Shown here: piece after piece, positions 1 through 64,000 of the stretch
Numbering within the stretch: the first letter of the stretch is position 1
How the letters are laid out: each line of letters opens with the position of its first letter
Virus record (IMG/VR): IMGVR_UViG_3300037225_000138
Coordinates: 1-64,000 of that record
Length of the DNA: 64,000 bases
Reading direction: 5' to 3' (one strand)
Source of the DNA: a virus
Position numbers and translations under genes: made by a program
Notes under the pieces: model-generated
What the model saw: only the letters and a program-made list of their open reading frames with translations
Database searches by the model: none
Told to the model about the DNA's origin: nothing

Positions 1-2
1 TA

Positions 3-899
3 AACAGGGTGCAGACCTTTAATCCTGATGGAACGTCTCAATTTACGCTTACAGATACTTTCCTGGGAGTAATGAGACCTATGGATGATAATTATGGTTG
101 TCAGCATCCTGACAGCATAATGGTAAATAACCGCAATCTTTATTATTGGGATAATAATGAAGGTGCTCTTATCCGTTCTGATCCTAATGGACAAAAAATA
201 TTATCCAGTCCGGAATATAAGATGTCGAGATGGTTTAAAGACCTTTTGAGATGGATACAGACCTCTGGTGGAAGTAGTGCATTACAGGTGAGGATAGGTG
301 CGAACAATGAGTATGAGGAGATATGGGTGACATTCCGTATGGGAGATGATGTACGGGGGCTTATATTCAGTGAGAAAGAGGGCAGGTTCATTTCAGAGAT
401 CAATCAAATCACGGAATCTTATATCCATTTGGGGAATTTCTTTGCACATTTGTATCGTCAAACACTTTGGATAATGAATATTGATGAAGGACAGGATTAT
501 CTTTCATGGGCAGGCACTCCCACGTATGCTGAAATAGAAGTTGTATCAAACATAGAGCCTACGAAGATCAAGGTATTTAATGCTATTGCTCTATTTGCGG
601 ATCATCTTTTACAGTCACTTGCAAAATATATTCATATACCTACTCAGGCATCAGAGAACAATACTCTCATGGAAAGCAATGCGCCAATATGGAATAAGAG
701 AGAGGGAGTATATTTTGGTCAGATAATGAGAGATGAGAACTCCCCAGGAACATTTGTTAGCGTATATGATGCAAAACTCAATGGCAGGCAGATGAGAGGA
801 AGATATTGTTATGTGAAATTTTACACTGATGAGCACAAAGAGAAGGTCAGAATAAATTCAGTGGTTATATTTTCAACACCAAGCGAAAGAAATGTTTAA
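3..899 (+). CDS. C-terminal part of a large tail/stabilization-type virion protein (5' end outside window)
   Basis: The reading frame is already open at the left edge, so this is the end of a longer protein; GTG at 9 is not a convincing start. The visible part has a run around residues 30-60 with PDSIMVNNRNLYYWD, then a short spacer and ILSSPEYKMS. I associate that pattern with the rear of the large stabilization/tail proteins of Bacteroidetes podoviruses (from memory). It ends 12 bases before the next virion gene. The gene truncated at the right edge of the window looks like the front of the same kind of protein, so the two may be one gene in a circular genome. Exact structural role is inferred. 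Confidence 0.6.
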   Translation, partial: NRVQTFNPDGTSQFTLTDTFLGVMRPMDDNYGCQHPDSIMVNNRNLYYWDNNEGALIRSDPNGQKILSSPEYKMSRWFKDLLRWIQTSGGSSALQVRIGANNEYEEIWVTFRMGDDVRGLIFSEKEGRFISEINQITESYIHLGNFFAHLYRQTLWIMNIDEGQDYLSWAGTPTYAEIEVVSNIEPTKIKVFNAIALFADHLLQSLAKYIHIPTQASENNTLMESNAPIWNKREGVYFGQIMRDENSPGTFVSVYDAKLNGRQMRGRYCYVKFYTDEHKEKVRINSVVIFSTPSERNV

Positions 900-911
900 T
901 ACTTAGAAACC

Positions 912-1598
912 ATGGACCCGATAACGTTAGCATCATTATTAAGTGGCATCCCCTCATTAATGAAAGGTATTTTTGGGATGAGCCAGATGAATAAGGCAAA
1001 GCAAATAGAGGAACAGAATCCCAGGCCTACGGCAACGGTAGCACCTGCCGTTAATCAGATGGTAGGATACACCAAAGGGCTTTCTATGGCTCCTCAAGCT
1101 CCTGGGAGTGAGATTTCACGCAATCAGATTGGTGGCGCAACGTCAGCAGGGATAAATGCAGCCACGCAGCTTGGTTCTGGTTCTGAGGCTTATGGTGCAG
1201 TTAATAAGATGGTGTCATCAGGACAAAATGCGCAGGCTGGACTTGCTCAGAATGACATTCAGAATCAGCAATCAGGACAAGGTCAACACATCAATAGTCT
1301 TGCTGCTCTGGGACAGGAACAGAACAGGGTATGGAACTATAATCAGGGTGACAAGTATGCACAGGCAGCACAGACAGCGTCAGCATTAAATACAGCAGGC
1401 CCTCAGAATGCATTTAGCGGTGCTTCAGGTATGTTTGGAGCAGCATCAGCATCACAGGCACCTGATTTTAACTCTGCAATAAATGCAATAAATGGAGGAG
1501 GTAGTAAAGGATATGGCGGAGATAAGAGTGGGGTCAACTTGGATGAAGTGATGGCAGCGATTAAGGCGTTAGGGAAAATAGGAACATCAGCACATTAA
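912..1598 (+). CDS. Small internal virion / DNA-ejection protein candidate
   Basis: A 228-residue protein rich in Ala, Gly, Gln, Ser and Asn. It has a short hydrophobic start (ITLASLLSGIPSLMKGIFGM) and a long low-complexity body with no catalytic motif. This composition, and its place just after a tail protein and just before two large internal-type proteins, resemble the small ejection protein of T7-like podoviruses. The start ATG follows the leader TAATACTTAGAAACC, which recurs exactly before the short gene at 32675. The family is not recognised with certainty; the role is inferred from composition and position. Confidence 0.5.
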   Translation: MDPITLASLLSGIPSLMKGIFGMSQMNKAKQIEEQNPRPTATVAPAVNQMVGYTKGLSMAPQAPGSEISRNQIGGATSAGINAATQLGSGSEAYGAVNKMVSSGQNAQAGLAQNDIQNQQSGQGQHINSLAALGQEQNRVWNYNQGDKYAQAAQTASALNTAGPQNAFSGASGMFGAASASQAPDFNSAINAINGGGSKGYGGDKSGVNLDEVMAAIKALGKIGTSAH

Positions 1599-1609
1599 AA
1601 TAAAATATC

Positions 1610-2914
1610 ATGGCAGGCAAGATAGATCCCGGTTTTCAAGGAGCACCCGTCTTAAAAGATGAGTTCAATCCTGTTGAGATGGTTCAGGGTCTCAAAGACA
1701 AACAATTTGCGATTCAGAAAGCATTGTATGAGCAAAAACAGGCCGGTAACACTAAATATCTCAATGATCTTCCTGTTGAATTGAAGGGATGGGAAGATAA
1801 GGCAGGATTTGCCGAACTCCAGGCAAGGAATAATAAGGCTTATGAAACAGCCTTGCAATTTATGAAAAAAGGTGCCAATCTTAATAATCCCAAGAGTGAT
1901 GCCGAGATAACACTATACAAGAACCTTAATGACTTTCATGCACAGACAAAGCAATTAGCTGATCAATGGAATCAGCAAAAACAGGTTTACGATCAGATTC
2001 AGTCCGCGATGGGGAAAGATAATGAACTGCCGGAGGGAGAGCAGAGGATAGACCATGATGCAACACAAAAGAACCTTATGGATGTTTTAAATGGACGTAC
2101 CATAAGTGACAGGGCAGGATTATTGCAGGATGCTATCGTGATGAGGCCACAGCGAGGTGATGTAGATAAGTTCATCGCTAACATAGGCAAGAATGCTCCA
2201 AAATTGGATGTTGAATCACATCCTATTACTGATGCGCAGGGGAATGTCCATAATATCACTACCGAGGTTCAGGACCCGAAGAAAGAACAACAGATAGTTA
2301 AATACTACAGAGATCAATATAGATACGCGGATAAGGCTACCAAGGCCTATATCCACGAACAAGGACAGCAGAACAAAGATAATGAACCGGCAGGATGGGA
2401 TGATACGGATAGGTTTGTCTCTATGGCTTATCCTAATTACAAGCAGAGATTCCTTGATAAAGAATCAAGTAAAGGAGGCGACATGCAGATTAATTTCGGA
2501 GGTCATAAGTTAAAAATGTCTCCAGGAGAAAAGACTGATAACCCGCATGAATATGGGGGGAAAATATATACAGGGATTTATGATTTCAATTCACATCCGA
2601 CACTTACTGTTAATGTTGGCGCACCGGGGACTATGGGAGTGATGTCAGGTAAACAGAGACCTGTTGAGAACGGCAATGATGTTGATGCAAAATTAATGTC
2701 TTATGACCCAGATAGCGACAAGTTCATCTTTAGGGCGGTTAATCCTGCAGAGGCTACTCAAGTCTTTAAAACAGAGACTTTCATAGTCCCAAGATCATCT
2801 CTTAATGTGAATGACTATAATGCTCTTCCGATAATGAAAGATGGCAAACAGGTAACGATAGGAGATATTGTAGGAAAAGAAAATTCGGCTAAAAGTGGAA
2901 TATCATGGAAATAA
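1610..2914 (+). CDS. Internal virion protein candidate, mostly helical
   Basis: A 434-residue hydrophilic protein. Residues 20-160 are rich in Lys, Gln, Glu and Ala and probably helical; the rear half is more mixed. No enzyme motif is visible. It lies between the small Ala/Gln-rich protein and the giant ejection protein, and its last ten bases overlap the start of the latter, so the pair is probably translationally coupled. By position it would be the middle member of a three-protein ejection set. I do not recognise the family. Confidence 0.5.
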   Translation: MAGKIDPGFQGAPVLKDEFNPVEMVQGLKDKQFAIQKALYEQKQAGNTKYLNDLPVELKGWEDKAGFAELQARNNKAYETALQFMKKGANLNNPKSDAEITLYKNLNDFHAQTKQLADQWNQQKQVYDQIQSAMGKDNELPEGEQRIDHDATQKNLMDVLNGRTISDRAGLLQDAIVMRPQRGDVDKFIANIGKNAPKLDVESHPITDAQGNVHNITTEVQDPKKEQQIVKYYRDQYRYADKATKAYIHEQGQQNKDNEPAGWDDTDRFVSMAYPNYKQRFLDKESSKGGDMQINFGGHKLKMSPGEKTDNPHEYGGKIYTGIYDFNSHPTLTVNVGAPGTMGVMSGKQRPVENGNDVDAKLMSYDPDSDKFIFRAVNPAEATQVFKTETFIVPRSSLNVNDYNALPIMKDGKQVTIGDIVGKENSAKSGISWK

Positions 2915-5900
2915 CGAAAGACAATACCAATCTCCAGAAATATTACGAATATCTCAAAGGAGTCAAGGCTGATGTTCCTCCTACCTTTGATTCCTTTCAG
3001 AAAACTCTTTCTGATGGGGCGAGCGCAAAGAAGTATTATGACTATCTCAAGGCGAATAAGTTCGATGCTCCTGATACTTTCGATAGTTTTTCCAAGACTC
3101 TCGGATTAAAAAAAAAAGATGCTACCGACTATGGATTGCCTACGCACGAAGCCTTCGCAGGCGTTTTATCGAAAGTTGCAGGTGATATACCAAAGATTGA
3201 GGCATCGGATAAAGGTGTAAAGAAAGCACCACAAGATCAGGCACAGCCAGACGAACCGATTCAATATCCTCATTGGACAAATGTATCTAAAGCATTGGGG
3301 ATACCACTTCCTGAGACTGACGTTAATCCTACAACCATAGGCGAACCCGAAACAATAGGTGGTAAAAAACCAATCCCTTCATTAAAAGAAATGGAACAGG
3401 GAAGTCTGGGAGGTGAAAATGTTCAGCCGACAAGCAAGCCCGAAGATAGGTTCATCATGGACAAAATACCGTCCAAGCCTCCGTCAACTTATAAATCATC
3501 TTATCTGGATGCTGTTTCAAGAGGCATTTTCAAAGGAACTGCCAATCTTATCCGGAATATAGGTTATCTTACCGTTGATCTCCCGCAACAATTAAAGACT
3601 ACTGGCACGGAGACGATGGTTAAGGCAGCAGCAAAAATTTCAGGCATCAACTCTGATACAACTAAGAAATATGCCGGCAAGATTGCAGAGGCTATTAATA
3701 ATGGGCTCTATGGAGGTAACACCGCATCATTGGAAAAGGAAGGATATGAGAAGGCTGCAGATTTCCTTGATAAAACGTTAACCTCAATATTAAAAGCCAC
3801 TCCCGAAGATAAAAGGGGATTCGGAAAGGCCTTGGAAGGTACGGGTGAGTTCCTCCCTGATTTGATCTCTATGGCAGCAGTGCCGGAAGCCAAAGCACCT
3901 TTATTAGTGGAATATGGATTACAGGGCATGTTAAAAATGCTTGAATATTTTGGAGTGAAAAGTTATGTAGAGGGAATGAGGGAAGGGAAACCCGTTGGAG
4001 AGAATGTCATTCAGAGCGCAGAATCAACAGCACAGGCTATGGCCTACAATAGTATTGGCGTGTGGTCAGGAGAGATGGGGCAGATTGCTAAGAGCATGGG
4101 TGCAGGAGTATGGACATCAGAAGCAACAAAGTTATTTGCCAATTCACTCGGATTTGCAGGGATAGGCAAGCCGGAAGATGTCTTACAGAACCTATCTATG
4201 GGTGTGGCATTTTATGGACTAAGCGCCCCGGAAGTGCTTAAAGAGATGGTCAATAAGAGGGCTATGCTTGGTTATATGACTGCCACAAATAACAATATTC
4301 GCATGGTATCGGAGATGAATGTTGATCCTTTCAAAGCAAGGGAAGAATCATTCCGGTTATCCGTGCAGGCAGAGAATGAGACCGATCCTGCAAAGAAAGC
4401 AGAATTACTTCATCAGAAGACAATAGTGGATAATACTATTGACATCCATTCTGTAACCAATAACATTCTTAAAAATCCTGATGGTTTTATAAAGAGTATT
4501 CAGGATAATGATTTATTGTCTGCCAGGGAGAAGAAGATATGGACTAACAAGATTCGCACTACGATAGAGGAAACAGACCCCAGAAAGAAGGAAGCAGCAC
4601 CCGTGGTGGAGAACATTGACCAGATGCAAAAGGAGCTTAATGACGCTAAAAACGATGAAAATGCGAATCCTACGGAGAAAGAGGCTAAAGTAAATGGATT
4701 ACAGAAGAAGATTAATGAGGAAAAGGGTAAGGCAGAGAAAATCTTTGGCAAGTCCGTGGATGAGTATAATGAGTTAAGCCCGGAGAATAAACAGAGGGAT
4801 ATTGAGCAGATAGCCAAAGAAACTGCCGACAAAGCACAGAAAGAGGTAGAGGCAAAACAAGTTGAGGAAACCAAAAAGGCTGAGGAAGAGAAGGCCAATA
4901 TCCCAGCTAAGGAAGAATGGGAATCATGGGATAAGAAAGCCCGGGATGAGAAAGCAAAGAGTCTCTTGCCCACATCGGGGCAGAAAGCGCTTAATGAAAA
5001 GCAGAAGGAAAAACTGTATTCCGACATCAAGAAATGGGATGAGAGGAATAAGGTGCAGAAATCCGAAGTCAAAGGAGAAGAATCTCCTCTTCAAAAACGG
5101 ATGAGGGAAGCCAAAGAAGAGGCCGTATCAAAAGTTGATTACCAGGGATTTTTAAATGATATTAATAAACAAGTCAAAGAACCAGCCACGAAAGAAGAGA
5201 AGGCTGACTTGATGGGACGGATTGAAAAGACAGTTGAAAAGGCAGGCTATAAGTTTGAAGTTGATCCTGACGAAGATCCTGATTTTAGTTCTGTCAACAT
5301 ATCTTTTGAGGGGGAAGATGTTGAACCCGAACAATTGCCTCCGGTGATGCAAAAAATCTTCGACAATTACGCAAAACTAATGCATGAGTCGCATGAAAAT
5401 GCGATAGAAGCCAAACCTGAACTTAAACTTGGAGAGAATAATTTTGCAAACAGAGATGAGTTATTCGCACACCTTGAGAAAAATGCCGTAGATGAAAACG
5501 GAGAATTAAATAAGACATGGTTTGATCGGGAGTTGGATGCATGGCCTAATATCGAAACAGTAAAAGCAATTAATGAATGGACAGTTGATAAAAAAGCAGA
5601 GATAAAGGCCAAGGCTGAGGCAGCCAAACCAAAAGAAGAAATTCCTACACCGATAAAAGAGAAAGAGGAAAGGACTCTCACGATAAGGAAAAAACGATCT
5701 GCAGCATTTAAACCCGGTAGCCGGACATACAAAGCAGTTACTCAACCGACCAATAACTTCGATGAAGCAGCATTGCAATTCTTTGTAAGTGGAGGAAGGT
5801 TAAAAATAGATGATTTCATTGCACACACAGGATATACAAAGGGTGGCGCAGAATATAAAAAATACTTCCAGCTATTATCCAATAAAGGGACAAGACTTGA

Positions 5901-8900
5901 TGTGTTCCATGAAGCCGTTCCTGAGAGTTTTGGCATGGAAGATAAGGGTGCTATGGATATGACTAATGCTGTCATTGATTTAATGAAATCATATCCCTCA
6001 AGGGGCAAGATGCTTGATGAACTTGAACGCAGGCAGCAAGAACCGATGCAATACGAACCTACCGAAGAGGAGATACAGTATGAAAGAGATCAACTTCTAA
6101 AATCGAATAAGGATCTTGACAATTACGATATAAGTGAATATGAACAAGCATTTGCAGATGGAAAACTTAATAAAAACGACTATGAAGAACTTAAAAAATG
6201 GCTCGGAGAAGATGAGCAAAGAAGGACAGAACAACAAAATCTCGATTCTGAATTATATGGCAAAGAAGAGGGCTCAGGTAAAGGGGAACATGAAAAGAAA
6301 CCTCTCAGAACTGCAGGGACTAATGAAGAAAAGCCAAGCGTAAGGCTTTGGAAGAATGAGAAGGATACCCCTGAGAGTGTCAGGGCAAGGTTTGGAGTAG
6401 CAGATCAGGAGTTCACCCCTGAAGATGTAGATAACATTCCCAGCACCCCTCTATGGAAGCAGAATGGGCGCAATGTCATTGGCGTTGATGATAGTTACAT
6501 GAAAACTCATTTTTATTCTAATTGGACAGAAGGAGGCAACAGTGCGGTATATCCGGAATGGAATCCTCATGGAGATATTCATGTAGCCAATAATGTTGAT
6601 GACGAGTATAAACCATTTGTCGCAGCACATGAGATATGGGAGGAATATAAGGTAGAGAAAAAAGGATTACTGTATTCATCCGCACAGGGATCGGCACACG
6701 AACAGTCAAATAAGATGGAGATACCTCTGAGGCGATTCTATGATGAGAAACTAAAGCCAAATGGAGGCAAGGTATTATCTATTAATGTCACCGATGAAGG
6801 ATTCAACTTCAAGTATAAAGAGACTGCCGATGGACCGGAGAAAGAGGCGACTATGTTCCCCGATGGGCACATGGAAGATGGTAAGCATGGAAATGATTTA
6901 GGAACTGAAATTGAAAACAAACCGAACAAAAATATTTCAGTAAGGGATTTGAGTAATAAAACCGTTCCTGAATTAGATAACCTTGTTACTCAACTTGAAT
7001 CTGGGATGAAGGATATTTTAGATCAGGGAGATACTAAGCGTGCTGAAAAATTAAATGAACTTATTGGGAAGGTTATAGATGCCCGTAACGAAAGAAAAAC
7101 TATAAATGAAAAACCTAACAAACCAAATCCTCCTACTGGCAAAGGAGAAGAAAATAAGTTACCAGGAAGCGCAGAGACAGGTAAGGGCCCAGTTGCTTCA
7201 AAAGGTGAGGAGAAACCTAATAAGTACACCCCAGAGCAACAAAAAGCCGTAGATGCCATAAACAAGGACTATGAGACACAGATAGCAGAAAAAGAAGCCA
7301 TAATCCCGAAAGCAGAGGAGGACATGCGTAAAGCCTTATTAGAGGCAGATAAGCGTAATGGATTGTTTGGTGACACTAAACCACTCGAGCCGGATGAAAT
7401 CATCAAGAGAGAGGATCAGGGCTTCAAATACGATGAAGAAACACGCAATGCAGTTAAGAAACCTTTTGAGGAGAAGATTGCTGAAGCCAAAAAGGATATT
7501 GCCAGTCTGAAAAAAGAGCAAAAATCCAAGATTGGAGAAGTGGAGAAACAAACTTCATTATTTCCCGCAGAAGAAAAACCTACTGAGAAGCCTGAAATAA
7601 AACAAGGGATAGAGTTCAAAGGCAAAACCTATACTGATGTGGATGAGGTACAGGATGCTTTCGATAAAGGAGAATTAACTTTTGAAGAGCAGAAACCCCT
7701 TATTGAGAAAGTCAGGAAATTTGAAGATGATCTTAAAAAAGGAGCTCAGGAGCAGGCAAAGAACATAGGTAAAAGACTTGGTTCCACCGCAGATGAGGCA
7801 GAGATTAATTTGAAAAAGAGTGCTGATGACAAGAACACGCTTTTTATGAAGTTTCTTCCTAATTTCGGGATAAGCAAAGGGAATACCGTTCTTTGGAAGA
7901 ACGTGTTTATGCCACTCAGGGATAATTTAAGTAATTGGGTTGCAGGTAAGATGCAGGCAGGGCTTCAATCGCAAAACAATGCTCTACGATGGTTGGCAAA
8001 GGCCGGAGAGATGTCTTATCGTGGACTTGCACGAACACAGGCAGAGACTTTTGGCAAGAAAGGTCAGATGGGAGAACTGGAGATGAGAGGCACCACAGGT
8101 ATCTATGCAACGAATGAAAGCAATGATGTACTGAATAAACTCCGTGCCATAGTAGGGGGCGATCACGAATCATGGGAAAGAGCACGGAACGCATTGGATC
8201 CGGAAATATCAGCAACACCATTGAAATATGGAGATTTAAGTGTTCCTGAAAAGAATCTCTATTGGGCAGTAAGGGATTGGAATACATGGGTACATGAGAC
8301 GACCTATGCTTTAGACTTGATTGATGCTAAAACATATCTGAAGTTTAAAGACCCACATACCGGAGAGGTATTATATCTCGGCAGGGCTTATGACACTCAT
8401 ATAACCATGCCCGATGATAATGAGATAAAAGCATTCATAGGTAAGGGTGCGAATACTATCAGCGCAGACATATATAAGATGCGTCAGGAAGTGGATGAGT
8501 GGAAACAGGCTCATGCCATCAAAGACCCTACATATCTGACTGCACTTAGAGTAAGGCAGACCATTCAAAATAAAGCTATCAAAGAATACATGGATGGTAT
8601 AATTGCAGATCATCCAGAATTTGTCAGGGATATTAAGCCGGGGGAAGCAATTCCAAAGGGATTCACTCAGTTAAGCCGGGCTCGTAGTTGGGGACCACTA
8701 AGAGGTAAGGCTGTGGCACAGCATATTATCGAGGACTTTACAGGATTCCATTATGCAAATCACATGGCGAATAGTATCTATGACGGATTGAAGTTATGGA
8801 ACCGGCAGAAACTAAATCAGTTTTACAGAGCATGGAGGACAACGCTTAATCCTTTCGTACAGACAGGAAACTACACAGGTTCACATTTCTTTGGTGCCAT

Positions 8901-10668
8901 TAATGGATTTAACCCCTTGGAGATACTTGCCAGAAAAGGAGATTGGAAAAAAGAAGCAAAAGCAAGGACACCTTTATATAAGGCAGTGGAGAGATCGGGT
9001 GTTCTCTTGGAGTCCGGTGTCACAGGTGAGAAAATACCTGATTTTGCCAAAAAGACAAATATCTATAAAACGCTTACCGGAGATCAGACCACAATAGATA
9101 AGGCAAGGGACTTATTTAACCGGGGGCAGAAACTCGCAGGGGAGAACTACATCAACGTGGAGAATAATGTCAAGGGTGCTGCTTATATGATCTGCAGAGA
9201 CCAGGGATTAACTCACGAACAAGCTATCCGGAGGGTTTATGACTCATTCCGTAACTATGCTCACATAGGAAAGATATGGGATGTAGCAGCTAAAGTACCG
9301 CTTGTAGGGCCTACATTTATCAAGTTCCAAGCCGATATGCAGAGGATAATGCTTAATGGGATCACGATGAATCCACTTACCACAATAGGTAATTTTGCAT
9401 TGATAAGTGCAGTAGGAACGTTATTTGCTGCCATGTCGGGGGAGTCAAAGGAGGAACAGGATATAAGAGAACACCGGAAGGGAATACCGTCTATTCCTCT
9501 GCCATTCAAGACATCAATACCATTAAGTTTCAAGATAGGTAAGTCTGAGATTAACCTTGCAAGATATCTTACTCCGTGGTATGCTTATCAGAGTGAGGAT
9601 AACGCACAGGATATTTCCGACATGAGTAAGTTCTTGCCATTTGAAATTAAGAAGTTCGATAGTCCTCTCGAGGGAGAAAAGAAATATGGGCTTGGTTTTG
9701 GCGATGCCACATGGGGATGGATAGGATCTGTCCTTGCAGATAGGGATTTCCGTGGCATGTCAATACAGAATCCCTCAGCGAACAAATATCATAACCCTAA
9801 TCCCACTACCGAGGAACGCATTATGAACGTTCTGAACTATGTAGGAAGAAGTCAGGTGCCATTCTGGAGGTCAGGACAGGACATATATGATGGAGTGACG
9901 GGTAAGTTGGATTTCTATGGTAGAAAAAGAACATGGGAGCAGGCAATACTTAATAATGTCGTAAAGATTCAACAATTTGATAAGCCTGAACTCAAATCGT
10001 ACATGGAACGCAATATAACCTATCTCACAGGGAAATTTGCCGATTTGTCAAAACGTATGGGTGATGCTAATTCTGAGTTCCTGAGAGAAGTAAACAGGGC
10101 ACAGGAGCAAGGTGTCTCTGATGAGGTATTGTCAAACATATATAAGTCTGCAGACAAAACAAGGTCAGGAAGGTTACAGAAGTCATTGGATGAGCAGGTA
10201 CCAGTGATGAAGGAACTCGAAAGACTTACTAATGTATATAAGAACTGGCACCCAGACGATCCATTCATCCAGGAGAACTATAAGCAGATAGAGGAGGGTA
10301 AGAGCCGAAGGTTTAATGTTATGGACAACATTGACCTGCAGAAAAACTATCCACAGGAATTTAATCTTCTCAAGTCAAATGGACTCCTCAAAGAGCCGAT
10401 AATACCTAAGTATTACATGGGAGAGGAAGTCACAGACGATGAGAAAAAAGAATATGCCAATGTTTATTGGAGAGAGTATCTGCAAAATCTCGATTCATTC
10501 GTAGGTCTTACTAAGGAGCAGTTTGAGGAAGCCAAGAAACAAACCGTAGATCAGGGCATGTCGATTACTTCAGAAGGGCCACGAACGCAAACCATATTGC
10601 AGATACAGGCATCAGAATCCGCTCGTATTGCTTCGCAATGGGCAAAAATGATGTTCCGTTCAAAATAA
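2905..10668 (+). CDS. Giant internal virion / ejection protein (2587 aa), polyvalent type
   Basis: The N-terminus has two near-copies of one motif (YYEYLK...PPTFDSFQKTL at about residues 12-38 and YYDYLK...PDTFDSFSKTL at about 44-68), likely a repeated packing or anchoring module. Residues roughly 550-1000 are very rich in Lys and Glu and probably coiled coil. Around residue 1242 there is HEIWEE followed some 20 residues later by AHEQSNKME, a His/Glu pattern like zincin metallopeptidases but not confirmed as one. The C-terminal third (about 1650-2200) is better conserved-looking, with RTTLNPFVQTGNYTG. Large multi-domain proteins of this sort are delivered into the host by short-tailed phages. 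No RNA polymerase DxDxD motif was seen. A terminator follows immediately. Confidence 0.65.
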   Translation: MEITKDNTNLQKYYEYLKGVKADVPPTFDSFQKTLSDGASAKKYYDYLKANKFDAPDTFDSFSKTLGLKKKDATDYGLPTHEAFAGVLSKVAGDIPKIEASDKGVKKAPQDQAQPDEPIQYPHWTNVSKALGIPLPETDVNPTTIGEPETIGGKKPIPSLKEMEQGSLGGENVQPTSKPEDRFIMDKIPSKPPSTYKSSYLDAVSRGIFKGTANLIRNIGYLTVDLPQQLKTTGTETMVKAAAKISGINSDTTKKYAGKIAEAINNGLYGGNTASLEKEGYEKAADFLDKTLTSILKATPEDKRGFGKALEGTGEFLPDLISMAAVPEAKAPLLVEYGLQGMLKMLEYFGVKSYVEGMREGKPVGENVIQSAESTAQAMAYNSIGVWSGEMGQIAKSMGAGVWTSEATKLFANSLGFAGIGKPEDVLQNLSMGVAFYGLSAPEVLKEMVNKRAMLGYMTATNNNIRMVSEMNVDPFKAREESFRLSVQAENETDPAKKAELLHQKTIVDNTIDIHSVTNNILKNPDGFIKSIQDNDLLSAREKKIWTNKIRTTIEETDPRKKEAAPVVENIDQMQKELNDAKNDENANPTEKEAKVNGLQKKINEEKGKAEKIFGKSVDEYNELSPENKQRDIEQIAKETADKAQKEVEAKQVEETKKAEEEKANIPAKEEWESWDKKARDEKAKSLLPTSGQKALNEKQKEKLYSDIKKWDERNKVQKSEVKGEESPLQKRMREAKEEAVSKVDYQGFLNDINKQVKEPATKEEKADLMGRIEKTVEKAGYKFEVDPDEDPDFSSVNISFEGEDVEPEQLPPVMQKIFDNYAKLMHESHENAIEAKPELKLGENNFANRDELFAHLEKNAVDENGELNKTWFDRELDAWPNIETVKAINEWTVDKKAEIKAKAEAAKPKEEIPTPIKEKEERTLTIRKKRSAAFKPGSRTYKAVTQPTNNFDEAALQFFVSGGRLKIDDFIAHTGYTKGGAEYKKYFQLLSNKGTRLDVFHEAVPESFGMEDKGAMDMTNAVIDLMKSYPSRGKMLDELERRQQEPMQYEPTEEEIQYERDQLLKSNKDLDNYDISEYEQAFADGKLNKNDYEELKKWLGEDEQRRTEQQNLDSELYGKEEGSGKGEHEKKPLRTAGTNEEKPSVRLWKNEKDTPESVRARFGVADQEFTPEDVDNIPSTPLWKQNGRNVIGVDDSYMKTHFYSNWTEGGNSAVYPEWNPHGDIHVANNVDDEYKPFVAAHEIWEEYKVEKKGLLYSSAQGSAHEQSNKMEIPLRRFYDEKLKPNGGKVLSINVTDEGFNFKYKETADGPEKEATMFPDGHMEDGKHGNDLGTEIENKPNKNISVRDLSNKTVPELDNLVTQLESGMKDILDQGDTKRAEKLNELIGKVIDARNERKTINEKPNKPNPPTGKGEENKLPGSAETGKGPVASKGEEKPNKYTPEQQKAVDAINKDYETQIAEKEAIIPKAEEDMRKALLEADKRNGLFGDTKPLEPDEIIKREDQGFKYDEETRNAVKKPFEEKIAEAKKDIASLKKEQKSKIGEVEKQTSLFPAEEKPTEKPEIKQGIEFKGKTYTDVDEVQDAFDKGELTFEEQKPLIEKVRKFEDDLKKGAQEQAKNIGKRLGSTADEAEINLKKSADDKNTLFMKFLPNFGISKGNTVLWKNVFMPLRDNLSNWVAGKMQAGLQSQNNALRWLAKAGEMSYRGLARTQAETFGKKGQMGELEMRGTTGIYATNESNDVLNKLRAIVGGDHESWERARNALDPEISATPLKYGDLSVPEKNLYWAVRDWNTWVHETTYALDLIDAKTYLKFKDPHTGEVLYLGRAYDTHITMPDDNEIKAFIGKGANTISADIYKMRQEVDEWKQAHAIKDPTYLTALRVRQTIQNKAIKEYMDGIIADHPEFVRDIKPGEAIPKGFTQLSRARSWGPLRGKAVAQHIIEDFTGFHYANHMANSIYDGLKLWNRQKLNQFYRAWRTTLNPFVQTGNYTGSHFFGAINGFNPLEILARKGDWKKEAKARTPLYKAVERSGVLLESGVTGEKIPDFAKKTNIYKTLTGDQTTIDKARDLFNRGQKLAGENYINVENNVKGAAYMICRDQGLTHEQAIRRVYDSFRNYAHIGKIWDVAAKVPLVGPTFIKFQADMQRIMLNGITMNPLTTIGNFALISAVGTLFAAMSGESKEEQDIREHRKGIPSIPLPFKTSIPLSFKIGKSEINLARYLTPWYAYQSEDNAQDISDMSKFLPFEIKKFDSPLEGEKKYGLGFGDATWGWIGSVLADRDFRGMSIQNPSANKYHNPNPTTEERIMNVLNYVGRSQVPFWRSGQDIYDGVTGKLDFYGRKRTWEQAILNNVVKIQQFDKPELKSYMERNITYLTGKFADLSKRMGDANSEFLREVNRAQEQGVSDEVLSNIYKSADKTRSGRLQKSLDEQVPVMKELERLTNVYKNWHPDDPFIQENYKQIEEGKSRRFNVMDNIDLQKNYPQEFNLLKSNGLLKEPIIPKYYMGEEVTDDEKKEYANVYWREYLQNLDSFVGLTKEQFEEAKKQTVDQGMSITSEGPRTQTILQIQASESARIASQWAKMMFRSK

Positions 10669-10691
10669 TTAAATCTCACGTATCGTCATAC

Positions 10692-10729
10692 AAATAAGGG
10701 GATGCCGTAATGGTTTCTCCTTATTTTTT
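10692..10729 (+). terminator. Rho-independent terminator after the ejection-protein gene
   Basis: An 11-bp stem (AAATAAGGGGA with TCTCCTTATTT, one G-T wobble) and a 13-base loop run into TTTTTTG, 23 bases after the giant gene's stop. It separates the virion operon from the early block. Confidence 0.85.
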
Positions 10730-10758
10730 GAATAGCACAAACAAATATTGTAAAAAGA

Positions 10759-10790
10759 TTTGTTTATAAGCAAAAGTGTTTATATCTTTG
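10759..10790 (+). promoter_or_regulatory. Bacteroidetes-type promoter for the replication block
   Basis: TTTG (10759-10762), a 20-base spacer and TATCTTTG (10783-10790) match the -33/-7 consensus TTTG / TAnnTTTG of the Bacteroidetes primary sigma factor. It lies just past a terminator and 22 bases before the first early gene, with no other gene between. Confidence 0.8.
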
Positions 10791-10812
10791 TTTCGTTAAA
10801 TTTAATTATGAC

Positions 10813-11145
10813 ATGGAAGAACAATACGGATTAATAAAAGGGATTGAGTGTAAATTCGCAAAAACGGAACCTGCACTTATTGATGCGATCTCAAGAAAGA
10901 CAGAGATTGGCATAGAAAGAGTAAAGACGATGATGCGTTATAATGTCTTTACCGTAAGTCAATTTGCTGATCTTACGGGATTGGCTATCTCCACGATCAC
11001 TAATAAGACAAGGCCTTCTATAAACAAGGCCACTGGAGGTCTGGGAACAGAGCTCGATTATTGTTTTCCTTATCCTGATAAGCATAATCCAGGTCCCAAA
11101 TTTATTATTCGGAATGAGAAAGCAGAAGAAATCCTTAAAGGATGA
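10813..11145 (+). CDS. Small helix-turn-helix DNA-binding protein
   Basis: A 110-residue protein. Residues about 47-67 (FTVSQFADLTGLAISTITNK) have the spacing of a helix-turn-helix. It is the first gene after a strong promoter and overlaps the helicase-primase gene by four bases (ATGA), so it may regulate or assist replication. It could equally be a loader or early repressor. The HTH is read by eye; no family is assigned. Confidence 0.6.
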   Translation: MEEQYGLIKGIECKFAKTEPALIDAISRKTEIGIERVKTMMRYNVFTVSQFADLTGLAISTITNKTRPSINKATGGLGTELDYCFPYPDKHNPGPKFIIRNEKAEEILKG

Positions 11146-13106
11146 CGTTTAAGGAACTAAATATCAAAACACAGCCTGGGAAAGTAAGATATAGTGTTTT
11201 ATGTCCTAAATGTTCCCATTTGCGTCAGCATCATAAAACAACTCCATGTCTAACAGTTAATGACGAACCAGGGAATCAGTGGTATTGTTGTTCGCATTGC
11301 AATTGGAAGGGGAACTTAGGTAGTATGGAGCAATATGCCAAAGTTCAAGAGAACTCCAGGATGCCAAAACAGATTGCTGAGACTTATTCCAAGGAGGTCA
11401 GGGATTATTGGGAAAGCCGAGGTATTGATATGAAGATACCAAAGAGGCATGGTGTGTACGAATTTTCCATGGCAAAAAAACCGATATTAGGATTCCCTAC
11501 ATATATTGGGCATACGCTTGTAGATTCTAAATTCCTTGATATAAGATGGCAACCCGGGCAAGACTCTTCAAAGTGGTGGAATATACCCAAGAAGTTTGGT
11601 TCAAGAACGCTTCCATGGGGATTGGAGGACCTTAATTTCATTCCCGATGAACCAAAAATAGTTATCTGGACAGAAGGACATGTGGACAGGATGACATGGG
11701 AACAGGCAGGATATAAGAACATCTTGAGTGTGCCATCAGGAGCCCCTAGTCCTGATGCAAAGAACTTCGAGCATGAATTTGACTATATCAACGATAAATA
11801 CACTCAGAGTAAGATCGCAGAGGTTGATTTACATATTTTTTCTACGGATGGTGATGTTCCGGGGATGAAGTTAAAAAATCAACTTGCTCTTATTCTTGGT
11901 AAGGAGAAATGCAAGTACATCAACTATCCGGTAGGCTATAAAGACATTAATGAGGTGTGGAATGGGGATAAGAAAAAAGGGTTGAAAGCATTAGTGCAGG
12001 AAGGTGTTGATAAATGTTACAAGAATCTATCTTCATTTCCTATTGCCGGGATTATTAGCGTCCATGATGTAAGAGAAGATTTAAAGATACTTGCAGAGAA
12101 AGGATTCATCGGAGGATTAAAATGTGGCATTGCTGAGATAGATGCACTTTACACCGAGAAATCAAAGCACCTACAGGTGGTTACGGGACTACCGGGAAGT
12201 GGAAAAAGTACATACGTTAGGTGGCATGAGACAGAGGTGGTAAGGCATAATGCAGACCTTGACCTGAAATACGGATGGTTCTCCCCTGAGAATAGACCCG
12301 TAGCAAGGGAATATGCAAAGATGGCAGAGGTTGTCACCGGACAGTTTTTTAAAGAAGGATGGAAAAATTCGATGACACCTGCATTAAGGGATAAGACATT
12401 AAGATGGATAGAGAAGCATTTTTTCATAATATCTCCTGACCGTAAGAATTTTGATACTTTTAATGGTGAGATAAAATCAGATAAGGTCAATACTCTAAAT
12501 TCGTTATTTAAGTACCTTGTGTATCTCAAAAAAACTGAGAACATCTGTGCCTACGTTATTGATGCATGGAATAAGATTGAGCACGAACAGCCAAGAAATC
12601 AAACGGAGACACAGTACATCAGTTCTCAGCTTGACTTAATCCTGGACTTCAATGAATATTACGATCTGCACGGTATTATCATAGCTCATCCCACAAAAGT
12701 TGAGAAGATAGGGATAAACTACCGCATACCAAACTTATACGACATCAAAGGATCTTCAGCATGGAAAGAAAAGAGCGATGTAGGGATTATTCTGCATAGG
12801 AATGTGAATAAAAAGATAAGGAAAGAGGATATCACAGATACCATGGATGATGACGATAAATATTATGTTGACCCAAATGCGCCTACCATACTAAGAACTG
12901 AAAGGATAAGGTTTGAGGAAGAAGGCACCATGGATAGGATCAAGCTGACCATGGACAGCAGTAAGGGAGGAAGATTCTTTGTGTTCAAAGATGAGAAATC
13001 CAAGACAGAACCTTTGCCGGAGAAACTGAATCCTTCCAAGGGAAGTAATGAAGAAGATGAGACATTCAATGGGCATGATGAAACTTTGGAAAATCTTCCA
13101 TTTTAA
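11142..13106 (+). CDS. Helicase-primase (T7 gp4 / DnaB-like with TOPRIM and zinc ribbon)
   Basis: A 654-residue replication protein. It has an N-terminal zinc ribbon (C21-x2-C24 and C50-x2-C53), a TOPRIM-type region (WTEGHVDRM at about 175 and FSTDGDVPG at about 232) and a RecA-like helicase half with Walker A GLPGSGKST at about 347-356. Later AYVIDAWNKIEHE (Walker B area) and GSSAWKEKSDVGI fit DnaB-family helicases. This order and length fit the bifunctional primase-helicase of T7-like phages, which unwinds DNA and makes primers at the fork. It follows an HTH gene with a four-base overlap. No DNA polymerase is present in the window, so a host polymerase is probably used. Confidence 0.88.
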   Translation: MTFKELNIKTQPGKVRYSVLCPKCSHLRQHHKTTPCLTVNDEPGNQWYCCSHCNWKGNLGSMEQYAKVQENSRMPKQIAETYSKEVRDYWESRGIDMKIPKRHGVYEFSMAKKPILGFPTYIGHTLVDSKFLDIRWQPGQDSSKWWNIPKKFGSRTLPWGLEDLNFIPDEPKIVIWTEGHVDRMTWEQAGYKNILSVPSGAPSPDAKNFEHEFDYINDKYTQSKIAEVDLHIFSTDGDVPGMKLKNQLALILGKEKCKYINYPVGYKDINEVWNGDKKKGLKALVQEGVDKCYKNLSSFPIAGIISVHDVREDLKILAEKGFIGGLKCGIAEIDALYTEKSKHLQVVTGLPGSGKSTYVRWHETEVVRHNADLDLKYGWFSPENRPVAREYAKMAEVVTGQFFKEGWKNSMTPALRDKTLRWIEKHFFIISPDRKNFDTFNGEIKSDKVNTLNSLFKYLVYLKKTENICAYVIDAWNKIEHEQPRNQTETQYISSQLDLILDFNEYYDLHGIIIAHPTKVEKIGINYRIPNLYDIKGSSAWKEKSDVGIILHRNVNKKIRKEDITDTMDDDDKYYVDPNAPTILRTERIRFEEEGTMDRIKLTMDSSKGGRFFVFKDEKSKTEPLPEKLNPSKGSNEEDETFNGHDETLENLPF

Positions 13107-13134
13107 TTTGCATTTTAATTACCTTTTTAACTAT

Positions 13135-13821
13135 ATGAAAAGCTCAATTAAGGAACACAAGGGCAATATGTATGAAGGGGTGGTGACCTATAATCCACTC
13201 GGTGGAGAATGTTCCCATATATGTTCTTACTGTTCGACCAATGCGCTTAAAAAACGATATGAGGCAGTTAAGAATAAGTATTCTGGCCCACTCCAGTTGT
13301 ATTTTGATTATCCGAAGGGAACCGACAGGACTGTTTTTGTTGTGGCTCAAAATGATCTATTTGCTGAGAATGTGCCAACGGCATGGATTGTAAACATACT
13401 TCAGAGATGCAAGGCAAAGGATAACATTTACCTATTTCAATCAAAGAATCCGGCAAGGATGAAACAGTTTGCTCCCCTGTTCCCTGAAAAGTCGATCCTC
13501 TGTACTACTATTGAAACGAATCGCAGATATGCACAGATGGGTAATACTCCCGATGTTTATGACCGGGCAAAAGCGATGAATGAACACTGGCTTGCAGGTT
13601 TTAAAATTCAAGTGACTCTTGAACCTTTGTTCGATTTTGATTTAAAGGAACTTGTTTGGTTAATTCAGGAATGTCACCCCGACCAAATAAACATCGGCGC
13701 CGATAGCAAGCATCACAACTTACCGGAACCGTCAAAAGATAAAGTCCTGGCATTGATAGATGAACTTCAGAAGTTTACTACGATAGCCCGTAAAACGAAT
13801 TTAGCGAGGTTGCTGAAATGA
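13135..13821 (+). CDS. Radical-SAM-like enzyme (phage Gp37/Gp68, DUF5131-like)
   Basis: A 228-residue protein with C26-x3-C30-x2-C33 (ECSHICSYC), the iron-sulfur ligand spacing of radical SAM enzymes, and a TIETN motif further in. I place it in the phage Gp37/Gp68 family, whose substrate is unknown. The reading frame is open back to 13048 inside the primase gene, but ATG 13135 gives an N-terminus that fits the family and avoids overlap. It sits in the replication block; a role in DNA, tRNA or protein modification is possible but not shown. Confidence 0.75.
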   Translation: MKSSIKEHKGNMYEGVVTYNPLGGECSHICSYCSTNALKKRYEAVKNKYSGPLQLYFDYPKGTDRTVFVVAQNDLFAENVPTAWIVNILQRCKAKDNIYLFQSKNPARMKQFAPLFPEKSILCTTIETNRRYAQMGNTPDVYDRAKAMNEHWLAGFKIQVTLEPLFDFDLKELVWLIQECHPDQINIGADSKHHNLPEPSKDKVLALIDELQKFTTIARKTNLARLLK

Positions 13822-13836
13822 ATTTAAAAAACAACA

Positions 13837-14625
13837 ATGAATATGGAAAAGTATAAATTGACTTCCGAAACAATCAATGTCTATGGTAGAATACTTTACC
13901 GCATTGAGACACTTATTTCTTTCTCTGATATAAACAAGGGGGAAAAGGGTGGTTTTGTCGAGAGTCTTAAAAATCTCGATCAGTCCGGTGATGCATGGGT
14001 GTCCGGTGATGCACGGGTGTACGGTGATGCATGGGTGTCCGGTGATGCATGGGTGTACGGTGATGCATGGGTGTCCGGTGATGCATGGGTGTACGGTAAT
14101 GCACGGGTGTACGGTGATGCACGGGTGTACGGTGATGCAAGGGTGTACGGTGATGCAATGGTGTACGGTAATGCATGGGTGTACGGTGATGCACGGGTGT
14201 ACGGTGATGCACAGGTGTACGGTAATGCACGGGTGTACGGTGATGCACAGGTGTACGGTAATGCACGGGTGTACGGTAATGCACGGGTGTACGGTGATGC
14301 ACAGGTGTACGGTAATGCATGGGTGTACGGTAATGCACGGGTGTACGGTGATGCACAGGTGTACGGTAATGCACGGGTGTCCGGTAATGCACTGGTGTAC
14401 GGTGATGCAATACTACGATCACAAAAACACAATAATTGCAAAACGTATCTAACCATCGGGCCAGTTGGATCAGATAGATTTATTACCATTGAAAAGGAAG
14501 GAGGTATAATCAATGCCGGATGTTTTTCAGGAACGATCAAAGAGTTTGAAAAAGCAGTAAAAGAGAAATACGGGAATGAAAGCGACTATTATCCGGTAAT
14601 TAAATTTCTGAAGTCTTTGAAATAA
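13837..14625 (+). CDS. Left-handed beta-helix hexapeptide-repeat protein (YdcK-like)
   Basis: A 262-residue protein. Residues 1-49 form a leader ending KGEKGGFVESLKNLDQ, then 24 hexapeptides of the form (Y/S)G(D/N)A(x)V run without break to about residue 193, followed by a 69-residue globular tail. The repeat is that of left-handed beta-helices such as YdcK; the leader GGFV.S..NL is familiar from phage proteins of this group. Acetyltransferases share the fold, but I see no catalytic His, so a structural or binding role is as likely. The underlying 18-base units are nearly identical, implying recent expansion. Starts at 13837 and 13843 are both possible. Confidence 0.75.
   Translation: MNMEKYKLTSETINVYGRILYRIETLISFSDINKGEKGGFVESLKNLDQSGDAWVSGDARVYGDAWVSGDAWVYGDAWVSGDAWVYGNARVYGDARVYGDARVYGDAMVYGNAWVYGDARVYGDAQVYGNARVYGDAQVYGNARVYGNARVYGDAQVYGNAWVYGNARVYGDAQVYGNARVSGNALVYGDAILRSQKHNNCKTYLTIGPVGSDRFITIEKEGGIINAGCFSGTIKEFEKAVKEKYGNESDYYPVIKFLKSLK
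13984..14415 (+). repeat. Tandem 18-bp repeat, 24 copies
   Basis: Twenty-four in-phase copies of TACGGTGATGCANGGGTG-like units within the beta-helix gene. Variation is confined to three codons: TAC/TCC, GAT/AAT, and TGG/CGG/AGG/CAG/ATG/CTG. The 18-base period keeps other frames open as well, which makes shadow reading frames on both strands. Confidence 0.95.
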
Positions 14626-14643
14626 TCACTAAAGAAACTAACC

Positions 14644-14844
14644 ATGAATAAAACAGATTATTTAAGACCCAAAACACGAGGCGAATTGCGTGACTATTTG
14701 CAATTAGGTATTAAGTGTGAGGTAGTCGCATCAAATGTAGAAATAACATCTATTTGTTTGGATGGATGGTTGAAATTTAAGGGGCAATATAAAACAAGTC
14801 CCTCTGAAAATATAGGATGGGTTGTTTTTGAGAGAGTAATTTAA
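14644..14844 (+). CDS. Small phage protein, unknown function
   Basis: A 66-residue protein; its N-terminal RPKTRGELRDYLQLGIKCEV resembles a short helical phage motif I have seen but cannot name. It lies 18 bases after the beta-helix gene behind an A-rich leader. It is followed by a promoter, so it probably ends this sub-operon. Confidence 0.55.
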   Translation: MNKTDYLRPKTRGELRDYLQLGIKCEVVASNVEITSICLDGWLKFKGQYKTSPSENIGWVVFERVI

Positions 14845-14858
14845 TCACTAAAGAAATA

Positions 14859-14890
14859 TTTGCATAATTGAAATACTTTGTTTATCTTTG
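14859..14890 (+). promoter_or_regulatory. Bacteroidetes-type promoter
   Basis: TTTG (14859-14862), 20 bases, TATCTTTG (14883-14890): a full match. It would start transcription near 14895-14898, so the downstream gene most likely starts at ATG 14976, not at the in-frame TTG 14868 that lies across the promoter. Confidence 0.7.
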
Positions 14891-14952
14891 GAATTGGATA
14901 GTCAGGAATAAGCTCCCTGATGAACGAGGAACCGAACGCCTCTTCCAATTCC
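14890..14952 (+). other. Inverted repeat enclosing two small hairpins
   Basis: GGAATTGGA (14890-14898) is the exact reverse complement of TCCAATTCC (14944-14952). Between them are TCAGG/CCTGA and GAGG/CCTC stems, giving a three-way-junction shape. It begins directly at the -7 box of the promoter, so it could act as an operator on DNA or, if included, as a 5' leader structure. It could also be chance within coding sequence if the longer frame is used. Confidence 0.4.
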
Positions 14953-14975
14953 ATTCACGGATAATAAAATGTGAT

Positions 14976-15371
14976 ATGCGAGATGAACTCTTGCGTGTTT
15001 TTGCCAGTCAGTTCACCCTGCCGGGGAAAGAAAAAATCGTGGAAATACTAAAAAAGAGAGTGCAAAATCTTATAGTATCAGATTTAATTAGTCCTCTTTA
15101 TTGGGATGACTTTGCCGATGAACTTCTTGCCTTCCTCCCTGTCGAGGAGAAGAAAGATGATGATGAACCACCAAAGTATCCTACAAGTTACCGGGATTTT
15201 ACCATGACAGATAAGGAACCCGCCGAAAGGGTTAAGCTTTCCGATCTTCCGACAGACATGGAAATAAATAAATGGGCAACTTCTTATGCAAAAAGATCAG
15301 CTGGCAATAAGATAGACTGCATGGTTGGTGCAATGTGGATGCGTGACAGACTAAAGAACAAAAACAAATGA
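14976..15371 (+). CDS. Unknown phage protein
   Basis: A 131-residue protein. It has a helical N-terminal half, an acidic run EEKKDDDEPP near residues 60-69, then a segment ending DCMVGAMWMRDRL. ATG 14976 is chosen because a promoter-like element lies just upstream; the frame stays open to TTG 14868, which would add 36 residues. It overlaps the next frame by four bases if that uses ATG 15368. No family recognised. Confidence 0.5.
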   Translation: MRDELLRVFASQFTLPGKEKIVEILKKRVQNLIVSDLISPLYWDDFADELLAFLPVEEKKDDDEPPKYPTSYRDFTMTDKEPAERVKLSDLPTDMEINKWATSYAKRSAGNKIDCMVGAMWMRDRLKNKNK

Positions 15372-15400
15372 TTTATATTAATAATTTAAACTTAGAAAAA

Positions 15401-15736
15401 ATGTCAAAAACAGAAATTAATGAAGTAGAGATTAACGGCATTCAGTATGTCCGTAAAGATTCATTAAATGTCCCAAAAGAATTTGATGGAGACATTAAAA
15501 TTGTTGTTCTTCAAAGAGGGTGGATTTATATTGGTCGTTTTGAAAGAGATGGCAATGACTGTAAGCTCCATAATGCTTATAACATTCGTTCATGGGGTAC
15601 GACAAAAGGACTCCCCGAACTTGTAAATGGTGCAACAAAAGATACAAAACTCGACAAGTGTGAGGGTATTGTAGAATTTGATTGGCTAACGGTCGTGCAT
15701 ACTATTACAGTAAATGCAAAAAAATGGGTACTGTAA
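15401..15736 (+). CDS. Phage protein of unknown function, partner of the Gly-rich repeat gene
   Basis: A 111-residue protein with KIVVLQRGWIYIGRFERDGN at about residues 31-50, then NAYNIRSWGTTKGLPEL and a C-terminal beta-rich part. This RGW..(I/V)G pattern occurs, from memory, in small phage proteins often followed by a Gly/Tyr/Asp repeat gene, as here. ATG 15401 is preferred over ATG 15368 because it follows an A-rich leader (ACTTAGAAAAA). The end overlaps the repeat gene by 13 bases. Function unknown. Confidence 0.6.
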   Translation: MSKTEINEVEINGIQYVRKDSLNVPKEFDGDIKIVVLQRGWIYIGRFERDGNDCKLHNAYNIRSWGTTKGLPELVNGATKDTKLDKCEGIVEFDWLTVVHTITVNAKKWVL

Positions 15737-16029
15737 GAATTGCGGGTAATTTTGATGATTCTCAGAATACTCACGGCAACGGCTACGGCGACGGCTACGG
15801 CTACGGCTACGGCTACGGCGACGGCGACGGCTACGGCGACGGCAACGGCTACGGCTACGGCAAAGCCAACGGCAACGGCTACGGCGACGGCAACGGCTAC
15901 GGCGACGGCAACGGCTACGGCAACGGCAACGGCTACGGCGACGGCCACGGCCACGGCGACGGCTACGGCTACGGCAACGGCAACGGCTACGGCAACGGCT
16001 ACGGCTACGGCAACGGCTACGGCTATTAA
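15724..16029 (+). CDS. Gly-Tyr/Asp/Asn dipeptide-repeat protein
   Basis: A 101-residue protein: a 17-residue leader (MGTVRIAGNFDDSQNTH), then 42 dipeptides in which Gly alternates with Tyr, Asp, Asn or occasionally His or Lys. Every Gly codon is GGC except one GCC, and nearly every partner codon is NAC. ATG 15724 overlaps the previous gene, which suggests coupling. Such a chain would be disordered or sticky; a scaffold, decoy or surface role is conceivable but nothing proves it. The frame is favoured over the others because the unique leader and the paired gene upstream recur together in phages (from memory). Confidence 0.55.
   Translation: MGTVRIAGNFDDSQNTHGNGYGDGYGYGYGYGDGDGYGDGNGYGYGKANGNGYGDGNGYGDGNGYGNGNGYGDGHGHGDGYGYGNGNGYGNGYGYGNGYGY
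15775..16026 (+). repeat. Tandem 6-bp repeat (GGCNAC), 42 units
   Basis: Forty-two units of GGCTAC, GGCGAC, GGCAAC or GGCCAC (one GGCAAA-GCCAAC pair). The variable base is almost always the first of the second codon. It is far more GC-rich than its surroundings and opens all six frames. Confidence 0.95.
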
Positions 16030-16113
16030 CGGGACTCAACGGGTAAGTAAGTATTTACGAGGCAATTAGGTTCGAGTTTTGATCAGGCGTTTTATTCTGC
16101 AAAGGAATATTTA

Positions 16114-16179
16114 ATGACCAATCAGAAAAAAGGACTTACTGTTGGTAATATTTGGTTTTCAATCACTATAAGAAAGTAA
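16114..16179 (+). CDS. Possible 21-residue peptide
   Basis: ATG with a short frame (MTNQKKGLTVGNIWFSITIRK) in the 183-base gap after the Gly-rich gene. The frame is open for about 20 codons upstream without an ATG. It may be the tail of a decayed gene. Little else is visible in this gap. Confidence 0.25.
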   Translation: MTNQKKGLTVGNIWFSITIRK

Positions 16180-16212
16180 TTCCCCTCATCGGGACAAATA
16201 AAAGACAAAACT

Positions 16213-16536
16213 ATGATAAACGAAACTGAAAAATTTGCAGCATGGGCAATTATTGAATTGTTCGGACATAATCAGATTGCCGGTATGTGTACAGAACAGA
16301 ATATTGCCGGAACGAATATGTTACGGGTCGATGTTCCAGAGACAACAGAGCATCCACCGTTCACTCGCTTTTTAGGTAGTGGTGCAATTTATGCTATTAA
16401 TCCCGTAACGGAAGAAATTGCAAAACATTGGGCTGAATCATTACAAGTATCTCCGGTTCATGCATGGGATATTCGGCAGTTTATGGAGAAAAACAAATTA
16501 GCACTCAATAAAGGCGAAGAAGATTTACCTATTTAG
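16213..16536 (+). CDS. Widespread phage/mobile-element protein, unknown function
   Basis: A 107-residue protein with WAIIELFGHNQIAGMCTEQ, then GTNMLRVDVPE and GSGAIYAINPVTEE. I recall this pattern (ELxGHxxIAG...RVDVP...AIYxIxPxxE) from many phages and integrated elements of unrelated bacteria; its function is unknown to me. It is the first gene after the Gly-rich repeat and heads a tight run of small genes leading to the recombination enzymes. Confidence 0.65.
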   Translation: MINETEKFAAWAIIELFGHNQIAGMCTEQNIAGTNMLRVDVPETTEHPPFTRFLGSGAIYAINPVTEEIAKHWAESLQVSPVHAWDIRQFMEKNKLALNKGEEDLPI

Positions 16537-16555
16537 CCCCTCAAAAGCATGAAAG

Positions 16556-16654
16556 ATGACTGCAATTATTATCTTAATCGGATTCCTGGCATTATTGATC
16601 GGATATATCGTTTCTAAAGCAATAATAAATAAAAAAAGAAGACTTAAATTATGA
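16556..16654 (+). CDS. Small single-span membrane peptide
   Basis: A 32-residue peptide: hydrophobic stretch from residue 3 to 20 (AIIILIGFLALLIGYIVS), then a basic tail (KAIINKKRRLKL), so one membrane segment with a cytoplasmic C-terminus is likely. It overlaps the GroES-like gene by four bases (ATGA). Confidence 0.5.
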   Translation: MTAIIILIGFLALLIGYIVSKAIINKKRRLKL

Positions 16655-16908
16655 CAACATTAGGGAATAGTGTTTTAATACTTCCGGACAAGTTACCTGA
16701 GAAAACAAGGAATGGTGTTCTTGTAATACCACAGAACTCAAAAGAGATGCTTCCGGGAGAGGGGGTAGTTATACAAGTGGGTCCCGCATGTGAGCAAGTG
16801 AAAGCGGGTAACCATGTCAAGTTCAATCGCAAGCCGGCATCGGTCATCATCATTGATGAGATAGAGCATTATTTAGTTGAAGAACATAATATTTTATACC
16901 ATGAATAA
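16651..16908 (+). CDS. GroES-like co-chaperonin
   Basis: An 85-residue protein in the size range of GroES-type co-chaperonins. It begins GNSVLILPDKLPEKTRNGVLVIP, where the mobile-loop region of co-chaperonins lies, continues GEGVVIQVGP and VKAGNHVKF, and ends EIEHYLVEEHNILYHE. These are the beta-strands and roof of the fold. T4 gp31 is a phage protein of this kind that lets host GroEL fold the capsid protein. No GroEL is seen in the window, so it would act with the host chaperonin. It overlaps both neighbours by a few bases. Confidence 0.8.
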   Translation: MTTLGNSVLILPDKLPEKTRNGVLVIPQNSKEMLPGEGVVIQVGPACEQVKAGNHVKFNRKPASVIIIDEIEHYLVEEHNILYHE

Positions 16909-17329
16909 CGTAAATGATTTTAAGTATGCCGAACTGTTAAAACAGTATCAGGCAAAAGTTCTTGCACCACAGATCAAAAGAAGGGCAGATGCGCAATCTG
17001 ACTTCGAGAAAGTATCTAAGGGCACAGACAGGGAAGCAATAGAGGTCGCAAAGGCTAAAGTGGGTAATTACGATGCCTGGTTGAAGTTCTACGAACAGTT
17101 CTATGACGAGGGATTAAGGCTATGCACACAGCATGAATCTTTAACAAATAAGATGTCGAAGATTTATGATCGGTGGTACTCTGACATCAGCAACGAGGGG
17201 AAACAAGAAATTGAATTAATGTCATCCCAGGCAGACCTTCTATGTGAGCTTATGGGGGAACTGTACAAAGAGTTATTACCATTGAACTTACCGGGGATGA
17301 AACCTCCGTCACCATTAAACATGAAATAA
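16901..17329 (+). CDS. Helical unknown protein
   Basis: A 142-residue, mainly helical protein rich in Lys, Glu, Gln and Leu with probable coiled coil (residues 5-60). ATG 16901 overlaps the co-chaperonin gene by eight bases and gives a cleaner start than the open frame at 16877. No family recognised. It precedes the exonuclease gene by one small gene, so a recombination accessory role is possible. Confidence 0.5.
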   Translation: MNNVNDFKYAELLKQYQAKVLAPQIKRRADAQSDFEKVSKGTDREAIEVAKAKVGNYDAWLKFYEQFYDEGLRLCTQHESLTNKMSKIYDRWYSDISNEGKQEIELMSSQADLLCELMGELYKELLPLNLPGMKPPSPLNMK

Positions 17330-17330
17330 T

Positions 17331-17789
17331 ATGAATGACATCGCAAAAAAATCAGTAGCCGACAGATTCCTTACTGCTATTAAGAAGGAGAATCTTGTTG
17401 CAAAAGAGGCAGGAGCCATAGTCGGTATTCTGCCTGCTTACATCTCAATGATGAAGAACCCTAAATATTGGGCTAATTGTCCTGCCAAAGCATGGGATGC
17501 CGTACTGGCATGGGTAAAAAGTGGCTATACTCTACATGGCTGGAAAACAAAGAAACCGGTAAAAGAGGTTGTGGAGAAAGTTGAAAAACCTGTTCCTCCG
17601 AAGGAAGAGGAAATATATGAGCCGGAATTTGAGGAAACTCCGATAGCGAAAGAAAAATCCAAAGAGGATGCTATTGATGATAAAAGTCTGGTTCAGATAA
17701 TCACTTTTCTTAAGATGAAAGCAACGGAACATCGGGAACTCGCAGATGCCTTTGATAAAGCAGCGAATAGTTTCCTTAATAAAAATTAG
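17331..17789 (+). CDS. Putative HTH protein with charged linker
   Basis: A 152-residue protein. Residues 1-65 (RFLTAIKKENLVAKEAGAIVGILPAYISMMKNPKYW...) resemble a Cro/C1-like helix-turn-helix region with the recognition helix near YISMMKN. Residues 75-115 are a Pro/Glu/Lys-rich linker, and the C-terminal 40 residues are helical. It sits directly before the YqaJ nuclease gene (two-base gap). The HTH call is by eye. Confidence 0.5.
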   Translation: MNDIAKKSVADRFLTAIKKENLVAKEAGAIVGILPAYISMMKNPKYWANCPAKAWDAVLAWVKSGYTLHGWKTKKPVKEVVEKVEKPVPPKEEEIYEPEFEETPIAKEKSKEDAIDDKSLVQIITFLKMKATEHRELADAFDKAANSFLNKN

Positions 17790-17791
17790 CC

Positions 17792-18895
17792 ATGAGAAGT
17801 GATTTAATAATAACAAGGATACCTCCTCACACTCCTGCTTGGTTTGATTACCGTAGGTCAGGAATAGGAGGAAGTGAGATGAGTACGGTACTCGGCTTGA
17901 ATAAATACGATACAGTAACCCGAACTTTTTATGAAAAAATAGGTTCAGTCGAGCCACGGCAAATGGACAATGCGAAGATGTTTTTTGGTCGATATATGGA
18001 GGATAACATTGCCGAACTCTGGAAATACTACGATGGAACTTCTGAAGGATGGATAGAGAATTACAAGAACAAAAAGATAATTCGTGATTGTAGGGCCGTA
18101 AATGGGTTTGTGGTCAATCCTGCTTATCCGTGGTTATTTGGGTCCTTTGACCGGGTACAAAACATTAAAGGTGGTATTAACCTTCTTACGGGAGAAAAAC
18201 TAAAGACAGAAGCGGTGCTTGAAATCAAAACACTTTCTTACTGGAGTTCTCAAATGTGGGCTGATGGGATTCCAATTAGTTATCTGATCCAGATTCATGT
18301 TTATATGATAATCCTTGAGACAAGTTATGCGGAAATAGCCATACTCAAGGATGGAAATATGTTCGAAGTGGAGAAATACACGAGGGATGACAGTCTTTGT
18401 CAGAGAATCATTGACATAAGTAAGAGTTTTTGGGAAAATCGTGTTTTACCCGCAAAAGAAGCGTTTTCCAAGAAGCAGGAGGCAGAGAGGGCAGGTAACA
18501 TCTCTGAGATGGAGAAATGGGATGCAGAAATAGTTCGTTATGAGCCTGAACCCGATAATTCAGAATCCTACACTGAGTTCATGTCAGAAAGATTCTTGAA
18601 AGAGCGTCAATATGTCGAAGGGAACATCGAACTATACGATCTCTGCAAGAAAGATAAGGTGCTCAATGGCATCAAGGGTATTATTGATGATGAGAGAACA
18701 GGGATTAAGAACATCCTGATAAAAACCTTAACACAAGCCGGAGCCGAACAGATTGACTTCGGCAAGCTGGGGACCGCGGATTGGTCCGAACGCAAGGGAG
18801 CCAAGAACAGAACGTTCAACAATAGAATAAAGGAGAAACCAACGGACGATCAGTTAATGAATGAGTTCAAGAAAATTGATTTAGACTGTTATTAA
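17792..18895 (+). CDS. YqaJ-type viral recombinase exonuclease
   Basis: A 367-residue protein with RRSGIGGSEMSTVLGLNKY at about residues 20-38, GRYMEDNIAELW, GSFDRV and EIKTLSYWSSQMWADGIPISYLIQIHVYM. These are the motifs of the lambda-exonuclease/YqaJ PD-(D/E)xK fold: the GGS helix, the D..ExK core and the Q..Y helix. It would resect double-stranded DNA 5' to 3', leaving single strands for the RecT-type protein coded 2.8 kb downstream (21711). The pair forms a standard phage recombination system. Catalytic residues appear intact. Confidence 0.85.
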   Translation: MRSDLIITRIPPHTPAWFDYRRSGIGGSEMSTVLGLNKYDTVTRTFYEKIGSVEPRQMDNAKMFFGRYMEDNIAELWKYYDGTSEGWIENYKNKKIIRDCRAVNGFVVNPAYPWLFGSFDRVQNIKGGINLLTGEKLKTEAVLEIKTLSYWSSQMWADGIPISYLIQIHVYMIILETSYAEIAILKDGNMFEVEKYTRDDSLCQRIIDISKSFWENRVLPAKEAFSKKQEAERAGNISEMEKWDAEIVRYEPEPDNSESYTEFMSERFLKERQYVEGNIELYDLCKKDKVLNGIKGIIDDERTGIKNILIKTLTQAGAEQIDFGKLGTADWSERKGAKNRTFNNRIKEKPTDDQLMNEFKKIDLDCY

Positions 18896-18896
18896 A

Positions 18897-19136
18897 ATGA
18901 AGAACATAGAAATAGAATTTGTTATAAACGAGAATCATTTAAAAGTCAATGATATTGTTTTATTCCCCGATAATCAAAGGGTGCTGATTGTTGATAATAA
19001 TAAAAATGGCATTTATTATGAGATTACAGCATATCCTTTTCCTATATCGAAATATTGGATTGTTGCAATGATAAGATTTGCTTGGATAAAAGTAAGATAC
19101 TCATTGATTAAGTTATGGAGAAAGACAGGGTTGTAA
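18897..19136 (+). CDS. Unknown small protein
   Basis: A 79-residue protein. Residues 13-30 (NHLKVNDIVLFPDNQRVLIV) look like a small beta-barrel, followed by a hydrophobic, aromatic C-terminal half (PISKYWIVAMIRFAWIKV) ending in basic residues; it may touch the membrane. It starts one base after the nuclease stop and overlaps the next gene by 22 bases. No family recognised. Confidence 0.5.
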   Translation: MKNIEIEFVINENHLKVNDIVLFPDNQRVLIVDNNKNGIYYEITAYPFPISKYWIVAMIRFAWIKVRYSLIKLWRKTGL

Positions 19137-19450
19137 ACAAGGTTATCAGGGACATGAAGGCATTTGAGATACTCCAAGAAGGCAAGGAGGGGGAGGCCCG
19201 GATATTAGTAAATGCCGTATGGGTGGCAGCGCACGAACATACAATAAAGGAATTATTGGCACATAATAAAAAAGCAGTCATTCAATTTAATCAGGAGGGG
19301 CAAGAGATGGCTTCTTACCCCTCTATAATAGAAGCTGCATTAGCGAATCATTGTAGCAGGGATGTTGTGGATGATTCAATTACAGGGAGAGTACCATTTA
19401 CCAGGAAGGGAAAATATTATTTTAGATACGCAGATAATGTCAAGGCTTAA
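19115..19450 (+). CDS. Unknown phage protein
   Basis: A 111-residue acidic protein with ARILVNAVWVAAHEHTIKELLAHNKKAVIQF in the middle; no motif recognised. Its start overlaps the preceding gene and its end overlaps the next, so it belongs to a compact operon. Confidence 0.5.
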   Translation: MEKDRVVNKVIRDMKAFEILQEGKEGEARILVNAVWVAAHEHTIKELLAHNKKAVIQFNQEGQEMASYPSIIEAALANHCSRDVVDDSITGRVPFTRKGKYYFRYADNVKA

Positions 19451-19676
19451 AACATACTGTGAGGTCACTATTGATACAGGGGAAGTGGATGATGAGGGCA
19501 ATGAGATATACCAGAAGGATTATTACTTTTTGCTTCATTGGGGCATCCGTTATGACATAGTAAGCGACCAGGCAGTGAGTTATACGGTAGGAATCATGCA
19601 GAATGTCAAGACAGGACAGATCGAACTGCACGAACCTACGTCAATTAGAATTATTGGAAACGAAATAAAAGAGTAA
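19437..19676 (+). CDS. Unknown small beta-rich protein
   Basis: A 79-residue protein, mostly predicted beta strands (TYCEVTIDTGEVDDEGNEIY, YYFLLHWGIRYDIV). ATG 19437 is chosen since it lies just inside the end of the preceding gene; an ATG at 19362 would overlap that gene by 89 bases. No family recognised. Confidence 0.5.
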   Translation: MSRLKTYCEVTIDTGEVDDEGNEIYQKDYYFLLHWGIRYDIVSDQAVSYTVGIMQNVKTGQIELHEPTSIRIIGNEIKE

Positions 19677-19689
19677 GACTACGATAAAA

Positions 19690-19965
19690 ATGCTTAATGA
19701 TTTTGTAAAAACGCCAATTCCTGTTACGGAAGCTTTATTGAAATATGAAACATTTGTTGGATCAATACTTGAACCTTGTTGTGGAGATGGCGCTATTGCA
19801 AATGTTTTAAAACAGCAATACATCGTTGATTGTTCAGATAAAATTGATTGGGTTGAAACGAAACTTGGATGGTTGTTTGCTTGGTATATATGGGATAAGG
19901 AATATTCTGGCGATGTTATTGTGAAGAGAATTGATTATAAACAATCTCAAAATAAGTTGTTCTAA
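19690..19965 (+). pseudogene. DNA methyltransferase fragment (motif I only)
   Basis: A 91-residue frame beginning FVKTPIPVTEALLKYETFVGSILEPCCGDGAIANVL. The EPCCGDGAIA part is motif I (AdoMet-binding) of N6-adenine DNA methyltransferases and TPIPVTEALL fits just before it. The catalytic (D/N)PP(Y/W) motif and the rest of the domain are missing; the frame ends after 91 residues. It is therefore a decayed or trimmed gene, or a reduced AdoMet-binding protein. Families with this start are usually 150-250 residues. A second methyltransferase remnant lies at 34669. Confidence 0.65.
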
Positions 19966-19991
19966 AAAATATAGTAAAAAATAAATTAAGA

Positions 19992-20411
19992 ATGACAGAG
20001 ATTAAATTAATTGTGTTGGGTGAGCCTAAAGCACAGGCAAGGCATAGGCATTTTACACGTGGTACGTTTTCGGGTACCTATGATCCTTCAAAAGACAAGA
20101 AGGAGACCTTTGCCAGTATTCTTCAAAGCCAAGCCCCAAAAGAGCCTATTTCTGACCCGATAGCCTTGGAGTTGGTGTTCTACATGTCCAGACCCCGGAA
20201 TCATTACGGTAGTGGCAAGAAACAAGGGATTTTAAAGGATTCAGCACCGGAGTATCATTCAGGTCGTCCTGATCTCGATAATTTAACCAAATTTGTGCAG
20301 GATAGCTTGAATAAGATATTCTATCGGGATGACAGCCTAATATGCCAACTGACAGCAGAAAAGAAATACTCGGAAAATCCGAGAACAGAGATAACTATAA
20401 CAATAATTTAA
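19992..20411 (+). CDS. rusA: RusA-family Holliday junction resolvase
   Basis: A 139-residue protein with GRPDLDNLTKFVQDSLNKIF (D94, D96 and N97) followed by YRDDSLI, the metal-binding aspartate motif of RusA endonucleases, and LIVLGEPKAQARHR at the N-terminus. Length fits the family. RusA dimers cut four-way junctions made during recombination or replication; here it sits between the YqaJ and RecT genes. The reading frame ends in ITITII, typical of the last strand. Confidence 0.85.
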   Translation: MTEIKLIVLGEPKAQARHRHFTRGTFSGTYDPSKDKKETFASILQSQAPKEPISDPIALELVFYMSRPRNHYGSGKKQGILKDSAPEYHSGRPDLDNLTKFVQDSLNKIFYRDDSLICQLTAEKKYSENPRTEITITII

Positions 20412-20422
20412 CAACTAAAAAC

Positions 20423-20737
20423 ATGTCACAAAACAAGCAAGAACCAAATTTAACTATGTCAGGCAAAGTTCTTTGTCTGGGTATGCCAGAGGATTACCAA
20501 GCAAAGAATGGCACGACAAAAACAACGAGAATCATCACATTGGAAGTATTTCACGGCGGCACTTATGCTGATGAGATACCTTTTGAGTTTAACCAGGTTA
20601 ATATGAAGTCCCTCCAAGACATCAAAGAGGGTGAATGGGTGACAATTAATTTTCAACTCAGATCGAACAAGAGTGTTAAGGATGGCAGAACGAGATACTA
20701 TCCGAGGCTGGAGGGATTAACCTGCATAAAAGGGTAA
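20423..20737 (+). CDS. DUF3127-like OB-fold protein, probable single-strand DNA-binding accessory
   Basis: A 104-residue protein: SGKVLCLGMPEDYQAKNGTTKTTRIITLEV, then DEIPFEF...IKEGEWVTINFQL, and a last strand ending LEGLTCIK. This strand pattern matches the DUF3127 family of Bacteroidetes and their phages, which has an OB-type fold. Placement between RusA and RecT suggests single-strand DNA binding. ATG 20423 follows an A-rich leader and avoids overlap with rusA; the frame is open to 20342. Confidence 0.65.
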   Translation: MSQNKQEPNLTMSGKVLCLGMPEDYQAKNGTTKTTRIITLEVFHGGTYADEIPFEFNQVNMKSLQDIKEGEWVTINFQLRSNKSVKDGRTRYYPRLEGLTCIKG

Positions 20738-20741
20738 AGAC

Positions 20742-20987
20742 ATGAAAGCAAAAAAGAAAATAGCTATTGATATGAGCTCAATCAGTAGCCTTACGATAGG
20801 AGGGCATAAGATTGCTCCTATGGAGATAATAAATGAAATGGTAAGAACAGGAATACTTTTATACGATGGTAAAAGAGGGAACGCACCCGTTCTCTTGGAT
20901 GCCAATGCTGATATAAAGCTCTTTGATAGCAATTCAGAAGAGGGTCGTAAATTTATGGAAGATTTTGCAAAACATCTTAAAGAATAA
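20742..20987 (+). CDS. Unknown small protein
   Basis: An 81-residue protein. A basic start (MKAKKKIAIDM) leads to SLTIGGHKIAPMEIINEMVRTGILLYDG and an acidic helical end. No family recognised. It lies four bases after the OB-fold gene, in the replication/recombination run. Confidence 0.45.
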   Translation: MKAKKKIAIDMSSISSLTIGGHKIAPMEIINEMVRTGILLYDGKRGNAPVLLDANADIKLFDSNSEEGRKFMEDFAKHLKE

Positions 20988-20989
20988 TT

Positions 20990-21334
20990 ATGAACGCACA
21001 AACAGAAATGGTATTTCACGACAGTGTGCCATTGGAGGAAGAAAAACTCCCTGAGGCAAGGGCAAAAGCAACCAAGCAGAAGGATATCATATTGGAGATA
21101 TTCAAAGGGAAACCAAATTATGCCTGGACTCCTTATGATGTTCTATCAGCCATGGAAAAATATGGCATTCCGATGCTCATTACCTCAATAAGAAGGAGTA
21201 TTACCGATCTGACAAAAGAAGGAAAATTGATCAAGTGTGACTATTCAGATCGGAAAGAAGGGAAGTATGGGACCACGAACAGAACGTGGCGATATAACAG
21301 CGAATACATTGAACCTTTAAATCCAAAAAAATGA
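20990..21334 (+). CDS. Winged-helix protein
   Basis: A 114-residue protein. Residues about 24-100 (KQKDIILEIFKGKPNYAWTPYDVLSAM...ITSIRRSITDLTKEGKLIKC) have the spacing of a winged helix with recognition helix near TSIRRSITDL, and end in TNRTWRYN. It is typical of small phage DNA-binding proteins. It overlaps the next gene by four bases. Target unknown. Confidence 0.6.
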   Translation: MNAQTEMVFHDSVPLEEEKLPEARAKATKQKDIILEIFKGKPNYAWTPYDVLSAMEKYGIPMLITSIRRSITDLTKEGKLIKCDYSDRKEGKYGTTNRTWRYNSEYIEPLNPKK

Positions 21335-21705
21335 AAATATTAAGTTGGTTATTTAAGAACAAACCTCCTTATAATGTAGGAGATAAAGTATGTTTAGATA
21401 AATGGAAGGTTTTAGATTTCCCTGAATTTGTCAAATGGTATGGATTCTCTAATCACGTAGTTAACAAGATAAAGAGAGGTCCATTAAAGGCAGGTGGATG
21501 GCTTGTTTATCTTGATAGAGATAATATTTGTGGATTATATTCTAATTATTTTAAGTTCTCGTGCAGAAAGGATACCCTATCAGAAGAAAAAAGAGGGGAG
21601 GGAAGTTATTTTGATAAACGATTATTCCGTTTTATTGTGCCTCGCAGTATGGATGGATGTGATGAGGAAATTTCAGATTTAATTAAACCATTAAATAAAA
21701 AATAG
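21331..21705 (+). CDS. Unknown phage protein
   Basis: A 124-residue basic, aromatic protein starting MKILSWLFKNKPPYNVGDKV; the KPPYNVGDKVCL segment looks like a small beta-barrel entry. No enzyme motif. It sits between the winged-helix and recT genes (overlap of four bases upstream, five-base gap downstream). Confidence 0.45.
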   Translation: MKILSWLFKNKPPYNVGDKVCLDKWKVLDFPEFVKWYGFSNHVVNKIKRGPLKAGGWLVYLDRDNICGLYSNYFKFSCRKDTLSEEKRGEGSYFDKRLFRFIVPRSMDGCDEEISDLIKPLNKK

Positions 21706-21710
21706 AAAAC

Positions 21711-23333
21711 ATGGAAAACGAATTAGTAGCAAAAGCAGAAGGATCAGCGATGACAAAATTCAGATCCTTATTAAGTCAGGATGTCATAAAGAAAAAATTT
21801 GAGGAAGCACTCGGGAAAAAAGCTCCAATGTTTGTGAGTAATCTCACGACTATTATGAGTGGAAGTGCGGAACTTCAAAAATGCGATCAGATGAGCGTAA
21901 TATCATCTGCACTAATGGCAGCAAGTATGGACTTACCTCTTACTCCGGGACTTGGATTTGCAGGGATTGTTCCTTACTTTGATGGACCATCACAGTTAAT
22001 GAAAGCCCAATTTCAGGTAATGAAAAAGGGATTTATTCAGCTTGCACAGAGAACAGGTCTCTTTAAGATCATAAATGTATCAGAGGTTTATGAAGGAGAA
22101 CTTAAAAGCCACAATAAATTTACCGGAGAATATATTTTTGATGAGACAGGCAAGAAATCTGATAATGTCATCGGATATGTTTCTTATTTCCGGCTTATCA
22201 ATGGTTTTGAGAAGTATTATTACATGCCTATTGAGAAACTGGATATTCACGCCAAGAGATACAGCAAATCATTTCAGAGAGGCAAGGGCAAGTGGACAGA
22301 CAAGGAAGAGGGTGGTTATGAACAAATGTGCGAAAAAACGGTTCTTAAACTTAATCTTTCGACTTATGCTCCTCTTTCTGTGGACATCAATATGATGAAT
22401 GCTATTGTTTATGACCAGGCAGAAATCAGGGATGTTGAGGGGAAAGATTTCGATTATGTGGATAATGAGGAATCCCATAAACTTGAAGAAAAGGACACAA
22501 TAACCACAGAGGCAGGAAAGACAATCATTGTCAATAAAACCGATGCTTCCAAGTCTGAAGGTAGGACAACAAGAGCTACGAGTAAGATCAATCCTGATAA
22601 GTTCGCTGATAATAAGAACATTCAGGATGCAGAGATTATCCCTTCAATTCCGGTTAAAGAAGAACCTCCTATCAAAGCAAACAGGGGGTCTGGAGAATAC
22701 ATGAATGGAGTTAAGGTCATCAGGGATGAGGCAAAGAACATACTTAATCAAGATGAAATCGAGAAGGGAGACACTTCAAAGGATGTATTTCCTGAGAAAA
22801 AAGCGGGTGCATTTACCGAGGGTGATCTTATGGACATGAAAGTGGAGGATCTTCTTAAAATCGTCAATGATGACATGGACATGATGGAAGCCATGAACCT
22901 AATACCCGGGAAGAACACGAATAAGAAGCTCAGGGGAATTATCTTGGCTCATCAGGAGGAAAGGCTTACTGAATATACTGCACCCTTCCTGGATAAAGAA
23001 ACAGGGGAAATTAAGGATGATAAAATGAATACAACTGGAGAACCAACAATTTTCGGTGAACCATCGGGAACTGCAGACATCAAACCTCTGGAGAAAAAAG
23101 GAGGAAATAAGTATAATATTGAGGTTCCTGAGTTCGACAAGGGGCAATCCCGGGAATTTAGCACAACAAAATCTCTCTTCAATAAGTTGATGGGTGTCGA
23201 GCCTCAGATAACAACTCCGAGATACATGACTCTTGCCGAGAAATTGGGATTGCTTACAAAATATCCTGATAAGGAGACTTTCGTAAAACTTGCAAGCACA
23301 TCGGAAATCAATTTGCTATTGAATAGTAATTAA
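21711..23333 (+). CDS. recT: RecT-family single-strand annealing protein with long C-terminal extension
   Basis: A 540-residue protein. Residues about 5-250 carry the RecT core: LTTIMSGSAELQKCDQMSVISSALMAASMDLPLTPGLGFAGIVPY, then QFQVMKKGFIQLAQRTG and YEQMCEKTVLKL. RecT proteins are usually near 270 residues; here a further 280 residues follow, first a Lys/Glu/Asp/Pro-rich linker (250-370) and then two possibly folded segments (370-425 and 495-540). RecT anneals complementary strands produced by the YqaJ nuclease encoded upstream. The extension has no recognised domain and may bind a partner. Confidence 0.85.
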   Translation: MENELVAKAEGSAMTKFRSLLSQDVIKKKFEEALGKKAPMFVSNLTTIMSGSAELQKCDQMSVISSALMAASMDLPLTPGLGFAGIVPYFDGPSQLMKAQFQVMKKGFIQLAQRTGLFKIINVSEVYEGELKSHNKFTGEYIFDETGKKSDNVIGYVSYFRLINGFEKYYYMPIEKLDIHAKRYSKSFQRGKGKWTDKEEGGYEQMCEKTVLKLNLSTYAPLSVDINMMNAIVYDQAEIRDVEGKDFDYVDNEESHKLEEKDTITTEAGKTIIVNKTDASKSEGRTTRATSKINPDKFADNKNIQDAEIIPSIPVKEEPPIKANRGSGEYMNGVKVIRDEAKNILNQDEIEKGDTSKDVFPEKKAGAFTEGDLMDMKVEDLLKIVNDDMDMMEAMNLIPGKNTNKKLRGIILAHQEERLTEYTAPFLDKETGEIKDDKMNTTGEPTIFGEPSGTADIKPLEKKGGNKYNIEVPEFDKGQSREFSTTKSLFNKLMGVEPQITTPRYMTLAEKLGLLTKYPDKETFVKLASTSEINLLLNSN

Positions 23334-23342
23334 CTATCTTTG
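23312..23342 (+). promoter_or_regulatory. Bacteroidetes-type promoter at the end of recT
   Basis: TTTG (23312-23315), 19 bases, TATCTTTG (23335-23342). The -33 element is inside the last codons of recT. Transcription would begin near 23348, giving an 80-base leader with a hairpin before the next gene. Confidence 0.75.
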
Positions 23343-23378
23343 CATCAGACTTCTTGTTTTTACTGGACAACAGAAACT

Positions 23379-23416
23379 AAAGAGCGGATGGCTGAGATAG
23401 CTTGAAGCTCTTTTTT
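23379..23416 (+). terminator. Hairpin with T-tract in the leader (attenuator or small-RNA end)
   Basis: AAAGAGC pairs with GCTCTTT across a 21-base loop and is followed by more T. It lies 15 bases before ATG 23431 and about 30 bases after the predicted start of transcription, so it may end a short RNA or act as an attenuator for the downstream gene. Confidence 0.55.
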
Positions 23417-23430
23417 AATCTCATACAGAA

Positions 23431-23919
23431 ATGGATAACATAATCGAATTACCAAAGCCAAGTGATGTCACTCAGATTATGATTTTCAGGATGCTCTGGC
23501 ATTACTCTGACAGAAAATCATTCTTATCAGGACTATGGTTGCGGGAATACATGGACACACCATTATTCCCGAATTGCTTTGCTCATGTGCTTCCGAAGGG
23601 GATGAATAAATACCCGTATTTTAAATTCTATGCCAAAAACGTGATTTTGCTAAGCCCCGGCGAACACGCCCTCTACGATCAGGGTACAGAAGAGGCTCGC
23701 ATATCATACGCCATAGACTTAGAGGAGAAATCAGGAGGCAAGAACACCGCACGATGGGATAAGATCAAAGCCTTGGAGGATGAATTGCTCAAAGAGTATC
23801 AGAAATGGTTCCCGTCAACACGTGGCATGATGGTAGGGTGTAAATATTCTCTGGCAGAGCAACAGATAATCATTGGAGCTCTCAACCAGGAGTTTTTTGA
23901 TCAGTTAAAAAAGAAATGA
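23431..23919 (+). CDS. HNH-like / NinG-type phage protein
   Basis: A 162-residue protein with NCFAHVLPKGMNKYPYFKFYAKNVILLSPGEHALYD at about residues 46-82. A single C..H, a conserved KG...YP, then N..LL...EH...D is the pattern of HNH-type folds in phage recombination proteins such as NinG. Only part of the metal-binding residues is obvious (His52, His77). The rest is helical. A promoter and a hairpin leader precede it, so it may be expressed differently from recT. Confidence 0.5.
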   Translation: MDNIIELPKPSDVTQIMIFRMLWHYSDRKSFLSGLWLREYMDTPLFPNCFAHVLPKGMNKYPYFKFYAKNVILLSPGEHALYDQGTEEARISYAIDLEEKSGGKNTARWDKIKALEDELLKEYQKWFPSTRGMMVGCKYSLAEQQIIIGALNQEFFDQLKKK

Positions 23920-24056
23920 TGTACGAATGTATCAGGGATCCAGAAGAAGATGATGAGCCGACTCCGGAATCGGATCCTATGGTTATAATGGCAAGACTTG
24001 ATGAGTGGTGGAAGATCGAGGAGAGTCTTAAAGCAAATAAAGAAGGGGCCGAATGA
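23916..24056 (+). CDS. Small acidic protein
   Basis: A 46-residue peptide, MMYECIRDPEEDDEPTPESD followed by an amphipathic helix (MVIMARLDEWWKIEESLKAN). It overlaps the upstream gene by four bases (ATGA), and its stop lies inside the terminator stem, so it is the last gene of the rightward early block. Confidence 0.5.
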   Translation: MMYECIRDPEEDDEPTPESDPMVIMARLDEWWKIEESLKANKEGAE

Positions 24057-24069
24057 AGCCCCTTCTTTT
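24039..24069. terminator. Bidirectional terminator between converging gene blocks
   Basis: An 11-bp perfect stem AAAGAAGGGGC / GCCCCTTCTTT with an eight-base loop (24039-24068), flanked by T on the right and A on the left. It ends the rightward block at 24056 and the leftward block, whose last gene stops at 24068. Confidence 0.9.
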
Positions 24070-24220
24070 AATCATCATATTTCAGTTGAAATAGTTTTTT
24101 GAGTCCTGCAAGCGGATTATTCCTTTCCTTCTCTCTTGCATGCTTACGGGAAATAGTGCCGTGTATTAATCGCAATCTCTTGATATGCGTTTTTTGTTTC
24201 TTTTTATTTTTATATGCCAT
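24068..24220 (-). CDS. Very basic 50-residue protein
   Basis: MAYKNKKKQKTHIKRLRLIH, then a Lys/Arg-rich helix and a hydrophobic LAGLKKLFQLKY end. It is too short for most gene callers but sits in register with a terminator and an upstream neighbour 21 bases away. Charge suggests nucleic-acid binding. No family recognised. Confidence 0.5.
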   Translation of the reverse strand: MAYKNKKKQKTHIKRLRLIHGTISRKHAREKERNNPLAGLKKLFQLKYDD

Positions 24221-24241
24221 AGTATAGTTATTAAGGGTTAA

Positions 24242-24520
24242 TTATTCCATCTCTGGTAAGTTCTCTTTGTCGAGAATAGCCTCCAGTTCTGCTATCTCCC
24301 CGACAGGGACCTCTTTAAATTCCTTCTTTTCGGGGTAATTAGGTGTGCCCTGGCGACAAGCCATGTAAAGCATTCTTTTCTCTGCATAGTGCTGAATGGC
24401 TTCTGCATTGGATATTCTTGCATCAACCAAGATCACCGTTCTGCCATCAACACGTACACTTTTCATCTGTCTGACAGGCATAACGGCTTTTTTCTTGGCA
24501 GGCGTGAATGTGTGGCTCAT
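24242..24520 (-). CDS. Unknown small protein
   Basis: A 92-residue protein with a basic N-terminus (TPAKKKAVMPVRQMKSVRV), a middle VILVDARISNAEAIQHYAEKRMLYMACRQ and an acidic C-terminus. No family recognised. Its start overlaps the stop of the upstream gene by four bases (ATGA), so they are co-translated. Confidence 0.5.
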   Translation of the reverse strand: MSHTFTPAKKKAVMPVRQMKSVRVDGRTVILVDARISNAEAIQHYAEKRMLYMACRQGTPNYPEKKEFKEVPVGEIAELEAILDKENLPEME

Positions 24521-24681
24521 GGTTTTTTAGATTTAGAATATTTAATAGCAAGTCCATGCCGATCTATTTCAGTATTGTAATCAGGATGTTTTTCTGGGAT
24601 GAAAGAAGTGTTATGATATAATACGCGTCCTTTCCTATTCCTAATTACAGTCTCAATAAATAAAAATTTCTGTCGGATCAT
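24517..24681 (-). CDS. Unknown small protein
   Basis: A 54-residue basic protein, MIRQKFLFIETVIRNRKG and so on. ATG at 24681 is preferred since it makes the four-base ATGA overlap seen through this operon; the frame is open to 24711. No family recognised. Confidence 0.45.
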   Translation of the reverse strand: MIRQKFLFIETVIRNRKGRVLYHNTSFIPEKHPDYNTEIDRHGLAIKYSKSKKP

Positions 24682-24905
24682 GGTCTGAAATGATTTATGA
24701 ACATACAACACAGGATAACAATTACAGCTATTATCGCAAATGCGACAATGACATGAAAGATTCGTTTAGCCAGAGGAGGCTCAGGAGGAACAACCCTGCT
24801 ATTAAGCCGGTAGTGAGAACAGGCTTCGCAGATGTAAAGAGTAGTGCTATCATAGTTTTCCAGATAGCTACAAATGACTTTCTTGTTGTACGGACATTTC
24901 ATCAT
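24678..24905 (-). CDS. Small Cys-containing membrane protein
   Basis: A 75-residue protein. The N-terminal half holds paired cysteines (C4...C12 and C29-x2-C32) like a small zinc or disulfide knuckle, and residues about 48-70 (IFHVIVAFAIIAVIVILCCMF) form one membrane helix. It lies between the transglycosylase and a basic protein in the leftward operon. Its job is unknown; a role in envelope or lysis is a guess from context. Confidence 0.45.
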   Translation of the reverse strand: MMKCPYNKKVICSYLENYDSTTLYICEACSHYRLNSRVVPPEPPLAKRIFHVIVAFAIIAVIVILCCMFINHFRP

Positions 24906-24914
24906 AAATTTTAT

Positions 24915-25337
24915 TTAAAGATTTGATTGGATTAATTTCCAGTATTTGATAGTTTTCTTATTCTGCCATCCTTTTTCTCCTCCATTCCAAGAACGTGCTA
25001 CAACTTCCAAGTCCGGGGACTGACAGTAGTACATAAATATCTTTTTTGATATTTCTGGGTTAAAGAGGTCTTTAATCGTGTAGTGCATCCCGTTCTTTTT
25101 GTTGTAGTCCTTCAGCCGGGACTCTCTTATTTGTACTATGCCAAAAGAGTGCTTTTTTAACTGTTTGTCTCCTATTGCATAGGGATTAAAGCCACTCTCA
25201 ACAGCACAAGTCGCATGGAAGAGGGCTTCAAAGGGCATTATTGCTTCTGTCTCTGGGATATACACCGCATGGTTAGGCGGGGCGCTCAGGACGAAGCAAA
25301 AAAAGCTAATTATAAAAGTCAAAGTGATCATTTTCAT
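24915..25337 (-). CDS. Secreted SLT-like lytic transglycosylase
   Basis: A 140-residue protein with an N-terminal signal peptide (KMITLTFIISFFCFVLSAPPNHA) and a domain with ALFHATCAVESGFNPYAIG (E47 the likely catalytic glutamate), SFGIVQIR and VARSWNGGEKGW, the core motifs of soluble lytic transglycosylases. It would cut peptidoglycan in the periplasm. The start is set at 25337 because a leftward terminator (25383-25420) covers the longer frame; 25364 is an alternative. Note it is in the accessory block, far from the lysozyme gene at 57349. Confidence 0.75.
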   Translation of the reverse strand: MKMITLTFIISFFCFVLSAPPNHAVYIPETEAIMPFEALFHATCAVESGFNPYAIGDKQLKKHSFGIVQIRESRLKDYNKKNGMHYTIKDLFNPEISKKIFMYYCQSPDLEVVARSWNGGEKGWQNKKTIKYWKLIQSNL

Positions 25338-25382
25338 CGTTGTATTATTAGTTAATACTCTGTGCATCGTGTTTTTATCAAT

Positions 25383-25420
25383 AAAAAAGACCGGGAAGGA
25401 ACACACAAACCCGCCCGGTC
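25383..25420 (-). terminator. Leftward Rho-independent terminator
   Basis: A perfect 7-bp stem GACCGGG/CCCGGTC with an 18-base loop; read leftward it is followed by TTTTTT. It lies after the gene at 25425-25853 and splits the leftward genes into two transcripts. Confidence 0.85.
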
Positions 25421-25424
25421 CTAA

Positions 25425-25853
25425 TTAGCCCATGTAATTTAATTGGGCGTTTTTATCGTGTTCAATAGCCCATTGATATACCAATAGGCCGGTAATATCT
25501 TTTAAAGTCAAATAAAGCGGTTTGTTCTCTTTCTCGGTCACCATATCCATCCATCGCTGAAAATAGCCACAGAGTTCACGCAAATCATTCCAGGCGTAAA
25601 TTATAAGCCTATTATCCTTGTCATTAATACCAAACGGAGCTTTATAGAGTATTAAAATAACAATCTCATCCATTTCCGACTTATGAACATATTGCCAGGT
25701 CTCCTGGTTGCCATAATTAATGAATCTTTGCAGGGCGTGGATCGGTTCCCGGTCGAGAAGGTCTGCCAGAAAGTCAAGGCAGGAGCAGTCATCATTTGCA
25801 ATTACCCTGATATGTTTTATGGTCCCTGATGTTGCCATTACTTGTTTATTCAT
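25425..25853 (-). CDS. Unknown protein
   Basis: A 142-residue protein with NDDCSCLDFLADLLDREP near the N-terminus and a Trp/Tyr-rich rear (IYAWNDLRELCGYFQRWMDMV). No family recognised. Just upstream (25858-25865, leftward) is TACCTTTG, a -7-like box, but without a good -33 box at the right distance. Confidence 0.5.
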   Translation of the reverse strand: MNKQVMATSGTIKHIRVIANDDCSCLDFLADLLDREPIHALQRFINYGNQETWQYVHKSEMDEIVILILYKAPFGINDKDNRLIIYAWNDLRELCGYFQRWMDMVTEKENKPLYLTLKDITGLLVYQWAIEHDKNAQLNYMG

Positions 25854-25872
25854 AGAACAAAGGTACGATTTT

Positions 25873-26172
25873 TTAATATTTCAAGTATTTATGTACTCGC
25901 AAGGCTTTGATTAAAGCAAAATTTCTGTATTGATCATATTTTGCCCGGAGTTTATTGTCGCACATCTCACACAGCTCTTCATCGAGTTTTATCTTATCGT
26001 TTTCCGGATCATCGAGCAATAACTGACCGCATGACCGGCATTTGCCGATTTCAAAAGACTTTCTTTTTTTCGTCTTTTTTGGAATGACAACCGGTTCCGG
26101 GACCTCTTCAATGATCTCCGGTTCCGGTCGTGCATCCTGTTCCAATTCTCCAAAGATGTTATACTGAGGCAT
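25873..26172 (-). CDS. Zinc-ribbon protein
   Basis: A 99-residue protein. A Pro/Glu-rich N-terminus is followed by GKCRSCGQLL and ELCEMCDNKL, two CxxC knuckles about 20 residues apart, a probable zinc ribbon, and then a basic tail. Its start overlaps the neighbouring stop by one base. Nucleic-acid or protein binding is plausible; not identified further. Confidence 0.6.
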   Translation of the reverse strand: MPQYNIFGELEQDARPEPEIIEEVPEPVVIPKKTKKRKSFEIGKCRSCGQLLLDDPENDKIKLDEELCEMCDNKLRAKYDQYRNFALIKALRVHKYLKY

Positions 26173-26447
26173 TATTCAGTCGCTTTTTCGATTGCTTTAT
26201 TCAGCATGATAATTTTATCCTTTAGAACCCCATTCCCCACAAGAAAGCTAATTGCTTCGAGAATAGTTACCACGTTACTCGCAGCTTCAAGTAAATCCGG
26301 CGCTGCAGCAATGAGCTTTGCATTTGCTTCCTGCTCTTTATCCTCTTTGTCAAAATAGGGGATCAGTGCAAGTGTTTTTCCTGTTTCAATCGGATAGATT
26401 TGCCCTTCTTTGGCAAACCATTCTCCCTTTGTGTGTAGTGTTTCCAT
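26172..26447 (-). CDS. Common small phage protein with NAKLIAAAPDLL motif
   Basis: A 91-residue protein with QEANAKLIAAAPDLLEAASN at about residues 39-58, a motif found, from memory, in many small phage and prophage proteins of unknown function. The N-terminal part (HTKGEWFAKEGQIYPIE) and a C-terminal helix complete it. Function unknown; it is a typical accessory gene. Confidence 0.6.
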   Translation of the reverse strand: METLHTKGEWFAKEGQIYPIETGKTLALIPYFDKEDKEQEANAKLIAAAPDLLEAASNVVTILEAISFLVGNGVLKDKIIMLNKAIEKATE

Positions 26448-26479
26448 TTTTTCGCTTTTTATGTGTTTTTAAATTCAAA

Positions 26480-26716
26480 TTAATTCTGTGCATCGAGTTT
26501 GAAAAATTCCGAGGCTTCCATTACCTCATCCCATCCCGTTTCGAAATTCTGATCGGTTTTAGCTTCGCCCATCGAGTTGTATAAGTAGGGCAGACCTTTA
26601 CGGGGTCCTTCATTATATCTAACGCAATCGCGGGCGGGACGTTTACCGGAGAGAAGCACAAAGGAAACAATAAATTTTCCTTGTAGCTCTTCAGGTGTGT
26701 AAATTGGCGCGCTCAT
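26480..26716 (-). CDS. Unknown small protein
   Basis: A 78-residue protein with YTPEELQGKFIVSFVLLSGKRPARDCVRY. No family recognised. It is coupled to the membrane peptide gene upstream by a four-base ATGA overlap. Confidence 0.45.
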   Translation of the reverse strand: MSAPIYTPEELQGKFIVSFVLLSGKRPARDCVRYNEGPRKGLPYLYNSMGEAKTDQNFETGWDEVMEASEFFKLDAQN

Positions 26717-26802
26717 CGTTTAACCGGTTTGAAGGGTTTAACTGCAGGTGTGCAGATCATAACCAGGCACACAATAACAAAAAGAATAAGTAAATATGAC
26801 AT
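26713..26802 (-). CDS. Small membrane peptide
   Basis: A 29-residue peptide, MSYLLILFVIVCLVMICTPA then a basic end (VKPFKPVKR): one membrane segment. It is too short for most gene callers; it ends in a four-base overlap with the next gene and lies 87 bases after the gene upstream. Confidence 0.4.
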   Translation of the reverse strand: MSYLLILFVIVCLVMICTPAVKPFKPVKR

Positions 26803-26889
26803 ATCGTTTAAATTTTGTGGTTTAATCCTGGTAATTGCCCCCGATCAAAGGAACGACCGGAGGCACACCAAGACAAACCAATTAAAAAA

Positions 26890-27765
26890 TTATTTTAAAG
26901 AAAATTTTATCCCGTTAGGCAATTCGGCCAAGTTTACGACCTTCATAAATTGCGTGAATTGTTCCGGGTTTACTCTTTTGGCATAAGGGGAATCATACCA
27001 GTTAAAAACCCCCTCATTTGAATGATCGTAATAAATAAAATTATCAATAGGTACTCCTGCAGACAACACCGCAAGTTTAACGGCTTTTTCGTTGTTAATC
27101 TTTTGGATCTCTTTTTCTGCGCGGTCTTTTACTTCTTGGATCGTTTTTTCTCTTTGATCTTCAACGGCTTTTATTTTGCGCTCGTTTATTTCCTTCTCCG
27201 AATAATAGCCGGACTCAATTTTTTGAACAATCGCGGCGCGGTCTTCTGCCGTTAGTCTTGGCATTGTTTCTTTAGTGCTGGAATCCGTGTAAACTTCGCC
27301 GGTCATCTTCTCCAGTAATTTAATAGCTTTGTTTGCTTCTTCCTGCCAACGGTCCACGATACCCAAATTTTCAAGCTGAAGCCAAAAATGTAACTTATCC
27401 CCGCTATTTTTTAATATATCGTATTCATTTGAAGTAACACGCATATAATTAACGGCCTTTTCTTTTGTGTCCGTTGTCATAATATAGTAACTGTTTTCAA
27501 TCGGGTACATTGGCGCACCCTTAGAGCTACATAAATGAAGATCAACAAACGGCTGAAGATCGGGCCGGAGTTTTAAAATTTCCTCATGTACGCATCCGCA
27601 AACGTCACAATCCCGGCGCCTGCTACCTTTCTCCCATCCTTCTCCGGTAATACTAAAATCATCGTGCCCGTTGTTACATTCATCATCCAGGCGAATCGAA
27701 ATATTAAACCTTCCAAAGTCTGAGCCCTTAAGCTCTTCTGATGTTAAATAAATTTTTGTTTTCAT
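26890..27765 (-). CDS. Mobile-element protein with CGCxHEEI motif
   Basis: A 291-residue protein. Residues about 40-95 contain GEGWEKGSRRRDCDVCGCVHEEILKLRPDLQPFVDLHLC and GAPMYPIENSYY, a pattern (CxxCGCxHEEI...LHL...G.PM....N..Y) I know from plasmid and phage proteins without a known function; the Cys/His set suggests a bound metal. Residues about 170-225 are a charged coiled coil (KAVEDQREKTIQEVKDRAEK). It is the first gene after the leftward promoter at 27795-27826, so probably the first expressed of the accessory operon. Confidence 0.55.
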   Translation of the reverse strand: MKTKIYLTSEELKGSDFGRFNISIRLDDECNNGHDDFSITGEGWEKGSRRRDCDVCGCVHEEILKLRPDLQPFVDLHLCSSKGAPMYPIENSYYIMTTDTKEKAVNYMRVTSNEYDILKNSGDKLHFWLQLENLGIVDRWQEEANKAIKLLEKMTGEVYTDSSTKETMPRLTAEDRAAIVQKIESGYYSEKEINERKIKAVEDQREKTIQEVKDRAEKEIQKINNEKAVKLAVLSAGVPIDNFIYYDHSNEGVFNWYDSPYAKRVNPEQFTQFMKVVNLAELPNGIKFSLK

Positions 27766-27794
27766 TGTCGTGTGTTTTTAATTGGTTTACAGAT

Positions 27795-27826
27795 CAAAGA
27801 TAACACCTATATATATAACTACCAAA
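27795..27826 (-). promoter_or_regulatory. Leftward Bacteroidetes-type promoter
   Basis: On the minus strand TTTG (27823-27826), 20 bases, TATCTTTG (27795-27802): a full match. It drives the leftward accessory operon; its start codon context (ACGACAATG) is shared with the divergent gene at 27941. Confidence 0.75.
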
Positions 27827-27876
27827 CAAAAAGCAATAATAATAATATAAAATAGTAAAATAAATGTATTAATATA

Positions 27877-27908
27877 TTTGTTTATATGGATATTGTATTT
27901 TATCTTTA
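27877..27908 (+). promoter_or_regulatory. Rightward promoter, divergent from 27795
   Basis: TTTG (27877-27880), 20 bases, TATCTTTA (27901-27908), one mismatch at the last base. The AT-rich 50 bases between the two divergent promoters could hold shared control sites. Confidence 0.6.
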
Positions 27909-27940
27909 CTGATCATTAATATTAATTAATTCATACGACA

Positions 27941-28246
27941 ATGAAAAACACACTTAACAACATCTTTTTAAATGATTGTCAGATTGATACAGTTATTGAC
28001 CTCCTGGAGGAGGAAATAAAAGCCAAGCGCCACAGCTTGCGGAAGAGTGCAGAAATTGCGATCCGTCATTATGTCGGAACGTTGGCGCACCTCAGGAGCG
28101 TAAAAAAGACCTTAACAGCTCAGCAATGGTTAAAGGAACAAGAGGAGGCCGGAATAATGCAGGCCGAAGAGTCCGAAAATTCAAACCTTTACGACTTCTT
28201 TACAATAGGAGTACGGGAAGCAGAACGCAGAAAAGCAGTAGTTTAA
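27941..28246 (+). CDS. Unknown helical protein, possible regulator
   Basis: A 101-residue all-helical protein (LEEEIKAKRHSLRKSAEIAIRHYVGTLAHLRSVKKTL). No motif recognised. It is the only rightward gene here and is bounded by a divergent promoter and a terminator, which is the arrangement of a regulator or of an inhibitor of the leftward operon. No homology-based support. Confidence 0.5.
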   Translation: MKNTLNNIFLNDCQIDTVIDLLEEEIKAKRHSLRKSAEIAIRHYVGTLAHLRSVKKTLTAQQWLKEQEEAGIMQAEESENSNLYDFFTIGVREAERRKAVV

Positions 28247-28259
28247 TCTTAATATTAAT

Positions 28260-28889
28260 CTATTTATCAGCCCTGGGCCTCATGTTCCGGGGCTTTTTCT
28301 TTGTTCCTTTCAGATCATCAAGGCAATTATTAACTAAAACTTTATAGAGATCCTTCTCCATATCTTCTATTAACCGCACCCCAGAAGATGACAAGCGAAT
28401 AAAAACCGGTTGCCGGGAATAGGACCGGGAAAGGAAAGGCGCGGACGTGTCACGGGTTGACCTGGTAATATATCCGGCTTTCTTTAACTTCCTGAAGACA
28501 TAGTTACGGCCCTTCACCGTCATATAATCGAGCGCAACGCACCCCAGAACCTTCGAGGAGTTAATTATTTCCCGCCCTTTACCCGTCACAGAGTAAAGAA
28601 ACGCAAGCACGGAGAGTTCAGCGGGGGAAATATTGAGCCTGATCCGGAGAAAGTCCACCGCATAATAAGAATATAACACCCCCCCGAACCCCGTAAACCG
28701 GGAAGCAGGCGCCACAACATCCCAGAGAAAACGGAACACCTTAACAAATATCCGCTTATTATTAAACTCTAATGATTGATATATACTATTTAGTTCAGGA
28801 GAGAGAGAAGGAGAACAGCCGCCGGAGGCCGTTATTTCTTCTAATTCTTCTCTTTTGCCTTCAAATTCGCCGTTTGCCGCTTCTACCAT
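28260..28889 (-). CDS. Putative winged-helix regulator or replication-type protein
   Basis: A 209-residue basic protein. Residues about 75-190 are the likely winged helix: LNISPAELSVLAFLYSVTG, KVLGCVALDYMTVKGRNYVFRKLKKAGYITR, then VFIRLSSSGVRLIEDM. This resembles MarR/Rep-type wHTH proteins; by eye only. The last codons lie inside a terminator stem for the opposing gene. TATCTTTG (28914-28921, leftward) is a candidate -7 box without a clear -33 partner. Confidence 0.55.
   Translation of the reverse strand: MVEAANGEFEGKREELEEITASGGCSPSLSPELNSIYQSLEFNNKRIFVKVFRFLWDVVAPASRFTGFGGVLYSYYAVDFLRIRLNISPAELSVLAFLYSVTGKGREIINSSKVLGCVALDYMTVKGRNYVFRKLKKAGYITRSTRDTSAPFLSRSYSRQPVFIRLSSSGVRLIEDMEKDLYKVLVNNCLDDLKGTKKKPRNMRPRADK
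28269..28299 (+). terminator. Rightward terminator after the 27941 gene
   Basis: AGCCCTGG pairs with CCGGGGCT (one T-G wobble) and is followed by TTTTTC. It overlaps the end of the converging leftward gene. Confidence 0.75.
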
Positions 28890-28920
28890 ACTATACTATT
28901 GAATTAACAACTACAAAGAT

Positions 28921-29073
28921 ATGATTTTAATAGGTAACACCGACTGTTTTATATATATTACTAATGTATTCAGTATCAAGCAGAACACAAAAACGGGCTT
29001 TAAGATCGGCAAGATTGAAACGTTCAAAGCTATTCGCACAGCCTCAATACATGGGCACATACGCACACGCTAA
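28921..29073 (+). CDS. Possible 50-residue protein
   Basis: A short frame, MILIGNTDCFIYITNVFSIK, then KTGFKIGKIETFKAIRTASIH. Its composition is protein-like, but no start signal or neighbour supports it strongly. The candidate promoter just upstream points the other way. Confidence 0.25.
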   Translation: MILIGNTDCFIYITNVFSIKQNTKTGFKIGKIETFKAIRTASIHGHIRTR

Positions 29074-29383
29074 AAAGTCCTATAATAATTATTATGTAAA
29101 ATAGAATTAAATTGTATAGAAATGTTTATTTGTTTCCTGGTTCCTCCCCTACCCTATTATTCAGGGCTTGCGAGCTCTTTATATTGCCCTGATCAGATCA
29201 ATAAAGCGCTTTTTTGGCTTTGTGTTTCCGCTCTCTGGGGCGCAATGTATGGGGGGGCGGGTCCGCAAAAACCGTTTTTCTTTTGGGCGCGGAGGCGCTA
29301 TGCATATTAGTCGTCACGCGGGTATAGTCACTATGGTTGGGCAGTTATTTTTAAAATTAAAAGTGCCAATATGTGTAAGCTGA
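29074..29383. other. Poorly coding gap, partly G-rich
   Basis: This stretch and the weak small frame before it make about 550 bases without a convincing gene. It goes from AT-rich (29074-29140) to GC-rich with a run of seven G at 29251-29257 and GCGGGTCCGC nearby. There are inverted repeats CAGGGC/GCCCTG (from about 29162) and AAAAAC/GTTTTT (29269-29281). Short frames on the plus strand do not read like proteins. An origin, packaging site or other cis element is possible. Confidence 0.4.
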
Positions 29384-29415
29384 TTTGGAAGTCTAATTAG
29401 TTAGATTTATATTTG
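29384..29415 (+). promoter_or_regulatory. Bacteroidetes-type promoter
   Basis: TTTG (29384-29387), 20 bases, TATATTTG (29408-29415): a full match, 27 bases before ATG 29442. Confidence 0.75.
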
Positions 29416-29441
29416 TACAGTTATTGGCAATTATATTAGAT

Positions 29442-29735
29442 ATGGTAAATATAAAGAGGAGAGACACGGGGGCGGATTACACCATAATTGAGTTAAAGGA
29501 TAAGAGGGTGGAGGATGATCTTGAGGAGTGTTTTAAGACACGCTGTACGAATAAGAGTATGTTGGAAGAGATAACGGGGATAAAGTACAACAGGTTGGTT
29601 TATTTGTTTGCTAAGAGGCATAAGAGTTATCTTGTAGAGAATGGGTATATGATAATAAAGACGACAACGGTATTTAAGGGGAGACAGCCTGGGGGGATAA
29701 GGAATAAGGGGTTATATCGAAGGGGGAATGGTTAG
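29442..29735 (+). CDS. Small basic protein, possibly DNA-binding
   Basis: A 97-residue protein (MVNIKRRDTGADYTIIELKD...), helical in the middle with NKSMLEEITGIKYNRLVYLFAKRHK, which has rough HTH-like spacing, and a basic Gly/Arg tail. The gene is unusually rich in G on the coding strand compared with neighbours. It follows a good promoter closely and precedes the PAPS-reductase-like gene. No family recognised. Confidence 0.55.
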   Translation: MVNIKRRDTGADYTIIELKDKRVEDDLEECFKTRCTNKSMLEEITGIKYNRLVYLFAKRHKSYLVENGYMIIKTTTVFKGRQPGGIRNKGLYRRGNG

Positions 29736-29789
29736 GGTACCTTTCTTTAGAACGTGGCATGGGAAGGAATTACTAATTACAGATAAGAT

Positions 29790-30620
29790 ATGAATAAGAT
29801 TGATACTGCCATACAAACTATTCGCAAAGCTGAATCACTGGCTCTGAAATATCAGGATTATGGTTTTCATTTGGCTTTTTCAGGTGGAAAAGATTCGCAG
29901 GTTATTTATGAATTATGCAAAATGGCAGGGGTTAAGTTTCGTCCGGTTATGCAAGTAACTACGCTCGATCCACCGGAACTGATGAAGTTTGTCAGAAAGA
30001 ATTATCCTGATGTGATTATGGAGAGGCCCGAAATTAACTTTTATAAACTGATTGAGAAGAAAAAATCACTCCCATTAATGCACTCAAGATATTGTTGCCA
30101 TTATCTAAAAGAACAGGCAGGGGCTGGGACGGTAACTATTATTGGAGTGAGAAGACAGGAAAGTTTAAGGAGGTCAAAAAGGAATGAGATAGAAATTCAA
30201 GGTAATAAATACTCAAATACTCTCGATCAGTTTAATATTGATAATCAAAATCAAATTATCTGCATAGGTGGGAAGGACAAGATAATGTTATTACCAATTT
30301 TAATGTGGACTTATTCAGATGTATGGAAATTTATAAGGGATAAAAATTTAGAATATTGCAATCTATATGATCGGGGTTACCAGAGAATTGGCTGTATGTT
30401 TTGTCCTATGGCATCAGTAAAAGTTAAACGATTAGACAGAAAAAATTATCCGGGGGTTGAAAGGCAAATTAAAAAAAGTATCAAAGTTATTGTTGATTCA
30501 AACGATTATGGGAAGGATAATCTCGGCTCCAACGTTGACGACATATTCAACTGGTGGATTTCAAATGATTCAGTAGCAAAATATATGGCAAAAAAACTTC
30601 AATATAAAATAGAATTATGA
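29790..30620 (+). CDS. PAPS-reductase/DndC-like ATP-pyrophosphatase with Cys cluster
   Basis: A 276-residue protein. SGGKDS at residues 31-36 is the PP-loop that binds ATP. SRYCCHYLK (C102, C103) and YQRIGCMFCPMA (C202-x2-C205, with C190 just before) match the iron-sulfur ligands of DndC-like and related phage PAPS-reductase-domain proteins. These activate a substrate by adenylation and, in DndC, help place sulfur in the DNA backbone. No other dnd gene is seen here, so sulfur metabolism or a nucleotide/DNA/RNA modification are all possible. It overlaps a small Cys-containing gene by four bases. Confidence 0.75.
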   Translation: MNKIDTAIQTIRKAESLALKYQDYGFHLAFSGGKDSQVIYELCKMAGVKFRPVMQVTTLDPPELMKFVRKNYPDVIMERPEINFYKLIEKKKSLPLMHSRYCCHYLKEQAGAGTVTIIGVRRQESLRRSKRNEIEIQGNKYSNTLDQFNIDNQNQIICIGGKDKIMLLPILMWTYSDVWKFIRDKNLEYCNLYDRGYQRIGCMFCPMASVKVKRLDRKNYPGVERQIKKSIKVIVDSNDYGKDNLGSNVDDIFNWWISNDSVAKYMAKKLQYKIEL

Positions 30621-30739
30621 AACAGAAAGTTTATTTATCAGGAGGCATTGAACTAACAGATGAAAATTGGTTCCCCTCTTTGAAAAAGAAAAATTGTATT
30701 ATTTGTAAAAAATGCAATAATGATAAAAAGCAATTATAA
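30617..30739 (+). CDS. Small Cys-knuckle protein coupled to the PP-loop enzyme
   Basis: A 40-residue peptide, MKQKVYLSGGIELTDENWFP, then KKNCIICKKCNND, a CxxCxxC group that could bind a metal. Its ATG overlaps the PP-loop gene's stop (ATGA), which suggests the two work together. Confidence 0.45.
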   Translation: MKQKVYLSGGIELTDENWFPSLKKKNCIICKKCNNDKKQL

Positions 30740-30854
30740 GATCGAAAACTTTCCCTGGTATAGCAAAAACTATGGCAACTCAGTGGGGATGAAAATGAAT
30801 ATTTTGTTTTGTGGAGAATATCGCATAACTTTGATGTCTGTAATTAAATGTTAA
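30720..30854 (+). CDS. Possible 44-residue protein
   Basis: MIKSNYKIENFPWYSKNYGN and further to a Cys-ended tail. It overlaps the previous small gene by 20 bases and carries the promoter for the next gene in its last third, so it may not be expressed as a protein. Confidence 0.3.
   Translation: MIKSNYKIENFPWYSKNYGNSVGMKMNILFCGEYRITLMSVIKC
30803..30833 (+). promoter_or_regulatory. Bacteroidetes-type promoter for virion-like genes
   Basis: TTTG (30803-30806), 19 bases, TAACTTTG (30826-30833): a full match, 38 bases before ATG 30872. It would drive the small virion-like genes and the first glycosyltransferase-like gene. Confidence 0.75.
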
Positions 30855-30871
30855 ACCAATAAGGGGAAATC

Positions 30872-31408
30872 ATGGCAATCATTCACGATGTATCAGTAAC
30901 GATGAAAGTTGTTATCACTCAGACAGAACTTCTTGACCAGGATAACACATCGAGACCTCCAAAGAAAAACTCAGGACAGTCCAAGTATGTCTTGGAACAT
31001 AATAACGACCTTCCTGCACTGCGCATAACCTCAGCCGAATTAAAAACACGTATCAGTAATATGATGGCGTGTTTGTATTATGGCTTTCAGGTTAATCCTC
31101 TCGACTCACCTCCTGTTGTGGAGACGGTACCCGCATCTTCAATAACAGCAATATCAGCAGTCCTTAATGGTAATGTGACAGGTGCCGGGTGTACTGCAGG
31201 ATTCCAGATAGGTACAGACAGAAACCTTTCAACAGGTACTGTGGTAGGTGTTGGTAGCCCTACGGGTGTTCTGGCAACTATCAAGGCAATAACCTATCCA
31301 TGGGTAGGCTTGACCACCAAGACAAAGTATTATTACCGGTTCTTTGCTCAGTACACGGCCACGGGGAATACTCAGTACGGCCTCATCAAGTCATTTACTA
31401 CATTGTAA
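30872..31408 (+). CDS. Virion-surface-like protein with C-terminal Fn3-like domain
   Basis: A 178-residue protein. The N-terminal 75 residues are unknown. Residues about 80-178 (VVETVPASSITAISAVLNGNVTGAGCTAGFQIG... YYYRFFAQYTA... GLIKSFTTL) follow the strand pattern of Fn3-like domains common in Bacteroidetes surface proteins, and are rich in Thr and Ser. A weak AAGGGGA precedes its ATG. It could be a capsid decoration or fibre part, and an acceptor for glycan. Role inferred. Confidence 0.5.
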   Translation: MAIIHDVSVTMKVVITQTELLDQDNTSRPPKKNSGQSKYVLEHNNDLPALRITSAELKTRISNMMACLYYGFQVNPLDSPPVVETVPASSITAISAVLNGNVTGAGCTAGFQIGTDRNLSTGTVVGVGSPTGVLATIKAITYPWVGLTTKTKYYYRFFAQYTATGNTQYGLIKSFTTL

Positions 31409-31451
31409 TTTTTTTCTCAACATAGTTTCTAAACTTTAAATTTTTTCAATC

Positions 31452-31745
31452 ATGGCAAATGTTAGAGCTTACATTGCGCTGAAGGCCCGAGTCGCTGTTA
31501 TAAACACGACTCCGCTATCTTCTGCTGGACTGCCAACCGGTGGACCTACTGAAGGCGCACAGTGGCACAATATTCATCATTGTGTCACCAAAACTATTGA
31601 TCTCAACGAATGGAAATGGAGATTCGCTACTGCGAAAGCAGTCCTCTGCGGCGGTACGGCTCCCTACGGTACTACCTATGGTGGTGCAATAGGGTTATAC
31701 GCACTGGCATACGGTGGCTCTGTGGTGGACGATTCATACATGTAG
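31452..31745 (+). CDS. Small virion-like protein, unknown
   Basis: A 97-residue protein, Ala/Gly/Thr-rich, with AVLCGGTAPYGTTYGGAIGLYALAYGG near the end. It has no enzyme motif. It lies between a virion-like gene and a glycosyltransferase-like gene, separated from each by short gaps. Role inferred from context only. Confidence 0.4.
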   Translation: MANVRAYIALKARVAVINTTPLSSAGLPTGGPTEGAQWHNIHHCVTKTIDLNEWKWRFATAKAVLCGGTAPYGTTYGGAIGLYALAYGGSVVDDSYM

Positions 31746-31757
31746 CCCATTCAAGCT

Positions 31758-32651
31758 ATGATCGAGAAAGCAGTATTTTCATATTTCAACCCGGATGAAT
31801 CCTTCGGCAATACATGTGGGTTTGCCCGGTATAGTGATTTTCTCTTCACTACGACATTAGCAATACTCTGCGCCTCCCGTCATTTTAAGGAGGTGCAGTT
31901 TATTTCTTCCGACTGGGGTATTGATATGATCAAACAACTTGGATTGCCCATAACAAGTTATTCCAATAAGCTCAATGAACTAAAAACAATACCAAGAGAG
32001 TTCTGGGCCTATGGCAAGATACTTGCTTATAACGAGCAGACAGTTCCTTTTGTCCATGTGGACAATGACGTGTTCATCTGGAAGCCACTACCTGACCGTA
32101 TTCTCAAAGCAAGACTATGTTTTCAAAGTAAAGAACCATTTGCCCTTCCTGGATATGAATGGTATAACTCGCTCCGTAAATGTTGGGACAAAGCACCATA
32201 TAGACCACAATCAATAGTGGATAACCCTGTGATGGACCATGCTTACAACTGTGGTATATGCGGAGGGTATGATCTGGAGTTCTTCAAGGAATGGATGGCA
32301 AACAGTAAGGCATATATCTTTGCTCCCGAGAACCAGGAACACTTCTTTAAGAAATACAAGAAGATCATCATTCATCAAAACCTTTGGCACGAACAATACT
32401 TTGCCTCAAGCCTTATCAAGAAGCATGATCTCAGGAAACAAGTGAGGGTGCTTTTAAAAGATCCTATGGATTTACAATCTCAAACGGATTGTAGTTATAC
32501 TCATATATGGGGTAACACGAAGCAGAGTCACGGAGATATGGCATTGGTTCAGATAAGGATATTAGAGAAGGACACCGAGTTGTTTATGCGGGTAAGGAAG
32601 TTTTGTCTGGAGAATCATGTGAATAGATTGAGTTATAAAATTCCTATGTAA
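31758..32651 (+). CDS. Glycosyltransferase-like protein (DUF6734-type)
   Basis: A 297-residue protein with PFVHVDNDVFIWKPLP at about residues 94-109: the DxD followed by KPLP resembles the nucleotide-sugar/metal site of GT-A-type enzymes in Bacteroidetes glycan clusters. Later QNLWHEQYFASSLIKKH and DCSYTHIWGNTKQ are typical of this family. It is separated from the main glycan cassette by about 5 kb of other genes but follows small virion-like genes directly, suggesting those as substrates. Donor and acceptor unknown. Confidence 0.6.
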   Translation: MIEKAVFSYFNPDESFGNTCGFARYSDFLFTTTLAILCASRHFKEVQFISSDWGIDMIKQLGLPITSYSNKLNELKTIPREFWAYGKILAYNEQTVPFVHVDNDVFIWKPLPDRILKARLCFQSKEPFALPGYEWYNSLRKCWDKAPYRPQSIVDNPVMDHAYNCGICGGYDLEFFKEWMANSKAYIFAPENQEHFFKKYKKIIIHQNLWHEQYFASSLIKKHDLRKQVRVLLKDPMDLQSQTDCSYTHIWGNTKQSHGDMALVQIRILEKDTELFMRVRKFCLENHVNRLSYKIPM

Positions 32652-32674
32652 TTATTAACTAATACTTAGAAACC

Positions 32675-32761
32675 ATGAAAAATTTCATTCTCAATTGCCC
32701 TACAAACAGGATCAATGGATGCTGGTACATATACCTCCATTATCAAATCCTGACTCACTAA
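32675..32761 (+). CDS. Possible 28-residue peptide or gene remnant
   Basis: MKNFILNCPTNRINGCWYIY and eight more residues, behind the leader TAATACTTAGAAACC, which is identical to that of the gene at 912. The good start signal and abrupt end suggest a truncated gene. Confidence 0.3.
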   Translation: MKNFILNCPTNRINGCWYIYLHYQILTH

Positions 32762-32767
32762 TTCCAT

Positions 32768-32851
32768 AAGATCCCCCTGTGCGTTCTTTTCATTTCCGGA
32801 TAGGTTCAGTTTTTTAGAATTTGTTTTCATTCAATGCCGGGGATCTTTTTT
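32768..32851 (+). terminator. Terminator with long structured loop
   Basis: AAGATCCCC (32768-32776) pairs exactly with GGGGATCTT (32839-32847), which runs into TTTT. The 62-base loop has room for an inner structure. It ends the transcript that began at 30.8 kb. Confidence 0.65.
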
Positions 32852-32852
32852 A

Positions 32853-32883
32853 TTTGCAGAATTAAAAAACATTCTTATATTTG
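32853..32883 (+). promoter_or_regulatory. Bacteroidetes-type promoter for the DUF4373 gene
   Basis: TTTG (32853-32856), 19 bases, TATATTTG (32876-32883): full match, directly after a terminator. Transcription would start near 32889, giving a leader of about 127 bases. Confidence 0.8.
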
Positions 32884-32888
32884 CAGAG

Positions 32889-33016
32889 TAAAACACTGTG
32901 ACGTTAAAATGACAATCACCAATAAAATATAAACGAAGTGCGCCCCGGAGGGATGTTCTCCCGAATATCCGTCACAGCTCCGGGGTTGTACTTCACCCTT
33001 TTAACACTGTGACGTT
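32889..33016 (+). promoter_or_regulatory. Structured leader with alternative pairing before the DUF4373 gene
   Basis: The leader holds CTGTGACG at 32896-32903, CGTCACAG at 32970-32977 and CTGTGACG at 33007-33014, the last ending two bases before ATG 33017. The middle element can pair with either copy but not both. Beside it, CCCCGGAG (32943-32950) pairs with CTCCGGGG (32978-32985), extended outward by GAAGT/ACTTC. A seven-codon frame (MTITNKI, 32909-32932) lies between the first copy and the stem. This layout would suit a translational switch, antisense control, or binding of an initiator to DNA. Confidence 0.5.
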
Positions 33017-33017
33017 A
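32892..33017 (+). repeat. 15-bp direct repeat pair flanking the leader
   Basis: AACACTGTGACGTTA occurs exactly at 32892-32906 and 33003-33017, 111 bases apart. The second copy runs into the start codon of the DUF4373 gene. They could be iterons or operator sites. Confidence 0.9.
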
Positions 33018-33550
33018 TGAAGTACTATCTCCATGATACGAGTTCGTTTGATGATGAAAAAATAACTGAATTATATTTAAAATTCGGGTATGAAGGATTG
33101 GGATTATTTTATACTTTACTTGAAAAAATAGCACGTCAGGAGAAACCTATAAAAACTGACGTCTTAAAAGCTCAGTTAGGCATAGGAAAACATCTGGATA
33201 AATGTTGGAATTTCATGGAAGAGATTGGGCTTATTTCGTCAACAAACGGTGATACTTTCAACGGAAGATTGCTGAACTTTAGTGAAAGTTATGAAATAAA
33301 AAAAGAAAACACAAGGAAAAGAGTTTCAGAATGGCGTGAAAGACAACGTAATATAAAAAATGTAACAGATTACAAACCCGTTAGTAACGCTCCTAAAGTA
33401 AAGTTAAGTAAAGAAAAAGAAGAAGAAAAAGAAATTTTGATTTCAAAACCGAAAGGCTATAACGATATAGATTTTGCAAACATTCCAAAGAACGAAGATG
33501 ATTTAAGTTTTCTTAATGAACCTAAAGAAAAAGTTCCGGAAGGATTTTAA
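33017..33550 (+). CDS. DUF4373 (Lin1244/Lin1753-like) replication-type protein
   Basis: A 177-residue protein. Residues 1-90 (YYLHDTSSFDDEKITELYLKFGYEGLGLFYTLLEKIA...) match the DUF4373 N-terminal domain, a winged-helix-like fold in phage and plasmid replication-initiator or DnaD-like proteins. Residues 90-177 are charged and probably disordered (SKEKEEEKEILISKP), perhaps binding a helicase. A promoter and a repeat-rich leader precede it, consistent with tight control of an initiator. Being separate from the primase by 20 kb is unusual. Confidence 0.7.
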   Translation: MKYYLHDTSSFDDEKITELYLKFGYEGLGLFYTLLEKIARQEKPIKTDVLKAQLGIGKHLDKCWNFMEEIGLISSTNGDTFNGRLLNFSESYEIKKENTRKRVSEWRERQRNIKNVTDYKPVSNAPKVKLSKEKEEEKEILISKPKGYNDIDFANIPKNEDDLSFLNEPKEKVPEGF

Positions 33551-33578
33551 AACATGAGAGCAGATATGAAATATTGTT

Positions 33579-33660
33579 TACCTTTGCATTGGTTCATTGC
33601 CGATGAACCAAGTCTGCTTTTCTTGTTTATAGCTTCCCGGGGCATCGTGTATGTCCCGGG
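33579..33660 (+). ncRNA. Candidate small RNA or structured leader
   Basis: After a -7-like TACCTTTG (33579-33586; no clear -33) come two strong hairpins: TTGGTTCAT/ATGAACCAA with a five-base loop (33589-33611), and CCCGGGGCAT/ATGTCCCGGG with one wobble (33636-33660). No good protein frame covers the region, and a second promoter begins right after. Confidence 0.4.
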
Positions 33661-33691
33661 TTTGCCGTCTCTGAAAAATAATTTAACTTTG
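33661..33691 (+). promoter_or_regulatory. Bacteroidetes-type promoter, probably giving a near-leaderless mRNA
   Basis: TTTG (33661-33664), 19 bases, TAACTTTG (33684-33691). The ATG of the next gene is at 33697, five bases after the -7 box, so the transcript would have almost no leader. Confidence 0.7.
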
Positions 33692-33696
33692 ATGCT

Positions 33697-33981
33697 ATGT
33701 TAAAAAAACTCAGGTATTGGTTCTATAACCTTTTCAAACGGAAAACACTTATGGCTACGGAGGTTATAGATGAGTGGACGGTCATTGACTATCATCATCA
33801 GAAGATAAATCTCAGAAAGAGTGAAGTGTTGGCATGGAATGGCTTGTCAAGGTTTGACAAAAGAGCTATGGCTGATCGCTTCAAAAACCTTGAGAAGAAG
33901 AAACTGATTAAGTTTATCGAGATAAATGGCAGGATGACATGTGTGAAAAATCTTAATTACGAAGCAAGGAATGGAAAATAA
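33697..33981 (+). CDS. Small winged-helix-like protein
   Basis: A 94-residue basic protein. Residues 1-15 are basic and hydrophobic (KKLRYWFYNLFKRK); residues about 25-80 (LRKSEVLAWNGLSRFDKRAMADRFKNLEKKKLIKFIEINGRMTCVK) have winged-helix spacing. If translation starts at the in-frame ATG 33730 the basic segment is lost and the promoter spacing is more usual. It overlaps the next gene by 11 bases. Confidence 0.5.
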   Translation: MLKKLRYWFYNLFKRKTLMATEVIDEWTVIDYHHQKINLRKSEVLAWNGLSRFDKRAMADRFKNLEKKKLIKFIEINGRMTCVKNLNYEARNGK

Positions 33982-34672
33982 ACGAACATTTAATAACCAG
34001 GTTTTAATTAAACTCGACCCTGAGAATAAAACTATCCAGACAAAGAGTGGGCTTATATTGTACGTGGATGATACTTTTGAGATGGAGAAGAATATCACTG
34101 TATCGGGTGTGGTATATGGATTGCCGAGTCATCTGTCTTATTGCGGGGAACCGAACAAAGATATGCCATGGGAAACCCCACTTGAATTAAAATACGGTGA
34201 TAAGGTGATTGTTTATTATCTATCGGTCGTCAATGCCTTAAAACCAGAACACCACAGATACTTCATCGAGGGAGTTGATAGATATGTCTTGATAAGTTAT
34301 CAGAGCATCTTCTGTACTTATGGTGATGATTGGGTGAAGCCTATCAATGGTTATGTGTTTGTAGAACCAAGCGAAGACCCCGTTATTCTGACAGAGAAGG
34401 ATAGGATGAGAAAGGCAGGATTAGAATTGGTTGTCTTAAAAACACAGTCAAATACAAACGTGTCCTATGGGAAAGTGAAGTATCTGGGAATACCAAACAG
34501 ACGATACGTGGATTCGGAGTACACTGACGAGGGGGTGGATATTGCCATTGGTGATATTGTGGTGCTTAAAAAAGTTAATGACATACCCGTTCAATATAAT
34601 CTTCACCAGCGAATAAACAACGGGGAATTATTGTGGAGGGTACAGAGGAAAAATATACTTGCAAAGCTATGA
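33971..34672 (+). CDS. Tandem co-chaperonin-like protein
   Basis: A 233-residue protein that reads as two related halves: NNQVLIKLDPENKTIQTKSGLILYVD...KYGDKVIVYYL and NGYVFVEPSEDPVILTEKDRMRKAGLELVVL...AIGDIVVLKK. Each has the order of GroES strands, with the mobile-loop stretch between strands 1 and 2 (TIQTKSGLIL and the corresponding part of the second half). It is twice the size of the GroES-like protein at 16651, so the phage may carry two different co-chaperonins. The gene precedes virion-type genes, which would fit a capsid-folding role. Fold assignment is by eye. Confidence 0.6.
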   Translation: MENKRTFNNQVLIKLDPENKTIQTKSGLILYVDDTFEMEKNITVSGVVYGLPSHLSYCGEPNKDMPWETPLELKYGDKVIVYYLSVVNALKPEHHRYFIEGVDRYVLISYQSIFCTYGDDWVKPINGYVFVEPSEDPVILTEKDRMRKAGLELVVLKTQSNTNVSYGKVKYLGIPNRRYVDSEYTDEGVDIAIGDIVVLKKVNDIPVQYNLHQRINNGELLWRVQRKNILAKL

Positions 34673-34770
34673 TTGAATTGAATAAAATCTATCAGGGTGA
34701 TGCGCTGTCATTACTGAGAACTTTCCCCGAAAAGATTTTCAATACCTGCGAAATAGGATTATTCTTATGA
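34669..34770 (+). pseudogene. DNA methyltransferase N-terminal remnant
   Basis: A 33-codon frame starting MIELNKIYQGDALSLLRTFP. The IYQGDALxxLxxxP start is characteristic of phage-type DNA methyltransferases, where it is followed within about ten residues by the catalytic SPPY; here the frame runs EKIFNTCEIGLFL and stops before it. It is therefore most likely the stump of a deleted gene. Its ATG overlaps the preceding stop. Confidence 0.7.
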
Positions 34771-34802
34771 TCTTACAGTTTCATCAAAAGGAGTATTCTC
34801 AA

Positions 34803-35405
34803 ATGAGATTTGATCCGACAAAATTACCGGAGGGTAGTGATATTTTAAAATTCTACAAGGATCTCGCAAAGGTAAAAGAGTTCAGGCTTAATCCCGGAGA
34901 GGGTATTGACAACAACAAGGTTATGCAATACATCATGTGCATGTATGATGCTCATTCGCCATACAGAACAAAATTTACCGATGTGCTTAAGAGAAAGATA
35001 GAGGTGGCGCACGACTGCCAGTTCTCAGTACAGGATGATGGCACGTTTGAATCAGCAACAGAAGATTTTCTAAAAGGCAAGAATGATGTGGTGAACCGCA
35101 AGATAGTTCAGTATGTCATGCTCCACAAGTCTTATAAATATAGTTATCAAGTGAGCATCGAATCTGCATATTTTGATCTCATGGTGAGCATACAGAAAGA
35201 GGCCGACACCAAATCACTATCTAAACTTGCGGAGTTAAGGGATGAGCTTGAGGAGAACCTTATGGACCTTCTCAGCCAGGACAATAACCCTTTCGTCAGA
35301 GACACTATGTTACGTTATCTTGAGGATGACCGGTTACAGTTGAGGCCGGAGGACATAGCAAGAAAATTACAGAATGGAGAACCACCTATATCAAAATCAA
35401 AATAA
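34803..35405 (+). CDS. Unknown virion/packaging-type protein
   Basis: A 200-residue mostly helical acidic protein, MRFDPTKLPEGSDILKFYKD and so on, with an HKSYKYSYQVSIESAYFDLM segment. ATG 34803 follows AAAAGGAG and gives a start that fits the context; ATG 34767 overlaps the methyltransferase stump. By order in related phages it could be a small packaging protein upstream of the terminase, from which it is now separated by the glycan cassette. No family is proven. Confidence 0.45.
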   Translation: MRFDPTKLPEGSDILKFYKDLAKVKEFRLNPGEGIDNNKVMQYIMCMYDAHSPYRTKFTDVLKRKIEVAHDCQFSVQDDGTFESATEDFLKGKNDVVNRKIVQYVMLHKSYKYSYQVSIESAYFDLMVSIQKEADTKSLSKLAELRDELEENLMDLLSQDNNPFVRDTMLRYLEDDRLQLRPEDIARKLQNGEPPISKSK

Positions 35406-35436
35406 TTGTTTAACTTTGAAATCAAATTAATCAATC

Positions 35437-35793
35437 GTGGCACAGGTTCGATTACATAATAATGCAAAACGCAACATAAAGGCAGGGGAGCTTGTGCGCA
35501 TAGACCCATCAGATGAGAACTCTTTTCTTATCGCCAAATTAACAGACTTTGGTATCATTGGTAGTGTGGCATCAGATACATTAGCAGGACAGTATTGCTT
35601 AATCAATCTTATAGGGAGCGTTAATTGGGGGGATGTGATAGGTGCCCCGGCATCATCAGGGACCGATTTTGAGACTACGGTTGATTGGAGTGAGATTACC
35701 AACAAGCCGGATTATCTCGGTGCAAAAATAACTTTCAGTCCAACACAACCGGTTAATCCTATTGTAAATGAAATTTGGATTCAAACAAACTAA
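35437..35793 (+). CDS. Small virion-surface-like protein
   Basis: A 118-residue protein starting GTG, with RLHNNAKRNIKAGELVRID and NTL-type beta structure (ITFSPTQPVNPIVNEIWIQT). Beta-rich and Ser/Thr-rich, no enzyme motif, like head-fibre or decoration proteins. TAACTTTG (35411-35418) lies upstream but without a -33 partner. Role inferred. Confidence 0.5.
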   Translation: MAQVRLHNNAKRNIKAGELVRIDPSDENSFLIAKLTDFGIIGSVASDTLAGQYCLINLIGSVNWGDVIGAPASSGTDFETTVDWSEITNKPDYLGAKITFSPTQPVNPIVNEIWIQTN

Positions 35794-35798
35794 ATACT

Positions 35799-36026
35799 AT
35801 GAGCAAGATTGTTATTATCATTGAGGCAGATAAATCGAATGGCATGTTGAAACTTTCCGCACCCCTGGACACGGCACCAGAGAGGCAGGAGGTCATTGAG
35901 ATACTTCAGGGTGCTATCGGCGCAGCAAAGAACTACAAGGGAGTAGGGCTTCTTATTGCAAATAACGCATTGGTAACGCCAATGGCACAGGATAAAATCA
36001 ATCATCAAACAAGTATAAAACTTTAA
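35799..36026 (+). CDS. Small unknown protein
   Basis: A 75-residue protein (MSKIVIIIEADKSNGMLKLS...), a beta strand followed by helices with EVIEILQGAIGAAKNYKGVGLL. ATG 35799 gives the usual start; the frame is open to 35775 inside the preceding gene. No family recognised. It lies between two virion-like genes. Confidence 0.45.
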   Translation: MSKIVIIIEADKSNGMLKLSAPLDTAPERQEVIEILQGAIGAAKNYKGVGLLIANNALVTPMAQDKINHQTSIKL

Positions 36027-36039
36027 GGAGGAACATAAA

Positions 36040-36471
36040 ATGGCAATTTATTCAATCTCGCAAAGGACAATCAACACCACTGCTGCAACATGCGCATGGG
36101 AGATTATCAGTACATCAGCACAGGTAAGACCAGCAATTCTTGAGTTCGGACTTACCCAAGTCACCGCAGTTGCGGCAACGCTTGGTTTAGGAAGACCACA
36201 AGCTAAAGGTGTTACGCCCACTACACCACAGATATCACTTGCGGAGGACTATAACGAGGTAACGGGCAACACAACAGTTGCAGTAGCATGGGGTACTCCG
36301 CCAACCGTACCCACAAACTTCTTCCGAAGGATTACATGCCCGGCGACAATCGGTGCAGGAGTGATCTGGACGTTCCCAAGAGGATTGATAATACAGTCAA
36401 ACTTTAGTATTATCCTCTGGGTTATAGCCACAGCACCAGTACTTGACGTGTACGCTGTGACTAACGAGTAA
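36040..36471 (+). CDS. Virion decoration-like beta protein
   Basis: A 143-residue protein, beta-rich, Thr/Ala/Val-rich, ending FPRGLIIQSNFSIILWVIATAPVLDVYAVTNE, a C-terminal strand pattern I recall from capsid or fibre-associated phage proteins. It is preceded by a full Shine-Dalgarno AAGGAGG (36025-36031), unusual in Bacteroidetes and consistent with high expression. Confidence 0.55.
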   Translation: MAIYSISQRTINTTAATCAWEIISTSAQVRPAILEFGLTQVTAVAATLGLGRPQAKGVTPTTPQISLAEDYNEVTGNTTVAVAWGTPPTVPTNFFRRITCPATIGAGVIWTFPRGLIIQSNFSIILWVIATAPVLDVYAVTNE

Positions 36472-36482
36472 CAAGTAAGGCC

Positions 36483-36959
36483 ATGAGCTTACTTGCATAT
36501 TTACAGAACCCCTTTACGGGTATCCTGAAGGATGACTCTGCGGTACGTCCTGATGCTGTCTATAAGCATATTGAGGTAAACAGATGGGATTCAATAGGTG
36601 CTCATTTATGGACAAAATCAGGATTCCTTGGAGCACTAGATTCGGGTCCGTCATTTAATCCATGTTATTCAGACGAAGACAGATGGGAATGGCCTGAGAT
36701 TGACAATCCTAAGTACGGAGGTCGTCAGAATGTCGTTTACAGGATTCAGGGGATAACCGAAGACTCAAATGGGAGTCCCCTTGGAAACTGTGTGGTTAAA
36801 CTATTCCGTGCAGCAGATGACTCAAAGCAAGACCAGTGTACCTCCGATGCTGCAGGAAACTATATCCTCTGGACTCCATTCACGGACGCACATTATTGCG
36901 TGATGTTCTTAGACCCAAGTCTTGCAGGAGCCACAATCCGCACATTAACTCCAGTTTAA
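36483..36959 (+). CDS. Virion-like protein with carboxypeptidase-regulatory-like domain
   Basis: A 158-residue protein. The second half (YRIQGITEDSNGSPLGNCVVKLFRAADDSKQDQCTSDAAGNYILW) matches the small Ig-like/carboxypeptidase regulatory domain (a G..D..G.PL.....V.L.......T...G.Y.). It would form a beta-sandwich on a virion surface. It shares the TAATG overlap with the next gene. Confidence 0.55.
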   Translation: MSLLAYLQNPFTGILKDDSAVRPDAVYKHIEVNRWDSIGAHLWTKSGFLGALDSGPSFNPCYSDEDRWEWPEIDNPKYGGRQNVVYRIQGITEDSNGSPLGNCVVKLFRAADDSKQDQCTSDAAGNYILWTPFTDAHYCVMFLDPSLAGATIRTLTPV

Positions 36960-37306
36960 TGGCATCAAGTCAACTCTATACTCCCGACAATCCGGTTGTA
37001 GCGCAGTCAGGCAGTGCGTCACAGCCATCAGTCGGGCAATTATACACTAAGGAGGCGACACCATCCAATGCTCGCCTCTTCAATGTTTCGGCAGGCACAC
37101 CATCAACAATAACAAGTATTAATAGATATGGAATAAGGGGTCGTGTTGTTGTGAATGACACACCTCCAATACCTCCAATCCCAATCAGTGTGATATTATC
37201 ATATTTGTATGCAGGACAGGTTACACCGATGCCGGCAGGGAGTAAGATGAAGTATTGGGATGGATTACAATGGCAGGACATTGATACAACAGTTGTATTT
37301 CAATAA
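36959..37306 (+). CDS. Small Thr/Ser/Pro-rich virion-like protein
   Basis: A 115-residue protein, MASSQLYTPDNPVVAQSGSA and further, with Pro-rich TPPIPPIPIS and a Trp-rich C-terminus (MKYWDGLQWQDI). ATG 36959 overlaps the preceding stop. It has no enzyme motif and immediately precedes the glycan cassette. Its many Ser/Thr make it a possible glycan acceptor; inference only. Confidence 0.45.
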   Translation: MASSQLYTPDNPVVAQSGSASQPSVGQLYTKEATPSNARLFNVSAGTPSTITSINRYGIRGRVVVNDTPPIPPIPISVILSYLYAGQVTPMPAGSKMKYWDGLQWQDIDTTVVFQ

Positions 37307-37311
37307 AGCAG

Positions 37312-37935
37312 ATGAAGATTAAGATTTTCGTTCATATTTGGGCTATCAATCACTGGTATACCGTATTCACAGAGCAGATGCGCATATTACTCACATCAGG
37401 ACTTTATGATGCGTGTGAGGAAATAAGCATCAGCCTCATCAGCAGTCCGGCAGAGAGGTATTTATTCGAGATGTACTTTGTAGATTGTTATTCAAAGATA
37501 AAGTTCAAAGTATGGTCAGAGCAACCCGGCAACTATGAATTTCCGGCACTCAGGCTTATAGAGGCAGACGATTCGCAATATGCAGGATTGTATTTTCATG
37601 TGAAAGGAGTAACAAGACCCTTTGAAACCGTGATCCAGCACTGGAGGTCAACACTTAATGAGGCAATTTTAAATCAATGGCAGACGCATTATCAGAATAT
37701 CCTCAATGGCTATGACGTGTCATCGGTAAATTTCAGGCAGAGCCCAGATCATTTCTCAGGTAACTTCTGGTGGTTCAATCGTGAGTATATCAAAAGGCTA
37801 CCTCCGGTGAATGGGCTCGACCTAACGAACAGATGGCACGCAGAACAGTACATTTGCATGGCACAGGGTAAGTTTTGGTATCCTCCATTCATAGAGCCTG
37901 GAGATAATCTTTTTCAAATGCAATATAGGCCATGA
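37312..37935 (+). CDS. Glycosyltransferase-like protein
   Basis: A 207-residue protein with HFSGNFWWFNREYIKRLPPV near residues 142-161 and NRWHAEQYI shortly after, a pattern of Bacteroidetes glycan-cluster transferases in which the acceptor-site aromatic residues are conserved. It opens the main glycan cassette and overlaps the epimerase gene by four bases. Donor unknown. Confidence 0.55.
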   Translation: MKIKIFVHIWAINHWYTVFTEQMRILLTSGLYDACEEISISLISSPAERYLFEMYFVDCYSKIKFKVWSEQPGNYEFPALRLIEADDSQYAGLYFHVKGVTRPFETVIQHWRSTLNEAILNQWQTHYQNILNGYDVSSVNFRQSPDHFSGNFWWFNREYIKRLPPVNGLDLTNRWHAEQYICMAQGKFWYPPFIEPGDNLFQMQYRP

Positions 37936-38999
37936 AGGTAATTTCCCTTACAGGCACCCGTCCTGAGATCATAAGGCTCTCAGTAATTCTTAATAAACTC
38001 GATGATTTGGTAGATCATATCCATGTCTTCACCCGTCAGAATTTTGACACAAACCTAAGCGACATATTTTTCAAAGAACTTATGGTTCGTAAACCGGATT
38101 ATATTTTTGAGAAAGCAAACTCACTTGGAGATTTTCTTGGTAAAGGGTTTGAATATTTTGAGCACATCCTCAATAAAGAAAGACCGGATAAGATTTTAAT
38201 ACTTGGAGATACCAACTCGGTGATATTTGGAATCCTTGCAGCGAAGCGAGGCATACCCATTTATCACATGGAGGCAGGGAGCAGGTGTCTGGATAATGAT
38301 GTGCCAGAGGAAACAAACCGGAGGCTCATTGATGTAATGGCTGCTTGTAACATGCCATACACGGAAAACTCGAAAGAGAATCTTATCAGGGAAGGACACG
38401 ATAAGAACCATGTGTTCAAGATAGGCAATCCTATCCTCGAGGTATTGCAGTATTATGCTGACGACATAAATGGAAGTACCATTATGGACAGGCTTGGCAT
38501 ATTTGCAACTAAGTATGCTCTATTGACATTTCATCGCACAGAGAACGTGGATAATCCAGAGAGAGCAAAGAATGTAGTAGATGCGATAAATGAGATTTCA
38601 AAAAAATTACCCGTGGTATTTCCCATGCATCCAAGAACAAAAGATCAATTATTTAAGCATGGATTACTCTTTTCGGATGGAGTGATAGTCACTGAACCTA
38701 TTGGATTCTTTGATTGCGTAAAACTTGAGAAACATGCCAAGGTAGTTTTCACAGACAGTGGCACCATCCCGGAGGAGACATCATTATTTCATGTGCCCAC
38801 GATTGTCCTGAGAAGAACCATTGAGAGGCAAGAACTTATAGAAAATGGGTCTATCATACTCGCAGGGACAGATAAGAAGGATATTCTGAGGGCTTATAAT
38901 GCTATTGGAGACATGAAACAGAAGTGGCCGGTGCTAGAAGATTACTACAAAGAGAATGTGTCGGATACAGTAATAAGAATTTTAATAGGAAGTATATGA
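37932..38999 (+). CDS. UDP-GlcNAc 2-epimerase family enzyme (WecB/CapG-like)
   Basis: A 355-residue enzyme, the family's usual length. TGTRPEIIRLSVIL at the start, HMEAGSRCLDNDVPEETNRRLID, LLTFHRTENVD, FPMHPRT and FTDSGTIPEE are the motifs of non-hydrolysing UDP-N-acetylglucosamine 2-epimerases. With the dehydratase (43546) and reductase (45301) it can complete the last step to UDP-L-FucNAc, or act at C-2 towards UDP-L-QuiNAc; alternatively it makes UDP-ManNAc. It overlaps both neighbours by four bases. Confidence 0.8.
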   Translation: MKVISLTGTRPEIIRLSVILNKLDDLVDHIHVFTRQNFDTNLSDIFFKELMVRKPDYIFEKANSLGDFLGKGFEYFEHILNKERPDKILILGDTNSVIFGILAAKRGIPIYHMEAGSRCLDNDVPEETNRRLIDVMAACNMPYTENSKENLIREGHDKNHVFKIGNPILEVLQYYADDINGSTIMDRLGIFATKYALLTFHRTENVDNPERAKNVVDAINEISKKLPVVFPMHPRTKDQLFKHGLLFSDGVIVTEPIGFFDCVKLEKHAKVVFTDSGTIPEETSLFHVPTIVLRRTIERQELIENGSIILAGTDKKDILRAYNAIGDMKQKWPVLEDYYKENVSDTVIRILIGSI

Positions 39000-39619
39000 G
39001 AATATCTGTTATCATGGCAGTAAACTTGGGTTACTATGATGTTGGCTTTACACATAGCGCATCAGACCCTACAATAAGATTTCGTCACGCAGTAGAATCA
39101 TTCCGGAAACAACACTTCAAAGATGCGGAACTTCTCATTGTCTCCGATGGATGCAAGGTGTCGGAAGCGATCTATTACGATAGTTATTTCGGTGATCCGT
39201 CAATGCGATTCAGGTATATTGATAAGCAGGAAGTCTTTAGCGGTGTGCCGAGGAACACTGGCCTGCTAATGGCAAAGGGCGACATAATATGCTATCTTGA
39301 CCACGATGATGCCTTTGGCCCAAATCATTTGCAAATCATCAACGATAATTTCGACACAGAGAAGAATGATTGGGTGTGGTATAATGATTATGTCGTTGAC
39401 ACCATACTCGCTGAGAAGGTAGAGAGAAACGTGTTCCCTGCCCTCAATGTGATAGGAACAAGTGCAATTGCTCATAAGAGAAACGTAGGTGTCGTTTGGG
39501 AGGGGGAATACGCACATGACTGGCGCATGATTGAGAAATGCTTATTACCATTGCCAGGAATGAAGATACCCACGCCGGAATATTATGTCTGTCATTTCAG
39601 AAGAATCGAGGACTTATGA
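38996..39619 (+). CDS. Family 2-type glycosyltransferase
   Basis: A 207-residue protein: MRISVIMAVNL at the start, RHAVESFRKQHFKDAELLIVSDGCK and NTGLLMAKGDIICYLDHDDAF. The last contains the DxD-type metal site; together these are the GT2 core of a GT-A fold. It is short for GT2, so it may hold only the catalytic core. ATG 38996 overlaps the epimerase stop; the frame is open further upstream. Confidence 0.75.
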   Translation: MRISVIMAVNLGYYDVGFTHSASDPTIRFRHAVESFRKQHFKDAELLIVSDGCKVSEAIYYDSYFGDPSMRFRYIDKQEVFSGVPRNTGLLMAKGDIICYLDHDDAFGPNHLQIINDNFDTEKNDWVWYNDYVVDTILAEKVERNVFPALNVIGTSAIAHKRNVGVVWEGEYAHDWRMIEKCLLPLPGMKIPTPEYYVCHFRRIEDL

Positions 39620-40260
39620 TTAAAGCACTCATCATAAATTACAATAGAATTTCACTTCCGGTGGCGATGGCAACATGGCTTTCGCAAAGGCAATGTGAGC
39701 CGATATTTGTGGACAACAATTCCGATTATCCTCCTTTACTCGAATACTACAAGACCTGCCCATTTGAAGTGATTAAGATGGATGCTAATTATGTTCAGAC
39801 GGTTATCTGGCATAAGAATATATTGTCTCAGTTAGGGATAAAAGGAAATTACATAGTCACCGACCCCGACCTTGACCTGTCAGGAGTTCCGGATGATTTT
39901 GTAGAGGTGATGGAGGAGGGACTGAGGCGCTACCCTCAGTATGACAAATGCGGTCTATCGCTTGAGATAAATGACATCCCAGATCAGGTGACTATTGATT
40001 GGGAGATGCAATTCTGGCAGCGGCCACTCGATCCGCAATATTTTCATGCCGATATTGATACTACATTTGCGTTATATAAGCATCCATATCCTTCACTCAA
40101 TGCCATCAGGACAAACAGACCATATACAGTTCGCCATGTGCCATGGTATTACATGTTGTATGATAGGCTACCTGCAGACGAGATGTATTACTACAGGACT
40201 CAATGCAAAGAGATAAAGGCACACTCTAACATACTTGATAGAAAAATATGGTTACAATAG
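39616..40260 (+). CDS. Glycosyltransferase-like protein (GT-A type)
   Basis: A 214-residue protein: KALIINYNRISLPVAMATWLSQ, PIFVDNNSDYPPLLEYY and YIVTDPDLDLSGVP. The strand, the DNNS and the TDPDLD site match GT-A enzymes of Bacteroidetes glycan clusters. ATG 39616 overlaps the preceding stop; the open frame to 39538 overlaps a coding region and is not preferred. Donor unknown. Confidence 0.6.
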   Translation: MIKALIINYNRISLPVAMATWLSQRQCEPIFVDNNSDYPPLLEYYKTCPFEVIKMDANYVQTVIWHKNILSQLGIKGNYIVTDPDLDLSGVPDDFVEVMEEGLRRYPQYDKCGLSLEINDIPDQVTIDWEMQFWQRPLDPQYFHADIDTTFALYKHPYPSLNAIRTNRPYTVRHVPWYYMLYDRLPADEMYYYRTQCKEIKAHSNILDRKIWLQ

Positions 40261-41006
40261 TCATCACATACTACCAAAGACAGGCGCAGTTAAATAAAAC
40301 ACTGCAATCATTCATGCAATATGATCCAAAAGATTTTAATATCGTGATTGTTGATGATGCAAGTCCTGATGAGGTTAAGATACCACATTTTACAGACTTT
40401 AAGATTGATGTCATTCGTATAACAAACAAGGCATGGAAGAACGCATCAATTCCATTTAATATCGGGTTCAATAAGGCACTTGAAAAGAATCCTAATATTA
40501 TCATCATCCAGAATGCGGAGAGTTGTCACATGGGTGATATCCTTGCGTATGCCAAGACCGTGACAGACGAGAATTATATTTCTTTCCCTTGTTATTCTCA
40601 GGGTAAGGGAGAAGCACCGGGATCGGCGATGAATCATAAATGCGCCACCTTTGAAGGCGAGAGTGCTTGGTATAATCATCCTTTTCATAATCCGCGATAC
40701 TATCATTTCTGTTCCGCGATAACGACAAATAATCTTATCAAGTTGAATGGATTTGATGAGAGGTTCGCAGATGGATTTGCATACGATGACGATTATTTTG
40801 TTCATCAGATAAGATGCCTCAAACTGAGGATAGACTTACCTGGAGAACCGTTTGTTGTTCATCAATGGCATTATGATAACTTCTCAGCACCAAATGGAGG
40901 CGAACTTTGTGCAAACAATAAAGCAGTATATGACAGATTAGTCCCTGAGAATAATTACAGAGCTCAACATCACATAACACCAGACTTGCAATGGAATCAG
41001 AAATAG
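40248..41006 (+). CDS. Family 2-type glycosyltransferase
   Basis: A 252-residue protein starting MVTIVITYYQRQAQLNKTLQSF, then NIVIVDDASPDE, IPFNIGFNKALEKNPNIIIIQNAESCHMGD and LNGFDERFADGFAYDDDYFV. These are the nucleotide-sugar-binding and acceptor-side motifs of GT2 enzymes. It overlaps its neighbours by 13 and 16 bases. Confidence 0.75.
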   Translation: MVTIVITYYQRQAQLNKTLQSFMQYDPKDFNIVIVDDASPDEVKIPHFTDFKIDVIRITNKAWKNASIPFNIGFNKALEKNPNIIIIQNAESCHMGDILAYAKTVTDENYISFPCYSQGKGEAPGSAMNHKCATFEGESAWYNHPFHNPRYYHFCSAITTNNLIKLNGFDERFADGFAYDDDYFVHQIRCLKLRIDLPGEPFVVHQWHYDNFSAPNGGELCANNKAVYDRLVPENNYRAQHHITPDLQWNQK

Positions 41007-42247
41007 TAATAATCGGTGCCGGAGTTACCGGACTTGCTGCAGGAATGTTATTGCAGGATAAGGCTGTTATCTTGGAGAAGGATGACCGGCCGGGAGGCAT
41101 TGTGAAGTCATTTCAATTTGATGATGGTTATTGGTTCGATAATGTAGTTCATCTGTTTCACATCAGGAATGAGAATACGTTTGATTGGGCCCATGCTTTA
41201 TTGGGTGACGTACTCAGGCCGTGTCCTCCGGTTGGATATGTGGAGACAAAGGAGGGTATGACGCGCTATCCTATTCAATCGAATATTAATCAACTGAACG
41301 AGGCTGCAGCAGAAGCATGTTGGGCAGGACTACAAGACGCACATCCAAACAGACAATCATCTTCATATAGAGAGTTCTTGTTAAATACTTTTGGGCAGGC
41401 ACTTTGCGACATTTTCTTTTTCCCCTACAATGAGAAGTGTTGGAAATATCCTTTGGGCGATATGACAAGCGAAGGTCAGACATGGAATATCAATAAACCC
41501 TTTGATGCAGGAAAGACTTATAATGCTGAAGGCTATTATCCCATGCCACACAAGCGGGCCCCATTTAGAGGCATGGAGATATTACCAAGGGAGATGGCAA
41601 AGAAAGTATCCCGATTAGAATTAGATTGTGAAGTGACTTCTATTGACATGCAAAAACACGAAGTTCGTACAAGTGAAGGATTGTTCCGCTATGATTTAGA
41701 ATGCCTGTCAACGATCCCTTTACCCTATCTGGCTCAATTATGTGATATTCCAAGGAGTCTTAAAAGCGACATCAGTAAGCTAAGATGGAATAAAGTGATC
41801 TCAGTAGGCATAACCATACAGGGCGAGAGGCCAAGGAACACAGGACACTGGCATTATTATGCACAACCGGAATTTCCTTTTTCAAAACTAATATACATGA
41901 CGGAGTTCGATGAGTATAATGCTCCGGCTGATGGATTCGGCATATTGGCCGAGATACCCGAGATGGCAAATGACCGTTCATTCTCCGTACAGCGATTACT
42001 ACCCTCATTACAGAAACTTAATATCCTCAATAGTAAAAACAGATTATTGGGCATGCATGTATGGGAGGTAAATCCGGCTTATGTGGTGTTCACAAAAGAA
42101 ACACCATCCATTGTGGATAACTGCATCGAATATTTTGATAAATTTGGCATCAGGTTACTTGGCAGATATGGTAACTGGGAATATTCATCCATGGCAGAGA
42201 ACATAGAGTCAGGATTCAATTACGCATCAAAAATTATAAAGAGATGA
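40991..42247 (+). CDS. FAD-dependent oxidoreductase / UDP-galactopyranose-mutase-like protein
   Basis: A 418-residue protein. IVIIGAGVTGLAAGMLL at residues 5-21 is the GxGxxG dinucleotide-binding motif and EKDDRPGGIVKSF the following FAD loop. Residues about 130-185 (REFLLNTFGQALCDIFFFPYNEKCWKYPLGDMT) resemble UGM- and protoporphyrinogen-oxidase-like proteins of polysaccharide clusters. It may convert a sugar ring form or oxidise an intermediate; the UGM-specific residues were not verified. It overlaps the next gene by four bases. Confidence 0.65.
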   Translation: MESEIVIIGAGVTGLAAGMLLQDKAVILEKDDRPGGIVKSFQFDDGYWFDNVVHLFHIRNENTFDWAHALLGDVLRPCPPVGYVETKEGMTRYPIQSNINQLNEAAAEACWAGLQDAHPNRQSSSYREFLLNTFGQALCDIFFFPYNEKCWKYPLGDMTSEGQTWNINKPFDAGKTYNAEGYYPMPHKRAPFRGMEILPREMAKKVSRLELDCEVTSIDMQKHEVRTSEGLFRYDLECLSTIPLPYLAQLCDIPRSLKSDISKLRWNKVISVGITIQGERPRNTGHWHYYAQPEFPFSKLIYMTEFDEYNAPADGFGILAEIPEMANDRSFSVQRLLPSLQKLNILNSKNRLLGMHVWEVNPAYVVFTKETPSIVDNCIEYFDKFGIRLLGRYGNWEYSSMAENIESGFNYASKIIKR

Positions 42248-43071
42248 TATACCTATCACCAGAGAACCGATCAGCATTCGGAGATGAGACATTCTGGGTG
42301 TGGTTTGAAAGAAACTTTCCAAACACATCATACATACTGCCTCAATGGTATGGAGAGACTGATGTAGTTCTCCGATATTCAACCCTTGGTGCGATATTCT
42401 GCAAACCCGGAAAGTCAATAGCAATGTGTTGGGAGCTTCTACCAGAGATGAAGAAAGTCTTTGGTTTGGATGCTTGGGATGCTAAGATTCAGGCTACATT
42501 CGAGACAGCAGTAAGTTCAGATAGGATAGTTATTGCCTCTGAGTTCTCAAGGCCATATTATGAACCTTATGGCAAGGTTGATTATCTGCCTCTTGGTGTA
42601 GATACGGACTTATTCAGACCTTACTCAGTGGAAGAAAAATATGATCTAAGAAGAAAGTATGGAGTGCCACTAAATATGGAAGTAGGCTTCTGGTGCGGGA
42701 CAACACACCCGATGAAAGGATACCAGAACCTTGTCCGGTATGCAAGGGAGAACCCGAATATCTATTGGATACTTGTATGGTACTCACCGCAAGGCGAACT
42801 GCTGCCAAACTCACAGAACCACGGGGTCGTCACTCAGCAGGTATTGTCCGAACTGATGAATTGTGCAGACTTTCAGTTAGGAGTAAGCCTTTTGAGACCC
42901 TATTACGTGGTTGAATATGAAGGCATGGCATGTAACCTCAAACAACGTAAGATAACCGGATTGGAGAAAGATTTTGAGGGAGGTGATAATCCCAGAGATG
43001 TTATCTTTGAGAAACAATGGGACAGGCACACCTGCAAGACACTGTATGAAAATTATATTAAAAACTTATGA
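42244..43071 (+). CDS. Glycosyltransferase (GT4/GT-B-like)
   Basis: A 275-residue protein with SEFSRPYYEPYG, DYLPLGVDTDLFRPY and FWCGTTHPMKGYQNLV. The L(P/G)LGVDTxxFxP and 'GT..PMKGY' segments are hallmarks of GT4-type transferases, here within a shorter than usual protein (usual length about 350-400), lacking the E-x7-E at the expected position. It sits between the flavoprotein and methyltransferase genes with four-base overlaps. Confidence 0.65.
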   Translation: MIYLSPENRSAFGDETFWVWFERNFPNTSYILPQWYGETDVVLRYSTLGAIFCKPGKSIAMCWELLPEMKKVFGLDAWDAKIQATFETAVSSDRIVIASEFSRPYYEPYGKVDYLPLGVDTDLFRPYSVEEKYDLRRKYGVPLNMEVGFWCGTTHPMKGYQNLVRYARENPNIYWILVWYSPQGELLPNSQNHGVVTQQVLSELMNCADFQLGVSLLRPYYVVEYEGMACNLKQRKITGLEKDFEGGDNPRDVIFEKQWDRHTCKTLYENYIKNL

Positions 43072-43541
43072 ATCTTAATCTAGGAAGCGGAGAACGCAAC
43101 AGGGAAGGCTACGTCAATATTGATGCAGTCAAACGGACAGAGGAAACAATTGTCGGAGATATTCTTCATTTAGAATATGCCGATGGCTCTATTGATAAGA
43201 TATTCAGTGAGCATGTTATTGAACATTTTAATCGGGTAGATTTGGATAGATTTTTCAGCGAGTGTCGCAGGATGCTGAAGCAAGGAGGCGAGATAGAATT
43301 TATTGCACCTTGTATTAAAACATGGATACAGAGATATGTGCGTGGTGAGATAGATATAGTTCATCTGGACTTATTTCTCTATGGCCCTCAATTACACCCA
43401 TACGATTTTCATAGGGGAGGTATTTTTAATGAGATGCTGGAATATCTTTGTAACAGGCATGGATTTGAGATTGTGGAGTTGCATTATCAGGACAGAATAC
43501 ATAGCGTGTGGGAGGTTTATCTGAGAGCAATTAAAAAATAA
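43068..43541 (+). CDS. SAM-dependent methyltransferase
   Basis: A 157-residue protein: NLNLGSGERNREGYVNIDA (motif I region LGSG), DGSIDKIFSEHVIEHF and ECRRMLKQGGEIEFIAPC. This is a class I methyltransferase of the predicted SAM-methyltransferase type found in glycan clusters. It may cap or decorate a glycan, or act on protein. It lies between the GT4-like and dehydratase genes. Confidence 0.75.
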   Translation: MNLNLGSGERNREGYVNIDAVKRTEETIVGDILHLEYADGSIDKIFSEHVIEHFNRVDLDRFFSECRRMLKQGGEIEFIAPCIKTWIQRYVRGEIDIVHLDLFLYGPQLHPYDFHRGGIFNEMLEYLCNRHGFEIVELHYQDRIHSVWEVYLRAIKK

Positions 43542-43545
43542 AAAT

Positions 43546-44535
43546 ATGTTCACTGACAAAACCCTATTGATAACAGGAGGTACCGGTTCATTCGGGAATG
43601 CTGTTTTAAAGCGATTTCTGACATCCGGCATTAAAGAGATTCGGATATTCAGTCGTGACGAGAAGAAGCAGGATGATATGCGCCAGGCATACAGGAACGA
43701 TAAGATCAAGTATTACATCGGGGACGTGCGGGACTATGAGAGCCTCCGTAATGCAACTAAGGGTGTTGACTTTATCTTTCATGCTGCAGCTTTGAAACAG
43801 GTACCCTCATGTGAGTTCTTCCCCATAGAGGCTGTACGGACAAATGTTTTGGGCTGTGCCAATGTGCTTAATGCAGCCATTGAGAATGGAGTGAAGAAGG
43901 TAATAGTACTAAGTACCGACAAGGCAGTATATCCTATCAATGCCATGGGCTTAACCAAAGCCCTCAGTGAAAAGACTATGATTGCCATATCACGCGATCT
44001 GATTAATACAAACACGGTATTCTGTGGAACAAGATATGGTAATGTCATGGGATCGAGAGGATCCGTCATACCTCTTTTTGCAGATCAGATAAAAAGCGGA
44101 AGCGAGATAACCATAACCGATCCAAACATGACAAGGTTTATGATGTCACTTGATGATGCAGTTAATCTTGTACTCTATGCATTCCTTAATGGCAAGCAGG
44201 GAGATATATTTGTTCAGAAGTCACCGGCTGCTACAATTGAGATGATAGCAAATGCGCTCATGGTCATCCTTGATAAAAAAGTCTCAATTAAAATTATTGG
44301 AACACGTCATGGGGAGAAATTGCATGAGACACTTGTTAATAGGGAGGAGATGGTTAAGTCGGAAGACTTGGGAGAGTATTTCTGTATTCCTGCAGATAAT
44401 CGTGATCTGAATTATGGCAAATATACTCATGTAGGGGAAGCACGCATAGCACAGATGGAGGAATATACTTCCAATAACACGCACCGATTGACTCTTGAGG
44501 AGACAATAGTTCTGCTGAAAACACTCAATCTATGA
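43546..44535 (+). CDS. UDP-GlcNAc 4,6-dehydratase (inverting, CapE/WbjB/PseB-like)
   Basis: A 329-residue enzyme with GGTGSFG at 11-17 (Rossmann NAD-binding), HAAALKQVPSCE and NAMGLTKALSEK at about 131-142. The active-site sequence Met-x-x-x-Lys in place of Tyr-x-x-x-Lys is typical of inverting 4,6-dehydratases; HAAALKxVP is also characteristic. It converts UDP-GlcNAc to the 4-keto-6-deoxy-L sugar. It is the first step of UDP-L-FucNAc/L-RhaNAc biosynthesis; the remaining steps are at 45301 and 37932. Confidence 0.85.
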   Translation: MFTDKTLLITGGTGSFGNAVLKRFLTSGIKEIRIFSRDEKKQDDMRQAYRNDKIKYYIGDVRDYESLRNATKGVDFIFHAAALKQVPSCEFFPIEAVRTNVLGCANVLNAAIENGVKKVIVLSTDKAVYPINAMGLTKALSEKTMIAISRDLINTNTVFCGTRYGNVMGSRGSVIPLFADQIKSGSEITITDPNMTRFMMSLDDAVNLVLYAFLNGKQGDIFVQKSPAATIEMIANALMVILDKKVSIKIIGTRHGEKLHETLVNREEMVKSEDLGEYFCIPADNRDLNYGKYTHVGEARIAQMEEYTSNNTHRLTLEETIVLLKTLNL

Positions 44536-45299
44536 ATGAGAAAGTTTCAATAATATGTCTCATCTACCAATCACCGGAGTATGCGGAATACCTGTATGAT
44601 AACATCATGGCATATACACCGGAGATAGAATCAGGAGAAGCAGAGTTTTTCTTTGTTGCCAATGATGCCACGGAGGAAGTGCTGAATTTTTTAAAAGCAC
44701 AGAACTATCCGCATCATGTGAACAATAATCCTCATTATACCAATGAGGAACTATTTGCAAGAGGATATTCATTCCCGGAATATATGGCAAGGGTTTATAT
44801 GGGATATAACTTTGGGATGCGTGTAGCTAAGAACCCGATACTGATGCTTGTGAGTAGTGACAACTGTTTCTCAGTAGGCTGGCTTCAGAATCTTAAAAAG
44901 AGGCTTACTATGGCAAATGTCGTTTCGCCAAGAATTGTGCAGCCGACATACACCTTTCCTAATCCCATAAATCACACGGAATGTGAAGTGATTGATTTTG
45001 GGGCAGGGATAGACAGTTTTAAGGAATGTCCCTTCACAGATTGGGCTTTTGCAAATAAGATTGATAGTGAATCTATGGGTAATGCTTTTATGCCTCTGAT
45101 GATACATAAGAACAACGCGGAGGCAATAGGCTATTATCCGGAAGGCAATCTTCATAATGGCAGTTTTCAATGGATGTTAAGGACGGGAGACACGGAGTTT
45201 TATCTGAAACTCGCAGAGAAAGGGATAAAGCATATCACATCCAATGACTCTATTGTGTATCATTTTGATCAAGGAGAGAGATTACTAAAAAAGGAATAA
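44532..45299 (+). CDS. Glycosyltransferase-like protein (GT2-like)
   Basis: A 255-residue protein: MNEKVSIICLIYQSPEYAEYLYDNI, EFFFVANDATEEVLNFL, ARVYMGYNFGMRVAKNPILMLVSSDNCFSVGWLQNL and DTEFYLKLAEKG. These are GT2-type motifs with an SSDN site in place of DxD. It overlaps the dehydratase gene by four bases. Donor unknown. Confidence 0.65.
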   Translation: MNEKVSIICLIYQSPEYAEYLYDNIMAYTPEIESGEAEFFFVANDATEEVLNFLKAQNYPHHVNNNPHYTNEELFARGYSFPEYMARVYMGYNFGMRVAKNPILMLVSSDNCFSVGWLQNLKKRLTMANVVSPRIVQPTYTFPNPINHTECEVIDFGAGIDSFKECPFTDWAFANKIDSESMGNAFMPLMIHKNNAEAIGYYPEGNLHNGSFQWMLRTGDTEFYLKLAEKGIKHITSNDSIVYHFDQGERLLKKE

Positions 45300-45300
45300 T

Positions 45301-46095
45301 ATGAAAATATTTATCTTCGGAGCAAATGGCATGTTGGGCACATACCTACATAAGTATTTTGAAGGTTCTGTCCCCGTAACCAGGAAAGAAGTTGATGCGC
45401 TGATTATTCAGTATGAATGTTTCCATTCGCAATTAACCAACCTGGCTATAAAGAAAGGAGATGTGATAATAAATGCAACAGGGATCATCAATAAAAGAAA
45501 TGAATCACCCCTGGATTTCATAACGGTCAATGCTCTTTTCCCACGATTACTTGCAGACTATTGTGAGAAACGTGGGATTAAATTAATACATGTGTCCACA
45601 GATTGCGTGTTTGATGGCAATAAGGGTGATTATACTGAAGATGATTTATCTGATGACACAAGTGTTTATGGCATGTCTAAGGCAGCAGGGGAGCCTCTTA
45701 ACTGTACGGTGATAAGGGCGTCCATAATAGGAGAAAATAAGAATAACAGCAAAGACCTTCTTGAATGGGTAAGGACTCATCATAACACGACAATAGAAGG
45801 ATGGACGAATCATCTTTGGAACGGTATCACCTGTTTACAACTTGCCAAGATATGTGAGTGGGTTATGGCAAACAACTATTTATGGAGAGGGACAAGACAT
45901 TTTTTTTCTCCTTCACCAATAAGCAAGGCCGATCTGGTGGAGATGATAAGTGATATATATGAATTGAATAATAAGATTAAAAAGATAGAGGGCCCTTCTG
46001 ATTGTGACAGGACACTGGATTCAATTTATGCCAGTGAGATTTTCATACCTGATCTGAAAACACAAATCATAGAACAGAAAAATTTTGAACTCTAA
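45301..46095 (+). CDS. RmlD/CapF-like 4-ketosugar reductase
   Basis: A 264-residue protein with IFGANGMLG at residues 5-13, HVSTDCVFDG, and YGMSK near 122-126, the catalytic YxxxK of short-chain reductases. RmlD-type enzymes reduce 4-keto-6-deoxy sugars. CapF is usually about 370 residues with a cupin domain; this one lacks it, so it is closer in size to WbvR/RmlD-type reductases, which favours the L-RhaNAc/L-QuiNAc branch over L-FucNAc, though not decisively. It ends on the terminase start (TAATG). Confidence 0.75.
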   Translation: MKIFIFGANGMLGTYLHKYFEGSVPVTRKEVDALIIQYECFHSQLTNLAIKKGDVIINATGIINKRNESPLDFITVNALFPRLLADYCEKRGIKLIHVSTDCVFDGNKGDYTEDDLSDDTSVYGMSKAAGEPLNCTVIRASIIGENKNNSKDLLEWVRTHHNTTIEGWTNHLWNGITCLQLAKICEWVMANNYLWRGTRHFFSPSPISKADLVEMISDIYELNNKIKKIEGPSDCDRTLDSIYASEIFIPDLKTQIIEQKNFEL

Positions 46096-48338
46096 TGAAT
46101 CATCTCGCATTACTCAAACGCTATTACAAGGAAGTTGACCCTCAGATACTCGCACAGTATCAGGATGCGCCTAAAAGCGTATGGGTTAATACGGACGATA
46201 AAGACCTTATCCCAATAGAGATTGATCTTCCTGAACCCCCAGAACTACATCTGATAGATAATTGGGGATTACCCGCAGAGGAACAGATGTGGCACCCTCC
46301 CAAACTGTCAAGGAAATTAAAAGAATTACAGTCCAAATATGAAACACTGGATGAGATATGGGAGGAGTTGGAGAACAATAAAGACATTTACGGAGATGAG
46401 ATTAAGTTCATCAAACAGCAATGGGAACGCAGGCTGCATGGTTATTGGTTCTGGAATAATGGTGTCCCTACATATATGGATGGATGGCATTATTTCTATT
46501 GCGGATGGTGGAAGATTGATACTGGATTACCAGAATATCGTGACCGGGATAGTAAGTTTTTCTTGTTTGCCAGGAAGATTTATACGGAGACCAAATATCC
46601 AAAATGTAATAAAGAGGGTTATGCGATAAAGGATTCAAAGGGTAATTATGAATGGATAGAGACAGGACACCGGCTATTTTACGGATTCAACTATCCCAAA
46701 CACAGACGTGAAGGAGCAACGTATAAGGCTGAATGTATCAATTATGAGATCATAAGTCGGACGATAGGAGCATGGGGTGGTATTCAGTCCATGAATGACG
46801 TGCAAGCTCGTAAATGCTTCTTAAAACATCTTGTGGGGCCATGGAAACAATTACCATTCTTCTTTAAGCCGAATTATGAAGGTTCTACGTCCCCGAAAAC
46901 AGAATTATCATTCACTCCTCCGGCAATAAGGCTTTCATCTAAGGGTGCACTTTCAAGTTCAGAACTAGGACTGGAATCTAAGATAGATTATGAGATGGCT
47001 GACCCGTCTGCCTATGATGGCGATAAACTTTATTTTCACCATGACGATGAGGTGGGAAAACTGAAGAAAGGATTGGATTGCTGGACACGTCATGCGGTTG
47101 TCAGGGAGTGTCTGTCAATAGGGGGTAGTATAATAGGCTTCACAATAAAAACCTCAACGGTAGGCGAGATGGAAAAAGGTGGAGGGAAGGCATTTAAGGA
47201 ACAGTGCCAGCTAAGTGATTATTATAAACGAAATCTTAATGGGCAAACAGAGTCAGGACTTGCGACATTATTCATGCCTGCTGATGAAGGGTTAGAGGAG
47301 TTTATTGATCCTTATGGAATGAGTATTGTCGGAACACCAAACAAGAAACAGGCAGAGTTCATTAAAAGGAAAATAGGAGCAAGAGAATATCTCTTAAATG
47401 AGAGGGCGAGTCTTGTGAATGATCAGAATAAACTATCTGAGAGGATAAGATTATTCCCCCTAAAATTTACCGAATGTTTCAGGACCTCATCTAAGTCATC
47501 AGGGTTTAATATGAATAAGTTGGAGACTTATATTGACAATTTAAGGCTATCAAAACAGGCAATAGTTCGAGGGAATTTTGTCTGGGCAGATGGCAAGCGC
47601 GATACTAAAGTAGAGTTTAAAGAAAATCCACAGGGCAAATTTTTAGTAAGCCATCAATTGAATGTTAATGAATCGAACCTCAAGTTTTGGGATGAAAGCG
47701 AGGAATCATGGATGCCGGGTAACTCTCATTGGGGATGTGCAGGAGGAGACCCGTTTAAATTCAATATTGTCAAAAGCAATAGAAAATCTAACGGAGGTGG
47801 TGCAGTAGTGCGCAAGGGGAAGATTAAGGATGGCGATTTCACGATGAAGCGTAAGTTTGTCTGTACTTATAATTTCAGAACCTATGATAAGGATATTTAC
47901 GCAGAGGACATGCTTGTGATGTGTGTCTATTATGGAGTGCAGATGTTTCCCGAGATAAACGTACCCCTACTTTGGGATTACTTCATAAAAAGGAGATATG
48001 GAGGATTCTTGAGATATAGAGTTGACCCGAGAACCTTTGAATTTAGCAAGACCCCTGGCGAACAAACAGGAGAGAAGATCAAACAGTCTATCTTTACGGA
48101 ATGGGATTCATGGATTGAGAACGAGGCTGATCAGGAGACGCATATTGAGGTATTGGAGGAGTGTAGGGATATTGACGGACCGGAAGACATGACTAATTAT
48201 GACCTATTTACAGCAGGCGGCTATGCCCTTCTTGGGACGCTCGACATCTATGATGAGGTGGAGATTCTGAACGAGAAGGAGTACACCCTTGATAATTATT
48301 TGAGTAAAAAAACATATAGTCCCGTAAAAAATTATTAA
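46095..48338 (+). CDS. terL: Terminase large subunit
   Basis: A 747-residue protein. The first 200 residues hold GVPTYMDGWHYFYCGWWKID. The ATPase includes GFNYPKHRREGATYKAE in a Walker-A-like place and KLYFHHDDEVGKLK (Walker B with catalytic Glu) near 312-325. The nuclease half has GCAGGDPFKFN near 552. It packages DNA into procapsids. It is longer than most TerL, as is common in Bacteroidetes phages. It overlaps the last glycan gene by one base and precedes the portal by 22 bases. Confidence 0.85.
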   Translation: MNHLALLKRYYKEVDPQILAQYQDAPKSVWVNTDDKDLIPIEIDLPEPPELHLIDNWGLPAEEQMWHPPKLSRKLKELQSKYETLDEIWEELENNKDIYGDEIKFIKQQWERRLHGYWFWNNGVPTYMDGWHYFYCGWWKIDTGLPEYRDRDSKFFLFARKIYTETKYPKCNKEGYAIKDSKGNYEWIETGHRLFYGFNYPKHRREGATYKAECINYEIISRTIGAWGGIQSMNDVQARKCFLKHLVGPWKQLPFFFKPNYEGSTSPKTELSFTPPAIRLSSKGALSSSELGLESKIDYEMADPSAYDGDKLYFHHDDEVGKLKKGLDCWTRHAVVRECLSIGGSIIGFTIKTSTVGEMEKGGGKAFKEQCQLSDYYKRNLNGQTESGLATLFMPADEGLEEFIDPYGMSIVGTPNKKQAEFIKRKIGAREYLLNERASLVNDQNKLSERIRLFPLKFTECFRTSSKSSGFNMNKLETYIDNLRLSKQAIVRGNFVWADGKRDTKVEFKENPQGKFLVSHQLNVNESNLKFWDESEESWMPGNSHWGCAGGDPFKFNIVKSNRKSNGGGAVVRKGKIKDGDFTMKRKFVCTYNFRTYDKDIYAEDMLVMCVYYGVQMFPEINVPLLWDYFIKRRYGGFLRYRVDPRTFEFSKTPGEQTGEKIKQSIFTEWDSWIENEADQETHIEVLEECRDIDGPEDMTNYDLFTAGGYALLGTLDIYDEVEILNEKEYTLDNYLSKKTYSPVKNY

Positions 48339-48360
48339 CTTTGAATCAAATTTCAGCAAA

Positions 48361-50670
48361 ATGCCTCTCTCAATAGCGAAATATGTCACAAGCGGATATC
48401 CATTCCCATTGGATGACATAGACCCAAAAGAAAAGGATAAAGATTGGGGAAAGAAATGGTGTGAAGCTATATATGCCTCTTGGAAACAAGGGGGAACGGC
48501 CATACCCTATAATCGCATTGAAGAGTTTCAATTACTAAGAGACCTTGCCGCTGGCAGACAAGATGTTCTGCAATACCAGAAAATATTACTTGACGAGAGC
48601 GATGAGAAGGGAGCGCAGACCGGTTATATGAATATTAATTGGGATATTCCTTCGGTCATGCCTAAATTCTTGCGTGTCGTTGAGGGGATGATGGAACAGA
48701 CCGATCATCAGGTGGTAGCCACGGCTGTTGATCCGACAAGCACTGATGACAAAGAGGCTGCAAAACTCGATATGCAGTATCGTATGAAATTTAAAGAAGC
48801 TCTCAATTACATTGATAAAGCAATGGGTGTTGACAAGTCGGATGAATACATCCCTGAGTCAATGGAGGAGTTAAACTTATATGAGGGAGCCGGCGGCTTT
48901 AAGTTGGCAAGAGAAAGGGAGATAGAAGAGGTTCTTGATTATTCATTTTACATATCAGAATGGAAGGAAACGAAGAAAAAGATCATCCGTGATCTTTGTG
49001 TGATTAATTGTTGTGCAACAAAAGACTACACTGACAAATATACCCGTAAAGTAAAAGCGAGATATGTTGACCCTGCAAAATTCATAGGTCAGTATTCGAG
49101 ATTCCAGAATCATAAGAATATGGAATTTGGAGGAGAATTAACTCAGATTCTCATATCTGATATCCGTAAACTCAATCCAGACGTTCCTGAATCCACATTA
49201 AGGGAGTTAGCAGATAATTATAATGGGATACGTGGGAACATATCTCTCGACACGCTAACTTATAACGCAGACATCCGGAGTGCTAATTATGACAGTTTCC
49301 TTGTAGATGTCATGGATGCAGAGTGGATGTCTATAAATAGTGAGTATAAGACCAAGCGCAAGACTCAATATGGCTTCGACATCATGTATGATGAGGATTG
49401 GGGAAAGGTAGTCAACACTGAGAAGAAGAAAACCGAGAAATATGATATAAAAGTCGTTTATAAATGCAAGTGGATCATAGGTACTGATTATGTGTACGAC
49501 TTTGGACTTCAGTTTGACGTTCCTCGCCCGGGCAAGAAAGAAGTGGAATTATCCTATCATCTTTATAAACTTCCTTACAGATCGCTTGTAAGCCTTTCGG
49601 AGACACATATTCATCAGATGGTACTTGCTTATTTCAAGTTACAGAATGCCATTGCGATGTCAGCACCTAAGGGACTTGCTATTGAGTTCACATCTTTGCA
49701 GAACATGGCTCTTGGCGCAAAGAAACTCCAACCTCTCGACCTCATAAAAATAAAAACTCAGACAGGAACATTACTTTATAAGTCCACAACGCATAAGGGA
49801 GTTCCTAATGTGCCCGGAGGATTTAAACCTATCCAGGAATTAGAGGGAGGTATCGGGAATCAGTTAGTAGAGTTCATAAAGGTATGGGAGTTCAATGCGG
49901 AAGACATACGTGAGACCACAGGTATCAATCAGGCTGCCGATGCTTCAAGTCCTGATCCCAATGCACCGGTAGGAAGTAATAAGATGGCTATTGCAGCGAC
50001 AAATAACGCTTTAAGACCTATTTATAGCGCATATCTAAACATCAAAGAAAAGACTGCCAAGAATTTATCTCTCAGGATTCAGTTGTTAATAAAGCACGAC
50101 AAAGAAGCCTATGAAGGTTATATGCCGGTGTTAGGATCAATGGGTGTGCAGATAGTAAGTGCAGGTGCAGACACCGTGGATGCAGATTATTACATCAAAT
50201 ATGAAGCAAAGCCAACGGATGAGAGGCGCGATGTGATTATGAAAGCGGCGATGCAGGCTATGACCCCGGATAAGGATGGTTCTACGAGTATTGGACTTCC
50301 TGACTTCTTAATGATAGAAAGGCTCTTGGAATCGGGTAATCTTAAATATGCGGAAGTTTATCTGAACTATAAGAGCAAGAAAAACAAGGATAAACAACTT
50401 CAACTTCAGAGGGAGAACATGCAACTTGACAGTCAACGTGAGCAAGAGGCTATTAAGATAAAAGAACAACTTTCTCAGGCAACGGAGAAGATCAAGACTG
50501 ATGAGGCAATAAGGCTTTATCAGGCAAAGAAAGCCATTGACGAACAGTATGCTCAGGCAGATCGCGAACATGAGAAAGAGATGATCCAATTGAAGGGAAG
50601 CATGGGATTAGTTCAGACCGTTGGTAAAATTCATGCACAGACGGCAGCCGAACAAGGAGCACAGCAATAA
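48361..50670 (+). CDS. Portal protein
   Basis: A 769-residue protein directly after terL, the expected place for the portal. The middle has long beta/alpha stretches ending FNAEDIRETTGINQAADASSPDPNAPVGSNKM, a typical portal C-terminal feature, and the last 150 residues are a Lys/Gln/Glu coiled coil (LQLQRENMQLDSQREQEAI). The portal forms the ring through which DNA passes. The TAACTTTG at 48336-48343 upstream lacks a -33 partner. Confidence 0.85.
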   Translation: MPLSIAKYVTSGYPFPLDDIDPKEKDKDWGKKWCEAIYASWKQGGTAIPYNRIEEFQLLRDLAAGRQDVLQYQKILLDESDEKGAQTGYMNINWDIPSVMPKFLRVVEGMMEQTDHQVVATAVDPTSTDDKEAAKLDMQYRMKFKEALNYIDKAMGVDKSDEYIPESMEELNLYEGAGGFKLAREREIEEVLDYSFYISEWKETKKKIIRDLCVINCCATKDYTDKYTRKVKARYVDPAKFIGQYSRFQNHKNMEFGGELTQILISDIRKLNPDVPESTLRELADNYNGIRGNISLDTLTYNADIRSANYDSFLVDVMDAEWMSINSEYKTKRKTQYGFDIMYDEDWGKVVNTEKKKTEKYDIKVVYKCKWIIGTDYVYDFGLQFDVPRPGKKEVELSYHLYKLPYRSLVSLSETHIHQMVLAYFKLQNAIAMSAPKGLAIEFTSLQNMALGAKKLQPLDLIKIKTQTGTLLYKSTTHKGVPNVPGGFKPIQELEGGIGNQLVEFIKVWEFNAEDIRETTGINQAADASSPDPNAPVGSNKMAIAATNNALRPIYSAYLNIKEKTAKNLSLRIQLLIKHDKEAYEGYMPVLGSMGVQIVSAGADTVDADYYIKYEAKPTDERRDVIMKAAMQAMTPDKDGSTSIGLPDFLMIERLLESGNLKYAEVYLNYKSKKNKDKQLQLQRENMQLDSQREQEAIKIKEQLSQATEKIKTDEAIRLYQAKKAIDEQYAQADREHEKEMIQLKGSMGLVQTVGKIHAQTAAEQGAQQ

Positions 50671-50707
50671 AAAAATCATATATTTGTAAAACTTAATTTT
50701 AAAAGTT

Positions 50708-51898
50708 ATGGCAAAACAAGACGGCAGAGATGATGAGATTGACGCATTACTTGAGGGCAATGATGTTGACCCAGAAAAAGTAGCAGCACAGATCAAAACA
50801 AAAAGAGGAGGCGGCACTCCTGAACCGGAGAAACCGGAAGATAAAAAACCGGATAAGTCAGAAGAAAAGAAACCGGATGAGAAAAAGCCGGATGAACATA
50901 AAGAAGTACCAGATCCAGAGATTATCAAGGCTGCCATGCTGAACGAGATGTTCGGAGAGCAGTTCAAGACTGTCGAGGATTTTAAAAAAGCAAATATACC
51001 CGATCAGCTTCAGGAATTGGCGACTCTGAGACGGAAGAACCAAGAGCTTGAGACTCAAGTTAAGGCAAAGCCGAAACATGCATTCGCGAATGATGACATT
51101 GCTAAATTTAACGAGTTTGTACGCGAGACGGGGATAAAAGATGCGGGAATCTTCAATAAATTAAGTGCTTCGGATGTGGCAAACATGAAACCCATGGATG
51201 CTTTAGTCCTTCAGCGTATTATTGATGATCCTACATTGGCTGGGAAGGAACCACAGGTACAACGCAGTCTCGAGAGGAGATTCAATGTGGACCCTAAGAA
51301 AGTAGAGGCAGGAGAACTCACTCAGGAGGAATTTGATGACAACCTATTGGAAGTAAACTCGGAAGGGAATAAGGCCAAGGCGAAACTTCAGGACCTCAAG
51401 GGGAAGATCAAAATGCCAGAGATTCCAGCAGATTTACCACCTGACGGAAAAATAAAATGGACGCCTGAGATTGAAAAGGCTCAAAAGGACGGATGGACAA
51501 AAACTACTGAAGCTATGGTAAAGGAGTTTTCAACGATTCCAATACCAATTAAAGGGAGTAAGGAACCTATCGTCACCTTTGTTTTACCAGAGGAGACGAG
51601 AAAGTTAATTATGGACAAATATTCTAATCTTGCAGTTAGCAACCAAATGGAAGTTAATGATGCAGCAAATGTTAAGAATGTTGCCATACAAATGTACTCT
51701 GAAGCGATACTTTCTAATCTTGAGGAGATCACACACGCCATATTTGATCGTGCGAGGTCTATGAAGGAGGAGGAATATCTTGAGAAATACAGTCATCCAT
51801 CGTCTAAGAACACCGACAAGCCCGACATGAGAGAAGGGCCGTTATCGGATGAGGAAAAAGCCGACAAAGCATTTCAGGCAGAACTAAACGGTAGGTAA
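50708..51898 (+). CDS. Scaffold-like protein
   Basis: A 396-residue acidic, Lys/Glu/Pro-rich protein with a disordered N-terminal 80 residues (PEPEKPEDKKPDKSEEKKPD) and helical remainder, between the portal and capsid genes. This is the composition and place of a capsid assembly scaffold. No protease motif was seen. TATATTTG (50679-50686) upstream is a -7-like box without a -33 partner. Confidence 0.7.
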   Translation: MAKQDGRDDEIDALLEGNDVDPEKVAAQIKTKRGGGTPEPEKPEDKKPDKSEEKKPDEKKPDEHKEVPDPEIIKAAMLNEMFGEQFKTVEDFKKANIPDQLQELATLRRKNQELETQVKAKPKHAFANDDIAKFNEFVRETGIKDAGIFNKLSASDVANMKPMDALVLQRIIDDPTLAGKEPQVQRSLERRFNVDPKKVEAGELTQEEFDDNLLEVNSEGNKAKAKLQDLKGKIKMPEIPADLPPDGKIKWTPEIEKAQKDGWTKTTEAMVKEFSTIPIPIKGSKEPIVTFVLPEETRKLIMDKYSNLAVSNQMEVNDAANVKNVAIQMYSEAILSNLEEITHAIFDRARSMKEEEYLEKYSHPSSKNTDKPDMREGPLSDEEKADKAFQAELNGR

Positions 51899-51963
51899 TT
51901 ATTTTTTTGTAAGACAGTAATCACAAGAGGCATTATTAATATTAACTTCTAAAAATTAATACA

Positions 51964-53337
51964 ATGGGACCAGAAGCAATTGCTCAAATATATGCCTCTG
52001 ATATAGTTTCGGGCTTCGATATTCACAAGCCTCAGAAAATGAACGTACTCTTTAGCAGGTACGGAGATCAGGGCGCCTCTTACTTCCAGTTACTCAGATC
52101 CATGGGATTTGAAGAGCCGGTAGCCTTAGACACTTATGGACATTATGAAGAAAATCATATCCATACTACTATTCATGCTTTAAATGCTGTTGCAGCATCA
52201 GCAGCAGGAGCAGTATCTCTCATCACACTCGACCCGCAGGACCTTGATGCGAACAACAACTTCTATGTACGCAAAGGAGATGTTCTTATGTTCCCCAATG
52301 AGGTCATGGGTTATGTCTATGATATTGTTAAGACCGTGCCAACAGCACCCGTGTTGTGGGTATATCCGGTCAACCAGGCAGATAACATTCCCGCTATAAC
52401 CGCAGGGCAGACGATCATCATTAGGACTGGCGCCTTCTCAGAAGGATCAGGACAGCCCGATCCGGCTCTCTCTGGCACATGGGAATATGAAAACGATGCT
52501 CAGATCATCAAGGAGACTATCGGTTACACTGGTACAGAGATGACCAGTCAGGATTGGTTTGATGTCACAAGCAAAGGGCAGTCAATACCTGCATATTATT
52601 TCAAAGGGCAGATTGATATTGACTACCGTATGGCACTCAAGATTGATGGTGCACTTCTTTGGGGAAGACGTGGTGATGGTTCGATAACCGATCCTGTCAC
52701 CGGAAGGCCAATCAAATTCACCGAGGGTGCAATTCCTTACATCAGGAGAGTGGGGAACGAGCAGACTTATATTGATGGTGCATTTGATGTCGGAGCATTC
52801 GACACTATGGATAATACTCTTGACCGTAACTTTGCAGGAGAATATACTCTTGGCCTGTTAGGTATCAGTTTACATCAGCAGATGGAAAATGCGCTGAAGG
52901 TTTACTTTGCAAATACAAACATTCAGTTTGCAAAAGAAGCAGTCAATGATGTTCTTTTCCATAAGGACGGAAGCCTTGCAGCCTCAGTGAACTTTCTTTA
53001 TCTGCAGAAGTCAGAGAGGACATTTCTATTCAAAAGAATGGGTGCATTCAACAATCCTCAGATTGAAGGTGCTACTGGCTACAGTGCTGGTAAACTTGGC
53101 ATCTTTATGCCTATCAACAAGAAAAAAGACCCAGTATCAGGCAATATGGTTGATTCCATAGGAACCCGTTACCGTGCTCTTGGCAAATACTCCCGCAGGA
53201 TGGAAGTATGGAAAGTTGGTGGTGCAGGAGAAGGATTAAAAGTCACCGAATTTGATAAGGTGAATACATACCAGAGATGCCACATTGGAGGTCATTTCCG
53301 TGGAGGCAATCAGATGGTAATTATGGAGACAACTTAG
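51964..53337 (+). CDS. Major capsid protein
   Basis: A 457-residue protein following portal and scaffold. The N-terminal half has a lengthy beta-rich arm with repeated turns (LITLDPQDLDANNNFYVRKGDVLMF) and the rest alternates helices and strands as in HK97-fold capsid proteins: NFAGEYTLGLLGISLHQQMENALKVYF and the C-terminal CHIGGHFRGGNQMVIMETT. The call rests on order and size. A hairpin follows the stop. Confidence 0.85.
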   Translation: MGPEAIAQIYASDIVSGFDIHKPQKMNVLFSRYGDQGASYFQLLRSMGFEEPVALDTYGHYEENHIHTTIHALNAVAASAAGAVSLITLDPQDLDANNNFYVRKGDVLMFPNEVMGYVYDIVKTVPTAPVLWVYPVNQADNIPAITAGQTIIIRTGAFSEGSGQPDPALSGTWEYENDAQIIKETIGYTGTEMTSQDWFDVTSKGQSIPAYYFKGQIDIDYRMALKIDGALLWGRRGDGSITDPVTGRPIKFTEGAIPYIRRVGNEQTYIDGAFDVGAFDTMDNTLDRNFAGEYTLGLLGISLHQQMENALKVYFANTNIQFAKEAVNDVLFHKDGSLAASVNFLYLQKSERTFLFKRMGAFNNPQIEGATGYSAGKLGIFMPINKKKDPVSGNMVDSIGTRYRALGKYSRRMEVWKVGGAGEGLKVTEFDKVNTYQRCHIGGHFRGGNQMVIMETT

Positions 53338-53350
53338 TAACCACAGGATA

Positions 53351-53378
53351 AGGATGCCTCGAAATGGGGCATCCTATT
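53351..53378 (+). terminator. Hairpin after the capsid gene
   Basis: AGGATGCC (53351-53358) and GGCATCCT (53368-53375) form a perfect 8-bp stem with a nine-base loop. The tail is TTTCCTTT-like, a weak T-tract, so it may be a partial terminator that raises capsid expression relative to downstream genes, or mRNA end protection. Confidence 0.5.
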
Positions 53379-53400
53379 TCCTTTAAAAACCAAATAAGCT

Positions 53401-54318
53401 ATGTTATACAAGAATGACGAACCGTACAAATTGGCAGCAACAGAGATCAAGGCATTGGAGGACTATTTTCATAATAAATTTCCCGTGAAAGTTGTTTATC
53501 CGGCAGATCGTGTAGTAAAAAGCAGGTCGCCACATAATCGGCTACCGGACAAGCCTGCATCCATAACCTTTCCATTGAGATCAACAGTCAAGAATGATAA
53601 GGGCTCGGAGTTGTGGAGATATGCAGAGAATATCATTATTGACAATGTAGGGAGGAAGACATACGTTCCTACAGACTTCATGTTTGAAGGAGAAAGATTT
53701 ATTGATCGTGCGGACATTGAGCTCATCTATTTCCTTTTAAAAAAATCAGAATACCGATTTAAGAGCGAGGAAGATTTACAAGATAAAGGTGAGAAACAGT
53801 CACCCAGACCCAAGTTCATGTTTCAGGATCTTGTTTCTGATGCAGAGAAAAGAGTGGAGAAGAAAAAGATACAGCAGAAGGTGGACGCTCTCATCTTTGG
53901 TGATATGGCATTTCCTGAAGATAAACTAAGAGAGGTTCTTGGAGCATACTTTGTTCCTAATGTCAATGAATTAGCATTCTCCCAGGTACGCATGGCTTTG
54001 AATGATAAGGTATGGTCAACGAAAGACGGCCCAACCAAATTCTTTAATATGGTCAATGCGGATGATGAACTGGAAGCGAGGACATCAATTCAGAAAGTCA
54101 TAGACATGAAATTGCTTGAATGTAGTGGGCCGGGCAAGACATGGTACTGGAAAGCAGTAGGGGGGAAAGATCAGAAGGTATTCACAGTACCGCCAAATAA
54201 GGACAATGCCACAGAAGCATTATATGAATACTACAAGGGCAACGAGGAGTTCAGGGAGGACGTGAAGGCTGTTCTTATAAGTAAGAAAACACCTGTAAAA
54301 GAGAAGGTGACAAATTAG
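53401..54318 (+). CDS. Head-associated protein, unknown
   Basis: A 305-residue protein, highly charged with helical Lys/Glu segments (SDAEKRVEKKKIQQKVDALIFG). It begins with an N-terminal domain with PADRVVKSRSPHNRLPDKPASITFPL. It comes straight after the capsid protein, in the place of head-completion or accessory head proteins. No family recognised. A strong terminator follows. Confidence 0.55.
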   Translation: MLYKNDEPYKLAATEIKALEDYFHNKFPVKVVYPADRVVKSRSPHNRLPDKPASITFPLRSTVKNDKGSELWRYAENIIIDNVGRKTYVPTDFMFEGERFIDRADIELIYFLLKKSEYRFKSEEDLQDKGEKQSPRPKFMFQDLVSDAEKRVEKKKIQQKVDALIFGDMAFPEDKLREVLGAYFVPNVNELAFSQVRMALNDKVWSTKDGPTKFFNMVNADDELEARTSIQKVIDMKLLECSGPGKTWYWKAVGGKDQKVFTVPPNKDNATEALYEYYKGNEEFREDVKAVLISKKTPVKEKVTN

Positions 54319-54346
54319 TTCCCCCCTCTTCTAATCTTAATATCTG

Positions 54347-54388
54347 ATAAGGGTAAGTTAAATAAAAATAGCTTGCCCTTATTTTTTA
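54347..54388 (+). terminator. Rho-independent terminator after head genes
   Basis: ATAAGGGTAAG pairs with CTTGCCCTTAT (one wobble) and runs into TTTTTT. A -7-like TAACTTTG (54403-54410) lies just downstream but without a good -33 box. Confidence 0.85.
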
Positions 54389-54453
54389 TCAAATAATTAG
54401 ATTAACTTTGATGTGATTTTCTGTCAGTTCGTTAATTCTTAAAACGCAATATC

Positions 54454-54765
54454 ATGGCAACGCCCCGTCAGTTTAAGCAAAAAGTAGATTTTAATGGTGA
54501 TCCTGTACCTATAATCCCATTAAATGATCCACAATCTGTTACCGGGACACTCGTTTCTGCGCAGAGTGTGGCAATCAATGGAACAGCAGTAAGGATAGTG
54601 GCATCAACTGGTCCCCTCTATTTCTTAATAGGCGCAAATCCCGTGGCAAGTGCAGTAACAGGGCATTATTTGGCAGATCAACAGGAAATTTATCAAAACT
54701 GTAATGTCGGCGATATTGTGGCCATCTTTGGTGGCATAGCCCAAATATCAACTTGTGGGGTGTAA
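54454..54765 (+). CDS. Virion decoration-like protein
   Basis: A 103-residue beta-rich protein with SVAINGTAVRIVASTGPLYFLIGANPVASAVTGHYLADQQEIY, the kind of sequence seen in small head or fibre proteins with a single beta-sandwich. It starts behind an A-rich leader. It lies right before the fibre gene. Role inferred. Confidence 0.5.
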   Translation: MATPRQFKQKVDFNGDPVPIIPLNDPQSVTGTLVSAQSVAINGTAVRIVASTGPLYFLIGANPVASAVTGHYLADQQEIYQNCNVGDIVAIFGGIAQISTCGV

Positions 54766-54786
54766 TAATTCTTATTTTAAGAATCC

Positions 54787-56748
54787 ATGGCCATCAATAA
54801 ACTGAATATTATTAATCGGTTAAATAAACTTTCCACTATTGGAGGAGGGATTTCTCCTCAATCGTACTGGACGAATATGATTTCGGCAACGGTTGAAAAT
54901 GCAGCCCCGACTCATGTAGTATTAACTTTTGCAAGTCCAAAGAATTTGGTTGCAAGTGATATAACTATTGCAGGATTTACAGTTAATTCTGCATCATGGG
55001 CGGGGTCAGTGATGACTTTGGTTCTTTCGACTTCTGTTATTTACGGGGATTCGGTTGTAGCAACATTCGTAAAGACAGGACAAACGAAAACAGTAACAAA
55101 TAATGTTGCGGTTATTGCAGAATATCTTGCTGTTAAAACTGCAATGGGAACTCAACCATCAACTGCTGATGCAGTGATTCAAAATAAGTTATTAAAATAT
55201 TTAGTGGATAATGGGTATTATGCGAAGGCAGAGTTTATTGATATTTTTGCAACTCATACAGGAGGACAAAACGTAAACTGGCGTAATCCCGGTACGCATG
55301 ACCCAGCACCTGTTAATGCGCCACCATTTGCAGCCTACGAGGGATATACAGGAGTCCCTGTGGGTAGTAAATATGTCAGGTCTCATTTTAATATGTCTAC
55401 TGATGCAACGGTTATTGGAAAAGATAATGTATGTGTAATATTAGGATTCGGACTTGACGTTATATCAGCAAGTTATGATTTTGGGAGTCAAGGGGCTTCG
55501 TTTTTCTTGGTGCAGATAAAATCAGGGGTGACTAATGTTTTCTGTAATGATATGACAGCACAGTCAATAGCCATTACAAGTGGGAAAACACACTTTGCAA
55601 TGAGCAGGGGGGCATCTGGAAGTTATTATAAGGGGAATAATTTATTTATTGATAGTTCTCCTATTAATTCAACAGTTATTTCAGATCAGGAATTATTTAT
55701 ATGTGCAAGGAATATAAGTGGTTCACCAAGTGTTTCAAATAATCAATGTCGTTATGCGATGTTGTTTTCTTATCTTAATGACTATGAAATAAGAGACGTT
55801 ATAGGAGCAATGGAGGAATATTTGGCAAACTATTCGACACAGTTAATGGCCTATACTATTGCCTATCCTGTTAATAGCACAAAACAAGCACTCTCAATAC
55901 CCACGTCTGTGGTTGGGAATGATGAATGTTTACATCCTTCTGTTGTTAATATTGGTGCTAAATGGAATGGTTATCAGTATTGGATGGTTTGTACTCCATA
56001 TCCATTTGGTGATAGATCGTATGAAGACCCTGAGATATTTGTGTCGGATGATGGGATTAATTGGATCGTCCCTGTCGGAGGGTCAAACCCAATTCTCCCC
56101 CATATAGATTCCAGCCCATCGGAGTATTCTGACCCCGATTTATATTATGAAGCAGGCACTCTTTATTTGACATATAGAAGCACGGAAATTGCCGGGCGTA
56201 GTCAAATACGCATGATTAAATCAACTGACGGCATAACATGGAATGTGGGGAATCCTGCAATAATATATGATTCAAGTGTTTCTGGATATATAATGGGGGC
56301 AGGGACTTTGGTTAAAGTAGGTGCAACATACTATTATTATGCAGAATCTAATAATCCTGCATTTGCTCCGAGTACGCTTGGGAGGATTTCGTGTGCTACG
56401 ATAGATGGTACTTATTCAAATGAACAGGCACTTAGTGTTACTTATACCGCTGTTGCCGTACACGAGGGATTAAAAATTATAGGTGGTAAATATTATTTAG
56501 TAACGGCTGAATCATTGGCGAATAATTTACAAATAGCAATGCGAGTAAGTAATGATGGTGTAACCTTTACAAATGATGGAGTTAACTTGCCATTAGTATA
56601 TAATACAAAAGTAGCAGAGATCGTACCTAAATTTTACAAAAAACCACATTTATGTTATGTTGGAAGCCGACTGATGTGTTATCATTCCATTGAAAATACA
56701 GGGGGTGCTGGCACATATATACAAGTTGAAGAAATAAAATTAGTATAA
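54787..56748 (+). CDS. Tail fibre/spike with lectin-like and beta-propeller domains
   Basis: A 653-residue protein. Residues 1-110: an Ig-like domain beginning with a short anchor. About 120-350: a concanavalin-like or lectin segment. About 360-650: a five-bladed propeller of the GH43/GH32 type, with HPSVVNIGAKWNGYQYWM, SYEDPEIFVSDDGINWI, YSDPDLYYEAGTLYLTYRS and further blades. This propeller occurs in glycan hydrolases; the acidic residues here are not confirmed as catalytic, so it may only bind. It is the best candidate for the main host-binding fibre. Confidence 0.65.
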   Translation: MAINKLNIINRLNKLSTIGGGISPQSYWTNMISATVENAAPTHVVLTFASPKNLVASDITIAGFTVNSASWAGSVMTLVLSTSVIYGDSVVATFVKTGQTKTVTNNVAVIAEYLAVKTAMGTQPSTADAVIQNKLLKYLVDNGYYAKAEFIDIFATHTGGQNVNWRNPGTHDPAPVNAPPFAAYEGYTGVPVGSKYVRSHFNMSTDATVIGKDNVCVILGFGLDVISASYDFGSQGASFFLVQIKSGVTNVFCNDMTAQSIAITSGKTHFAMSRGASGSYYKGNNLFIDSSPINSTVISDQELFICARNISGSPSVSNNQCRYAMLFSYLNDYEIRDVIGAMEEYLANYSTQLMAYTIAYPVNSTKQALSIPTSVVGNDECLHPSVVNIGAKWNGYQYWMVCTPYPFGDRSYEDPEIFVSDDGINWIVPVGGSNPILPHIDSSPSEYSDPDLYYEAGTLYLTYRSTEIAGRSQIRMIKSTDGITWNVGNPAIIYDSSVSGYIMGAGTLVKVGATYYYYAESNNPAFAPSTLGRISCATIDGTYSNEQALSVTYTAVAVHEGLKIIGGKYYLVTAESLANNLQIAMRVSNDGVTFTNDGVNLPLVYNTKVAEIVPKFYKKPHLCYVGSRLMCYHSIENTGGAGTYIQVEEIKLV

Positions 56749-56765
56749 TGTAAATAGTTGTATCC

Positions 56766-56819
56766 GGTTCTCGACGACACTTATAATGAATGATTAAAAT
56801 GTGTTCGTCGGTAGTAACC
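56766..56819 (+). repeat. Inverted repeat between fibre and lysis genes
   Basis: GGTT...CGACGACAC (56766-56780) pairs with GTGTTCGTCG...AACC (56801-56819), with a one-base bulge, across an AT-rich 20-base loop. It has no T-tract; it may be an RNA processing or stability element, or an operator. Confidence 0.5.
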
Positions 56820-56851
56820 TCCAATAAATGACTGATTAATATAACAAGAAC

Positions 56852-57352
56852 ATGAGTGATAAGGAAGTTTTCGAGGCCATCAATAAAATAGTCGGGACTC
56901 ATGTCTCAAGCCTAACGCTTCTATTAACACAAGAGACGCAGGATATTCGTCATTCAGTTGATCAACTGACAGAAAGGGTTAAACGGCAAAACGGGTCGGT
57001 AAGGGATTTGAATGAATGGAAGTCAAAATGCGAAGGTGAGAAAGAAGCAAATAAGGACATTAAAAAAACAGCATTGGAGATCAGATCAGAAAAACGTGCA
57101 GCTACTCAAAAGACACTTCAGATGATTGCAACGGTAATAATGGCAATAGGTCTTTGTATCACGGCTTATTCTAGTTTTTTTGGGAGCAAACAGAGCAAAG
57201 CAAACAGTGTAGAGATTCAGTTAACGAATAAGAAAGTTGATGAACTTGGTACTCCGGTAGTAACGAATCCGAGAGGCGAATCGGTGAATTTGCCAAAAGG
57301 GTATGCTATTAAAATGTTCCCAAAAGACTTTTTAAATGATACGATAATATGA
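56852..57352 (+). CDS. Coiled-coil single-span membrane protein (holin/spanin-type candidate)
   Basis: A 166-residue protein. Residues 15-85 are a coiled coil, 90-110 (MIATVIMAIGLCITAYSSFF) one membrane helix, and the rest a periplasmic-type tail. It overlaps the lysozyme gene by four bases, which fits a lysis partner such as a holin or i-spanin. Topology is inferred. Confidence 0.6.
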   Translation: MSDKEVFEAINKIVGTHVSSLTLLLTQETQDIRHSVDQLTERVKRQNGSVRDLNEWKSKCEGEKEANKDIKKTALEIRSEKRAATQKTLQMIATVIMAIGLCITAYSSFFGSKQSKANSVEIQLTNKKVDELGTPVVTNPRGESVNLPKGYAIKMFPKDFLNDTII

Positions 57353-57753
57353 AAGATATTCAATCACTTTTAATAAAACATGAGGCTCTTAAACTTTTCG
57401 TCTATAAAGACACGAAAGGTATAGATACTATCGGTGTAGGCAGGAATCTTGTAAATCGAGGTATTTCAACAGATGAAGCAATGATAATGTTAGACAATGA
57501 TATCCAGTATTTCACAAATCAGTTAAAAACTGTGATCCCTTGGTTTGATTCAAAACCGGATAAAGTTAAAACAGTATTAATTGATATGGCTTTTAACCTT
57601 GGCATTACAGGTCTTTTAAACTTCAAAAACACGCTTCATTTTATTGAGATTGGAGATTACAAAAGTGCTGCGGTGGCAATGTTAGAAAGCCAGTGGGCAA
57701 AACAAGTCGGAACAAGGGCAACAGAAGATGCGGATATTTTAAAATCAATATGA
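57349..57753 (+). CDS. T4-type lysozyme (GH24 endolysin)
   Basis: A 134-residue enzyme with KHEALKLFVYKDTKGIDTIGVGRNL: E12, D21 and T27 have exactly the spacing of the catalytic Glu-Asp-Thr of T4 lysozyme. It lacks a signal peptide, so it should reach the wall via the adjacent membrane protein. It degrades peptidoglycan at the end of infection. It is slightly short for the family (T4 lysozyme is 164 residues) but keeps the fold's key helix (DMAFNLGITGLLNFKN). Confidence 0.9.
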   Translation: MKDIQSLLIKHEALKLFVYKDTKGIDTIGVGRNLVNRGISTDEAMIMLDNDIQYFTNQLKTVIPWFDSKPDKVKTVLIDMAFNLGITGLLNFKNTLHFIEIGDYKSAAVAMLESQWAKQVGTRATEDADILKSI

Positions 57754-57754
57754 T

Positions 57755-58480
57755 ATGGGAAAAATACTTTGCTTTGGGAAAAATCCGAAGAAAACGAAAG
57801 TCAAGACAATTCAACTGGCTAAATATATGGCATCACTGCCCACTCCGGATCCTGCATTTGAGAATCTTAAAAAGGTTTATATAAGGGCAGGCACTACTGA
57901 TGCGAGTACATTATTTCCTATGGACGGTAATGACCGGAAAGGTGACTGTACGGTTGCAGGCATAGCTCATGCAATAACAGTATTTCAGGCAATAAGTAAT
58001 CCTGGGGGGATAGTCATACCTACATCGAAGTCTGTAATCTCTCTTTACAACAGACTCACCTGTTATCGTGACCGTGGATATAATGAACTTGACCTCCTGA
58101 CTAAATGGAGAAAACATAAATATCTTGGCGAGGAGATTGTTGTTTTTGGTGAACTCGATCCAAAGAACCATACTCATATCATGCAGGCAATTCAATTCTA
58201 TGGAGGCGTTTACATGGGATTCCAGGTTCAGGCAAATGCTATTGACGATTTTAATAATCATCACGTCATCTGGACTCCAGGAAAACTTCTTGATGAAGGT
58301 CATGCGATGTTTACAACCGGTTATGATCAGGCAAATGTAAATAACATTACATGGGCTGCAGAACAGAAAGGTACCTGGGACTGGGTTGATCAGACATGGG
58401 ATGAGGCTTATGCGATTGTTCCTCCTGAACTGATGACTGAAGAATTAATTGAAGAACTTACTTATATAACTAAAAATTAA
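57755..58480 (+). CDS. Papain-like cysteine-peptidase-fold protein
   Basis: A 241-residue protein with GNDRKGDCTVAGIAHAI (C65 at a helix start) and EGHAMFTTGYD (H183), then NNITWAAEQKGTWDW; the Cys...His...Asn/Trp order is that of papain-type peptidases. It lies between the lysozyme and the small holin genes, so it may cut cell-wall cross-links or process virion parts. It starts one base after the lysozyme stop. Activity is inferred from residues seen. Confidence 0.6.
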   Translation: MGKILCFGKNPKKTKVKTIQLAKYMASLPTPDPAFENLKKVYIRAGTTDASTLFPMDGNDRKGDCTVAGIAHAITVFQAISNPGGIVIPTSKSVISLYNRLTCYRDRGYNELDLLTKWRKHKYLGEEIVVFGELDPKNHTHIMQAIQFYGGVYMGFQVQANAIDDFNNHHVIWTPGKLLDEGHAMFTTGYDQANVNNITWAAEQKGTWDWVDQTWDEAYAIVPPELMTEELIEELTYITKN

Positions 58481-58484
58481 AATT

Positions 58485-58676
58485 ATGAAAAGTTGGAAGA
58501 CAACTCTGTTTGGATGTTTGGCAGCCGTCATGGTTGCTATTGCTCCTATTCTCCAAACTGGTAAACCAGATTGGAAGGCTCTTATTATAGCTGGCTTGCT
58601 GGCTGCATTCTCATTCGTTGCTAAAGATAGCAATGTAACCGGCGGAACTGTATCAAACAAAGAAACCATTAAATAA
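58485..58676 (+). CDS. Small holin-like membrane protein
   Basis: A 63-residue protein: two hydrophobic stretches, TTLFGCLAAVMVAIAPIL and LIIAGLLAAFSFVA, with a short loop and a charged tail. This is the shape of class II holins. It lies near the lysozyme. A second membrane-protein candidate is at 56852. Confidence 0.6.
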   Translation: MKSWKTTLFGCLAAVMVAIAPILQTGKPDWKALIIAGLLAAFSFVAKDSNVTGGTVSNKETIK

Positions 58677-58682
58677 ATAGTT

Positions 58683-59138
58683 ATGAAAAAATTACTTATT
58701 GCACTATCGTTACTTTTAACAGTAACACTTTGTCAGGCTCAGTCTATATGGCAGCCTGTTCCCTCAACGCTTTTCAAAGCAAAATCAGCCCCGTTTGGGG
58801 TAGTCGCAACTCCAGGAACCTGGTTATGGAGGTTTTCTGCTGAAGTAACAGCCGAGGAACTTACATGGAATAAAACTACAAAGCAATTTGATTCAGCACC
58901 ACTCAGTTCGGTTGGTCCGGCAATCGGGTACAGACATTTTGTGCCACTTGCTGACGGAACACCTTATAATGACTTTGGAATAAGCCTGGCTGCACTTTTA
59001 GGTACTGACATTAATCAGATTAATCCTGCTACAATAAAACTGGCATTATTAATCAATGCTTTTCAATTCGTAAATATAGGTGTCGATACTAATTTTAAGA
59101 CAGTTGGCATTTTACTTGGCGCATCAATAAACTTCTAA
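58683..59138 (+). CDS. Exported outer-membrane beta-barrel-like protein
   Basis: A 151-residue protein. Residues 1-19 (KKLLIALSLLLTVTLCQA) are a signal peptide. The rest alternates short hydrophobic strands and ends INF, an aromatic C-terminus as in outer-membrane barrels. Four to six strands could fit. A phage protein placed in the host outer membrane may block adsorption of other phages or aid release; inference only. Confidence 0.5.
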   Translation: MKKLLIALSLLLTVTLCQAQSIWQPVPSTLFKAKSAPFGVVATPGTWLWRFSAEVTAEELTWNKTTKQFDSAPLSSVGPAIGYRHFVPLADGTPYNDFGISLAALLGTDINQINPATIKLALLINAFQFVNIGVDTNFKTVGILLGASINF

Positions 59139-59153
59139 TCAGGAGGTACGGCA

Positions 59154-59879
59154 ATGACTCTTTGGGATATATATAACTTGGTGAACCTTATTGTGAATAA
59201 GGACTTTGGTGGCAACATTATTACTCCGGAACAATTCAAGGATCTCATCAAGGTAGTGAATATTGACCTTTTCCGGAATAAATATGGACTGCCGGAGGAA
59301 TATCAGCCAGGGAGACCTATCCCAAAAGAGTATGCCGAGATAACCCTCAAGAACATGGACGACCTGAAGGCCTTCAAGGTGTTCCTGAAGAACGTGCCTC
59401 TTGTCAATGGCACAATACCTTATCCGGCTGACTACTGTCATAGAATTGAACTAACAAACAATTTCACCATAAAGATCAATAAGGTTGACACAGTGCTCCC
59501 GAAAGGAATAGAGGTGCTTACGGAGTCACAGCTATCGAGCAGGCTTGGAAACTACACCAAGAGGCCGGTTTCAAGGATGCCGATATGCACCTTCAGAAGT
59601 GATGCGATTTACATTTGGCCATTCGAGGTATCAGATATAGTTCCCGATCCTATAACTCAGGTAGATTTTGCATACTTCAGATGGCCGCATGATCCAGTGT
59701 TTGCTTATGTCATCGGAGATGGTGAGATTACTTATGATGCTGTCAATTCAGTGGAACCAGAATGGCCTCAAGACGAATACATCACTCTCACTGCGATGCT
59801 TCTCAAATATATCGGAATCAATCTTCGTGCCGAGGAGATAGTTCAGATTGCTAATCAACAAATTCAAACAGGTCAATAA
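59154..59879 (+). CDS. Head-tail connector-like protein
   Basis: A 241-residue protein with TLWDIYNLVNLIVNKDFGGNIITPEQFKDLI at the start and mixed strands and helices. I recall this start from connector proteins that precede the stabilization-type protein in Bacteroidetes podoviruses. A full Shine-Dalgarno AGGAGG (59141-59146) lies seven bases before ATG. It is followed by a small basic gene and two more connector-like genes. Confidence 0.6.
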   Translation: MTLWDIYNLVNLIVNKDFGGNIITPEQFKDLIKVVNIDLFRNKYGLPEEYQPGRPIPKEYAEITLKNMDDLKAFKVFLKNVPLVNGTIPYPADYCHRIELTNNFTIKINKVDTVLPKGIEVLTESQLSSRLGNYTKRPVSRMPICTFRSDAIYIWPFEVSDIVPDPITQVDFAYFRWPHDPVFAYVIGDGEITYDAVNSVEPEWPQDEYITLTAMLLKYIGINLRAEEIVQIANQQIQTGQ

Positions 59880-59890
59880 AACTCAAAACT

Positions 59891-60034
59891 ATGTGCCCCT
59901 ATGTCTCAAATGCTCAGCGCCGGAAATTTCATCAACTTGAAAGTGAAGGCAAAATCTCACATAAGACAGTGAGAGAGTTCGATAAGGCAAGTAAAAATAA
60001 GCACTTACCAGAACACGTAAAGAAAAGAAAGTAA
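59891..60034 (+). CDS. Small basic phage protein
   Basis: A 47-residue protein, NAQRRKFHQLESEGKISHKTVREFDKASKNK, the kind of very small helical, basic protein I recall next to connector genes in many phages. It is short enough to be missed by gene callers. Function unknown. Confidence 0.55.
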   Translation: MCPYVSNAQRRKFHQLESEGKISHKTVREFDKASKNKHLPEHVKKRK

Positions 60035-60061
60035 GCCATGCAGAAACGTAACTAACTGATT

Positions 60062-60715
60062 ATGCGCATAATAGAATATGTTGACTTGGTTCAGGACTTC
60101 TTTGCAAATGATGTTGTAGGGGATATGAAATCCGTTTATCATCCGGGGGTGATCATTGGTCATCTACGCGATGTATTCCGTCAGATAGTCTATGAGACAT
60201 GGGAGAAGGGTAAGAGGGAGAGTGACTTCAGTCAACTGGACGCATGGAGTCGTACATATACGGCTGATGTATTTAGTCAGACGGGCAAGAGTGCTTATGC
60301 GTTTCTACCCATTACGCCTATTCTACTGCCAGACGGACTTGGAATAAGGCAAGTCTGTGACAATGCCGATAACACAAACGTCTTTGCACCTATTGAAGCA
60401 GGGGCTAATGTGGTGTTTGCGGAATTGGAAGTTGACACGATGGATGACACGCCTACATACAGGCTCGAGCAGAATAACCTTGCCACAACGGATGGAGAGC
60501 AAAGCCATATACTCAAACTTGACAGATTGCCTGTTGCTCCAAATGCAATAACAAAACTTGATATTCTTATGATAGTTTCGTTAGAACAACTCGGAGACTA
60601 CGATGAGGCCCCGATACCGGCAGGAGAAGAGGATAACATTGTGCAGAGAGTCATTGATGTGATGATGCACAAGCCGAAGCCTGACCCTACTATTGATAAT
60701 GAACCCATAACCTGA
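60062..60715 (+). CDS. Connector-like virion protein
   Basis: A 217-residue protein, MRIIEYVDLVQDFFANDVVG and so on, mixed alpha/beta with a beta-rich middle. Neighbours on both sides and order suggest a head-tail connector ring or neck protein. No family recognised. Gap to the next gene is five bases. Confidence 0.5.
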   Translation: MRIIEYVDLVQDFFANDVVGDMKSVYHPGVIIGHLRDVFRQIVYETWEKGKRESDFSQLDAWSRTYTADVFSQTGKSAYAFLPITPILLPDGLGIRQVCDNADNTNVFAPIEAGANVVFAELEVDTMDDTPTYRLEQNNLATTDGEQSHILKLDRLPVAPNAITKLDILMIVSLEQLGDYDEAPIPAGEEDNIVQRVIDVMMHKPKPDPTIDNEPIT

Positions 60716-60720
60716 TAGCC

Positions 60721-61530
60721 ATGAGTAACGCTATACCTAAGACCCCTGGATTCGTCACGATAAGATATGTCGTGATGTCTATTTTAAATAGGTTGGGGGA
60801 ATACAGCATGAAATCGTATAAAAGATTATGTCAGATAGCGATAGAGGGATATACAGAGGAACTTGCGTTATTTCACATAAATAACTCTCTTGAAGTTGTA
60901 TATCTTCATATGAGTACGGCCAAGACAGTTGACCTTCCTGCCGACTTCATTACATATACAAAAATAGGGATTCCTGTCAACGGTAAGTTAAGAGTATTGA
61001 CTCAACATGATCAACTCTTATTCCCGAGAGTATTTGATGATACACAAGTGGCAATAGGGAATACTACAGTTAATAGTGGTACCGGAATTTCTGATGCCCT
61101 TTTCTTTACCGATCACTGGAGGAATGGCCAATTTGTCGGAGGACTCTATGGGTTGCCAGGAGGTCTTGATCGTGCTTATTATCGTGTTGACATGGAAAGA
61201 AGGCAGATAGTCTTTTCAGGAAGCACCCCGAGGTCTGAAATCGTCCTTGAATACATCGGTACCGCATTAAAGCCAGATGGGTCATCGCTGATACCCCGTG
61301 AATGTGTTGATGCTCTTCGTAATTATGTTCTGTGGCAGATGGTTATTAACGACATGACAGGGTTTATGACTGGCCGGGCTCAGATGAAAACAGCAATGGC
61401 TGAGATAGGAAGGCGCAAACAGGAGTTCACCGAATCCATAGCAGCGTTACGTTCCTTTAATTTTGAGTTTACTGCGAATGAACTATTAAGTGTACTTAGA
61501 TCAGGTTATATGCAATCACCTAAACGATGA
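60721..61530 (+). CDS. Connector/tubular-type virion protein
   Basis: A 269-residue protein with a first half reading FVTIRYVVMSILNRLGEYSMKSYKRLCQIAIEGYTEELALF, a helical connector-like start, then beta-rich stretches (VDLPADFITYTKIGI) and a helical C-terminus with GRRKQEFTESIAALRSF. It resembles tail-tube-type connectors of podoviruses. It overlaps a tiny coupled frame at 61527. Confidence 0.55.
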   Translation: MSNAIPKTPGFVTIRYVVMSILNRLGEYSMKSYKRLCQIAIEGYTEELALFHINNSLEVVYLHMSTAKTVDLPADFITYTKIGIPVNGKLRVLTQHDQLLFPRVFDDTQVAIGNTTVNSGTGISDALFFTDHWRNGQFVGGLYGLPGGLDRAYYRVDMERRQIVFSGSTPRSEIVLEYIGTALKPDGSSLIPRECVDALRNYVLWQMVINDMTGFMTGRAQMKTAMAEIGRRKQEFTESIAALRSFNFEFTANELLSVLRSGYMQSPKR

Positions 61531-61598
61531 AAAATCAATCTGGCATATATCAAATGAAAAAGGCGATAATTAATCAGGAGGCTTCGCTGTGCAACTGA
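61527..61598 (+). CDS. Possible 23-residue coupling peptide
   Basis: MKNQSGIYQMKKAIINQEAS and three more residues. The ATG overlaps the stop of the connector gene (ATGA), and its stop lies just past the start of the FISUMP gene. It contains the Shine-Dalgarno of the next gene, so its translation could open or block it. Confidence 0.3.
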   Translation: MKNQSGIYQMKKAIINQEASLCN

Positions 61599-63196
61599 AA
61601 GATGTAAAACGATTTTTAGCATTGAACAGTGATGCGATCCCTGCTGATTTAAAACCAGAGGAGATAACCCACGCTCTGAATATGAGGATGGCGAGTAGCA
61701 ACGAGAAGCAGGGTGCCGGTGATGCTGAGACGTTACAGGGAGAAGTTGAAATACCTATCAATGCTACTGCAGACATCACTTATTATGGGCAGGCCATCGG
61801 TGGCAACTTTCTATATCAGGGATGGGATGAAATAAAAATAGGCACTCAAGTTTGGATGCGGAGGAATTGGGATGTCGCTTATCCGGGGAGCAAGGTTTAT
61901 AATGATAATGAGGCAAACAGGGCCATCTATGGAGGTCTTTACACATGGAACCAGATAATGTCAGTTGATTTTGCACCTGATGGATGGCATGTGCCTACGG
62001 ATGCAGAGATAACTGTTTTATTGACTTATATGGGGGGGTTGATGCTTGCCGGAGGACACATGAAAGAAGTGGGGGAAGAACATTGGACTGATCCGAATAC
62101 AGGAGCCGATGACTCATTTGGCTTCAGAGCATTGCCTGGAGGTAAGTTTGATAGCGTATTTGAGTTACTCGGAGCTAATGGGTTATTCTGGTTACAGGAT
62201 GAGAGTATATTTGCTGTTTCGATAGTCACCACTAAGAATGGTAGTTATTCTATGGATATAGCTGGTGACGGTCCGATAAATATTACTTGGGGTGACGGTT
62301 CCGCAGATACACCATATACACTTACGGGGACACCGCATACTTTTACTCATGCTTATACAGGGGTAGCAAAGACGATTACTATTTCCAATCCGGAAAATAT
62401 AACCAAATTTTTTGCACTTAATGATAACATAACAAGTATCACTGGTCTCAATCTATGCGATGGGCTCATCAATACCAATCTGAATAACAATCTAATTAGT
62501 TCTTTAGTGCTTGGGTCATGGCCTTCGTTAGAAAGTTTTAATGTGGGGTCAAATTTATTAACAAGTTTCATCGGATTACCGAGTTGGGTAAACCTGACAG
62601 ATTTGACTATTGACGATAATCCTATTACTACTGTTTTATTTTGTGCTGAATGGGTGAATCTTGTGGCCTTGTATTCCTACGGTGGCTTATTTGCAAGTGT
62701 TACGTTACATAAAGAATGGGTGAATTTGACCAATCTGGAGATAGCTGATAATCCGAATGTGGCGAGTGTGGGTACTTTTAAAGAATGGGTTAATCTATAT
62801 TCTATTAATGTGAGTTATACGAACATAACACACCTTGATACATTTGTTGAATGGATAAACCTTGCCCGGCTATACACAAGAGACTGTCCCAATATGGGTA
62901 ATGTGACTGTGTTCCCGGCATGGGTTCACATGGAAACTCTTTATTTAGCCAGTTGTCCAAACATAACATCTCTCGTCAATTATGCAACATGGACTGTACT
63001 CGTATTTTTGACTGTAAATGGATGTTCGATAACTGTGGCTAATGTGATTAACCAAATATTGATTGTATTGGATTCTTCGGGCATTACGACTGGGAATATA
63101 GACTTAGCAGGGGGGACAAATGCAGCACCGGCAGGATTGGGTATCACCGCAAAGAATAACCTCATTGCAAAAGGAGTAACCGTAACTACAAATTAA
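61589..63196 (+). CDS. FISUMP plus leucine-rich-repeat-like virion protein
   Basis: A 535-residue protein. GTG 61589 follows AGGAGG (61576-61581). Residues 1-60 (NSDAIPADLKPEEITHALNMRM...) resemble the opening of a stabilization-type protein. Residues about 82-200 match the FISUMP domain: GTQVWMRRNWDV, GGLYTWNQIMS, APDGWHVPTDAE and GFRALPGG, a C-type-lectin-like fold. Residues about 205-265 have an Ig/PKD-like segment, and about 270-510 show LRR-like units with repeated EWVNL. Such a surface could bind a host ligand. The ATG of the next gene overlaps the stop. Confidence 0.65.
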   Translation: MQLKDVKRFLALNSDAIPADLKPEEITHALNMRMASSNEKQGAGDAETLQGEVEIPINATADITYYGQAIGGNFLYQGWDEIKIGTQVWMRRNWDVAYPGSKVYNDNEANRAIYGGLYTWNQIMSVDFAPDGWHVPTDAEITVLLTYMGGLMLAGGHMKEVGEEHWTDPNTGADDSFGFRALPGGKFDSVFELLGANGLFWLQDESIFAVSIVTTKNGSYSMDIAGDGPINITWGDGSADTPYTLTGTPHTFTHAYTGVAKTITISNPENITKFFALNDNITSITGLNLCDGLINTNLNNNLISSLVLGSWPSLESFNVGSNLLTSFIGLPSWVNLTDLTIDDNPITTVLFCAEWVNLVALYSYGGLFASVTLHKEWVNLTNLEIADNPNVASVGTFKEWVNLYSINVSYTNITHLDTFVEWINLARLYTRDCPNMGNVTVFPAWVHMETLYLASCPNITSLVNYATWTVLVFLTVNGCSITVANVINQILIVLDSSGITTGNIDLAGGTNAAPAGLGITAKNNLIAKGVTVTTN

Positions 63197-64000
63197 TGAG
63201 TTTATCAGCCGAAATATTATCCCTTTCTTATGGTAGTGCGGTAGCCACAAAAACTTCTGCCTTAAAAACCGATTATTTGTCGGTAAGGCTTATAAAGAAC
63301 ATTGGTTTTCTTAATCCCAAGCAACCGTCATACGTAACCAATATACTGCTTTGTGGTAACTGCGTGGATCCTACAACAAGAAACCTTTATGTCTTTTATA
63401 TTGACACCTTCTATGGTTCTGCATGGATTATAGAGATAAACGTTGATACAAGAGTTCAGTCAGTGGTTTATTACGACAAGTACAATGCCATTGGCTTTGA
63501 TCCTCTACATAAATTCCAGAATGCAAAAGTAGTCTTTGGCCGGTTGGTGTGGACGGATAATAATGCTCCCATCTATCAGATGGACATTAAAAGGGCCAAA
63601 AACTCATTCTATTACAAGATTGGCTATGGTCAGTACCCAAATACGGCAGAATGGAATGCGGTAACATCTTATGGCATTGATCAGATAGTTTCCAATGGTA
63701 ATTATTTCTATAAGAGTATTGTTGATCATAATGTAGGATACGAACCATGGTCGGATAATGGGATTCATTGGGCAAGGCTCTGCATGATAGAAGACGCTTA
63801 TTATTCTATGAATATTGAGAATTTCTATTTTGAGCCTATGCCTCCCAAACATGCCCCGGTAGTGCAATATTATTCCGATGTAAGCCGTCAGGTCAATAGT
63901 CTCCGACAGACATTATTCCAGATTGCCTACCGATATGTTTATATGGATTGGAGAAGGAGTACGTTTTCTCCCGCAAGTATCGTCCCTATGCCAAATGGAG
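63196..64000 (+). CDS. N-terminal part of a tail/stabilization-type protein (3' end outside window)
   Basis: At least 268 residues, running off the window. It contains LVWTDNNAPIYQMDIKRAK at about residues 115-133 (a WTD-x5-(P)-x-I motif I recall from stabilization proteins), then a CBM5/12-like module at about 147-195 (WNAVTSYGIDQIVSNGNYFY...WSDNGIHWARL), and IAYRYVYMDWRRSTFSPAS just before the edge. The first residues overlap the preceding stop (TAATG). The left-edge fragment (1-899) looks like the rear of the same kind of protein. Confidence 0.6.
   Translation, partial: MSLSAEILSLSYGSAVATKTSALKTDYLSVRLIKNIGFLNPKQPSYVTNILLCGNCVDPTTRNLYVFYIDTFYGSAWIIEINVDTRVQSVVYYDKYNAIGFDPLHKFQNAKVVFGRLVWTDNNAPIYQMDIKRAKNSFYYKIGYGQYPNTAEWNAVTSYGIDQIVSNGNYFYKSIVDHNVGYEPWSDNGIHWARLCMIEDAYYSMNIENFYFEPMPPKHAPVVQYYSDVSRQVNSLRQTLFQIAYRYVYMDWRRSTFSPASIVPMPNG

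Follow-up and report, generated by a model that had tools for sequence, protein, structure and literature searches.

The window, that is, the whole 64,000-nt stretch of DNA analysed here, comes from an IMG/VR virus record that is 67,415 bases long and represents an uncultured phage of Bacteroidota type. On its plus strand, a leader of about 128 nt lies between a promoter that we take to be of the Bacteroidota type, from the consensus used to name it, and a gene of 177 codons starting at position 33017. A TAnnTTTG-like motif is found upstream of nearly all related leaders. From the promoter of the window, transcription is predicted to start at about 32888-32891, which agrees with the mRNA start near 32889 proposed by an initial annotation made from the sequence. 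The product of the 33017 gene belongs to Lin1244_N (PF14297, the DUF4373 family; E = 3e-6) and matches the PHROG 'DnaD-like helicase loader' (E = 1e-6); the gene had indeed been annotated as a DUF4373 gene of replication type. DNA and protein searches of INPHARED found no DUF4373 relatives in named phages. The features of the locus are as follows:

32853-32883, plus strand: presumed Bacteroidota-type promoter, read from the sequence as TTTG (32853-32856), a 19-nt spacer and TATATTTG (32876-32883)
32896-32903, plus strand: first copy of element A (CTGTGACG), about 8 nt after the predicted transcript start
32909-32932, plus strand: short leader ORF MTITNKI*, read from the sequence and putatively translated
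32935-32994, plus strand: main hairpin (P1+P2+P3), predicted fold
32935-32941/32988-32994, plus strand: P1, GAAGTGC/GTACTTC
32943-32950/32978-32985, plus strand: P2, the GC-rich stem, CCCCGGAG/CTCCGGGG
32951-32958/32963-32970, plus strand: P3, GGATGTTC/GAATATCC
32970-32977, plus strand: element A' (CGTCACAG), complementary to both A copies (sequence and fold)
33007-33014, plus strand: second copy of element A (CTGTGACG), 2 nt upstream of the start codon
33017-33550, plus strand: putatively regulated gene, encoding a Lin1244_N/DUF4373 protein of the DnaD-like helicase loader or replication initiator type

Other features were noticed around this locus. Just upstream of the leader (32768-32847), a long-loop inverted repeat, AAGATCCCC...GGGGATCTT, is followed by a T-run. 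It also precedes the leader of the closest relative (L024, reverse strand, about 3790-3710) and is probably the terminator of the upstream gene; a similar 3' arm is found in L002 as well. A second leader-like stretch (33551-33697) lies 3' of the DUF4373 gene, with a promoter motif TACCTTTG, a hairpin TTGGTTCATTGCCGATGAACCAA with a T-rich tail and then CCCGGGGCATCGTGTATGTCCCGGG ahead of a 94-codon ORF; the loops of this stretch gave no convincing match with each other. Directly after the initiator region, positions 33971-34672 encode a protein with a weak PHROG match to co-chaperonin GroES. Elsewhere in the window, an ORF at 15755-16069 that starts with MILRILTATATATATATATATA contains a run of Thr-Ala repeats.

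The sequence elements on which the initial annotation was built are all present. Both 32896 and 33007 carry the octamer CTGTGACG, whereas 32970 carries its exact complement CGTCACAG; the GC-rich stem beside this complement is formed by P2, and the outer octamers are contained in exact 15-nt direct repeats (AACACTGTGACGTTA, at 32892-32906 and 33003-33017). Counting both strands of the 64-kb window, the octamer is found five times, three of them in this leader; the mean in shuffled windows is 0.83 and five occurrences were reached in 1 of 100. The predicted fold of the leader is far stronger than that of shuffled sequences (z = -4.35, 0/200). Except for its first base, A' is unpaired in this fold (probability of about 0.99) and its duplex with A has a computed energy of -11.4 kcal/mol. 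Within this leader, complementarity is significant both for A:A' (p = 0.0012) and for A' with the copy at the start codon (p = 0.007). A further complementarity, absent from the initial annotation, links the 3' arm of the outer stem (GTACTTCA, 32988-32995) with the region of the start codon (TGAAGTAC, 33018-33025). The hairpin is followed by just four U (CCCTTTTAAC) and is not called by a consensus terminator scan. An ORF inside the hairpin (MFSRISVTAPGLYFTLLTL, from 32953) was set aside, its start codon being missing in L024.

Relatives of the gene were collected from IMG/VR by a protein search (21 loci) and an alignment search (80 loci), which were reduced to 60 distinct upstream regions including that of the window. 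About a third of them belong to genes located inside an operon, where the preceding ORF extends as far as the ATG; some of these loci retain the gene without any leader. At the remaining loci, a promoter precedes a leader whose hairpin lies near the ATG, mostly with a U-tract. Most relatives carry a GC-rich stem with U-tract ahead of the gene, i.e. a predicted intrinsic terminator. L024 carries the window's own element, with 85% identity over 99 nt. It retains the three octamers, and all of P1, P2 and P3 remain fully paired even though letters of P1 and P3 differ. In L024, the element precedes a different gene, which matches DnaD-like loaders of cultured phages.

The leaders fall into several scaffolds and precede various proteins. 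One RNA class is located ahead of DUF4373 proteins (MKYYLHDS type), Lin1244_N proteins (MEKEAFYFPHF type), an HTH_36-like protein and a few short ORFs; one loop variant alone matched 48 IMG/VR stretches. A third scaffold came up by accident in searches with the octamers of the window; the genes that follow it encode HTH_36 and MarR-like proteins of the initiator type, or other proteins in the case of L316, L284, L330 and L331. Where the family of a downstream gene is clear, it is mostly of the helicase-loader/initiator kind. The class-I covariance model does not match the window, which places the window outside that scaffold class, so that its homology with the class rests on architecture; in 395 Bacteroidia genomes, this model gave one marginal match. 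An exact 21-mer search of bacterial genomes found nothing, and an Rfam scan of the window and 20 related loci gave no gathering-level match, the sub-threshold matches being at chance level. Three stretches retrieved by exact stem searches (L023, L025 and L026) were discarded as chance matches in coding sequence.

Leaders of wholly different sequence share a complementarity between a segment close to the start of the transcript and one in the hairpin interior, for instance AAAACTGAGCGAC/GTCGCTCAGTTTT in L002, AACCAGCGAC/GTCGCTGGTT in L005, GATAGTAGC/GCTACTATC in L056 and GTTAACTAA/TTAGTTAAC in L284. For 22 distinct leaders, this complementarity largely exceeds that of dinucleotide shuffles (Fisher p = 3e-14). 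Moreover, when each 5' part was compared with its own hairpin interior and with those of the other natural leaders (27 leaders), the observed sum was 201 for a mean of 134.5, and none of 20,000 permutations was as high. None of 10 leaderless control loci had significant complementarity. The match is weak in L060, L029 and L109.

Covariation was counted in the largest class, characterized by an AGCCAG terminator (28 sequences, alignment A3), for the 5' hairpin, the terminator and the loop-loop helix. In the 8-bp A:A' helix, 97.3% of cells are paired, and four of the eight pairs have two-sided changes (18 cells) without any one-sided change. The whole structure of these 28 sequences beats 500 of 500 shuffles, and sliding the partners collapses the pairing. 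On one scaffold, the loops are switched between GUAGGAGU/ACUCCUAC, GUCAGAGU/ACUCUGAC, GUCGGAGU/ACUCCGAC, GUGAGAG/CUCUCAC and GUGGUAG/CUACCAC. The third scaffold has its own loop pairs (AAACTATAA/TTATAGTTT, AAACGAAA/TTTCGTTT, AAAGAGTA/TACTCTTT and the pair of L284 given above). Relatives having both gene and leader thus change the letters of A and A' together, which is the covariation that the initial annotation had proposed to look for. Since the window and L024 have the same letters in A, in A' and in the third copy, covariation of the three elements is established for analogous leaders and not for the closest pair. Such pairing kept through changed letters speaks for an RNA control of phage replication genes that is widespread and has not been described before, and the relatives indicate, by sequence comparison, that the leader is a genuine RNA device.

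Some additional observations concern the third scaffold. In L284, L305, L316, L318, L330 and L331, a highly conserved scaffold carries a variable loop complementary to a variable 5' element; it includes a 5' hairpin with a TTGGTA loop, a possible second contact with TACCAA and a terminator GCCTGTGACGG...CCGTCACAGGC. L307 retains the scaffold and has lost the A:A' complementarity. The N-terminal domain of its downstream gene product differs from those of L305 and L318, and L307 looks like a natural recombinant.

Besides the copy near the transcript start, a further copy of A is located 0-5 nt upstream of the initiator AUG in the window, L028 (CCACAAC), L039 (GGGTGTGAA) and L057 (AACACAC). Each of these copies is able to pair with the same A' (p = 0.004-0.04 each). 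The spacing between hairpin and start codon is 8-24 nt in the leaders as a whole, 20-24 nt in those with the third copy versus 8-16 nt in most of those without it; L002 and L005 have a long spacer (23 nt) and lack the third copy. This copy is a minority feature, most relatives having a single A and a hairpin that ends in a U-tract terminator. The alternative-pairing arrangement described by the initial annotation is nevertheless met four times independently, as judged from leaders of unrelated sequence. Since the further A copy abuts the initiator AUG, the same A' could clamp that start.

Many leaders also carry a small ORF. In 10 of 31 leaders, this ORF has 20 codons or more and terminates on the initiator AUG or directly beside it (2.2 expected, P ~1e-5); these 10 ORFs begin soon after the predicted transcript start and their end is often AUGA. 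Furthermore, in 14 of 23 leaders including that of the window, A overlaps the leader AUG or lies at most 5 nt upstream of it (6.7 expected, P ~3e-4). Both probabilities are somewhat optimistic because some of the leaders counted are related to each other. In most AUG-bearing leaders, this AUG clusters at +16 to +21; that of the window (32909) is at +21, with the first A copy located 5 nt upstream of the ORF. The leader ORF of the window has 7 codons and stops upstream of the hairpin, and L024 has no AUG there. With only four U after the hairpin, neither termination nor coupling to the ORF is therefore strong in the window. The leader ORF is also missing in the largest terminator class and in the HTH_36 class, and hence a ribosome step is not universal. 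The leader ORFs of L002, L003, L004, L028, L029, L030 and L060 (31-44 codons) span the whole hairpin. Their aromatic, hydrophobic C-termini are partly dictated by the GGGG-TTTTTT of the terminator, and they possibly correspond to unannotated small proteins.

Sequence statistics thus show that A and A' are complementary and covary; they also show the hairpin, the context of initiator genes, the enrichment of leader ORFs and the location of A at the AUG of these ORFs. From these, we infer, with a probability of about 0.52, that the leader of the window is a cis-acting RNA control of the helicase-loader gene, in which A' masks starts and translation-coupled attenuation takes place. The leader would be transcribed and translated, and the pairing would act mainly in cis. 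The nascent transcript would start with A, on or just upstream of the start of the small leader ORF (MTITNKI in the window), and a ribosome would load on this ORF before A' is transcribed. Its passage would delay or open the hairpin, allowing the RNA polymerase, and then ribosomes, to reach the initiator gene. Once transcribed, A' would pair with A, closing the start of the leader ORF and leaving the hairpin intact; in most relatives, this hairpin is a predicted intrinsic terminator and expression would stop. In the window, L028, L039 and L057, A' may clamp the initiator AUG directly, through a pseudoknot with the third copy, and its pairing with the 5' copy instead would free the start codon. 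In the class devoid of leader ORF, the loop-loop contact would perhaps affect termination alone. Of the earlier interpretation, the alternative-pairing RNA leader is retained: A and A' change together, a third copy is found in four leaders and the stems of L024 have compensatory changes. Two other parts of it, iterons at an origin and a switch run by the DUF4373 protein, are not retained for the reasons given below. The A:A' covariation offers a testable case of a start-site mask, in a device that precedes Lin1244_N, DnaD-like and HTH_36 initiators on several unrelated scaffolds.

Among the other explanations, it is possible, if unlikely, that the leader provides a trans-acting antisense RNA comparable to CI of P4 or C4 of P1/P7, whose A' would hit the A sites of other transcripts. 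The part of the hairpin freed by termination or processing would then silence the initiator of the same phage or of a superinfecting one, and the letters of A and A' would be a specificity code for immunity or copy control. In P4, the pairing of seqA, CI (seqB) and seqC stops expression of the replication genes early, by premature termination (PMC4825925). The A-A'-A order found here equals that arrangement: one internal strand ahead of replication genes is complementary to an upstream and a downstream copy in the window, L024, L028, L039 and L057, most other relatives having the upstream copy only. In P4, a stable processed CI RNA acts in trans; here, the downstream copy abuts the start codon, the A' hairpin is itself a predicted intrinsic terminator in most relatives, and no sequence or Rfam match was found. 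In C4 of P1/P7, a b' loop occludes ribosome-binding sites and a variable a' loop of 7-11 nt confers specificity (PMC5320573); in the immI operon (c4-icd-ant), one loop is complementary to start-site regions of a short leader gene, and the specificity loop varies while the scaffold stays constant (PMC5320573, PMC8198154). Similarly, the loop studied here is complementary to the ribosome-loading region of the leader ORF in the 14 leaders mentioned above. However, C4, a known motif of Rfam type that undergoes processing by RNase P, targets the icd/ant antirepressor operon, whereas our leaders precede helicase-loader/initiator genes and match no Rfam family.

An action in trans would agree with loops that are variable yet matched on a constant scaffold and with the short terminated RNA predicted in most relatives. 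However, in most relatives A and A' lie on one and the same RNA, which would be expected to close upon itself, and the loop GUAGGAGU is conserved across many phages of the largest class instead of being diversified. In addition, nothing among the proteins scanned hints at lysogeny genes, and the Bacteroidia genomes contain next to no match to the class-I model. The fast divergence of A and A' in classes I and III was considered as a proof of specificity in trans; it is not decisive, class I conserving GUAGGAGU. It is more doubtful still that the leaders form an undescribed phage RNA superfamily whose hypervariable matched elements are a trans immunity or copy-control code for helicase-loader genes. 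If so, phages with matching A/A' would shut off each other's replication genes, differing letters having no such effect. This would be a possible RNA specificity code between phages infecting shared hosts.

The leader could also be a free-standing small RNA gene, the terminated, loop-closed RNA being the product and the downstream gene not being a target. The promoter, compact fold and terminator within about 90-100 nt would fit such a gene, as would class I, which lacks the ORF. This is nonetheless improbable, given that the start codon lies only 8-24 nt past the hairpin, leader ORFs end on the initiator AUG, third copies are found at the start codon and several unrelated scaffolds precede one functional kind of gene.

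Quite improbable too is a sensor, i.e. a riboswitch or protein-binding leader in which A:A' would be the switching helix and a ligand, a host factor or the initiator protein would decide. Structured leaders with alternative pairings, and a terminator class typical of expression platforms, are what such a sensor would have. However, no Rfam family was found and the classes share no conserved unpaired core. The occurrence of one RNA class ahead of different proteins speaks against binding by the initiator itself, and recognition by the DUF4373 protein is therefore unlikely as a common principle. For the same reason, identical RNAs also preceding initiators of other families, the switch operated by this protein that had been suggested is not supported, and autoregulation of the initiator is hypothetical.

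The direct repeats had alternatively been viewed as possible iterons, to which the initiator would bind at a replication origin. An exact 15-nt direct repeat (CACTGTGACG in L024) does adjoin the initiator gene, and it is longer than its complementarity to A'. It is very unlikely that it plays this role: there are two direct copies only, most relatives have a single A copy, relatives conserve the complementarity of changing sequences and no fixed binding site, and the GC skew of the window has no inflection at 33 kb. Lastly, an ordinary hairpin with accidental 8-nt matches is barely credible, since the match, modest when taken alone, is backed by the permutation and covariation tests across relatives and by the leaderless controls.

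RNA control is classically known for the initiator genes of plasmids and of P4-like elements. In ColIb-P9, a pseudoknot activates repY-repZ and an opposite-strand antisense RNA represses it. As cited in PMC10724649, repY-repZ of ColIb-P9/IncB couples a leader ORF and a pseudoknot to the initiator. Leader ORFs ending at the initiator start are enriched among the relatives (10 of 31 leaders) and a long-range pseudoknot pairing is predicted, but the leader ORF of the window has 7 codons and stops before the hairpin, and no TAnnTTTG promoter was seen on the opposite strand. As in countertranscript attenuators of the pT181 type, attenuation of transcription would occur ahead of an initiator gene; unlike in these, no countertranscript promoter was seen and the competing strand lies within the leader itself. 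In 33 leaders, a scan restricted to promoters of the TAnnTTTG type found no CAAAnnTA on the plus strand, and a countertranscript is therefore not indicated. The element would work like P4 CI, C4 and repY-repZ but cannot be filed under any of them. In the literature searched, such RNA control of initiator genes is not on record for these Bacteroidota-type phages. During the survey, a cluster of CTGTGACGG/CCGTCACAG repeats on both strands was also noticed in an unrelated virus record (L299, 3410-3496), and a similar one in L303.

Follow-up and report, generated by a model that had tools for sequence, protein, structure and literature searches.

A sugar cassette upstream of terL, possibly an allele at an exchangeable glycan locus of Pachyviridae-like podoviruses

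The stretch of DNA analysed here (64,000 nt, hereafter the window) carries a sugar cassette at positions 37312-46095, immediately upstream of the packaging gene terL, and the cassette is confirmed as real. We propose, with a probability of roughly 0.55, that it is an allele of an exchangeable locus making an L-RhaNAc/L-QuiNAc glycan, most likely on a virion protein. The allele would belong to podoviruses of a Pachyviridae-like lineage, with Bacteroidota as the probable hosts. Phage particles are usually regarded as bare protein. If the model is true, some phages vary their glycan coat in the way that bacteria vary O-antigens, via a fixed slot of interchangeable pathways. The model is directly testable between close relatives, because 12 other cassettes lie beside a well-conserved capsid and packaging core. 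The cassettes also supply new candidates for rare-sugar enzymes, namely a short reductase partnering FnlA, a phage protein of the UDP-galactopyranose mutase (UGM) family, and a B12-radical-SAM tailoring enzyme.

Gene layout and enzyme families of the cassette

The cassette consists of eleven mostly overlapping genes (A-K), all on the plus strand like the neighbouring genes described below, which run into terL (46095..48338; PHROG 6681, 250 bits). Nine of the eleven junctions, counting K/terL, are overlaps: four bases at A/B, B/C, C/D, F/G, G/H, and I/J, 13 bases at D/E, 16 at E/F, and one at K/terL, where the stop of K shares a base with the terL start. The other two are gaps of 1 base (J/K) and 4 bases (H/I). 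None of A-K has an internal stop. The sequence-only reading was right about the coordinates, the content, and the ending on the terL start codon, but it had counted ten genes, and the overlaps that it called mostly four-base have that length at only six junctions. In our judgement, seven sugar-type or tailoring genes in one co-directional, mostly overlapping run are far beyond chance.

Both C (38996..39619) and E (40248..41006) are GT2 glycosyltransferases, matching PF00535 (Glycos_transf_2) with E values of 3.8e-10 and 2.4e-7, respectively. A (37312..37935) is predicted to have a GT-A fold (AlphaFold pLDDT 86). Its model (VIA) gave Z scores of 12-14 to heparosan synthase, GtrB, and ArnC and of about 12 also to GlmU nucleotidyltransferases, and its viral fold matches include proteins named glycosyltransferase, whereas its profile had no match up to E 10 among PDB sequences. 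A is thus probably a glycosyltransferase, of a fold type that is also common to nucleotidyltransferases. One of its best viral fold matches is a 638-residue protein, which from its length might, as a lead only, be A064R of Chlorovirus PBCV-1, a transferase whose domains act on the capsid glycan. D (39616..40260) is a possible GT-A glycosyltransferase; it had no Pfam match, and its profile is weakly linked (E 2.9e-4) to a GT2 protein of a related phage locus, L061. G (42244..43071) may be GT4-like, with hits near or below threshold (NCBIfam NF053787, E 0.0019; PDB 3c4q, E 0.11), and J (44532..45299) may be GT2-like (Pfam E 0.16); a fold model of J was set aside (pLDDT 39). Of the five to six glycosyltransferases read from the sequence earlier, C and E therefore stand on Pfam matches, A is probable from its predicted fold, and D, G, and J are weak. 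The flavoprotein and the methyltransferase of that reading were recovered as F and H. F (40991..42247) is assigned to the UGM family by a PDB sequence search, in which it is similar over most of its length to 4dsg (72 bits over residues 4-398), and it may be a pyranose/furanose mutase. In Pfam it matches the amine-oxidase and NAD_binding_8 families, and none of its hits at E 0.01 is a UGM-specific domain. H (43068..43541) is a small SAM methyltransferase (Methyltransf_11, E 2e-11). A profile search among 3268 ORFs found no relatives of G, J, or F.

Donor-sugar enzymes and their likely product

Three of the genes fit one nucleotide-sugar pathway. I (43546..44535) is a UDP-GlcNAc 4,6-dehydratase/5-epimerase of the FnlA/CapE family, which gave its best full-length matches among both profiles and PDB sequences. 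It scored 529 bits over 1-327 against the FnlA profile TIGR04130, short of the NCBIfam equivalog cut-off of 730, and 332 bits against the PseB profile. Among PDB sequences it is far nearer to bacterial FnlA/CapE (4j2o, 479 bits; CapE, 456 bits) than to the Megavirus protein Mg534 (structure 4tqg, 178 bits). The STDK...NAMG..K stretch of FnlA/CapE, which is presumably catalytic, is present, with STDKAVYPINAMGLTK aligned with STDKAAYPINAMGISK of CapE. A role for I in the PseB branch was ruled out by the profile and PDB scores. In a tree used only for the position of the window's I, this protein nests with FnlA of FucNAc-type Bacteroidales operons, with unsettled bootstrap and long phage branches. 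B (37932..38999) is a CapG-type non-hydrolysing UDP-sugar 2-epimerase (PF02350, 281 bits; TIGR00236, 232 bits against a cut-off of 210), nearer to CapG (7ya2, its best PDB match, 280 bits) than to WecB (1vgv, 110 bits). The 2-epimerase family was found in one of 12 other records, and a pattern scan of viral contigs gave no close relative of B. The sequence-only reading had recognised both enzymes correctly.

The third enzyme, K (45301..46095; 264 aa), is an RmlD-type 4-keto reductase of the L-RhaNAc type without a cupin (PF04321, E 1.2e-21). Among the matches listed for bacterial loci, K matches all 11 short FnlA-linked reductases, with which it shares STDCVF and Yxx(S/T)K, versus two of 60 CapF-type proteins. 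A search for the CapF cupin detected it in 62 of 88 control loci and none of the 11 short-reductase loci; in the 64,000-nt window, which ends 3.4 kb before the end of the record, none was found (best E 0.39). In its reductase, the window thus matches the short RmlD-type class that accompanies FnlA and CapG, and it lacks the CapF with C-terminal cupin of the CapE/F/G pathway. Since K matches the short reductases rather than CapF and the window lacks the cupin, the product is likely UDP-L-RhaNAc and then UDP-L-QuiNAc rather than UDP-L-FucNAc, a donor identity that follows from enzyme family and operon type. Of the earlier proposals, the RmlD half of an "RmlD/CapF-like" reductase and the L-RhaNAc/L-QuiNAc branch of the donor pathway hold, whereas the CapF half does not and the L-FucNAc branch is disfavoured. 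In the favoured pathway, I would convert UDP-GlcNAc to a 4-keto-6-deoxy-L-arabino intermediate, K would reduce this with C3 epimerisation to UDP-L-RhaNAc, and B would epimerise C2 to give UDP-L-QuiNAc. Because K is only 28-33% identical to the bacterial short reductases, its specificity could differ.

Similar enzyme sets occur in bacteria and in other viruses. A short reductase of K's type adjoins FnlA and CapG in 10 of the best 80 bacterial FnlA loci among the matches listed, some of them on incomplete contigs, as in Vibrio mimicus (L169). We take such operons to be of the WbvB/WbvR/WbvD type (UDP-L-RhaNAc/L-QuiNAc); they resemble the cassette but are bacterial loci, with reductases distant from K. 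From the CapE/CapF/CapG (FnlA/B/C) system for UDP-L-FucNAc, the cassette has close counterparts of CapE and CapG, whereas CapF and its cupin are absent from the window. Eight viral contigs were found with I, of which five have a K-type neighbour and two (L003 and L004) a CapF-type gene in its place; all five viral contigs found with K have FnlA, and one (L008) has all three donor enzymes. Matches of I or B in phage records labelled Staphylococcus, Listeria, or Salmonella were excluded from these counts, as in our judgement they look like host DNA within the records. In one related locus (L020), whose contig begins inside the slot, K is kept and G, H, and I are absent beside it, so that the trio is not inseparable. 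Megavirus chilensis is reported to have a UDP-L-Rha2NAc/UDP-L-Qui2NAc pathway, comprising a 323-aa 4,6-dehydratase/5-epimerase, a 270-aa reductase, and a 370-aa 2-epimerase (Mg534, Mg535, and Mg536, the last with a predicted function), and to carry these sugars on the virion fibrils (PMC10117803). Megavirus is like the cassette in encoding the same trio together with transferases; it differs in being a giant virus of amoebae, whereas here the trio lies in a phage terL operon.

The slot between X and terL in related phages

On its left, the variable slot is bordered by X (34767..35405), a conserved gene with no PHROG match, and further upstream lies a conserved GroES-like gene, Y (33971..34672; PHROG 3188, co-chaperonin GroES, E 3.5e-5); terL is the right border. 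We compared 61 of 80 terL loci. X was found in 48, and the slot was measured in 40: it is filled in 17, abutting in 22, and intermediate in one. In the eight loci left unmeasured (seven with X at 22-24% and L065), X ends about 180 bases or less from terL, so that none holds a cassette. Once five near-identical copies are set aside, the filled loci amount to 12 distinct cassettes besides the present one, 3-9 kb long, in phages whose TerL is 70-84% identical. Among the 19 more distant loci, X abuts terL in 18. Of the 13 loci without X, eight were inspected, and in seven of these terL is preceded by a gene that matches one from a cassette.

The 115 proteins of the cassettes fall into 49 clusters, of which A is the commonest (10 of the 12 distinct cassettes). 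The genes of the other cassettes are mostly different, implying other chemistry. Among 14 loci chosen for comparison of flanks and cassettes, Y is 42-62% identical in 11. In L017, the borders are 62-84% identical (X, 77%), whereas inside the slot matches are limited to A (49%) and a distant dehydratase (37%). The sequence-only reading had proposed checking whether related phages keep the cassette, and had counted relatives lacking any of the three donor enzymes against it. Such relatives exist: the 2-epimerase family is absent from all ten TerL-related records searched, some of which may be fragments, and the cassettes at the site differ. The recurrence of the slot and the exchange of its contents point to a polymorphic glycan locus. 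It has the look of an exchangeable locus, similar in kind to the O-antigen loci of bacteria except that no membrane parts were recognised in it.

Phage sugar clusters are already known, and this cassette is a variant of that kind. Full donor pathways had been thought rare in phages; sugar-making clusters are less so, since jumbo cyanophages (P-SSM2 and others) are described with sugar-making enzymes and transferases that are polymorphic between related phages (PMC7824862, PMC3037559). By these accounts, the cyanophages resemble our case in all these respects but are large T4-like phages whose clusters lie near tRNAs, hli03, or phoH rather than in an X/terL slot. Keyword searches of the open-access literature found no description of this slot, nor of any tailed phage with an L-QuiNAc pathway.

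Acceptor of the glycan and alternative readings

C and E, both soluble transferases, may assemble a short glycan, probably together with A and possibly with D, G, and J; F may convert a UDP-sugar into its furanose form, and H may methylate the glycan. Two observations would make a virion protein the most likely acceptor, with glycosylation presumably cytoplasmic and late in infection: the coupling of the genes to terL, and a record that yielded no part of the lipid-carrier, flippase, or polymerase kind. Six profiles (PF04138, PF14667, PF01943, PF00953, PF02397, PF04932) for GtrA, Polysacc_synt_C, Polysacc_synt, WecA/MraY, Bac_transf, and Wzy_C had no match in the 67 kb record, which may be a fragment; of 14 control genomes, each profile matches at least 6 and at most 13, with PF14667 exceeding its cut-off in only three. 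The record therefore shows neither the flippase nor the lipid-carrier transferase of a GtrABC seroconversion or Wzx-Wzy O-antigen system. A hydropathy scan, one simple method, flagged only the FAD-binding strand of F within A-K, and 4 of all 115 cassette proteins.

These results bear on the view that the cassette modifies the host O-antigen or capsule against superinfection, via the host's lipid carrier and flippase. We consider this possible but doubtful. FnlA and CapG with a CapF-type or RmlD-type reductase are common in bacterial loci, published phage sugar clusters are interpreted as host-surface change (PMC7824862, PMC7029224), the record may be a fragment, and the phage could borrow the host's flippase; against this stand the unmatched membrane families, the lack of visible membrane helices in the cassette, and the coupling to a packaging gene. 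Of the two uses proposed earlier, we infer that virion glycosylation is the better. With either acceptor, K could act as CapF to yield UDP-L-FucNAc, as the tree position of I, the PDB match of B to CapG, and the CapF-type genes of L003 and L004 would allow, but the class of K and the missing cupin make this product unlikely. It is very improbable that the sugars go onto phage DNA to evade restriction. Phage DNA modification typically uses one or two transferases, fewer than eleven genes with a donor pathway, and the only base-modification family searched for, thymidylate synthase, is absent from the record; nevertheless, terL encodes the packaging motor, and T-even phages glucosylate their DNA (PMC9614988).

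The slot might instead be a neutral landing site, where cassettes arrive and leave as transferable cargo and do little for the phage. Homing-endonuclease-type genes lie in L061 and L035, and a gene of L073 clusters with that of L061; L020 retains remnants of F and J and has lost G-I, and the D homologue of L026 is broken. However, by our own count of 30 hand-picked representatives of the 49 clusters (including K of L020), Pfam assigned 19 to sugar or tailoring families, with SDR, ketoacyl synthase, and radical-SAM classed as tailoring by judgement, versus two homing endonucleases. Moreover, A is widely kept, and in C, D, E, and K the window and L020 diverge least at the second position of codons, a purifying pattern. 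We therefore regard neutral cargo as improbable. Returning to the virion-glycan model, we tentatively suggest a phage "serotype" locus, in which one lineage swaps complete rare-sugar programmes beside terL to coat its own particles, giving near-identical capsids with different bacterial-looking sugars. Such a coat might perhaps mask the virion or tune adsorption and recognition.

Between X and A lie five small genes (35437..37306; starts at 35437, 35775, 36040, 36483, and 36959), which were unmatched at E 1e-5 in the 14 compared relative loci. Two of them, 36040 and 36959, are rich in Ser/Thr (20% versus a median of 10%) and are candidate sugar acceptors. The gene at 36483 has only a sub-threshold CarboxypepD_reg match. 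Outside the slot, the gene at 30872 is equally Ser/Thr-rich.

Layout of the cassette and its neighbours

The virus record is 67,415 bases long and may itself be a fragment; the window covers 64.0 kb of it. Eleven plus-strand genes, A to K, occupy 37312-46095, with neighbours overlapping or at most 4 bases apart, and the stop codon of K overlaps the start codon of terL (46095..48338). TerL, portal and virion structural protein genes lie downstream of the cassette, and a GroES-like gene, gene X (34767-35405) and five small genes lie upstream. The closest TerL matches among phage records, at 27-31% identity, were a podovirus from Manatee Spring, Maribacter phage Panino, Cellulophaga phage phi19:3 (Pachyviridae) and Flavobacterium phages. 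We infer a Bacteroidota host from these matches and the Bacteroidales kinship of gene I, which clustered with two Bacteroidales sequences in an 89-row tree (support 99/97; bootstrap not settled).

Gene F encodes a flavoprotein of the UDP-galactopyranose-mutase family (72 bits across residues 4-398), pointing to a furanose donor. H is a methyltransferase, C and E belong to GT2, and the calls for D, G and J are weak. The predicted model of A (pLDDT 86) is of GT-A type and resembles heparosan synthase, GtrB and ArnC, but nucleotidyltransferases (GlmU, RmlA) score nearly as high, so the fold by itself is no proof that A is a transferase; some of its better viral matches are named glycosyltransferase.

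Donor pathway of genes I, K and B

Gene I is assigned by sequence to FnlA/CapE: it scored 529 bits against TIGR04130, its best PDB matches were 4j2o and CapE, and its STDK...NAMG..K stretch closely matches CapE. Gene B is nearest to CapG (280 bits), with the classical UDP-GlcNAc 2-epimerase 1vgv distant at 110 bits. The choice of product depends on the reductase, as the rival donor, UDP-L-FucNAc, is made by the CapE/CapF/CapG pathway, in which CapF is marked by a C-terminal cupin. In the best 80 bacterial FnlA loci among the matches listed, a CapF-type gene occurred with CapG in 58 and without it in 2, a short RmlD-type reductase (285-295 aa) with CapG in 10 and without it in 1, and neither reductase in 9 (CapG in 2 of these). 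K matched 11/11 short FnlA-linked reductases versus 2/60 of the CapF type and has the STDCVF motif in common with the short ones. The CapF cupin was present in 62/88 loci but in 0/11 short-reductase loci, and a search of the window did not find it. On the strength of its matches, the shared motif and the missing cupin, K fits the L-RhaNAc/L-QuiNAc type, and family knowledge would make the product UDP-L-RhaNAc, then UDP-L-QuiNAc. Megavirus is reported to have the same three enzyme types as I, K and B (PMC10117803), with a reductase of 270 aa, the first two enzymes validated and the third predicted, and its fibrils bear L-RhaNAc/L-QuiNAc-type sugars.

Eight other viral contigs were found with I; five have a K-type neighbour, two a CapF-type gene (L003, L004) and one neither. 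FnlA was also present in all five viral contigs found with K. In the stretches examined, the only K-type contig with the 2-epimerase was L008, and the 2-epimerase family was present in 1 of 12 records searched, again that of L008. This viral contig (IMGVR_UViG_3300005663_000753, 25-11823), with tail-type genes by eye, bears all three genes. It also encodes a PEP mutase (243 bits, cut-off 320) and, both far below cut-off, half of a phosphonopyruvate decarboxylase and a phosphonate-type Fe-alcohol dehydrogenase, possibly forming a phosphonate and deoxyaminosugar cluster in a phage. In the 635-kb uncultured phage genome LR745206.1 (430154-436805), 5 kb separates an FnlA-like gene (38%) from a K-like one (47%).

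An exchangeable slot between gene X and terL

The TerL profile found at least 80 related viral loci, and we measured the X-terL distance in 40. X adjoins terL (gap -17 to +91) in 22, the slot between them holds 3.1-8.6 kb of genes in 17, and it spans 959 bases in one. Every filled locus has a TerL at least 70% identical to that of the window; 17/21 loci at or above this value are filled, and 18/19 below it are empty. Once near-identical copies were taken out, 12 distinct cassettes remained beyond that of the window; with the window and the partial locus L020 counted in, the total is 115 proteins in 49 clusters. Gene A is the most widely shared (10/12), and the remaining shared clusters each occur in few cassettes. 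The flanks of locus L017 are close to those of the window (GroES-like 62%, X 77%, TerL 84%, portal 77%, virion protein 82%), whereas inside the slot A matches at 49% and a distant dehydratase at 37%, and nothing else does. In L020 (TerL 76%), C, D, E and K are 55-70% identical to their counterparts in the window, and L017 has none of these four; cassette kinship thus does not track TerL. In L020, K is intact, G, H and I are missing, and 25 residues from the end of F are fused to 42 from the end of J. Codon-position differences show constraint on C, D, E and K.

Judged by family, the remaining cassettes encode other donor or tailoring chemistry. Among 30 sampled proteins, 19 belonged to sugar or tailoring families, 1 to DUF707 and 2 to homing-endonuclease types; 3 gave weak matches and 5 none. 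A dehydratase nearer PseB than FnlA, below cut-off, occurs in L010 and L022 (L018 by cluster), a half-length DegT-type aminotransferase in L018 and L032 (L022 and L037 by cluster), a hexapeptide acyltransferase in L022 and L032 (L037 by cluster), a C-methyltransferase in L035 (L052 and L061 by cluster), and RmlD in L035. The L032 cassette (1438-10004) adds a ketoacyl-ACP-synthase-III-like protein and an SDR, and its product is perhaps an unusual N-acyl sugar. In the L041 cassette, a B12-binding radical-SAM protein (6347-7555) has as top profile the PhpK-type P-methyltransferase subfamily, far below cut-off.

Rare-sugar pathways of giant viruses and polymorphic sugar clusters of cyanophages are already known. 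Keyword searches of the open-access literature did not find the FnlA/K/2-epimerase trio in a small podovirus, a fixed slot coupled to terL, or closely related phages that swap donor chemistry wholesale.

Several loci show further features. Slot genes of endonuclease type, namely a GIY-YIG/NUMOD3 gene in L061 (1296-2201), a member of its cluster in L073 (4706-5461) and an HNH-like gene, below cut-off, in L035 (6511-7143), are possible agents of cassette exchange. An in-frame stop splits the D homologue of L026 (1591-2217). In L036, X adjoins terL, and an A-type gene and two more cassette-type genes (69-1976) lie upstream of the GroES-like gene; cassette-type genes can therefore occupy a second site.

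Possible acceptors of the sugar and a second variable region

The enzyme families, the coupling of the genes and the exchangeable slot are established here. We propose that a virion protein would be glycosylated in the cytoplasm late in infection. Candidates for this role are the capsid protein and two small, Ser/Thr-rich proteins (36040 and 36959) that had no counterpart among the relatives compared. The main rival explanation is that the cassette modifies the host surface, as published work favours for cyanophage and pelagimyophage clusters (PMC7824862, PMC7029224); an earlier paper left the use of cyanophage sugar genes open (PMC3037559). In a simple hydropathy scan of A to K, the sole flagged stretch was the nucleotide-binding strand of F, and the GtrA, WecA/MraY, Polysacc_synt, Polysacc_synt_C, Bac_transf and Wzy_C families had no match in the whole record.

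A second variable region begins at 54787, downstream of the core. Its variable virion-region proteins include one with a weak GH43 domain (54787-56748), possibly a tailspike enzyme, and one with Fib_succ_major and leucine-rich repeats (61589-63196).
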